DNA from: Christensenella sp. UBA3792
Lineage (GTDB): Bacteria; Bacillota; Clostridia; Christensenellales; CAG-138
DNA length: 28,801 nt
Assembly: GCA_002369195.1 (NCBI GenBank)
Contig: DFEW01000036.1
Coordinates: 1 to 28,801 of the forward strand
Direction: 5' to 3'
Part shown: positions 1-28,801 of the stretch, in pieces
Layout: the number at the start of each line of letters is the position of its first letter
How positions within the stretch are numbered: position 1 is the first letter of the stretch
Made by a program: the position numbers and the translations under genes
Notes under the pieces: generated by a model
What the model was told of the DNA's origin: nothing
The model's input: the letters and a program-made list of their open reading frames with translations, nothing else
Database searches by the model: none

Positions 1-114
1 GGGGCTGACGACCCCGGCAGCCCGAAACAGCGCATTACCGCTTTGCGGGATCGCCTGCGGCGTCGTCCGAACGCGTCTTGGAATGTCGGGAGAAGAACCC
101 GACGGAAAACAAAA
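1..114. other. Left-edge intergenic stretch, no gene recognised
   Basis: No reading frame here gives a recognisable protein, and long open frames crossing it are shadows of the nfnB-like gene. A short inverted repeat GTCGGG/CCCGAC (85-90 and 98-103) is visible but lacks a T tract. The stretch may hold the 3' surroundings of a gene outside the window. Confidence 0.4.
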
Positions 115-153
115 GGGAGGGCGTTCCCCGAAACTGACAGGGGAAACCCTCCC
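107..153 (-). terminator. Intrinsic terminator of the ridA-nfnA-nfnB operon
   Basis: On the minus strand, 16 bases after the nfnB stop codon, GGGAGGG (147-153) pairs with CCCTCCC (115-121), with an inner TTCCCC/GGGGAA pairing. It is followed by TTTTGTTTT. This is a rho-independent terminator in the correct orientation for the upstream operon. Confidence 0.85.
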
Positions 154-168
154 GAAAGATGCGGTCGC

Positions 169-1575
169 TTATCCTCTCAGGGCTTCGTCGATCGCCTTGG
201 CGGCGAGCTTGCCCGCGCCCATGGCGGAGATGACGGTTGCCGCGCCGGTGACCGCGTCGCCGCCGGCGTAGACGTTCTTGCGCGAGGTGAGACCGTTCTC
301 GTCGACGATGATGCCGCCGTGACCGTTGACCTCGAGCCCCGCGGTCGTGTTCTTAATGAGCGGGTTCGGGCTCGTGCCGATCGCCATGATGACCGTGTCG
401 ACGTCGAGCGTGAATTCGCTGCCCTCGATCGGGATCGGACGGCGGCGTCCTTTTGCGTCGGGCTCGCCGAGTTCCATTCTGATGCAGCGCATGCCGGTGA
501 CGAAGCCGTTCTTCGGATCGCGCGGATCGTCCGGATTGTTGTAGCCGAGAATCTCGACCGGGTTGTTCAAGAGCCGGAAGTCGATGCCCTCCTCCATCGC
601 GTGCTCGACCTCTTCCCGACGCGCGGGAAGCTCATCCATCGAGCGGCGGTAGACGATGTAGACATGCTCCGCGCCGAGACGCAGCGCCGTTCTTGCCGCG
701 TCCATCGCGACGTTGCCGCCGCCCACGACCGCGACCCTGCCGCCCTTCTGGATCGGGGTATGCGGATCGTCGCGGTATGCTTTCATCAGGTTCGAACGGG
801 TCAGAAACTCGTTCGCGGAGTACACGCCCTTCAAGCTTTCGCCGGGGATGTTCATAAAGTTCGGAAGCCCCGCACCGGAGCCGATGAACACCGCCTCGTA
901 GCCCGCGCGGAACAGCTCGTCGACCGTCAGCGTCTTGCCGATGACGACGTTCGTTTCGATGTCCACGCCGAGGTCCTTGAGCGTTTCGACCTCTTTTGCG
1001 ACGATCGATTTGGGCAGACGGAACTCCGGAATGCCGTACACGAGCACGCCGCCCGCGGTGTGCAGCGCTTCAAAGACGGAGACGTGATAGCCCATCCTGG
1101 CAAGATCGCCCGCGCAGGTGAGACCGCTCGGCCCGGAGCCGACGACCGCGACCTTGTGTCCGTTCGTCTGCGGCTGTTTCGGCGCTTCCTTGCTGTTTGC
1201 GTTGTGCCAATCCGCGACGAATCGTTCGAGACGTCCGATGCCGACCGGCTCGAACTTGACGCCCATCGTGCATTTGCTCTCGCACTGCGTTTCCTGCGGG
1301 CAGACGCGTCCGCAGACGGCGGGCAGGGAGGACGTTTGGTTGATGATCTGATACGCGCCCTCAAAGTCGCCTTCCTTGACCTTCATGATGAAGTCCGGAA
1401 TGTTGACGTTCACGGGACATCCCGCGACGCAGGGGCGGTTCTTGCAGTTTAAGCAGCGCTTCGCTTCCTCGAGCGCGATCTCGACCGGATAGCCGAGCGC
1501 GACCTCATCGAAGTTGTGCGCGCGTACTTCGGGTGCCTGGGTCGGCATTTCATGCTTTTTCGGATGCAGCGCCAT
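169..1575 (-). CDS. nfnB: NfnB-type NADPH-dependent oxidoreductase (glutamate synthase small-subunit family)
   Basis: 468 aa. The N-terminal ferredoxin-like part has eight cysteines (C41, C44, C49, C53, then C88, C92, C98, C102) suited to two [4Fe-4S] clusters. A FAD-binding GSGPSG motif follows at about 146-151, then GIPEFRLPK near 181-189, and a second dinucleotide fold GGGNVAMD at about 285-292 for NADPH. This is the layout of GltD/GltA and NfnB proteins. The stop codon of the NfnA-like gene lies 2 bp upstream, so the two are almost certainly one enzyme: in anaerobes NfnAB couples NADH and reduced ferredoxin oxidation to NADP reduction by electron bifurcation. The ribosome site AAAGGAG precedes the ATG. 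A lone glutamate synthase beta subunit is the alternative, but no large GltB subunit is nearby. The symbol rests on pairing and motifs, not on a database match. Confidence 0.88.
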   Translation of the reverse strand: MALHPKKHEMPTQAPEVRAHNFDEVALGYPVEIALEEAKRCLNCKNRPCVAGCPVNVNIPDFIMKVKEGDFEGAYQIINQTSSLPAVCGRVCPQETQCESKCTMGVKFEPVGIGRLERFVADWHNANSKEAPKQPQTNGHKVAVVGSGPSGLTCAGDLARMGYHVSVFEALHTAGGVLVYGIPEFRLPKSIVAKEVETLKDLGVDIETNVVIGKTLTVDELFRAGYEAVFIGSGAGLPNFMNIPGESLKGVYSANEFLTRSNLMKAYRDDPHTPIQKGGRVAVVGGGNVAMDAARTALRLGAEHVYIVYRRSMDELPARREEVEHAMEEGIDFRLLNNPVEILGYNNPDDPRDPKNGFVTGMRCIRMELGEPDAKGRRRPIPIEGSEFTLDVDTVIMAIGTSPNPLIKNTTAGLEVNGHGGIIVDENGLTSRKNVYAGGDAVTGAATVISAMGAGKLAAKAIDEALRG

Positions 1576-1577
1576 CG

Positions 1578-2429
1578 TCAGTTCGCTCCTTTCAGCAGAT
1601 TGCAGACCTGCTCATGCGCATGCCGTTCGTAATCGAAGTACATGCGTCCGCGGCTCATCGCCTCGTCGAAATCGACCTCGTAGCCGTTGAAATCGGGGCC
1701 GTCGACGCAGGCAAACTTCGTGATGCGCTTGCCGTCGCGCACGAGCGTCAGGCGGCAGCCGCCGCACATGCCGGTGCCGTCGATCATGATCGGGTTCATC
1801 GAAACCGTGACCGGCACGCCATAGGGCTTTGCGGTCAGCGTCACGAACTTCATCATGATCAAGGGACCGATCGTGATGATCATGTCGAACGTCTCGCCCG
1901 CTTCGAGCAGTTCCTTCAGCGGAACGGTAACGTTGCCGTGGCGGGCATAGGAGCCGTCGTCGGTCATGACGATGAGTTTGTCCGAACAGGCGCGGAATTC
2001 GTCCTCAAGGATCAGCAGGTCCTTGCTGCGAAAACCGATGATGCTGGTGACCTCTGCGCCGAGACGGTGGAACTCCTGCGCCACGGGCATGGCGATCGCG
2101 CAGCCCACGCCGCCGCCGACGATGCAGACCTTTTTGATCCCGTCGGTGTGCGTCGCAACGCCGAGCGGGCCGACGAAGTCCTGAATATACTCGCCTTCGT
2201 TTTTATGGTTCAGCAGCTCGGTCGTCGCGCCGACGATCTGGAAGATGATCTTGACCGTGCCGCGCGCCTTGTCGACGCCCGCGACGGTCAGCGGAATGCG
2301 TTCGCCGTCCTCGTCCACGCGCAGGATGATGAACTGACCGGGCAGCGCCTTGTTCGCGACGAGCGGCGCAACGATCTCCATCTGCGTGACGGTCGGATTC
2401 AGGCATGTTTTGGATGCAATGCGGTACAT
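1578..2429 (-). CDS. nfnA: NfnA-type FAD/[2Fe-2S] NAD-binding subunit (dihydroorotate dehydrogenase electron-transfer family)
   Basis: 283 aa, usual length for NfnA/SudB. An N-terminal ferredoxin-reductase FAD domain carries RIPLTVAG (44-51). The NAD-binding core follows with IVGGGVGCA (103-111). The C-terminal cluster region is DGTGMCGGC...FACVDGP, giving C222, C225 and C241 plus a nearby Asp218. Three cysteines with one aspartate is the cluster coordination reported for NfnA, whereas PyrK proteins use four cysteines, so this favours Nfn over a pyrimidine enzyme. No dihydroorotate dehydrogenase is adjacent. It is second in the operon, 15 bp after ridA, with GAGGGG ahead of the ATG. Confidence 0.87.
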   Translation of the reverse strand: MYRIASKTCLNPTVTQMEIVAPLVANKALPGQFIILRVDEDGERIPLTVAGVDKARGTVKIIFQIVGATTELLNHKNEGEYIQDFVGPLGVATHTDGIKKVCIVGGGVGCAIAMPVAQEFHRLGAEVTSIIGFRSKDLLILEDEFRACSDKLIVMTDDGSYARHGNVTVPLKELLEAGETFDMIITIGPLIMMKFVTLTAKPYGVPVTVSMNPIMIDGTGMCGGCRLTLVRDGKRITKFACVDGPDFNGYEVDFDEAMSRGRMYFDYERHAHEQVCNLLKGAN

Positions 2430-2444
2430 GCGCGTTCCCCTCTT

Positions 2445-2825
2445 TTAGCGGACTGCGATCGCCTCGATCTCGACGAGCGCGTCCTTGGGCAGGCGCCGCA
2501 CCTCGATTGCGGCGCGCGCGGGGCAGTTTTCGCCGCCGAACAGCTCCGCGTATACGGCGTTCATCGCGGCGAAATCGTTCATGTCGTAGAGAAATACGGT
2601 CGTCTTGACGACGCGGTCGAGGTCGGTGCCCGCCGCGCGCAGGATCTCGCGCAGGTTCTGAATGGACTGGCGCGTCTGCGCCGCAACGCCCTCGGGGAAC
2701 GTGCCGGTCGCCGGATCGAGCGGAAGCTGTCCGGAGACGAACACGAAGTCGCCCGCGACAACGCCCTGCGAGTACGGTCCGATCGCCGCCGGCGCTTTAT
2801 CGGTATGAATGCTTTGTTTGTTCAT
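2445..2825 (-). CDS. ridA: RidA family enamine/imine deaminase
   Basis: 126 aa from the ATG at 2825, chosen because AAGGAG lies just upstream; an in-frame ATG at 2843 would add six residues without a good ribosome site. The sequence is typical RidA (YjgF/YER057c/UK114): IGPYSQG near 15-21, SGQLPLDP near 31-38, PARAAIEV with Arg104 that holds the substrate carboxylate, and VEIEAIAV with Glu120. RidA hydrolyses reactive 2-aminoacrylate-type enamines made by PLP enzymes. It is the first gene of the operon with nfnAB; why it is paired with an electron-bifurcating enzyme is not evident from sequence. Confidence 0.93.
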
Positions 2826-2854
2826 GGCAATGCTCCTTTGCATGATGATCCTGT

Positions 2855-2883
2855 ATTATATCAGATTTGCGAATACTTTTCAA
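2855..2883 (-). promoter_or_regulatory. Sigma-A promoter of the ridA-nfnA-nfnB operon
   Basis: On the minus strand TTGAAA (2883-2878) is separated by exactly 17 bp from TATAAT (2860-2855). Transcription would start near 2848, giving a leader of about 23 bases before the ridA ATG at 2825. Confidence 0.85.
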
Positions 2884-2937
2884 TGACCGGAAAGCGCCCA
2901 ACGTGCGCCGAAACATCGTTTTTTCGAAAAAAAGGAA

Positions 2938-2966
2938 TAGGCAAGCGCCGAAGGACATGGTATACT
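2938..2966 (+). promoter_or_regulatory. Probable promoter of the metallophosphatase lipoprotein operon
   Basis: TATACT (2961-2966) is preceded by TG one base upstream, an extended -10 box. TAGGCA (2938-2943, four of six matches to TTGACA) sits 17 bp upstream. A perfect palindrome TTTTTTCGAAAAAA (2919-2932) lies between this promoter and the divergent ridA promoter. Confidence 0.6.
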
Positions 2967-3017
2967 GAACGCACAGGAACGTGCCCTGCCGTTGCGCAGG
3001 GTGGGGAAAGGAACGCC

Positions 3018-4115
3018 ATGAAACGAGCGATCAAATGGGGCATTGCGCTGCTTGCGCTGGCGCTGCTTGCCTGCGAACCGGCAAAGCAGCCCGTGCAGCA
3101 GGCGGAGACGGCGACCGAAACGTCGATCGCGACCGAAGCGCCGCGTACGGCGCCCACGCCCGATCCCACGACAGAACCGACCGCAGAACCGACCGAGGAA
3201 CCGACCGCAGAACCGACGCCGGAACCGACCGCAGAACCGACCGAAGAGACGACGCCCACGCCGGCGCCGACGCCGTTCGCGCTCGCGTGGCTGCCCGATA
3301 CGCAGCGGCTTTGCGCGGCGGCGGAAGCGGACCTCGACCGGCTCGATCAGCTTGGGGCGGAGCTCGGTGCGCGCATCGATTCGGACAACCTCATCGGCGT
3401 GCTGCACAGCGGCGACATCGTCGACAGCGGCAGCCGCCTCAAACAATGGGAGAATTTCAGGCGCTGTCTGAACGGCTTTTGCGACCGCATCCCGTTTTAT
3501 CCGGTCGCGGGCAACCACGACGTGTGCAACACTGAGCCGGCGGACGGCGTCAACTACGTGTTCTACGCAAAGCAAGGATACGCCGATGCGCTGCCGCAGG
3601 AGCAGCGCTACCGCGACGGCAGGATGTATTACGTCGTGCTGAACGGGGACGACGCGCCGCTGCTGCTGCTCGGTGTCGGCTACGGCATGGGCAGGGAGCG
3701 CGATCAGCGCGAATGGATCGACGCGGTGATGACCGCGCACGCGGATATGCCCTGCATCCTGCTGACCCATGCGTACGAGGTGCGCCCCGGCCAGGTGCTG
3801 ATGTACTGCAAGTATCTCGAAAAGGAGATCGTCCGCCGCTACGCGAACGTGCGTCTGGTGCTGTGCGGGCATGCGCGCGGGTTCTTCGAACATGCGGAAC
3901 TGTACGACGACGACGGCGACGGCACGGCGGAGCGCACGGTGCATGTGCTGATGCTCAACGAGCAGGAGGGCATCTTCGTGTACCGCGTTCTGACCTTCGA
4001 CGCCGTTGCGCGCACCCTTGCGGTGCGCACCTTCCGGATCGGCTCGGATGCGCCGGTCGACGACGATCCGGTGCATCATCAGCCGGCGGACTTTGTATTG
4101 GAGGATGCGTTTTGA
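3018..4115 (+). CDS. Lipoprotein metallophosphoesterase with Thr/Pro/Glu linker
   Basis: 365 aa from the ATG at 3018, preceded by GGAAAGGAAC. A lipoprotein signal peptide (charged MKRAIK, hydrophobic core, lipobox ALLAC with Cys19) anchors it outside the membrane. Residues about 44-86 form a low-complexity Thr-Pro-Glu-Ala linker. A calcineurin-like phosphatase domain follows: LPDTQ (92-96, metal ligand Asp94), GDIVD (132-136), GNHD (165-168), LTHAYE (His251) and CGHARG (His285). DTQ in place of the usual DxH is common in secreted members of the superfamily. An acidic DDDGDG stretch (297-302) could bind calcium. The substrate is unknown. It is first of three plus-strand genes and overlaps the HAD gene by 4 bp. 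The much longer open frame upstream is a shadow of the nfn genes. Confidence 0.88.
   Translation: MKRAIKWGIALLALALLACEPAKQPVQQAETATETSIATEAPRTAPTPDPTTEPTAEPTEEPTAEPTPEPTAEPTEETTPTPAPTPFALAWLPDTQRLCAAAEADLDRLDQLGAELGARIDSDNLIGVLHSGDIVDSGSRLKQWENFRRCLNGFCDRIPFYPVAGNHDVCNTEPADGVNYVFYAKQGYADALPQEQRYRDGRMYYVVLNGDDAPLLLLGVGYGMGRERDQREWIDAVMTAHADMPCILLTHAYEVRPGQVLMYCKYLEKEIVRRYANVRLVLCGHARGFFEHAELYDDDGDGTAERTVHVLMLNEQEGIFVYRVLTFDAVARTLAVRTFRIGSDAPVDDDPVHHQPADFVLEDAF
3147..3276 (+). repeat. Tandem coding repeat: Thr/Pro/Glu linker
   Basis: Imperfect units related to GAACCGACCGCA (12 bp) are repeated about eight times, encoding EPTA, EPTE and EPTP blocks between the lipid anchor and the phosphatase domain. 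A similar repeat occurs in the lipoprotein gene at 6866. Confidence 0.85.
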
Positions 4116-4825
4116 GAACGGAGTCGGTCATCTTCGACCTGTACGGCACGCTTGCCGACATCCATACGGATGAATCGATGCCCGCGCTCTGGGAGGATGC
4201 GGCGGCATTCGCATGCCGCTGCGGCGCATCATACAGCGCGGCGGCGTATCGGGAAGCGTACCTTGCGCTCTGCCGCGACGAGGTGCAAAGACGCGCAAAA
4301 ACGCTGCCTGCGGTGCCGGTCGAATGGGTCGAGCCGGAGCTTCTGAACGTTTTTGTCCGGCTGCTCGGCGCGGACGAGGCGACGGCGCGGCTTGCGGCAA
4401 GGCGGTTTCGGGAACGCTCCACGCTGCACATCCGTCCGATGCCGCATGCGATCGAAACGCTGACGCGCCTTCGGGAACAGGGAAAGCGGCTCTTTCTACT
4501 TTCGAACGCGCAGGCGTGCTTCACGCGCGACGAGCTGGCGATGCTCGATCTACAGGATCGGTTCGACGGGATCGTGCTGTCGAGCGACGCGGGCATGAAA
4601 AAGCCGTATCGCGGGCTGTTCGAACTGCTGCTGCAGCGGTACGGGATCGATTCGGACACGGCGCTGATGGTCGGCAACGACGCGGTCGCGGACATGGGCG
4701 GCGCGCACGGCGCGCATCTGAAAGGCGCGTATCTTCACACATGGCAGTCGGGCGAGCGTCCGGACGCTCTGCCGCAGGGCTGTTTTGAAATCAAGGACCT
4801 TTGGGAGCTGACGACGGAGGCGTAG
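4112..4825 (+). CDS. HAD-superfamily hydrolase (subfamily IA), TTG start
   Basis: 237 aa if translation begins at TTG 4112, which overlaps the preceding stop (TTGA, 4112-4115) and has GGAGG at 4100-4104 seven bases upstream. No ATG fits better, since the next in-frame one would remove catalytic motif I. Motifs: I, FDLYGTL with nucleophile Asp9; II, LFLLSNAQ (Ser); III, MKKPYRGLF (Lys); IV, MVGNDAVADMGGA (acidic pair). The usual second aspartate of motif I is Tyr11, as in haloacid dehalogenases and some Bacillota HAD enzymes, so a standard phosphatase activity is not assured. The helical cap lies between motifs I and II. Translational coupling to the upstream phosphatase is likely. Confidence 0.87.
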   Translation: MRTESVIFDLYGTLADIHTDESMPALWEDAAAFACRCGASYSAAAYREAYLALCRDEVQRRAKTLPAVPVEWVEPELLNVFVRLLGADEATARLAARRFRERSTLHIRPMPHAIETLTRLREQGKRLFLLSNAQACFTRDELAMLDLQDRFDGIVLSSDAGMKKPYRGLFELLLQRYGIDSDTALMVGNDAVADMGGAHGAHLKGAYLHTWQSGERPDALPQGCFEIKDLWELTTEA

Positions 4826-4829
4826 CACG

Positions 4830-5729
4830 ATGCGAAAAACGATCATTCTGCTGGCGCTGCTGCTGTGCGGCTGCGCGGCAATAAACGGAGGAAAAACGAT
4901 GAAAAAGACCGTACCGGATGTGACAGAGACCTTCTCCTGGCTCGGAAAAACGGCGGAGGAGCTCGGCTTGGACGAAACCGTGTTCGACGGCTTTGCGGCG
5001 GAGGTGACGGGCGACCTGTTCGGCAAGACCGTGAGCGGCACCGCGTTCTTTCAGACCGGCGCCGACCGGATCGCGCGCGTGACCGAGATCAGCTTGTACG
5101 GCAAGCTTTCCGATCGCGCCGCAACCGAACGGGGGCTGACCGAGCGCTTCGGCGAAGCGTACGCGGAGGGCATGGACCCGTATGTTGCGAGCAACGGCGG
5201 CGCGACGTACTGGAAGCGCTACTGGACCGGCGAGAGCGTGATCACCGTCTCGAACGGACAGAACAACGACTGGTATATGCTGAGCTGCCGCGCGTCCGAA
5301 CTGCCGAAGGAGCTCGCAAAAGCGCAGGAAGGGCTTACGACGGAGGAGCTGATGTACGCCACCGGCGTGAAGTTCCGGTTTTCGGACGGCGAGGTCGAGG
5401 ACCTTCGCATCTTCGAAACCGAATATGAGGGCAAAACCGCCTATCGCGTGACGTTCGGGCGCGAGGGCACATATGTCTGCGCGACCATCGTGCGCGACGG
5501 CAGAGAACTGTACGAAGGGTGTTTGAACGACGGCACCGAATGGACACAGCGGCGGCTGTACGGCATCGTCGACAGTCTGCGCGCGGTGCTGCCGGACGGC
5601 TCCGGACGCATCGTCCAAAAGATCCCGACCGGCGATTTCTGGCTGATCGAGACCGACGCCCCCGCGACGCTTGAATCGCTTGACGCGCTCGAGATCTTCC
5701 TGCTCACGCACTGGCTCGTCGAGGAATGA
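4830..5729 (+). CDS. Lipoprotein of unknown function
   Basis: 299 aa. MRKTIILLALLLCGC is a short lipoprotein signal with lipobox LCGC (Cys15), and GGAGG lies just before the start. The mature part is mixed alpha/beta with many Gly, Thr and acidic residues and shows no catalytic motif I recognise; aromatic-rich blocks (YWKRYWTG, NNDWYML) occur mid-protein. A second, well-placed start exists: ATG 4899 (MKKTVPD) has its own GGAGG ten bases upstream, which would give a 276-residue form lacking the lipobox. It is third in its operon, 4 bp after the HAD gene. Confidence 0.75.
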   Translation: MRKTIILLALLLCGCAAINGGKTMKKTVPDVTETFSWLGKTAEELGLDETVFDGFAAEVTGDLFGKTVSGTAFFQTGADRIARVTEISLYGKLSDRAATERGLTERFGEAYAEGMDPYVASNGGATYWKRYWTGESVITVSNGQNNDWYMLSCRASELPKELAKAQEGLTTEELMYATGVKFRFSDGEVEDLRIFETEYEGKTAYRVTFGREGTYVCATIVRDGRELYEGCLNDGTEWTQRRLYGIVDSLRAVLPDGSGRIVQKIPTGDFWLIETDAPATLESLDALEIFLLTHWLVEE

Positions 5730-5749
5730 CGCGGCCGCGATCCATCAAA

Positions 5750-5781
5750 AAAAGAGGTTTTCCGTACGGAGAACCTCTTTT
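5750..5781. terminator. Bidirectional terminator between convergent genes
   Basis: AAAAGAGGTT (5750-5759) pairs with AACCTCTTTT (5772-5781), with an inner TCCG/CGGA and one mismatch. The A run on the left and T run on the right make it usable from both strands, ending the lipoprotein operon (+) and the zinc-ribbon genes (-). Confidence 0.88.
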
Positions 5782-5844
5782 GTACGAGCGGACACAAACT
5801 GCCGTCCTTCGGAAAGATGCGGAAGGCGGGATGCCGGTTCGTGC

Positions 5845-6252
5845 TTATTCCTGCGGCATGGTCGAGGGATCGACGCGCTCGAGGATGAACGAGTTCTGGA
5901 TGAAGCCGACCTTCATATGCACCTTCATGCATACATGCGGGTCCTCGGGCGTGAGGTTCACGACCGGATCGTTGCACTTGCGGTTCATGCCGCAGACGAT
6001 GTGCAGCTTGTAGCTGCCGTACGGAAGCGGAAGCACCAGCGATTCGCGGTTGGCGATCGCGCCGTACGGGACTTCGTTGACGTAGAGACCGAAGCCGGTT
6101 GCCGCGCCCATCATATTGCCCATGCGGTACAGGGAAATCGAGGCGGGCGCATCGACGGAGAGCAGAGCGCCGCACTTGGGGCAGGGACCGGATCCGGGCA
6201 GGTTGATGATCTCGCCGCATTTGGAACACTTGACACGATACCGTTTAGCCAT
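5845..6252 (-). CDS. Zinc-ribbon protein, paralogue 2, unknown function
   Basis: 135 aa. An N-terminal zinc ribbon (C9-x2-C12 and C24-x2-C27) is followed by a compact beta-rich domain: GFGLYVNEVPYGAI, then LPLPYGSYKLHIVCGMNRKCNDP, ending FIQNSFILERVDP. The second domain resembles small beta-sandwich modules that present a short loop, but I cannot name the family. It shares roughly half or more of its residues with the next gene upstream, including the blocks GSYK, CGMNRKCNDPV and GFIQNSFILER. GGAGG precedes the ATG by about nine bases. It is probably co-transcribed with its paralogue; no promoter was seen in the 53-bp gap. Confidence 0.8.
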   Translation of the reverse strand: MAKRYRVKCSKCGEIINLPGSGPCPKCGALLSVDAPASISLYRMGNMMGAATGFGLYVNEVPYGAIANRESLVLPLPYGSYKLHIVCGMNRKCNDPVVNLTPEDPHVCMKVHMKVGFIQNSFILERVDPSTMPQE

Positions 6253-6283
6253 TGATATAACCTCCGATGGATTGTATTTGGAA

Positions 6284-6301
6284 CGGCGGGAATGTCCGCC
6301 G
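6284..6301 (-). other. GC-rich intergenic hairpin between zinc-ribbon paralogues
   Basis: CGGCGG (minus, 6301-6296) and CCGCCG (6289-6284) form a perfect 6-bp stem with a 6-base loop just after the stop of the upstream gene. There is no T tract, so it may be an mRNA processing or stability element rather than a terminator. Confidence 0.45.
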
Positions 6302-6305
6302 AACG

Positions 6306-6719
6306 CTACGCTTTCTGCTCGGGAAGATCGGCGCGGTCGATGCGCTCGAGAATGAACGAATTCTGGATGAATCCCATCTTGATGCGCACTTCAAGGCAGA
6401 CGACCGGCTCCGCCTCGGACAGCGTGACGACCGGATCGTTGCACTTGCGGTTCATGCCGCAGACGACGTGCACCTTGTAGCTGCCGAAGGGCAGAGGGAA
6501 CGAAAGCACGTCGCGGCTTTCGATCTTGCCGTACGGGGTGCCGTTGAGATAGACGCCGTAGCTGCTCACGGAACCGGACGCGTCGCGCGGACGGTACAGT
6601 ACGAGCGTGCCCGCGGCGCGCGCTTCGACCTTTTTCCCGCACTTGGGGCAGGGACCGGTGCGCGTTAGATCGACGATCTCGCCGCACGCGGGGCATTTGA
6701 CGCGGATCTGTTTTGCCAT
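6306..6719 (-). CDS. Zinc-ribbon protein, paralogue 1, unknown function
   Basis: 137 aa with the same plan as the downstream gene: zinc-ribbon cysteines C9, C12, C24 and C27, then a beta-rich module with YGVYLNGTPYGKI and FPLPFGSYKVHVVCGMNRKCNDP, ending FIQNSFILERID. Both proteins keep two further cysteines in CGMNRKC. There is no signal peptide or membrane segment, so it is probably cytoplasmic. AGGAGG lies before the ATG and a full-consensus promoter upstream, so expression should be strong. A role in metal or nucleic-acid binding is possible but is only an inference from the ribbon. Confidence 0.82.
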   Translation of the reverse strand: MAKQIRVKCPACGEIVDLTRTGPCPKCGKKVEARAAGTLVLYRPRDASGSVSSYGVYLNGTPYGKIESRDVLSFPLPFGSYKVHVVCGMNRKCNDPVVTLSEAEPVVCLEVRIKMGFIQNSFILERIDRADLPEQKA

Positions 6720-6748
6720 GGACGGAACCTCCTGCCTGTTCTTCCTAT

Positions 6749-6777
6749 ATTATACGATGCGGCGTGTACCCTGTCAA
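6749..6777 (-). promoter_or_regulatory. Full-consensus sigma-A promoter for the zinc-ribbon pair
   Basis: Minus strand: TTGACA (6777-6772), exactly 17 bp, TATAAT (6754-6749). Both hexamers match consensus perfectly, the strongest promoter seen in this window. Confidence 0.93.
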
Positions 6778-6809
6778 CTGCGGGCAAATGTAACTTTTTT
6801 TCGATCGGC

Positions 6810-6838
6810 TTGCAACGGCGGCGACAATCCGTTACAAT
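6810..6838 (+). promoter_or_regulatory. Sigma-A promoter for the phosphodiester glycosidase gene
   Basis: TTGCAA (6810-6815), 17 bp, TACAAT (6833-6838). The leader to the ATG at 6866 is about 20 bases and contains AGGAGG at 6855-6860. Confidence 0.85.
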
Positions 6839-6865
6839 AGGGGCGATCAATGTTAGGAGGAACAC

Positions 6866-7981
6866 ATGAGAACCAAGACCCGTATTCTGTGCTTTGCATG
6901 GATGCTGATATTCTGTTTGTCGGCGTGCGTCGATCCCGCGGCGTTGAACTTGACCGATCCGACGCCCGCAATCGAAGCGGCGGCAACGCCGGACGGCGGC
7001 GAGGACATCTCCGTCGTGGCGGTCAGCGAGCCGACCGCGATCCCCACGCCCGAACCGACCGAGGAACCGACCGCGGAGCCGACCGAGGAACCCACGCCCA
7101 CGCCCGCCCCGACGCGCGCGCCGATGGAGGGCGATATCGCCGTCAACTTCCCGAACTATGATACCGGCGTCGATGCGGATTACAGCTATCAGAGCGACGA
7201 ACTGCGCATCGCGATCAAGGTGGTCGTCGATGCGGAAGCGAAGCAGACCTATTACGTCGCGGATATCTGGATGCGCAACATCAATTCGTTCCGCACCGCG
7301 TTCGGCAAGGGCGAGTTCAAGAAGGGCGTCGAGGACGGCGACGCGCTCGCGCGGCGCGAAAACGCGATCCTCGCGGTCAACGGCAGCTACAATCAGGGCA
7401 TGATGATCCAGTCCGGCAAGGTGCTGCAGAAGCTGCGCGCCGACAAGGGCTGGAACTCCGGCGCCGCCTGCATCCTGTACCGGGACGGCACGCTCAAGAC
7501 GTTCAAGCTCAAAAAGGAAAAGCTGAACATCAACAACGAGATCCAAAACGGCGCGTGGCACGGCTGGCAGTTCGGACCGATCGTGATCCGCGACGGCGAG
7601 GAGGGTCCCGGCGCAACCGCGTACGGCGACCTCGGCTACAAGGCGCGCAACATGCTCGGATACTACGAGCCCGGTCATTACGTGATCGTCAACTGCGATG
7701 CGTACCGCGACGATGCGATCGGCATGACCTCGCACATGATGGTCGACGTCATGAAGTCGCTCGGTGTCAAGGAGGCGTTCAACCTCGACGGCGGCACGAG
7801 CGCGGTCATGGTGTTCATGGGCGAAATCATCAACCGCCCGACCAAGCGCAACGACAACGGCAAGTGGGTCGAGGGCAGACCGATCCTCGACATGCTGATC
7901 TTCGGCGAGTACGATGCAAACGGTGTCGCGCCCGACCTTTCCACCCTGACTGCGGACAAGTTCCGCGACAAGAACGCATAA
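6866..7981 (+). CDS. Lipoprotein with phosphodiester glycosidase (NAGPA/DUF2233) domain
   Basis: 371 aa. It has a lipoprotein signal peptide with lipobox LSAC (Cys21), then a Thr/Pro/Glu linker (about 54-84). The C-terminal domain has the hallmarks of the NAGPA family: ILAVNGSYN (168-176), YVIVNCDAYRDD (272-283) and FNLDGGTSAVM (305-315). Family members hydrolyse phosphodiester-linked sugars, for example in surface polysaccharides or uncovering reactions; the substrate here is unknown. It is a single-gene transcription unit with its own promoter and a strong terminator at 8005-8042, divergent from the zinc-ribbon genes. Confidence 0.9.
   Translation: MRTKTRILCFAWMLIFCLSACVDPAALNLTDPTPAIEAAATPDGGEDISVVAVSEPTAIPTPEPTEEPTAEPTEEPTPTPAPTRAPMEGDIAVNFPNYDTGVDADYSYQSDELRIAIKVVVDAEAKQTYYVADIWMRNINSFRTAFGKGEFKKGVEDGDALARRENAILAVNGSYNQGMMIQSGKVLQKLRADKGWNSGAACILYRDGTLKTFKLKKEKLNINNEIQNGAWHGWQFGPIVIRDGEEGPGATAYGDLGYKARNMLGYYEPGHYVIVNCDAYRDDAIGMTSHMMVDVMKSLGVKEAFNLDGGTSAVMVFMGEIINRPTKRNDNGKWVEGRPILDMLIFGEYDANGVAPDLSTLTADKFRDKNA
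7022..7118 (+). repeat. Tandem coding repeat: Thr/Pro/Glu linker
   Basis: Imperfect repeats of GAACCGACCGAG type (12 bp) encode EPTE/EPTA blocks between the lipid anchor and catalytic domain. They match the repeat at 3147-3276 in composition and unit length, although the two catalytic domains are unrelated. Confidence 0.82.
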
Positions 7982-8004
7982 CAGCGGACCCGTCCGCCGA
8001 TATA

Positions 8005-8042
8005 AAAATAAGAAGACTGTGTTTTCACAGTCTTCTTATTTT
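8005..8042. terminator. Long perfect-stem terminator
   Basis: AATAAGAAGACTGTG (8007-8021) and CACAGTCTTCTTATT (8026-8040) form a 15-bp perfect stem with a TTTT loop, extended by A-T pairs at both ends. It ends the glycosidase transcript and is symmetric enough to work on the minus strand as well. Confidence 0.93.
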
Positions 8043-8048
8043 GGAGGG

Positions 8049-8071
8049 AAAAAGCAGACGATGTCTGCTTT
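8049..8071 (-). terminator. Terminator of the minus-strand sugar operon
   Basis: AAAGCAGAC (minus, 8071-8063) and GTCTGCTTT (8059-8051) give a 9-bp stem with a 3-base loop, followed on the minus strand by a run of Ts. It lies 73 bp after the last operon gene. Confidence 0.9.
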
Positions 8072-8143
8072 ATGCCGCCGAATGCAAGTTCCTCCCCGAT
8101 TGCCTGCATGGTTTGAGGACTGCTCGGCGACCCGTAAGCTGTT

Positions 8144-8974
8144 TTATGCGCCGTAGACCCGGTTCAGAATCGGTCTCAAGTGCCGGATCGACTCGCAAGC
8201 GGCCGTTTGCTGATCCGGCTCCTGAAAGATTTCGGTGCAGAACGCGCCGTCATACCCGACCTCGCGGAACACGGACAGCAGCTTTTGGAAGTCCGTGCCG
8301 CAGTTTCCCGGATAGCGCCGGTTGTTGTCCGCAAGATGCACATGGATGTTATACGGCGCATATTTGCGGATCGTCTCCTCGACGTTCTTCTCCTCGATGT
8401 TCATATGAAAGACGTCCATCATGAGGCGGAATCGCCTGCACCCGACGTCGTCCACCATCTTGGCGCATTCGGCAACGGTGTTCAGAAAATTCGTCTGCAT
8501 GATGCAGACCGGCTCAACCGCAATATCCACGCCGACCGTCTCGCCGTAGGCGGCGATGCTCCGAAATGCGTCCACCGCCCATTCATAGGTCTGCTCGCGC
8601 GCGATCCTGTACATATACTGCCCGCGCACGCGTCCAATGTTCACCTTCGCGCCCAAAGCGGCGGCAAACTCCATCAGACGCTTCACCTCGCGTACCGCTT
8701 CGCTGCGGATATGCGCGTCCGGATCGGTAAAGGACAGCTTCTTTTGCGCGTAGACTTCGCCGGTGCAGACGAGTGCGACGCAAAGCCCGTTGTCGTCGGC
8801 GACCCTGCGCACGTGCTTCCAGTCCAGAAGGTCCGGCGAAATCGTCATCAGCTCAACGCCGTCGTACCCGAGACGGGCAAGCTCGGAGAAGCTGGTTTCG
8901 AGCGGTCCCTGATACGCGGTCACGGCAGGGGACACGGCAACGTCCGGCGTTGCAACCTGATAGCATAGCTTCAT
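8144..8974 (-). CDS. Sugar isomerase/epimerase, TIM-barrel (xylose isomerase-like, AP endonuclease 2 fold)
   Basis: 276 aa. It matches the ketose 3-epimerase/hydroxypyruvate isomerase superfamily. The likely metal set is Glu154 (AVEP), Asp187 with His190 (LMMDVFHMN), His213 (IHVHLADNNRRYPG) and Glu248 (CTEIF). The conserved barrel entry LARLGYDGVEL is present near 33-42. HLADNxxRxPG is a signature of D-tagatose/D-psicose 3-epimerase-like members, which act on free or phosphorylated ketoses. Its ATG overlaps the stop of the transketolase C gene by 4 bp (ATGA), so it is translationally coupled and last in the operon. The exact sugar cannot be read from sequence. Confidence 0.87.
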   Translation of the reverse strand: MKLCYQVATPDVAVSPAVTAYQGPLETSFSELARLGYDGVELMTISPDLLDWKHVRRVADDNGLCVALVCTGEVYAQKKLSFTDPDAHIRSEAVREVKRLMEFAAALGAKVNIGRVRGQYMYRIAREQTYEWAVDAFRSIAAYGETVGVDIAVEPVCIMQTNFLNTVAECAKMVDDVGCRRFRLMMDVFHMNIEEKNVEETIRKYAPYNIHVHLADNNRRYPGNCGTDFQKLLSVFREVGYDGAFCTEIFQEPDQQTAACESIRHLRPILNRVYGA

Positions 8975-9921
8975 GACCCGAACGTCTCCTTCTTTTCCAG
9001 TACGCGCCGGACCTTCGCCGCCACGGCGTCGGCATCAAAGCCGTATTTCGCCTGCAGCTCGCGGTACGGACCGCATTCGCCGTGCATATCGCGGATGCCG
9101 ACCGCTTCCACCGGGACGGGGAACCCCTCCTGCGCCAGCACTTCGCTGACGGCGCCAAAGAGCCCGCCGATCACGGAATGCTCTTCCGCGGTCACCAGCG
9201 CGTTCGTTTCCTTTGCGCAGCGCAGGATCAGCTCGCGGTCGATCGGCTTGATCGAGAACAGGTCCGCGACGCGCACGGAAATGCCTTCCTTTTCCAGCGT
9301 TTCCGCCGCGGTAAGCGCGTGACCGACCATGAGCCCGCAGGCAAACACGGTCACGTCGGTTCCGTCGCGCACGATCTTTCCCTTACCGATCTCGAAGGAT
9401 TCCTCCGCGGGATAGATGTTTGGGAACACATCGCGCGACATCCGGAGATAGATGGGGTTTTTCGATTCCAGACAGTGCCGGACCGCCCAATCGGTCGATG
9501 CGGCGTCGCAGGGAACGATGACCTCGAAGTTCGGCTGCGCGCGCATGATCGCGATGTCGTCGAGCGCGTGATGGCTCGGACCGTCGAACGCATCCGACAT
9601 TCCGCTGTATGCGCCGACCAGACGGATCGGCAACTTCGAGTAGGAGCCGTAGGTGCGCGCCGCGAGCAGCCCGCAGGAGGTAATGAACGCCGCGAACGTA
9701 TTCACGAAGGGAATCATGCCGACGGAGGCGAGCCCTGCCGCCATGCCGGTCATGTTCGCCTCGGCAATGCCGACGTTGAGATGCCTGTCGGGAAAGGCGT
9801 CGCGGAATAGCGCGGACCGGGTGGAACCGCTGACGTCCGCATCCAGCACGATGATCTTTTCGTTTTCCTTTCCGTAACGGACCAGCGCTTCGCCGTAGTA
9901 TTCACGTAACGTCTTTGCCAT
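8971..9921 (-). CDS. Transketolase, C-terminal subunit
   Basis: 316 aa, usual for the second half of split transketolases. It carries the pyrimidine-binding domain with the catalytic glutamate in NVGIAEANMTGMAAG (Glu54), the SHHALDDIAIMR block (116-127) and the C-terminal domain thought to be regulatory. With the N subunit it would form a thiamine-diphosphate enzyme moving two-carbon ketol units between a ketose and an aldose. Start and upstream stop share one base. Split transketolases next to sugar isomerases are frequent in catabolic clusters and often act on unusual ketoses rather than in the pentose phosphate cycle, so the substrate remains open. Confidence 0.93.
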   Translation of the reverse strand: MAKTLREYYGEALVRYGKENEKIIVLDADVSGSTRSALFRDAFPDRHLNVGIAEANMTGMAAGLASVGMIPFVNTFAAFITSCGLLAARTYGSYSKLPIRLVGAYSGMSDAFDGPSHHALDDIAIMRAQPNFEVIVPCDAASTDWAVRHCLESKNPIYLRMSRDVFPNIYPAEESFEIGKGKIVRDGTDVTVFACGLMVGHALTAAETLEKEGISVRVADLFSIKPIDRELILRCAKETNALVTAEEHSVIGGLFGAVSEVLAQEGFPVPVEAVGIRDMHGECGPYRELQAKYGFDADAVAAKVRRVLEKKETFGS

Positions 9922-10751
9922 CAGTCCGCACCTCCCAGTTCCCGCATCGCGATTTCATAATGCGCATCGTCGATCGCCTTTCCGTGCCAGGCGCTCTGCC
10001 CTTCCATGAACGAAACGCCCTTGCCCTTGACGGTTTTCGCAAGGATGACTACGGGCTTTGCGACGGCGGCCTTTGCCGCCTGCAGCGCATCGTACAGCGC
10101 CGAGACGTCGTGTCCGTCGCAGGTGAGCACCTGCCAGCCGAACGCTTCGAATTTTGCCTTCAGATCGCCTTCCGGCATGACGGAGGCGGTCGGACCGTCC
10201 AGCTGAACGCCGTTGTAATCGACGATCGCCGTGAGGTTCTCGGGACGGAACTTCGCCGCCGCCATCGCCGCCTCCCAGACGGTACCTTCGTTCAGCTCGC
10301 CGTCGCCGAGAACGACGTATACTCTGGCGGGAAGCCCCTGCTTTTGCAGCCCGATCGCGGCGCCCAGTCCCACGGAGAGACCGAGTCCCAGCGGACCGGA
10401 GGTCATGTCCACGCCGGGGGTGTCCAAAAGGCAGGGATGTCCCTGCATGCGGGTGTTGAGCGTTCGCAGCGTGTGCAATTCTTCGACGGGGAAGAAGCCG
10501 CGCTCCGCCAGCACCCGATAGAGCATCGGGGCGGCGTGCCCCTTGCTCAGGATCAGCCGGTCGCGGTCGATGCGATCGGGATCGGCGGGATCGACCCGCA
10601 TTTCCGCAAGGAGGAGAACGGTCAGGATCTCGCATACGGAAAGAGAGCCGCCGGGATGACCGGTCTGACGCTCATGCAAAACCTCGATGAGGTCTTTGCG
10701 AAACCGTCTGCAAAGGGAATTCAGGCGGTCGATTTCTGTTTGATGCAGCAT
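9921..10751 (-). CDS. Transketolase, N-terminal subunit
   Basis: 276 aa, normal for the first half of a split transketolase. The thiamine-diphosphate and metal motif runs from GDGELNEG (149-156) to VDYN (177-180). GHPGGSLS (31-38) and SKGHAAP (69-75) are the conserved substrate and cofactor loops. It overlaps the C subunit by one base and starts 6 bp after the glycerate dehydrogenase-like gene. The pair has no fused third domain, so both subunits are needed for an active site. Confidence 0.94.
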   Translation of the reverse strand: MLHQTEIDRLNSLCRRFRKDLIEVLHERQTGHPGGSLSVCEILTVLLLAEMRVDPADPDRIDRDRLILSKGHAAPMLYRVLAERGFFPVEELHTLRTLNTRMQGHPCLLDTPGVDMTSGPLGLGLSVGLGAAIGLQKQGLPARVYVVLGDGELNEGTVWEAAMAAAKFRPENLTAIVDYNGVQLDGPTASVMPEGDLKAKFEAFGWQVLTCDGHDVSALYDALQAAKAAVAKPVVILAKTVKGKGVSFMEGQSAWHGKAIDDAHYEIAMRELGGAD

Positions 10752-10757
10752 ATCCGG

Positions 10758-11723
10758 TCACCGATTGACAACATTGACCGGAGCGCCGTTCAGATACGCC
10801 TTCACGTTTTCGATCGCGCAGTCCATGATGCGCTGCCGGCTTTCTTTCGGAGCCCAGGAGATATGCGGCGTGATGATGCAGTTCTTGGCGGTCAGCAGCG
10901 GATTGTCGCTGCGGATCGGCTCCGTCGAAACGACGTCGAGACCGGCCGCCGCGACCTTGCCGGCGTTCAGCGCGTCCGCAAGGTCCTGTTCGTCGACGAG
11001 CGGACCGCGGGAGTTGTTCAGAAGGATTACGCCGTCCTTCATCTTGGCGATCGTATCCTTGTTGATGATCCGTTCGGTCGCCGGGAACAGCGGGCAATGC
11101 AGCGCGATGACATCGGATTCCTTGAGCAGCGTGTCAAGGTCCGTGTACGTGCCGATCGCCTTTCCGCTTTCGGATTGATAGGTGTCGTAGGCAAGCACGC
11201 GCATGCCGAGCGCGGAAGCGATCTTTCCGGTCGTCTGTCCGATTCTTCCGAAGCCGATGATGCCGATCGTTTTTCCGTCAAGCTCAATCAGCGGATAATC
11301 CCAGAAGCAGAAATCCGGGCAGGAAGCCCAGCGCCCTTCGTGCACCGCCTTGTCGTGATGCGCGACGTGATGGCAGATCTCAAGGAGCAGCGCGATCGCG
11401 AACTGTCCGACGGACGCGGTTCCGTATGCCGGAACATTCGTAACCGGAATGCCCTTTTCCTTGGCGGCGGCGGTATCCACGATGTTGTAGCCGGTGGCGA
11501 GCACGCTGATGAACTTCACGGACGGGCAGGCGTCCAGCACTTCGCGGGTCAGGGGCGTTTTGTTGGTAAAGACGACCTCCGCGTCCCCGATGCGGCGGAT
11601 GATTTCCGCGGTATCGCTGAGCGGGGTGCGGTCATATACGGTCAGCTCACCGAGCGCGGCAAGACCGTCCCAGCTGAGGTCGCCGGGGTTTTCGGTATAT
11701 CCGTCCAAAACAACGATTTTCAT
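10758..11723 (-). CDS. D-2-hydroxyacid dehydrogenase, glycerate dehydrogenase/hydroxypyruvate reductase type
   Basis: 321 aa from the second of two adjacent ATGs; AGGAGG (11735-11730) is six bases from it and only three from the first ATG at 11726. The NAD fold GIIGFGRIG occupies 154-162 with Asp180 at the end of the second strand, favouring NAD over NADP. Catalytic residues are Arg239 (NNSRGPLVDE), Glu268 (STEP) and His287 (ITPHISWAPKESRQ). The start VVLDGYTENPGDLSW and the tail TPHISWAPKE are typical of the glycerate dehydrogenase branch. Reduction of hydroxypyruvate, glyoxylate or a related 2-oxoacid is expected. Its position beside a transketolase is notable because hydroxypyruvate is a classical ketol donor. 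Confidence 0.88.
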   Translation of the reverse strand: MKIVVLDGYTENPGDLSWDGLAALGELTVYDRTPLSDTAEIIRRIGDAEVVFTNKTPLTREVLDACPSVKFISVLATGYNIVDTAAAKEKGIPVTNVPAYGTASVGQFAIALLLEICHHVAHHDKAVHEGRWASCPDFCFWDYPLIELDGKTIGIIGFGRIGQTTGKIASALGMRVLAYDTYQSESGKAIGTYTDLDTLLKESDVIALHCPLFPATERIINKDTIAKMKDGVILLNNSRGPLVDEQDLADALNAGKVAAAGLDVVSTEPIRSDNPLLTAKNCIITPHISWAPKESRQRIMDCAIENVKAYLNGAPVNVVNR

Positions 11724-11735
11724 CATGTTCCTCCT

Positions 11736-12626
11736 TTACTCTTCCAGCAGTGCCCATGCGCGGTTCAGGACGCGCTTGGTGTTGGCAAGGACGATCTGCT
11801 CATCCTCGCCGGGACGCAGCGTGACTTCCATGGAAAGCACGTAGGGATGCTCCGCGTTGAAGAATCCCTCTTCCTTCAGCACGCGCAGGTAGTCCAGCAG
11901 TTCGGGGGTGTCGTTCGCGCTGTGCGGATAGCCGAACCGCGGATGCAGATCGCCGTATCCGTCAAAGCCCTTTTCGACCACGGCGTTTCCGAAATGGAAA
12001 TGCGTGATGTACGGGCGGAGCGTGCGGATGACGAACTGCGACGTCTCATACGTGGTGGGGAAGTGCGAAAGGTCGACCAGAAGCCCGAAATTGCTGTGCG
12101 TGGTCCGCATATCCGCGGCAAACTGCGCGGCAAGCGGCGCGGGACCGATCAGCGCGGCCTTGTCCATGTCGTAGTCGAACACTTCAAGCTCGACGTTCAT
12201 TCCCTTGGTTTTTGCGTAGTCGCATATGTTCCGGGTCGTTTTCAGAAGCTGCGCATACGCCTGCTCCTTGGTTGCCGGTTCCCATTTTCCCGCAAGGAAT
12301 GCGATGCCCTTTGCGCCGAGGTATTCCGCTTCGTCGACCGCTTCCAAGAGGGTGGCTTCCGCTTTCAGCCGCTCCTGCTCATCGAGCGCGTTCGGGTTCA
12401 GTTTCGGACCGAGCAGTCTCGGCTGCGCGCCGTAGCAGACCTTCAGATGGCTCTGCTCCAGGATCGCCTTCGCTTTTTCGTTGTCCGTGCCGAAGCCCTT
12501 CAGCTCGATTGCGTCGAAATAATCATCCCGCGCGATCGCAAGAAGACTGTCCATTGGCGCGCTTTTCGGATAGCTCATCCATTGGATGGTTCCGACCTGA
12601 AAATACTTGTGAATCGATTCTTTCAT
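11736..12626 (-). CDS. Sugar isomerase/epimerase, TIM-barrel, second type
   Basis: 296 aa from the ATG at 12626, chosen for the AGGAGG eight bases upstream (12640-12635); an ATG at 12683 would start inside the upstream hairpin. Likely metal ligands are Glu148 (ELEVFD), Asp185 and His188 (LLVDLSHFP), His211 (ITHFHFGN) and Glu267 (LSMEVTL), a complete set for the xylose isomerase-like TIM barrels. It is only distantly like the isomerase at 8144, so the operon has two different enzymes of this fold, perhaps acting on successive intermediates. It is separated from the upstream ComB-like gene by a terminator-like hairpin. Confidence 0.86.
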   Translation of the reverse strand: MKESIHKYFQVGTIQWMSYPKSAPMDSLLAIARDDYFDAIELKGFGTDNEKAKAILEQSHLKVCYGAQPRLLGPKLNPNALDEQERLKAEATLLEAVDEAEYLGAKGIAFLAGKWEPATKEQAYAQLLKTTRNICDYAKTKGMNVELEVFDYDMDKAALIGPAPLAAQFAADMRTTHSNFGLLVDLSHFPTTYETSQFVIRTLRPYITHFHFGNAVVEKGFDGYGDLHPRFGYPHSANDTPELLDYLRVLKEEGFFNAEHPYVLSMEVTLRPGEDEQIVLANTKRVLNRAWALLEE

Positions 12627-12657
12627 ATTGATTGCCTCCTGTCTTGATACGTGATTT

Positions 12658-12701
12658 GAAAAAAGAGGCGACAGGAATTCCATCGCCTTTGTGTGCCTCT
12701 T
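12658..12701 (-). terminator. Terminator or attenuator with two alternative stems
   Basis: Minus strand: AGGCGA (12688-12683) pairs with TCGCCT (12671-12666), with an inner GG(AATT)CC, followed by CTTTTTT, a plausible intrinsic terminator. A second perfect stem, AAGAGGC (12701-12695) with GCCTCTT (12669-12663), uses overlapping bases and includes part of the ComB-like stop codon. Only about 30 bp separate the T tract from the next ATG, with no promoter visible, so the hairpin may control read-through. Confidence 0.65.
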
Positions 12702-13497
12702 ATCGTTCGATGTCCGCGTCTATGATCACGCATCCGTGCCTGTCGATGCTGGACACATAGGGGACGAACCTTGAAATGTTTTCAGACGCGCACATGGCAA
12801 CGTCCTCCGTGCTGATATGCGCGGCGCACTTGATCGCGGTCGAAGACGCCTTGTAGGCCTCGAAAGTGTTCTCAAAGCCGTTCAAAAGGTGCAGGCAGAT
12901 CTTGATCGGGTCCATCAGTTCGTAGGGGCAGTTCTTTTCCTTCAGCAGATCGATGATGCGGCTTGCAAGCTTTGCCGTGCAGTACGCGTCGTCCAGCGTG
13001 GCGATGCGGCAGTCGTACCGTCCGGAATCCACGATGCAGATCGGGCGTCCCTCCTCGATCGCGCGGTTGACCACGCGCTTGACGACGGCGTCCATGTTCA
13101 GGACCGTTCCGACGTAGATGTCGTGGATGCCCTTGCCGTAGAGCTGCAGGATGCCGCGGGTGCCGTTTGTCGTGTGGAACAGGATCATCCGGTCCTTCAG
13201 CATGTTCATGGCTCTGACGCCGATCACGGACGGACTGCAGTCTGCCATGGGCGCGCAGTCGCCCGGCACGTCCTCGGCGCAGATCAGGTACTTGTCGCGG
13301 TCGATCGTTTCGTCTTCCGCCAGGATCTTTTCCTCGTCTTCGCACAGGCGGAGCTGCTTGACGCCCATATCAAAGAAGGAAACGACGGTTGCGCTTGCGC
13401 GGATGGCATCGATGTAGATGCAGATCGGGTTGTCTTCGGCAATGATTTCCGACGGCGTTAAAGCTGCCTGCAGCAAAACAAACGGTTTGTTGCTCAT
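12700..13497 (-). CDS. ComB family protein (2-phosphosulfolactate phosphatase-like)
   Basis: 265 aa from ATG 13497; ATG 13509 (four residues longer) is equally possible because GGGAG lies 2 bases before that start and about 14 before this one. ComB signatures are YIDAIRASATVV (29-40) and FHTTNGTRGI (107-116), with a DSGRYDCRIATLDDAYCTAKL block (about 157-177) equivalent to the family's third conserved region. Characterised ComB enzymes are magnesium-dependent acid phosphatases making sulfolactate for coenzyme M; bacterial relatives act on uncertain substrates. No coenzyme M genes are present, so here it may dephosphorylate another sugar-acid phosphate. It is first in the minus-strand sugar operon and divergent from the FucI-like gene. 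Confidence 0.82.
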   Translation of the reverse strand: MSNKPFVLLQAALTPSEIIAEDNPICIYIDAIRASATVVSFFDMGVKQLRLCEDEEKILAEDETIDRDKYLICAEDVPGDCAPMADCSPSVIGVRAMNMLKDRMILFHTTNGTRGILQLYGKGIHDIYVGTVLNMDAVVKRVVNRAIEEGRPICIVDSGRYDCRIATLDDAYCTAKLASRIIDLLKEKNCPYELMDPIKICLHLLNGFENTFEAYKASSTAIKCAAHISTEDVAMCASENISRFVPYVSSIDRHGCVIIDADIER

Positions 13498-13555
13498 AAA
13501 ACTGTACATTACTCCCTTTTTCTCTTTTCTACGTATATTAAAACAGGTACGAATA

Positions 13556-13569
13556 TGTGCTGACGCACA
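13556..13569. promoter_or_regulatory. Small inverted repeat in the divergent promoter region
   Basis: TGTGC (13556-13560) and GCACA (13565-13569) flank TGAC. It lies upstream of the ComB-like gene and could be a second operator half or a chance palindrome. Confidence 0.3.
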
Positions 13570-13585
13570 AAATGTAAATGAAATA

Positions 13586-13601
13586 TTGTTATATGGGCCA
13601 A
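13586..13601. promoter_or_regulatory. Candidate operator, site 1
   Basis: TTGTTATATGGGCCAA is near-palindromic and 13 of 16 bases match the site at 25672-25687. It covers the place of the -35 box and ends 12 bp before the -10 box at 13614. Binding by the CdaR/PucR-type regulator encoded at 25834 is an inference. Confidence 0.6.
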
Positions 13602-13613
13602 AGAAAAGCATAA

Positions 13614-13619
13614 TATAAT
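13614..13619 (+). promoter_or_regulatory. -10 box for the isomerase/aldolase/phosphorylase operon
   Basis: Perfect TATAAT, 36 bp before the GTG start. At 17-bp spacing the -35 position reads ATATGG, a poor match, which fits a promoter needing an activator bound at the overlapping operator. Confidence 0.6.
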
Positions 13620-13654
13620 TTTTTTGAAAATGAAGACAGCAGGAGGACAACTCT

Positions 13655-14857
13655 GTGGTAAATGTCTATCTTCTCTACAGCAAACTGGAAGCCGGTCGTC
13701 CGCCGCGCGAGGAAACGCTCGCATATCTTGCGCAGGTTTCGGCGCGCGCGGGGGAGACTTTGACGCCGACTTTTGACGGAACAGGCGTCGAACGGGAAGC
13801 GACGGCAGTCGTATTTGCCGTGACCGGAGGGACCGCCGAAGGGCTGAAGCTTCTGTATGACAAAGCGCCCGGCGTGCGCAGATGGCTGATCCTCAACGAA
13901 GGCAAGGGAAACGCGTTTTCCGCCTCCATGCAGATGGTGACGTTCTTGCAAGAGCGGAACGCCGCCGCCCGCATTCTGTCCGGCGATGCGCAAACGGTCG
14001 GGGACCTGTTGAAGGAAGAACTGCATCTTGCAAACGTGATCGACCGCTTTTCGCATCTTCGCGTCGGACAGATCGGCGCGCCGTCCGACTGGCTGATCTC
14101 GAAGGGCACGGACCGCGCGTTCTTTGAGCGGCTCGGCATGACATTTACCGATATTCCCATCGGCGAAGTGGAAGCGGAATACGAAAAGGGCGGCTATCCG
14201 GAGAATGCGTATACGGCGGCGCTGAAGGAAAAAGGATATGCGCCGCAGGAGACGGAGAAAGCCCTGAATCTGTACGGCGCGATCCGGCGCGTGTGCCTTG
14301 CGCACAACCTCGATGCGTTTACGATTCGCTGCTTCGATCTGCTGTTCTCGGTACACAGCGCGGGCTGCGCGGCGGTTTCCGTGCTGAGCGCGGAAGGCAT
14401 CTTTGCGGGATGCGAAGGCGACATGCCCTCGCTGCTTTCGATGGCGCTCCTGAGCTTTGCGGCGGAACGACCCGCCTTTATGTGCAACCCGAGCGCGATG
14501 GATCGCGAATCGAACGAAATGATTTTCGCGCACTGCACGATCCCGCTCAACATGCCGGACCGGTTCCGTCTGACCACGCATTTCGAATCGAACTCGAGCA
14601 TCGGCATTCGCGGGGAATTCGATCCGTGTCCCGTCACCGTATTCAAGCTGGCCGCGGACGGATCGCGCTGGTTTGCAAGCAACGGAGAGCTGCTGGACAA
14701 CCCGTCCTTTAGGAACTATTGCAGAACGCAGTTCCGGGTGCGGCTGGAGGAACCGGTCGGCACGTTCCTGAACGAACCGATCGGAAACCATTATCTGATC
14801 TGCCGCGGGCATTTCGCGGAGCGTATGAACCGCCTCTGCGCGATGCTGCAGCAATAA
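13655..14857 (+). CDS. L-fucose/L-arabinose isomerase-like protein (FucI/AraA C-terminal fold), GTG start
   Basis: 400 aa from GTG 13655, with AGGAGG at 13641-13646 eight bases upstream. The C-terminal half carries the metal-site pattern of the FucI/AraA superfamily: FAGCEGDMPSLL (Glu254, Asp256), FMCNPSAMD (275-283) and GNHYLICRGHF (His379). The N-terminal half is shorter than in true FucI (about 590 aa) or AraA (about 500 aa), so it belongs to the compact uncharacterised branch. Such enzymes use manganese to interconvert aldoses and ketoses, usually unphosphorylated. It is the first gene of a five-gene plus-strand operon with a BtpA-like protein, DeoC and two phosphorylases. The sugar is unknown. 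Confidence 0.8.
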   Translation: MVNVYLLYSKLEAGRPPREETLAYLAQVSARAGETLTPTFDGTGVEREATAVVFAVTGGTAEGLKLLYDKAPGVRRWLILNEGKGNAFSASMQMVTFLQERNAAARILSGDAQTVGDLLKEELHLANVIDRFSHLRVGQIGAPSDWLISKGTDRAFFERLGMTFTDIPIGEVEAEYEKGGYPENAYTAALKEKGYAPQETEKALNLYGAIRRVCLAHNLDAFTIRCFDLLFSVHSAGCAAVSVLSAEGIFAGCEGDMPSLLSMALLSFAAERPAFMCNPSAMDRESNEMIFAHCTIPLNMPDRFRLTTHFESNSSIGIRGEFDPCPVTVFKLAADGSRWFASNGELLDNPSFRNYCRTQFRVRLEEPVGTFLNEPIGNHYLICRGHFAERMNRLCAMLQQ

Positions 14858-14882
14858 ACAATAAAGAAAAGGAGAATCGTTT

Positions 14883-15692
14883 ATGAAAACATCCGAACTG
14901 AAAAGCATCTTCGGAACATCGAAGCCGATCCTCGGCATGATCCATCTGCCGCCGCTTCCGGGCTCGCCCAACTACTGCGGCAGCATGACGAAGGTGCTGG
15001 ATCACGCGCTGTTTGATGCGGACGTGCTGGTCAGATGCGGCATCGACGCCGTGATCGTCGAGAACCTCGGCGACTATCCATACTATCCCATGACGACCGA
15101 ACCCGAGACCGTTGCGGCGATGACGCGGGCGGCGCTCGAAATCAAGCGGCATTATAACGTTCCCATGGGGATCAATATCCTGCGCAACTCCTGGAAGTCT
15201 GCGCTCGCGGTCGCAAGTCTTGCCGACGCGCAGTTCATCCGTCTGAACGTGTTGACCGATGCGATGGTCACCGATCAGGGACCGATCAACGGCGAAGCAT
15301 ACCTTGCGATGCGCTACCGCAAGGCGATCGGCGCGGAGCACGTCAAGGTGTTCGCGGACATCTACGCCAAGCACGGCGGACCGATCGTCAGACGGGACAT
15401 GGCAACCGTCGCGCGGGAAATGATCCATCGCGGCATGGCGGACGCGCTGATCGTATCCGGAGAGGAATCCGCGTTCCCGCCGGCCAAGGATCAGATCGAT
15501 CTGGTCAAAAAGGCGGCGGGGGATACGCCGGTGTTTTTGGGCAGCGGAATCGGTCTGAACACGTTTGACTGCATTCTGCATGCCGACGGATCGGTATTCG
15601 GCTACGGCACCAAGCCGAGCGGCGACATGAGCGATCCCGTTGACGAGACGACCGTTCGGACATTCATGGATCGGGTACGGGGTATCCGATAA
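14883..15692 (+). CDS. BtpA/SgcQ family TIM-barrel protein
   Basis: 269 aa, normal for the family. The signature GMIHLPPLPGSP (18-29) is present, followed by GIDAVIVENLGD (about 54-65) and a C-terminal GSGIGLNT phosphate-binding-like loop (about 222-229). It has the look of a TIM barrel with a phosphate site. BtpA was named for a role in photosystem I in cyanobacteria, but most members, such as E. coli SgcQ, sit in sugar operons and have no proven reaction. Here it lies between a sugar isomerase and DeoC, supporting a carbohydrate role. AAAGGAGA precedes the ATG; the gap to the previous gene is 25 bp. Confidence 0.87.
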   Translation: MKTSELKSIFGTSKPILGMIHLPPLPGSPNYCGSMTKVLDHALFDADVLVRCGIDAVIVENLGDYPYYPMTTEPETVAAMTRAALEIKRHYNVPMGINILRNSWKSALAVASLADAQFIRLNVLTDAMVTDQGPINGEAYLAMRYRKAIGAEHVKVFADIYAKHGGPIVRRDMATVAREMIHRGMADALIVSGEESAFPPAKDQIDLVKKAAGDTPVFLGSGIGLNTFDCILHADGSVFGYGTKPSGDMSDPVDETTVRTFMDRVRGIR

Positions 15693-15719
15693 AAAATACA
15701 ATTTACAGGAGGAACAAAC

Positions 15720-16430
15720 ATGCAGGGCTTCTTTTCTATGCCGGAATCAAAGGAAATCATTGAACAGATCATTCCCAAAATCGATTACACGAGCGCGCTG
15801 GATCCGTTTTCCACATCCAAGGACGTCATCGATGCGTGCGAAGTCGTAAAGCGGTACGGATTTGCTACCGTTTGCGTCTATCCGACCTGGGTGAAGCTGG
15901 CGAAGGAACACATGGCGGGCTGCAAGTCCGGCATCCTTGTCACGGTCGGCTTCCCGCACGGATCGACGACGACGGAGGCAAAATGCGCGGAAACGCTGCA
16001 GGCCTTGAAGGACGGCGCAACGGAGATCGACATGGTCATTAATATTGCCAGATTCTTCGACGGCGACTATGACTATGTGAAGAACGACATTGCGGCGGTG
16101 GTGAAGGTATGCAGCGAATACCGCGTAGGCGTCAAGGCGATCCTGGAGGTCGGGTATCTTTCGGACGAACAGATCGTCAAGGCGGCGGAGCTTGCCGCGG
16201 AAGCGGGCGTGGAATTCGTCAAGACTTCGACCGGCTTCGGTCCGGGCCGTGCGACGATGCACAACATCGCGCTTTTGAAGCAGACGGTCGGCGATCGCTG
16301 CAAGGTCAAGGCGAGCGGCGGCGTCGCCAGTCTCGAGGATCAGTGGGCGTTCATTCAGGAAGGCGCTTCCCGCGTCGCGGGGCGCGGCGTGATTCTGGAG
16401 CAGCTCAACCGGATCGGATACGTCAAGTAA
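15720..16430 (+). CDS. deoC: Deoxyribose-phosphate aldolase (DeoC family)
   Basis: 236 aa. The class I aldolase residues are visible: the Schiff-base lysine in EFVKTSTGFGPG, the aspartate in TEIDMVINI, the lysine in VKAILEVGYL, and the KASGGV phosphate loop. The standard reaction cleaves 2-deoxyribose 5-phosphate to acetaldehyde and glyceraldehyde 3-phosphate. Family paralogues in gut bacteria can cleave other sugar phosphates, and the presence of two DeoD enzymes but no phosphopentomutase leaves the substrate open. AGGAGG is well placed before ATG 15720. The operon continues 13 bp later with the first deoD. Confidence 0.9.
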   Translation: MQGFFSMPESKEIIEQIIPKIDYTSALDPFSTSKDVIDACEVVKRYGFATVCVYPTWVKLAKEHMAGCKSGILVTVGFPHGSTTTEAKCAETLQALKDGATEIDMVINIARFFDGDYDYVKNDIAAVVKVCSEYRVGVKAILEVGYLSDEQIVKAAELAAEAGVEFVKTSTGFGPGRATMHNIALLKQTVGDRCKVKASGGVASLEDQWAFIQEGASRVAGRGVILEQLNRIGYVK

Positions 16431-16443
16431 GGAGGATATCTGC

Positions 16444-17166
16444 ATGAAACCGGGAAAGATCACCCATCACATCGAATGCAGTCCGGAGGATTTCGCAAAG
16501 ACCGTGCTCATGCCGGGCGATCCGCTCCGCGCCAAGATGATTGCGACGAACTTTTTGACGGACGTCGATCAGATCAATTCGATCCGCGGCATGCTCGGCT
16601 ATACCGGACTGTACAAGGGAAAGCGCATTTCGGTTCTCGCAAGCGGCATGGGACTGACCTCCATGGGCACGATGTCGTACGAGCTCTATAACATGTTCGG
16701 CGTCGAAACGATCATCCGCGTCGGAACCGCGGGCGGCATCGATCCCGCGCTCAAAGTGTTCGATCTGGTGATCGCGCAGGGCGCATGCACCGATTCGAAC
16801 TACGAGGAGACGTTCGAGCTTCCGGGCAGAACGGCGCCGATCGCGACGTACGAGCTGCTGGAGCGCGCGGCCAAGTACTGCCGGGAGAACGATATGCATC
16901 CGTACATCGGCAACGTCCTTTCCGCGCAGGCGTTCTATATCGAGGGCGGGATTCCGCGCCAGCTCGAATGGCGCAGGATCGGTCTTCTGGCGGTGGAGCA
17001 GGAAACCGCCGCGCTGTATCTGAACGCGATGCGGGCGCATAAGCGCGCGCTGAGCATCCTGACGATCTCCGATCTTCTGGAAACCCACGAAGTAACCTCC
17101 GCGTGGGAAAGACAGGAATCGGTGAAGGAAATGGTGCGCATCGCGCTCGAAGTCGCCGATTACTGA
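16444..17166 (+). CDS. deoD: Purine-nucleoside phosphorylase, DeoD type, copy A
   Basis: 240 aa, the hexameric DeoD length. Motifs: His in THHIECS (N-terminal, reaches the neighbour's site), MPGDPLRAK (phosphate site), SIRGMLGYTG, IIRVGTAGG (phosphate-binding arginine), ACTDSN, QAFYIEGG, VEQETAALY (ribose-binding Glu) and TISDLLETHE (Asp that protonates the purine). The usual Met before the ribose-binding Glu is Gln here. It converts nucleoside plus phosphate to base and pentose 1-phosphate. The gene is repeated immediately downstream; residues 1-143 are identical in the two copies. AAGGAGG precedes the ATG. Confidence 0.93.
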   Translation: MKPGKITHHIECSPEDFAKTVLMPGDPLRAKMIATNFLTDVDQINSIRGMLGYTGLYKGKRISVLASGMGLTSMGTMSYELYNMFGVETIIRVGTAGGIDPALKVFDLVIAQGACTDSNYEETFELPGRTAPIATYELLERAAKYCRENDMHPYIGNVLSAQAFYIEGGIPRQLEWRRIGLLAVEQETAALYLNAMRAHKRALSILTISDLLETHEVTSAWERQESVKEMVRIALEVADY

Positions 17167-17223
17167 GAATCTGCGAAGGCGAACGGGATCGCCGAGCAGG
17201 GAAGCGACAAGAAAGGAATTCAT

Positions 17224-17946
17224 ATGAAACCTGGAAAGATCACCCATCACATCGAATGCAGTCCGGAGGATTTCGCAAAGACCGTGCTCATGCCGGGCGA
17301 TCCGCTCCGTGCCAAGATGATTGCGACGAACTTTCTGACGGACGTCGATCAGATCAATTCGATCCGCGGCATGCTCGGCTATACCGGACTGTACAAGGGA
17401 AAGCGCATTTCGGTTCTCGCAAGCGGCATGGGACTGACCTCCATGGGCACGATGTCGTACGAGCTCTATAACATGTTCGGCGTCGAAACGATCATCCGCG
17501 TCGGAACCGCGGGCGGCATCGATCCCGCACTCAAAGTGTTCGATCTGGTGATCGCGCAGGGCGCATGCACCGATTCGAACTACGAGGAGACGTTCGAGCT
17601 TCCGGGCAGAACGGCGCCGATCGCGACGTACGAGCTGCTGGAGCGCGCGGCGGCGTATTGCCGCAGCAACGGGATCCGGCCGCACATCGGGAACATCCTT
17701 TCCGCGCAGGCGTTCTATATCGAAGGAGGGATTCCGCGCCAGCTCGAATGGAGAAAAGCCGGCGTCCTCGCGGTAGAAAACGAAACGGCAGCGCTCTATC
17801 TGAATGCCATGCGGGCGCACAAGCACGCGTTGAGCATCTGCACGGTCACCGATCTTCTGGAAAACCATGTGGCTGTAAGCGCGGCGGAAAGACAGGAATC
17901 GGTGAAGGAAATGGTGCGCGTCGCGCTCGAAGTCGCCGATTACTGA
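17224..17946 (+). CDS. deoD: Purine-nucleoside phosphorylase, DeoD type, copy B
   Basis: 240 aa; all catalytic blocks of copy A are kept (THHIECS, MPGDPLRAK, IIRVGTAGG, FYIEGG, TVTDLLENH). From residue 144 it diverges: for example VENETAALY instead of VEQETAALY, SICTVTD instead of SILTISD, and NHVAVSAAERQ instead of THEVTSAWERQ. SAAERQ and CTVTD are nearer to ordinary DeoD (CTVSD, AAERQ), so copy B may keep the parental specificity and copy A may have shifted. AAAGGA lies ten bases before the ATG. It is the last gene of the plus-strand operon and is followed by a strong hairpin. Confidence 0.93.
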   Translation: MKPGKITHHIECSPEDFAKTVLMPGDPLRAKMIATNFLTDVDQINSIRGMLGYTGLYKGKRISVLASGMGLTSMGTMSYELYNMFGVETIIRVGTAGGIDPALKVFDLVIAQGACTDSNYEETFELPGRTAPIATYELLERAAAYCRSNGIRPHIGNILSAQAFYIEGGIPRQLEWRKAGVLAVENETAALYLNAMRAHKHALSICTVTDLLENHVAVSAAERQESVKEMVRVALEVADY

Positions 17947-17981
17947 AACAAACAACCCATCCGAGATTCTTCCTCATGAAA

Positions 17982-18024
17982 GAGACCTCCGCTGGCGGAT
18001 TAGTGCACCGCCGACGGAGGTCTC
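17982..18024. terminator. Terminator between convergent operons
   Basis: GAGACCTCCG (17982-17991) and CGGAGGTCTC (18015-18024) form a 10-bp stem that continues, after a mismatch and wobble, into GGCGG/CCGCC. A loose T-rich tail follows on the plus strand (GTTTGTGTG) and TTTC on the minus. It probably serves both the deoD operon and the importer operon. Confidence 0.85.
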
Positions 18025-18043
18025 GTTTGTGTGTCCTGCGTGT

Positions 18044-18526
18044 TTATCTTTGGTGATCGTAATCGAGCTCCCTGCCCTCCTCGATCTCCTGCAAAAGACC
18101 GAGACTGATCGCATGCCGCCCGCCGATGTATTCGTTGGACAGCCACGCGTCCAGAATGTCGATTGCCTGAAACTCGCCGATGACGCGCCCGCCGAGGCAC
18201 AGCACGTTGGAATCGTTGTGCTGACGGGTCATGGCGGCGGAGTAGTGATCCGAAACCGCGCTCGCGCGAATGCCCGCAAAACGGTTTGCGACGATCGACA
18301 TGCCGATGCCGGTGGAGCAGATCAGAATGCCGCGCTTGAATTCGCCGCTTTGGATGCGCTTTGCGACCTGTGCCGCATAGTAGGGGTAGCGAACGATTTG
18401 CTCCGAGGAGCAGCCGATGTCCGTGTACGGAATGCCGAGCGCGTCGAGGTGCTCAAGCAGATACTGCTTCAGGCGGTATCCGCCGTGATCGCAGGCAATG
18501 ATGATCGGGTCCTTTCGATAGTCCAT
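18044..18526 (-). CDS. rpiB: RpiB/LacAB family sugar-phosphate isomerase
   Basis: 160 aa, close to the family length of about 150. The DHGG motif (Asp13, His14) binds substrate; the catalytic cysteine lies in LICSTGIGMSIVANR (Cys70), and HNDSNVLCLGGRVIG (103-117) is the usual second signature. The anion loop reads CSTG rather than the common CGTG, which could alter phosphate binding. The standard reaction is ribose 5-phosphate to ribulose 5-phosphate; LacAB and allose relatives act on hexose phosphates and some act on other substrates. It is the last gene of the importer operon, with GGAGG before the ATG and only 11 bp after the permease. Confidence 0.9.
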   Translation of the reverse strand: MDYRKDPIIIACDHGGYRLKQYLLEHLDALGIPYTDIGCSSEQIVRYPYYAAQVAKRIQSGEFKRGILICSTGIGMSIVANRFAGIRASAVSDHYSAAMTRQHNDSNVLCLGGRVIGEFQAIDILDAWLSNEYIGGRHAISLGLLQEIEEGRELDYDHQR

Positions 18527-18537
18527 GCAGTCCTCCT

Positions 18538-19446
18538 TCAGTCGTCGAAGTGCTTGCCCATGCCTGCGGGACCGCGCGCGATCTTATGGTTGATCAGCGC
18601 CATGATCAGCGTGAAGGCATAGGGGATGATCATCCAGAACTGGGACGGCGTGTCGGCGCTCTGGAACAGGGACTGGAGACAGTCGAAGAAGCCGAACAGG
18701 ATGCTGATTGCAGCGGCGATCAGCGGATTGCCGCCGCCGATATCGCCGATGACCATCGAGACATAGCCGCGGCCGCCGGACATATCGAGGATGAAGCGGT
18801 TCATTCTCGCCATAGACAGGTACGCGCCGGCAAGCCCCGCGAGCGCGCCGCAGAGCAGAACGCCGATGTACTTCATGCGGGTCGTGTTGATGCCGACCGA
18901 GTTTGCCGCGACCGGGTTCTCGCCGACCATCCGAAGCCGCAGACCGAAGGGCGTCTTATAGAGCACGATGTAGCTGATGATCACGATTGCGATCGCGATA
19001 TAGAACAGAATGTTCTGATCGGCGAGGATCGGTCCGACCAGCGGGATCTTTGCGAGGAACGTGTCGGAAAGCTTGGAGAAGGACTGGTATTCCGGAGAGA
19101 AGCCCGCGGATTTCCACACGATCTTCAAAACGAGCGCGCTTGCTGCGGTCCCCAGAAGGTTGATGCTGACGCCGGAAAGCGTTCCGTTGACCTTATGCGT
19201 GACATGCAGGAACGCATGCAGCAGGGAGATCGCCGCGCCGCCGAGGATCGCGAACAGCAGACCGAGCCACAGGTTGTTGAAAAAGTACACGGCGAGCGCG
19301 CCGCAGAAAGCTCCGGTAGCCATCATGCCCTCGCAGCCGAAGGAGACGACGCCGACGCGGGAGGAATAGATGCATGCCATGGAACCGAGAATGATCGGTA
19401 CGGACATTCGAATGGTTGCAGCGATGACGACTTGAACGATATTCAT
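18538..19446 (-). CDS. BMP-type nucleoside ABC importer, permease 2
   Basis: 302 aa, with hydrophobic segments along most of its length (about eight to ten helices). It belongs to the branched-chain/ribose permease family: VVSFGCEGMMATGAF near the N-terminus and MVGENPVAANSVGINTTRMKY in the coupling loop that meets the ATPase. It is shorter than its partner at 19462, as usual for the second permease (NupQ/YufQ type) of this importer class. It is 15 bp downstream of permease 1. Confidence 0.93.
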   Translation of the reverse strand: MNIVQVVIAATIRMSVPIILGSMACIYSSRVGVVSFGCEGMMATGAFCGALAVYFFNNLWLGLLFAILGGAAISLLHAFLHVTHKVNGTLSGVSINLLGTAASALVLKIVWKSAGFSPEYQSFSKLSDTFLAKIPLVGPILADQNILFYIAIAIVIISYIVLYKTPFGLRLRMVGENPVAANSVGINTTRMKYIGVLLCGALAGLAGAYLSMARMNRFILDMSGGRGYVSMVIGDIGGGNPLIAAAISILFGFFDCLQSLFQSADTPSQFWMIIPYAFTLIMALINHKIARGPAGMGKHFDD

Positions 19447-19461
19447 AAAAGCATGCCCCCC

Positions 19462-20592
19462 TTACTGATTCTGATCCGGCGCCGGGGAGGAACTTCCCGG
19501 TAAAGGATTCGACTTTGCGGCTTTTCTCTTTTTGAACCATTTCTTTGCGGAGAAAATGATCTGCGGCGCAGAGACGAACACAACGACCATGACCTGAATA
19601 ACGTCGACGAACTCGTACGGAATGTTGGTCGTCCGGTTGACCGTATAGGAGCCGGCACGCAGAACGCCGTACAGGAACGAGGAGAAGATGACGCCGAGCG
19701 GGTTGTACGCGCCGAGCGCCGCAACGGAAATGCCCTGGAACCCGTATCCGGCGACGGCGCCGTCGGAGAAGCGGGTGATCGGACCCTGCGTCATGATGGT
19801 TCCGCCGAGCGCTGCGACAAAGCCGCTGATCATGAACGCGATGTAGTACAGCTTGGTCGCTTTGATGCCGTACGTTTCGCCTGCGATGCGGTTGTTGCCG
19901 GCGATGCGGATCTTGTAGCCGAGGACGGTCTGATCGAGGATAAACGCCAGCACGACGGCGATGAGCAGTCCGATCAGATAGCCCGTCGTCAGCTGGCTCT
20001 TCGGAACGAGCTTCGATAAAAGCGCGGTGTCCTGAATGACTTCTGTTTGCGCAACGCCCGTGATCTTCGCGCGCAAAGGACCGTTCGCGAGATAGCTGCC
20101 GATATAGGTGAAGATGCTGTTGAGCATCATGGAAATGATGACTTCGTTCGCGCCGAGCCGAACCTTCAAAAAGCCGATGAACATTGCGATCAGCATACCA
20201 GTAAGACCGGCGACCAGCATGGTGAAGAGCACGTGCGGGATGTGCGGCAGGAAGGTGACGTAGTGACCGACGATCGCGCCGACAAGCGCGCCCATCATCA
20301 TCTGCCCTTCAATGCCGACGTTGACCAGACGGACGCGGAACGCGATCGCAAAGGCAAGGCCGGTGAAGAGCAGGGGCGTCGCTTCGCTGAAGATCAGCGC
20401 GATGCTCGTCTGCGAGCGGAAAGCGCCTTTGATCATACTGACGTAGGTTTCGATCGGCGAATATCCGGAGATCCAGATGATAATGCCGACCAGAACGATG
20501 GAGGCAAGGAAGGATACGGCGGAGATCATCACCTTGTACAGCGCCCGCTTCCATTGCTCATGACTGATGCGTAAAAACTTCTTTTCGTTCAT
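19462..20592 (-). CDS. BMP-type nucleoside ABC importer, permease 1
   Basis: 376 aa integral membrane protein of the NupP/YufP type. Markers are VNVGIEGQMMMGALVGAIVG near 110-130 and the coupling-loop motif RIAGNNRIAGETYGIKATKLYY, followed by GGTIMTQGPITRF. The C-terminal tail is basic (KKWFKKRKAAK) and then Pro/Ser rich, probably cytoplasmic. With permease 2 it forms the membrane channel. It starts 19 bp after the ATPase stop. Confidence 0.93.
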   Translation of the reverse strand: MNEKKFLRISHEQWKRALYKVMISAVSFLASIVLVGIIIWISGYSPIETYVSMIKGAFRSQTSIALIFSEATPLLFTGLAFAIAFRVRLVNVGIEGQMMMGALVGAIVGHYVTFLPHIPHVLFTMLVAGLTGMLIAMFIGFLKVRLGANEVIISMMLNSIFTYIGSYLANGPLRAKITGVAQTEVIQDTALLSKLVPKSQLTTGYLIGLLIAVVLAFILDQTVLGYKIRIAGNNRIAGETYGIKATKLYYIAFMISGFVAALGGTIMTQGPITRFSDGAVAGYGFQGISVAALGAYNPLGVIFSSFLYGVLRAGSYTVNRTTNIPYEFVDVIQVMVVVFVSAPQIIFSAKKWFKKRKAAKSNPLPGSSSPAPDQNQ

Positions 20593-20611
20593 GATAAACC
20601 TCGGCCTCCTC

Positions 20612-22132
20612 TTAAGCAGGGTCTGTTTCGGCTTTTCTGGCGCCGAGCATGAATTCGCCGAGTTCCTCTTTGGAATAATCCTGCGGCTTGCACTCCAGCA
20701 CGATCTCGCCGTTGAAAAGAACCAAAAGACGGTCGCTCATCTGATAGACTTCGTCAAGGTCCGCGCTGACCAGGAACACGCATTTTCCCTTGTCGCGGTA
20801 CCGGAAAATCTGCTCGTGGATATACTCGGAAGCGCTGACGTCGATGCCGCGCGTCGGCTGCGCAACAACGAGCACCTCGGAGTCTTCGGACAGCGCTCTC
20901 GCCATGATCAGCTTTTGCTGATTGCCGCCGGAGAGCGCTCTGGCAAGCACGTCGCTGTTCGGCGTCTTGACGTTGAATTCGCGGATGCATCTCTCCGTAA
21001 ATGCCGCGATCTTATCCTTCTGAACCAGACCGTGCTTTGCGGCAAACGGCTTGTCGTGGTGTCCGAGGATCGCGTTGTCCTTGAGCGACAGGTCCGGAAC
21101 GAGACCCATGCTGAGACGGTCCTCCGGCACGTGAACGACGCCGCGATGCAGGAACGTATACGCGTCGCCCGTTAAGGGTTCTCCGTTCAGCATCACCGTC
21201 ATGGAATCCGGGCTCGAAAGACCGGTGATCGCTTCGAGCAGCTGGGTCTGACCGTTGCCCTCCACGCCGGCAACGCCCACGATCTCGCCTTTGTGAATCT
21301 TAAAATGGATGTTTTTCAGTTTCTGAACGCCGTTTTCGACGATGCTCAGATTGCGGACCTCAAAGCCGACCTCTCCGATGTGTTCCGCTTCGCGGTGGAG
21401 GTCCAGATTGATGGAATGCCCGACCATCAGGTGCGCCAGCTCTTCGACGTTCGTTTCCGCCGGCTTGATGTCGTCCCGGATCAGAACGCCGTTGCGCAAA
21501 ACCATGATGCGGTCCGCGACGGCAAGGGTTTCCTTCAGTTTGTGTGTGATGATGATAATGCTGGTCCCGCTCTTGCGAAGGTTGCGCATCATCTCAAGAA
21601 GATCGTCGACTTCGCCGGGGGTCAGCACGGCGGTCGGCTCATCCAGAATCAGGACCTTCGCATCCCGGTAGAGCGCTTTCAGAATTTCGACGCGCTGCTG
21701 TTCACCGACGGACAGCTCCGAAACCTTGCTGTTGGGATCCAGATTAAAGTGAAACTTGTCAATCAGACCTTTGACGCGGGCGTATGCCTTTTTTCGATCG
21801 ATCAAAGGTCCGAACTTCGGTTCTGCCCCGGCAATGATATTGTCTAAAATACTGAACGCGGGAACAAGCATGAAATGCTGATGCACCATGCAGATGCCGA
21901 GGTGAATGGCATCCATGGGCTTTCGGATATCGACCTGCTTCTCACGAAAAAGAATCTCCCCTTCATCCGGATGATGAATCCCGTACAGGATGTTCATCAG
22001 CGTGGATTTGCCGGCGCCGTTTTCGCCGAGGAGGGAGAGGATCTCTCCCTCCCCGAGCGACAGGTTTACGGAATCCAGCGCTTTTGTTCCGGGAAAGTTT
22101 TTCGTGATACTACGCATTGAGACAATTTGCAT
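20612..22132 (-). CDS. BMP-type nucleoside ABC importer, ATPase (two nucleotide-binding domains)
   Basis: 506 aa, two fused ATPase domains as in NupA/YufO. Domain 1 is complete: Walker A GENGAGKST (37-45), signature LSVGEQQR, Walker B VLILDEPTA, and a switch histidine in IITHKL. Domain 2 is degenerate as usual in this class: Walker A-like GVEGNGQTQ, signature LSGGNQQK, and VLVVAQPTRGID with Gln replacing the catalytic Glu. One active site per dimer half is therefore expected. AAAGGA lies before the ATG. It is third from the top of the importer segment, after the lipoprotein. Confidence 0.95.
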   Translation of the reverse strand: MQIVSMRSITKNFPGTKALDSVNLSLGEGEILSLLGENGAGKSTLMNILYGIHHPDEGEILFREKQVDIRKPMDAIHLGICMVHQHFMLVPAFSILDNIIAGAEPKFGPLIDRKKAYARVKGLIDKFHFNLDPNSKVSELSVGEQQRVEILKALYRDAKVLILDEPTAVLTPGEVDDLLEMMRNLRKSGTSIIIITHKLKETLAVADRIMVLRNGVLIRDDIKPAETNVEELAHLMVGHSINLDLHREAEHIGEVGFEVRNLSIVENGVQKLKNIHFKIHKGEIVGVAGVEGNGQTQLLEAITGLSSPDSMTVMLNGEPLTGDAYTFLHRGVVHVPEDRLSMGLVPDLSLKDNAILGHHDKPFAAKHGLVQKDKIAAFTERCIREFNVKTPNSDVLARALSGGNQQKLIMARALSEDSEVLVVAQPTRGIDVSASEYIHEQIFRYRDKGKCVFLVSADLDEVYQMSDRLLVLFNGEIVLECKPQDYSKEELGEFMLGARKAETDPA

Positions 22133-22204
22133 ATCGTTTTCCTTTCAACCGTACAAAGATAAGCAGCCGGGGTGCGCTCAAAAAAGAGCGTCAGTTTCGG
22201 TTTT

Positions 22205-23311
22205 TCAGTTTCCCATCTTTACGCCGAACTGCGTAACATCCAGATGGTTCGCTGCGACCCACGCGTCGAGTTCGGTGAGGTCGTTGGGCGTGACGAGCTT
22301 GCCGTCCTTGATGGACTGACGGACGGCTTCGAGACAGTCGAGGATCTCCTGCGGGTACTGCAGCGCGATGCCGTCAAGACCGATCTCGCAGTAGCCGCTC
22401 GCAATACCGTTGCGGTGCGTGCCGGCTTCGAACGTGCCTTCCACAACCGCCTGCACGGCGAGACGGACGCCGACGTTCGTCAGCTTCAGAGAGGTGCAGA
22501 GACTGTAGTCATAGTCGGTCGTGCTCGGAGACGTGGAGATGAAGTATGCGCCATTCTCCTTGCAGGCCTCCAGGATGCCCAGAGCGCCCGCGCCGCAGTT
22601 GCCGGTGCAGATGTCCGCGCCGAGCGCGATGTTGTTGGAGGTAACTTCCTTCGCGGTAACGGGATCCGCAAAGCCGCCGATGACGGTGTAGCGGATCTCA
22701 ACGTCCGGATTGACGTACTTGACGCCCGCCATGTAGCCGGAAGCGCCCGCTCTCTGGTCCGGGTTGTCCATACCGATGCAGTAGCTGATCAGCGGCGTGT
22801 CGTTGGTCATCTTGGCAACGTCCGTATAGCCGCCGGCCGTCATGATGCCGGAGAGAACGCCGGAAAGGAACGCCTGTTCTGCGCTGATTGCGCCGATGCA
22901 CATGATGTTCGGAGCGTCGCAATAGCTGTCGATGAGGATGAACTTCTGATCCGGATAGTCCTTTGCAACCGCCAGGGTCGGCGTGTCGATGCCGGTACCG
23001 ACGGAGATGATGGCATCATAAACGCCGTCCTCCGCGTAACCGCGGATCAGAGCTTCCGTCGCAACGGGGTCGGTGTTGTCGACTTCCGCGCTGACGTACT
23101 CAAAGTCGTACAGTTCTTTTGCTTCCAGCAGGCCCTGCCAGGCTTCGTCGTTGTAACCGTTGTCGCCCTTCTTGCCGGACGTATAGGCGATCTTCACGGT
23201 CTTCTTTTCTCCGGCGTTGTCGGTGGACGGGTTGCTGGGCGTTGTCGCGGTGCAGGCAAACACGCCGAACGTCAGCATGAGCGCCAGAACGATCAAAACT
23301 ACCTTTTTCAT
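22205..23311 (-). CDS. BMP family nucleoside-binding lipoprotein
   Basis: 368 aa from ATG 23311, with GGAGG upstream; an in-frame ATG at 23365 would put 18 charged residues before the signal peptide and is unlikely. The lipoprotein signal MKKVVLIVLALMLTFGVFAC has Cys20 as anchor. The mature protein has the Bmp fold: GDNGYNDEAWQGL (49-61), DAIISVGTG, and FILIDSYCDAPNIMCIGAISAEQAFLSG, typical of PnrA/BmpA/NupN purine-nucleoside receptors. It is the substrate receptor of the importer, and its presence is the main reason to propose nucleosides as substrates. It follows the phosphorylase gene by 72 bp. Confidence 0.92.
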   Translation of the reverse strand: MKKVVLIVLALMLTFGVFACTATTPSNPSTDNAGEKKTVKIAYTSGKKGDNGYNDEAWQGLLEAKELYDFEYVSAEVDNTDPVATEALIRGYAEDGVYDAIISVGTGIDTPTLAVAKDYPDQKFILIDSYCDAPNIMCIGAISAEQAFLSGVLSGIMTAGGYTDVAKMTNDTPLISYCIGMDNPDQRAGASGYMAGVKYVNPDVEIRYTVIGGFADPVTAKEVTSNNIALGADICTGNCGAGALGILEACKENGAYFISTSPSTTDYDYSLCTSLKLTNVGVRLAVQAVVEGTFEAGTHRNGIASGYCEIGLDGIALQYPQEILDCLEAVRQSIKDGKLVTPNDLTELDAWVAANHLDVTQFGVKMGN

Positions 23312-23350
23312 TTCTTCTTTCTCCTCCATTGTTTTGTTTTCTATTGCCAA

Positions 23351-23363
23351 GGGCCTACGGCCC
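23351..23363. other. Intergenic hairpin upstream of the binding lipoprotein
   Basis: GGGCC (23351-23355) and GGCCC (23359-23363) around TAC, in the 72-bp gap between the phosphorylase and lipoprotein genes. Such a hairpin may protect the downstream mRNA and raise lipoprotein output; there is no T tract. Confidence 0.4.
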
Positions 23364-23383
23364 AATGGAACCTGTTTTGCGCC

Positions 23384-24220
23384 TCAAAGCGAGGGGTACC
23401 AATATTTCTTGCCGGCCGCTGCGAGCTTCTCGTCCCATCCGGCAATGATCTGCACGGCGCGGTTTGCAATCTGAATGCTCCGTTCGATCCCGCCGTACTG
23501 GAAGACGTCCTTCTTGCGGTTGGCCACGGCGGTGCAGACGCTTCCCGCGCGGAACCGGTACAGACCGGCGATGGTGAACAGCGCGGACGTTTCCATCTCG
23601 AAGTTCTTGACGCCCGCCTTCGACATATCGTCCACGATCGTGTCGATAAAGGACTGGCTGTAGCCGTTGTATCCGGGTCTGCCCTGTCCGCAGTACCAGG
23701 AGCCGGTCGAACAGGAGATGCCTACATGGTAGGGAATCTGAAGCTCCTCGGCCGCCTGCACCAATGCCGCCGTTACCATGTAATCGGCGACCGCGGGATA
23801 CGTCGGATCCACGTACAGATTGCTTGTCCCGTCATGCCGGACGGCGCCGGTGTGGATGATGACGTCGCCGCAGTTGATCTCGTCCTGAATCGCGCCGCAG
23901 GTGCCGACGCGGATCATCGTGTCGCAGCCGAGTCGAACCAGCTCTTCCACGGCGCTGGAAAGGGAACCGCCGCCCGCACCGGTCGAACAGGCGGATATTT
24001 TGACGCCGCCGACGGTGCCGGAATACGTCCTGTGCTCGCGGTAGTTGGCCACAAAGTGACTCTCATCCCAGTCCTCCGCGATCAGCGGGACGCGGTCCGG
24101 GTCTCCGGGAAGCAGACAGTAGCGCTCGATATCGCCCTGCTTGCAGCGGATATGGTACTGTGCGTTCTCTTCCATGACGGGTTCATTCGCTTTTGACTGC
24201 CATCTTTTAATCTCTTTCAT
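23384..24220 (-). CDS. Nucleoside phosphorylase, uridine phosphorylase family
   Basis: 278 aa from ATG 24220, with GGGAG upstream; ATG 24265 would extend 45 bp further into the upstream gene. Motifs: LLPGDPDRVPLIA (37-49, phosphate), MIRVGTCGAI (102-111), NFEMETSALF (206-215, with the paired Glu residues for ribose binding). It differs from the DeoD copies, being longer and nearer to Udp, so the locus covers two phosphorylase families. It likely acts on pyrimidine or modified nucleosides brought in by the adjacent importer. The first 14 bases overlap the end of the amidohydrolase gene. Confidence 0.9.
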   Translation of the reverse strand: MKEIKRWQSKANEPVMEENAQYHIRCKQGDIERYCLLPGDPDRVPLIAEDWDESHFVANYREHRTYSGTVGGVKISACSTGAGGGSLSSAVEELVRLGCDTMIRVGTCGAIQDEINCGDVIIHTGAVRHDGTSNLYVDPTYPAVADYMVTAALVQAAEELQIPYHVGISCSTGSWYCGQGRPGYNGYSQSFIDTIVDDMSKAGVKNFEMETSALFTIAGLYRFRAGSVCTAVANRKKDVFQYGGIERSIQIANRAVQIIAGWDEKLAAAGKKYWYPSL

Positions 24221-25631
24221 GTTCTTCTCCCTTTCCTGCGATTTGCTCATAGTATGCAGTTTCAAACCGTTTTTTCTCCGGCAGAACCGTTTCCTTCGTC
24301 CGTCGGACCGATGCGCGAAGCTCCGGCGTTCTTTTCCGTATCTCCACTTTGAGCGCGTCCTCGTCCATGCACAACAGCTTCCGGTCGCGCATCACGGCCT
24401 TGCCTCCGATCCATACGTCCGTCACGTCGAGCCGGTCCGCAAGGAGGATGCTCTGCAGCAGCGGATCGTAGCAGGGCTGATAGGCGAGTGCGGACAGATC
24501 CGCAAGGACCAGATCGGCGCACATGCCGGGCTTGACCGCCCCGCTGTTGAAACCGGCCGCCCTTGCGCCGTTCACGGTCGCCATGTTCCAGGCGTCCTGC
24601 ACGCGCATCCATTTGCGGGCATCCGGTTCGGTCATTCGCTGCAGAAGAACGGCGGAACGCAGAACGGTCAAAAGGTTCTGTCCGGTCGCGCAATTGGATC
24701 CATCCGATCCGATCGCGGCCGCTATGCCGTGCTCCCGATACGCCGCGATGTCCGCCCGTCCGCTTCCTAAAAAGAGATTGCCGGTCGGAATATGGATCAC
24801 CGTGCTGCCGGCGTCGGCGATGCGGCGAACCTGATCCTCGTTCAGGTACACGCAGTGCGCGAGCCCCGTCCGATCGGTCAGCAGACCGAATGCTTCCAGC
24901 AGCCGTACCGGATCGCGTCCGGCGCACACCGCGCTTGCCGCCTGCCAGCGCGTTTCCAACAGATGCGTATGGACGCCGAGACGGTATTTATCGCGGATGT
25001 CCGCCGCGACCGCAAGCGCCTGTTCGCTCGCCCGCTGCGGCGCGTTGAGCGCGCAGAGCATCTGCAGCGTACCGTCGGGATCGTGCCAGCGGCCGACCCA
25101 GTCGTCGTACCGGTCCGCCATGTTCTGCACGGAAGACGGCGTCCGGTCTGTGGACGGGCGCATTCCGCACAGCGCGCGGTCGTCGCCGATATCCGAGATC
25201 ATGGGCGCGATGGCAGCTCGAAAGCCCGTTTGCCGATAGGCGCCTGAGATCGCGTCAACCCTGTCCGCGTGCGGAATGTGATCGATGCAGGCGGTCACGC
25301 CCGCGTGCAGCATCTCCGCAATCCCCAGATATGCAGAAAGCACCGCTTCCTCGTTGCCCATCAGACCGCCCAAACCGATGGTATCGGACGACCAGACCTC
25401 GAGGGGTTCTCCCCAAGCAGTGCCTTTCCAAAGATTGCTGTATGAATGGTAATGCGCATTCACCATACCGGGCAGCAGAAGCTTTCCGCGCGCGTCGAAC
25501 GTTTCCTCATTCGGGCACGGCGCGAGCAATTCGGCAACCTCAGCAATCTTTCCGTTTTCAACACGCACATCACGCTTGCTGCAGCGATCCGCTTGGGTGT
25601 TGTCGGGCGTCAGACAATGTTGAATCAGCAT
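24207..25631 (-). CDS. Amidohydrolase/deaminase (SsnA/cytosine deaminase/chlorohydrolase branch)
   Basis: 474 aa. A metal-dependent TIM-barrel hydrolase with the full mononuclear metal set: NAHYH (His60, His62), THLLE (His223, catalytic Glu226), LAHCVYL (His259) and GSDGSN (Asp310). HLLE with a single metal is the arrangement of aminohydrolases that deaminate purine or pyrimidine rings and S-adenosylhomocysteine-like nucleosides. N- and C-terminal beta segments form the small sandwich domain (DARGKLLLPGMVNAH; GMCADLVLADL). As first gene of the nucleoside-importer operon it probably deaminates the imported nucleoside or the freed base. AGAGGT lies before ATG 25631. Confidence 0.87.
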   Translation of the reverse strand: MLIQHCLTPDNTQADRCSKRDVRVENGKIAEVAELLAPCPNEETFDARGKLLLPGMVNAHYHSYSNLWKGTAWGEPLEVWSSDTIGLGGLMGNEEAVLSAYLGIAEMLHAGVTACIDHIPHADRVDAISGAYRQTGFRAAIAPMISDIGDDRALCGMRPSTDRTPSSVQNMADRYDDWVGRWHDPDGTLQMLCALNAPQRASEQALAVAADIRDKYRLGVHTHLLETRWQAASAVCAGRDPVRLLEAFGLLTDRTGLAHCVYLNEDQVRRIADAGSTVIHIPTGNLFLGSGRADIAAYREHGIAAAIGSDGSNCATGQNLLTVLRSAVLLQRMTEPDARKWMRVQDAWNMATVNGARAAGFNSGAVKPGMCADLVLADLSALAYQPCYDPLLQSILLADRLDVTDVWIGGKAVMRDRKLLCMDEDALKVEIRKRTPELRASVRRTKETVLPEKKRFETAYYEQIAGKGEEHERD

Positions 25632-25653
25632 AATAACCTCTTATTTCAAATAT

Positions 25654-25659
25654 ATTTTA
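25654..25659 (-). promoter_or_regulatory. -10 box candidate for the importer operon
   Basis: Minus strand TAAAAT (25659-25654), exactly 12 bp downstream of the candidate operator, with GAAAAG just before it, the same arrangement as at 13602-13619. An alternative start, TTGTTC-16 bp-TAATAC, lies further upstream (about 25762-25735). Confidence 0.45.
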
Positions 25660-25671
25660 TCTTTTCCGCGG

Positions 25672-25687
25672 TTGTTCCATGGACCAA
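25672..25687. promoter_or_regulatory. Candidate operator, site 2
   Basis: TTGTTCCATGGACCAA is a near-perfect 16-bp palindrome (two non-pairing positions) in the 202-bp region between the amidohydrolase and its divergent regulator. It matches site 1 (13586-13601) at 13 of 16 bases. Confidence 0.65.
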
Positions 25688-25774
25688 ACATTCTCGAAAA
25701 AACCGGTCCGCATACCATGCCCGATTTCGTATATAGTATTATTGGTGAAAAAAAGGTGAACAAATCGGCGTTAC

Positions 25775-25804
25775 TGCACAAATGTCCCGAAAAAAGGGTA
25801 TGAT
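25775..25804 (+). promoter_or_regulatory. Possible promoter of the CdaR/PucR-type regulator
   Basis: TATGAT (25799-25804) with TGCACA (25775-25780) 18 bp upstream, four of six matches to TTGACA. The rest of 25688-25774 is AT-rich and contains an inverted pair CCGATTT (25721-25727)/AAATCGG (25762-25768) and a GGTGAA direct repeat. Confidence 0.45.
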
Positions 25805-25833
25805 AGGGCAAAGAAGGAATACAATATATAAAA

Positions 25834-27000
25834 ATGAAACATTTTACTTCCAATTCCATAGAAACGATGGTCTCGCTGCTGTCGGAAATCAGCGACCTGC
25901 AGGTCGATATGCTGGACGACAATGCGGTTTATCTGTCGTCGGCCGACGCATCCAAAATCGGACAAACGGATCCGGTTGCAGCGCAGATGCTTTCGGAAAA
26001 CCTGAATGAGCGTTACCACAACCTGCCGGGCGAGCAGGAGCGCGTGGCTTACTATATTGTCATGTGGCACAACAATCAAAAGATCGGCGCGTTCCGCCTG
26101 ACGGGACCGCTGGAAAAGATCGACGCCTGCAAAAAAGTGATTCAAACGGTCTCGTCACTGCTCATCGAGGACCATTTCTATAATGAAAGAGAACGGATGA
26201 AAGCCAGCTCGATCGCGATCATCATCGACGAGTGGTTCCATCTGACGCCGGACTCCGACTGCTCGGAGTTCTATGAACGCGCGAAGATCACCGGCATCGA
26301 CCTGAATCTGCCGCGGGTCGTCGTGCAGATGCACATCCATAATCTGCAGCGCTTGCCCAACGAGCCCGGAAAACCGCAGCACAACACGCTGGGAAGACTG
26401 GCGGACGTGCTGTTCAATCTGATGCTGAACCACATCGACCGGGAACGGAACGATTACTGCGTCAGCGCAGGAAACGACTTCGTCCTGCTGCTCGCCGTTT
26501 CGGACCTCAAGGAGGCGAAGAAGCTGATCGAACAGCTGAAGTATTCCATCGAGCGCCGGTACGCGGTTTCCGTGTTCTCCGGATTCAGCCCCGTGATGAC
26601 GGATTTTCGAACCGTCGGCGCAGGGTACCGGTTTGCGCAGCTCGCGACGCGCGTCGCCCGCAGCCAGAATAAGCCGTTTGCGTTCTACGACGACCTTTCG
26701 ATGGAGTTGCTTCTTTCGAACATCCCTCCGTCGGTCAAGCAGGATTATGTCAGCAAGGTCTATCAGGGCTGCACGCCGGCGGAGATTCGTGAGTGGACGA
26801 ATCTGCTTGCGGTCTACTTCAAGTGCAACGGCTCGCTGAACGAGACGGCCAAGCAGCTGTACCTGCACAAGAACACGCTGCAGTACAAGCTGTCGAAAAT
26901 CTTTGAACGCACCGGCTTTGATCCGCGCAACCGCATCGACTGCGTGACGCTGTATCTGGCGAACTACATCGTTCTGGAATACGATCCGGGCGTCTCGTAA
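25834..27000 (+). CDS. CdaR/PucR-type transcriptional regulator
   Basis: 388 aa. The C-terminus (about 325-382) is the PucR/CdaR helix-turn-helix: NGSLNETAKQLYLHKNTLQYKLSKIFERTGFDPRNRID, with the family hallmark HKNTLxYxLxKI. The middle third resembles the GGDEF-like CdaR segment, and the N-terminal 120 residues form a sensing domain (AYYIVMWHNNQKIGAFRLTG) like sugar-diacid recognition or GAF/PAS-type folds. Family members usually activate catabolic operons on binding a small molecule. It is divergent from the importer operon, so control of that operon and of the linked sugar operons is expected. The ribosome site AAGAAGGA lies 15 bases before the ATG, longer than usual, suggesting weak translation. 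Confidence 0.87.
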   Translation: MKHFTSNSIETMVSLLSEISDLQVDMLDDNAVYLSSADASKIGQTDPVAAQMLSENLNERYHNLPGEQERVAYYIVMWHNNQKIGAFRLTGPLEKIDACKKVIQTVSSLLIEDHFYNERERMKASSIAIIIDEWFHLTPDSDCSEFYERAKITGIDLNLPRVVVQMHIHNLQRLPNEPGKPQHNTLGRLADVLFNLMLNHIDRERNDYCVSAGNDFVLLLAVSDLKEAKKLIEQLKYSIERRYAVSVFSGFSPVMTDFRTVGAGYRFAQLATRVARSQNKPFAFYDDLSMELLLSNIPPSVKQDYVSKVYQGCTPAEIREWTNLLAVYFKCNGSLNETAKQLYLHKNTLQYKLSKIFERTGFDPRNRIDCVTLYLANYIVLEYDPGVS

Positions 27001-27181
27001 GGATGCGCATATAGAATAGGAAAAGCGACCGGTCAAAATCCGCCGCGGAGTAAAGCGGAGCGCAGCGTACCCGGAAGGATACGGCATTTCTTTTATTGGA
27101 AAAACAAGGAAGAAATGCCAGGTAGGCGGCAAAGCCGCCTGTACGAACCTCTGGTTGGTTCGAATCTTCGATCATGTCCGA
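27001..27181. other. Hairpin-rich intergenic region, no protein gene
   Basis: Perfect inverted repeats follow each other: GGCATTTCTT/AAGAAATGCC (27083-27092, 27110-27119), AGGCGGC/GCCGCCT (27124-27130, 27134-27140) and CGAACC/GGTTCG (27144-27149, 27157-27162). No reading frame is convincing. It could be a structured RNA, a decayed repeat element or the edge of an insertion. Confidence 0.45.
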
Positions 27182-27221
27182 ACATAACAAGAGCCACCCG
27201 TGAAGGGTGGCTTTGTTATGT
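27182..27221. terminator. Terminator between the regulator and the serine hydrolase
   Basis: ACATAACAA-G-AGCCACCC (27182-27199) pairs with GGGTGGCT and TTGTTATGT (27205-27221), a stem of about 15 bp with one bulge and a short loop. Its symmetry fits convergent genes; T runs are short. Confidence 0.75.
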
Positions 27222-27299
27222 GGCTAAAGATTGCTATTTCAACAAAATGAGGGTTATCGTTCATTTTCGCAACAGGGATACACTGCTGCTGTTTTGATT

Positions 27300-28801
27300 T
27301 TACAGTTTCTTGCAAGTGATCCCGCCGGTAGTCAGGCAGTTTTCACCAAAGATGATTTTGGCAAAGCCGCCCTTGCGGCCGAAGGTCTTCTTCCCGATGG
27401 GATAGAGTTGACTGGTAAATTCGTCGTCGCCGCCAAGAAACTTTGCGTACAGCTTTCCGTCTTGCATGAAGACCTCGTCTACGCAGATCTCGGCATCATC
27501 GGGATGCTCGTATTTGCCGCACAGGGCTTTTAAGGTCCGTTTGCTCGGTTTCTCTGCCAGGTTTTCCTCCGCAGTTTGAAACAGCTCGATGGCGATATAG
27601 GATTGTTTCCAGTCAAGTTCGTCAGTGGACCGGTTGAACATCACGGCCACGCACAGATCCTCCCGCAGGGAGAATAGCCAGGTCGTCAGGAAGCCCTCGT
27701 TCCATCCGTCATGATAGCCGATATCACCCCGGAAGCTTTGAATGCCCAGGCCGTAGCTATCCATGAACGGCGTCAGCATGCGCCTTGCGGTCTTCTTTTT
27801 GAGGAGGCCTCCTTTCCGATAGCTCTCGGAAAAGGCGCGACCGATCTTGACAAGCTCTGTGGGCGTCGTCCAAAGGCCCGCAGCCGCATGCTCCGGATAG
27901 TAGTGATAACCGTGCGCGGAATCTTCCTTTTCGGCAAGTCTGCCGCCGAACGCTGCGTTTCCGATCAGCTCCTCGTCCAGGGGCTGGAAATAGCCGGTCC
28001 GGGTCAGGCCAAGAGGCTCGGCGACCTCTTTCTGGAATGCCTCCCGCAGCGTCGTTCCGGTGATCCGCGTGAAGGCGAGCTCGGCCAGCGTGTAGCCGCC
28101 GCCGGAGTACATATGCTGTTTGCCGTAAGGACGAATCCTTCTGAGTTTCGGTGTGTTGCCCTTGCCGTTCAGCACGTCTTCAAGTGAAAGCGGCTCGTGC
28201 TTTGCGGGATAGCCGGGGAAGCCGTGGAGGTTGTAGCCCGCCGTGTGGGAAAGCAATGCCGGGAAGGTTACCGGGCCTTTCTTGACAAATTCCGGCACCA
28301 CGCCCGAGATATCTGCGTCAAGATCGATCAGCCCCTTGTCCACGTACCGCAGGAGAGTCAGCGCGAACATGGGTTTCGATACAGAGCCCGCCTGAAACAG
28401 CATATCCGGGTTCACCGGGAAATCCTCGCCGTAGCGTCCGCTGCCGGCGCAGTAGGTCTCGAGCGCATCTCCATTTGCGATCGCAATGCTCACGCCGTAG
28501 CCATTTTTCTCTCTGATCCGCAGACGCTCCTTCACGTTGACGCCGTGCCAAAGAAATCTGTTCTGTTCTTTTTTTGTTTTCTTCTCCAGCCACAGTCTCA
28601 GAACGGCCTCATCGCAGTCGATGCACCCGGTCTCCCGGAAACCGGCCTTATGGTACACGTGCAGTCCGCGCGCATTCTCAGGCGCAGTAGACAGATAGAC
28701 CGTGTCCACGCCGTTCTCTTTGAAATACCGGATGATCTCTTGAAGCGCCGCCTGACCGTAGCCCTTGCCCTGTTCGCTTTTGTCGATCATAAAACGCCAG
28801 A
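27300..28801 (-). CDS. GNAT acetyltransferase/class C beta-lactamase-like fusion, 5' end outside window
   Basis: At least 499 aa; the frame stays open to the edge and the residues before the first ATG (WRF, then MIDKSEQGKGYG) are normal GNAT sequence, so the true start lies beyond 28801. Residues 1-66 (counted from ATG 28790) are the C-terminal part of a GNAT fold: the acetyl-CoA loop QGKGYG and NARGLHVYHKAGF. After a short basic linker comes a serine hydrolase: SVSK (Ser136, Lys139), YSG (Tyr228) and HDG (360-362), the penicillin-binding/class C beta-lactamase triad positions, with SHTAGY and GLWTT typical of esterase/beta-lactamase relatives. No signal peptide could be seen, so a cytoplasmic esterase or peptidase role is as likely as resistance. 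Codon use looks less GC-rich than in its neighbours. Confidence 0.85.
   Translation of the reverse strand, partial: WRFMIDKSEQGKGYGQAALQEIIRYFKENGVDTVYLSTAPENARGLHVYHKAGFRETGCIDCDEAVLRLWLEKKTKKEQNRFLWHGVNVKERLRIREKNGYGVSIAIANGDALETYCAGSGRYGEDFPVNPDMLFQAGSVSKPMFALTLLRYVDKGLIDLDADISGVVPEFVKKGPVTFPALLSHTAGYNLHGFPGYPAKHEPLSLEDVLNGKGNTPKLRRIRPYGKQHMYSGGGYTLAELAFTRITGTTLREAFQKEVAEPLGLTRTGYFQPLDEELIGNAAFGGRLAEKEDSAHGYHYYPEHAAAGLWTTPTELVKIGRAFSESYRKGGLLKKKTARRMLTPFMDSYGLGIQSFRGDIGYHDGWNEGFLTTWLFSLREDLCVAVMFNRSTDELDWKQSYIAIELFQTAEENLAEKPSKRTLKALCGKYEHPDDAEICVDEVFMQDGKLYAKFLGGDDEFTSQLYPIGKKTFGRKGGFAKIIFGENCLTTGGITCKKL

Follow-up and report, generated by a model that had tools for sequence, protein, structure and literature searches.

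Mirror-image sites at two promoters of a nucleoside-type gene cluster as predicted operators of one CdaR/PucR-type regulator in Christensenella sp. UBA3792

Two 16-bp sites that stand in mirror image at the same distance from the -10-like boxes of two promoters are probably the operators of one local CdaR/PucR-type activator, which judging from the sequence would turn on an importer/deaminase operon and a phosphorylase/aldolase operon together. The sites lie in a 28,801-bp stretch of DNA from Christensenella sp. UBA3792 (contig DFEW01000036.1), the whole of which was analysed and is referred to here as the window. A two-promoter regulon of this sort is ordinary in kind and new in detail. For CdaR/PucR-type regulators only a small number of binding sites is known. 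A predicted operator whose regulon is defined by two promoters makes it possible to test the site, its orientation and the mechanism directly, and also helps to find out what an uncharacterised nucleoside-type cluster responds to.

The two sites and their promoter boxes

A first-pass annotation of this DNA had reported both sites, and their sequences and coordinates stand as it gave them (Table 1). We could likewise reproduce the 13 of 16 bases that the sites share when compared on the plus strand, the 12-bp spacing to the TATAAT at 13614 and the minus-strand TAAAAT at 25659, and the distance of about 147 bp from site 2 to the start of the regulator gene (146 bp lie in between). The annotation had also given the two promoters an identical geometry, and here our analysis differs, as the sites read along transcription are mirror images of each other with an agreement of 11/16. 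A sigma-factor element would have to keep one orientation, so that this arrangement speaks against one. Both sites had been described as near-palindromes, which is true of site 2 with 7 of 8 positions paired but not of site 1 with 4 of 8. The spacer element GAAAAG does occur in both 12-bp spacers, but at different offsets and therefore out of register, and the copy at site 1 reads GAAATC in a relative of the same genus (G062, below).

At both promoters the hexamer located 17 bp above the -10 box is poor (ATATGG at site 1, CCATGG at site 2). The ATATGG agrees with the poor -35 already noted for the 13.6-kb promoter; however, the promoter scan also found TTGTTA-17-CATAAT at site 1 as an alternative promoter (9/12), so that a missing -35 is firm for site 2 only. 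At site 2 the consensus scan returned no promoter, its single match elsewhere lying on the other strand.

Table 1 Positions of the predicted operators, promoter boxes, operons and regulator gene in the window, with the corresponding sites of the same-genus genome G062
Feature	Position	Strand	Remarks
Site 1, TTGTTATATGGGCCAA	13586-13601	+	CCAA end toward the -10 box
-10-like box TATAAT of the FucI-like operon	13614-13619	+	12 bp from site 1
Site 2, TTGGTCCATGGAACAA (minus-strand reading)	25672-25687	-	Mirror image of site 1 when read along transcription
-10-like box TAAAAT of the deaminase/importer operon	25659-25654	-	12 bp from site 2
G062 site 1, TTGTTACATAGGCCAA			12 bp to TATAAT; 14/16 against the source genome
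G062 site 2, TTGGTCTATGGAACAA			12 bp to TAAAAT; 15/16 against the source genome
Second palindrome, TGTGCTGACGCACA	13556-13569		5/7 pairs; ComB/FucI intergenic region; site-matrix rank 109 of 28784
Operon 1 (predicted from gene spacing)	13655-17946	+	FucI-like, BtpA family, DeoC, two phosphorylase-superfamily genes
Operon 2 (predicted from gene spacing)	18044-25631	-	Amidohydrolase, uridine-phosphorylase-like, Bmp, ABC ATPase, two permeases, RpiB
CdaR/PucR-type regulator	25834-27000	+	Diacid_rec, GGDEF_2, HTH_30; predicted to bind sites 1 and 2

When the two intergenic regions were compared freely, their 16-mer similarity was unremarkable by itself: the best common 16-mer had a P of 0.0555 by score, and an identity of at least 13/16 anywhere in both regions had a P of 0.33. 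In a second form of the test, 16-mers equidistant from TATAAT-like boxes (at least 5/6 matching) were compared in direct or inverted orientation against first-order Markov shuffles. In the source genome (G000) sites 1 and 2 come out of this anchored test as the best match and were equalled by 4 of 6000 shuffles, an earlier and smaller run having given 0 of 1500. The best match was equalled by 0 of 6000 shuffles in G062 and by 5 of 6000 in G091, a genome of another genus, for which the count was 13 of 3000 when its full 409-bp region was used. It is inverted in all three genomes, at a spacing of 12 bp in G000, 12 bp in G062 and 16 bp in G091. Six other promoter pairings (four in G000, two in G091) were equalled by 195-691 of 1500 shuffles. 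Real upstream regions of distant regulator homologues gave 1176 pairs, homologous pairs included and 473 of them without a usable pair of boxes, and six of the 1176 reach the score of the window.

Related genomes and the reach of the motif

The regulator finds matches at E 0.001 or better in 24 of 103 genomes of the family, the source genome included, and its identity exceeds 28% in just three of the 103, namely G000 itself, G062 (91%) and G091 (42%). The same two relatives were recovered from GTDB contigs among the best 80 of 144 matches. In all three cluster-bearing genomes the gene cluster is found together with a CdaR/PucR-type gene divergent from the deaminase gene. G062 has the gene order of the window and keeps both sites (Table 1). 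G000 and G062 are not independent samples, and their alignments around the sites, which take in the gene edges, show identities of 80% and 74%. As many as 44% of 16-column windows reach 14 identities, which is the level of site 1 between these genomes; conservation of the sites between the two is no higher than that of the surrounding DNA and is weak when taken alone. In a single case, at position 10, a G/A difference between G000 and G062 occurs at both sites and keeps the sites alike within each genome.

In G091 the cluster genes are rearranged and its two intergenic regions hold no close match to the window motif. Its best anchored pair, CCAGATGCCAAATGCG and CTGGATACCAAATTCG, is inverted with each member 16 bp from its box, and has a P of 0.115 when the boxes are not used as anchors. 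The arrangement is that of the window, with GCCAAA on the FucI side and a mirrored ACCAAA on the deaminase side, and the half-site TTTGGY is common to the window pair and this diverged pair. A matrix built from the four G000 and G062 sites ranks the G091 sites first in their own intergenic regions, and 10th and 30th in the 20-kb locus. The HTH cores of the G000 and G091 regulators are identical at 41 of 57 positions, including HKNTLQYKL, and their sensor parts at 33 of 140. The conservation in relatives that the first-pass annotation had looked to is therefore found in part: G062 keeps both sites, though not above their surroundings, and G091 shares TTTGGY within a motif that is otherwise different.

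A motif scan of the source genome and its relatives had also been proposed, and across the 103 family genomes it places exact TTGKTMYATRGRMCAA only at the two G000 promoters (in a genome 73.6% complete) and the two G062 promoters. With up to one mismatch the same genomes contain 95 strand matches against 114 for a reversed control pattern, which puts the motif at chance level away from the cluster. Similarly the G091 motif is exact solely at its own two promoters in the three genomes searched. As these motifs were built from the sites, exact matches there follow by construction and only the absence elsewhere is informative. G091 also has a near match to the window motif with one mismatch, TTGATCCATGGAACAA, outside the cluster on contig C4 and beside lgt- and feoB-type genes, and on account of these neighbours we took it as chance. 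Another site-like sequence, TTGTCATGTGGCACAA at 26057-26072, lies within the regulator coding sequence and is identical in G062, where coding constraint (VMWHNN) has probably kept it.

The 330-bp regions upstream of 78 distant regulator homologues show no enrichment of TTTGG (38, with 46.3 expected), and the half-site is thus not shared by the family as a whole. Four other words, TACAGA, GTAACA, CTGTAA and CTGTTC, occur in 2.5-3.2 times as many of these 78 upstream regions as in shuffles, and it is possible that they represent the operator of a different CdaR-like subfamily.

The divergent ComB-like operon had been suggested as a further target, and this was not supported by our analysis. Pairings of the ComB promoter were equalled by 516 (with FucI), 195 (with AmHyd) and 265 (with PucR) of 1500 shuffles in G000 and by 691 of 1500 in G091, and the palindrome in this region has rank 109 of 28784 with the site matrix (Table 1). 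A relaxed form of the pattern does match at the ComB promoter when one mismatch is allowed, but neither the matrix rank nor the anchored pairs speak for a third operator there. The palindrome itself sits in a 38-bp block (13534-13571) that is identical in G062 and close to the likely ComB -35, and is perhaps the site of another regulator.

The regulator and its predicted mode of action

The regulator has a C-terminal HTH_30 domain (64.6 bits, cut-off 27) together with GGDEF_2 (34.6 bits, cut-off 24.5) and Diacid_rec (35.3 bits, cut-off 23.6). The NCBIfam model for the CdaR equivalog (NF008550) scores 51.2 bits on residues 11-377 against a cut-off of 612, and the protein is accordingly not classed as CdaR itself. 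A Pfam scan of 30 window ORFs gave no other protein with an HTH domain, and the regulator is encoded divergently from the deaminase gene in the three cluster-bearing genomes, which makes it the natural binder of the sites, and we infer from this that it binds sites 1 and 2. The earlier proposal of one regulator for both operons is thus supported with respect to the common site, through the anchored tests in three genomes and the restriction of exact matches to these promoters, while the binding step is a prediction. Metagenome proteins include 24 matches to the regulator at E 1e-40, of which P0018 is 78% and P0019-P0023 are 40-44% identical to it.

Escherichia coli CdaR (SdaR) has the same layout of Diacid_rec, GGDEF-like and HTH_30 domains, but is associated with galactarate/glucarate genes whereas those here are of nucleoside type. 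The Bacillus subtilis PucR consensus contains TTGG. Our literature search for the CdaR operator and for PutR and AdeR sites returned PMC7652997 alone as relevant, and in passages of that paper the CdaR binding site is called undetermined in 2020, the PucR-type regulators studied are described as activators (B. subtilis PucR acts as a repressor as well), and PutR, AdeR and GabR are reported to bind inverted repeats of 17, 24 and 21 bp respectively. The same passages present B. subtilis PucR as a PucR-type regulator of purine catabolism, which is a likeness to the present case, but describe its site as not palindromic (PMC7652997). A parallel in arrangement is Corynebacterium glutamicum GabR, there described as a PucR-type local activator with inverted-repeat sites whose gene is divergent from the catabolic operon gabTDP and whose binding was mapped to the region from -87 to -23 relative to the gabT start. 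Unlike the window regulator it is without a GGDEF-like domain, and its two 21-bp sites lie next to each other at a single promoter (PMC7652997), whereas in the window two promoters separated by 12 kb have a single 16-bp site each.

We propose that a regulator dimer would lie over the -35 position with its centre near -33, assuming a transcription start about 7 bp past the -10 box, and would there stand in for the weak -35 hexamer. A centre near -33 is unusual for an activator site. The inducer bound by the regulator is probably a nucleoside or its sugar product, and binding of this inducer would switch on both operons together. Activation by a dimer over the -35 is favoured because the PucR-type regulators studied are activators and because PutR, AdeR and GabR bind inverted repeats.

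The main rival to activation is that the same regulator represses from both sites, with an operator that covers the -35 and blocks RNA polymerase until the inducer causes its release. A centre near -33 does overlap the -35 position, at site 1 a promoter with TTGTTA-17-CATAAT could work without an activator, and B. subtilis PucR also represses according to a passage of PMC7652997. At site 2, however, CCATGG occupies the -35 position and the consensus scan finds no promoter, and the other PucR-type regulators named in that passage are activators; repression at both sites therefore appears unlikely to us. It has also to be considered whether a different transcription factor encoded elsewhere binds both sites while the adjacent regulator controls something else, as the presence of the distinct palindrome TGTGCTGACGCACA in the same intergenic region as site 1 might suggest. 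This we consider quite unlikely, given that the exact motif is found nowhere else in the 103 family genomes, as expected for a local regulator, that the 30 window ORFs scanned contain no second HTH domain and that cluster and regulator occur together.

Finally the resemblance could be accidental, with AT-rich promoter regions sharing a 16-mer by chance and the G062 copy explained by common descent. The unanchored values for G000 and G091 (0.0555 and 0.115), a G000-G062 site conservation that does not exceed background and the six of 1176 real upstream pairs that score as high would all be in line with this. Set against them are the anchored tests in three genomes, one of which belongs to another genus and has its own diverged pair, and on this evidence chance is a very improbable explanation.

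The gene cluster and its possible pathway

The two operons likely serve nucleoside import and breakdown. The first protein of operon 1, which we take to be FucI-like, has no Pfam match and a weak match to SftI (sulfoquinovose-isomerase). DeoC and the first phosphorylase of operon 1, which is of the DeoD type, score above their model cut-offs, as does RpiB of operon 2. For the deaminase-type amidohydrolase of operon 2 the best NCBIfam model is 5'-deoxyadenosine deaminase, with a score below cut-off, and the uridine-phosphorylase-like protein falls just below its own. A divergent run of genes at 8144-13509 encodes a ComB-like phosphatase, two xylose-isomerase-like TIM barrels, a 2-hydroxyacid dehydrogenase and a split transketolase, and as relatives of all of these are also present in the G091 cluster the run is probably part of the same pathway.

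A wider and more tentative reading, which we regard as possible rather than probable, is that a small CdaR-like clade controls an undescribed route of nucleoside-sugar breakdown via mirror-image operators that replace the -35, with TTTGGY kept across genera while the sensor and the remainder of the operator diverge. Such a route might comprise the importer, the deaminase, three phosphorylases, the FucI-like isomerase, BtpA, DeoC and RpiB, and perhaps the split transketolase and the ComB-like phosphatase. Literature searches for BtpA with nucleoside phosphorylase and for ComB with nucleoside or transketolase found no paper, and no known RNA family was detected in the window at gathering threshold.

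Beyond the source genome the cluster was found only in G062 and G091 among all of our family, class, order, phylum and contig searches. These comprised regulator searches of the 103 family genomes, 391 class genomes (E 1e-50), GTDB contigs (best 80 of 144) and viral contigs, the last without a match, as well as searches with the FucI-like protein in 103 family and 398 phylum genomes and with the phosphorylase in 396 order genomes (E 1e-70). A further 19 neighbourhoods of FucI-like genes, drawn from 18 genomes (all 5 remaining family genomes with matches and 13 of the 26 phylum genomes with matches), contained no match to BtpA, DeoC, ComB, the amidohydrolase or the regulator. Seven of the 19 have importer-type ABC and permease genes next to the FucI-like gene, six of these together with Bmp, and these six loci, where the rest of the cluster is absent, hint that the substrate of the FucI-like protein is an imported compound of nucleoside type.

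The tandem phosphorylase genes of operon 1 (16444-17166 and 17224-17946) are identical at 396 of their first 400 bases and at 264 of the remaining 323. The two copies in G062 agree at 349 of 400 and 241 of 320 bases, and the near-identity of the 5' parts in the window against the divergence of the G062 copies suggests a recent gene conversion of the 5' part in the window.
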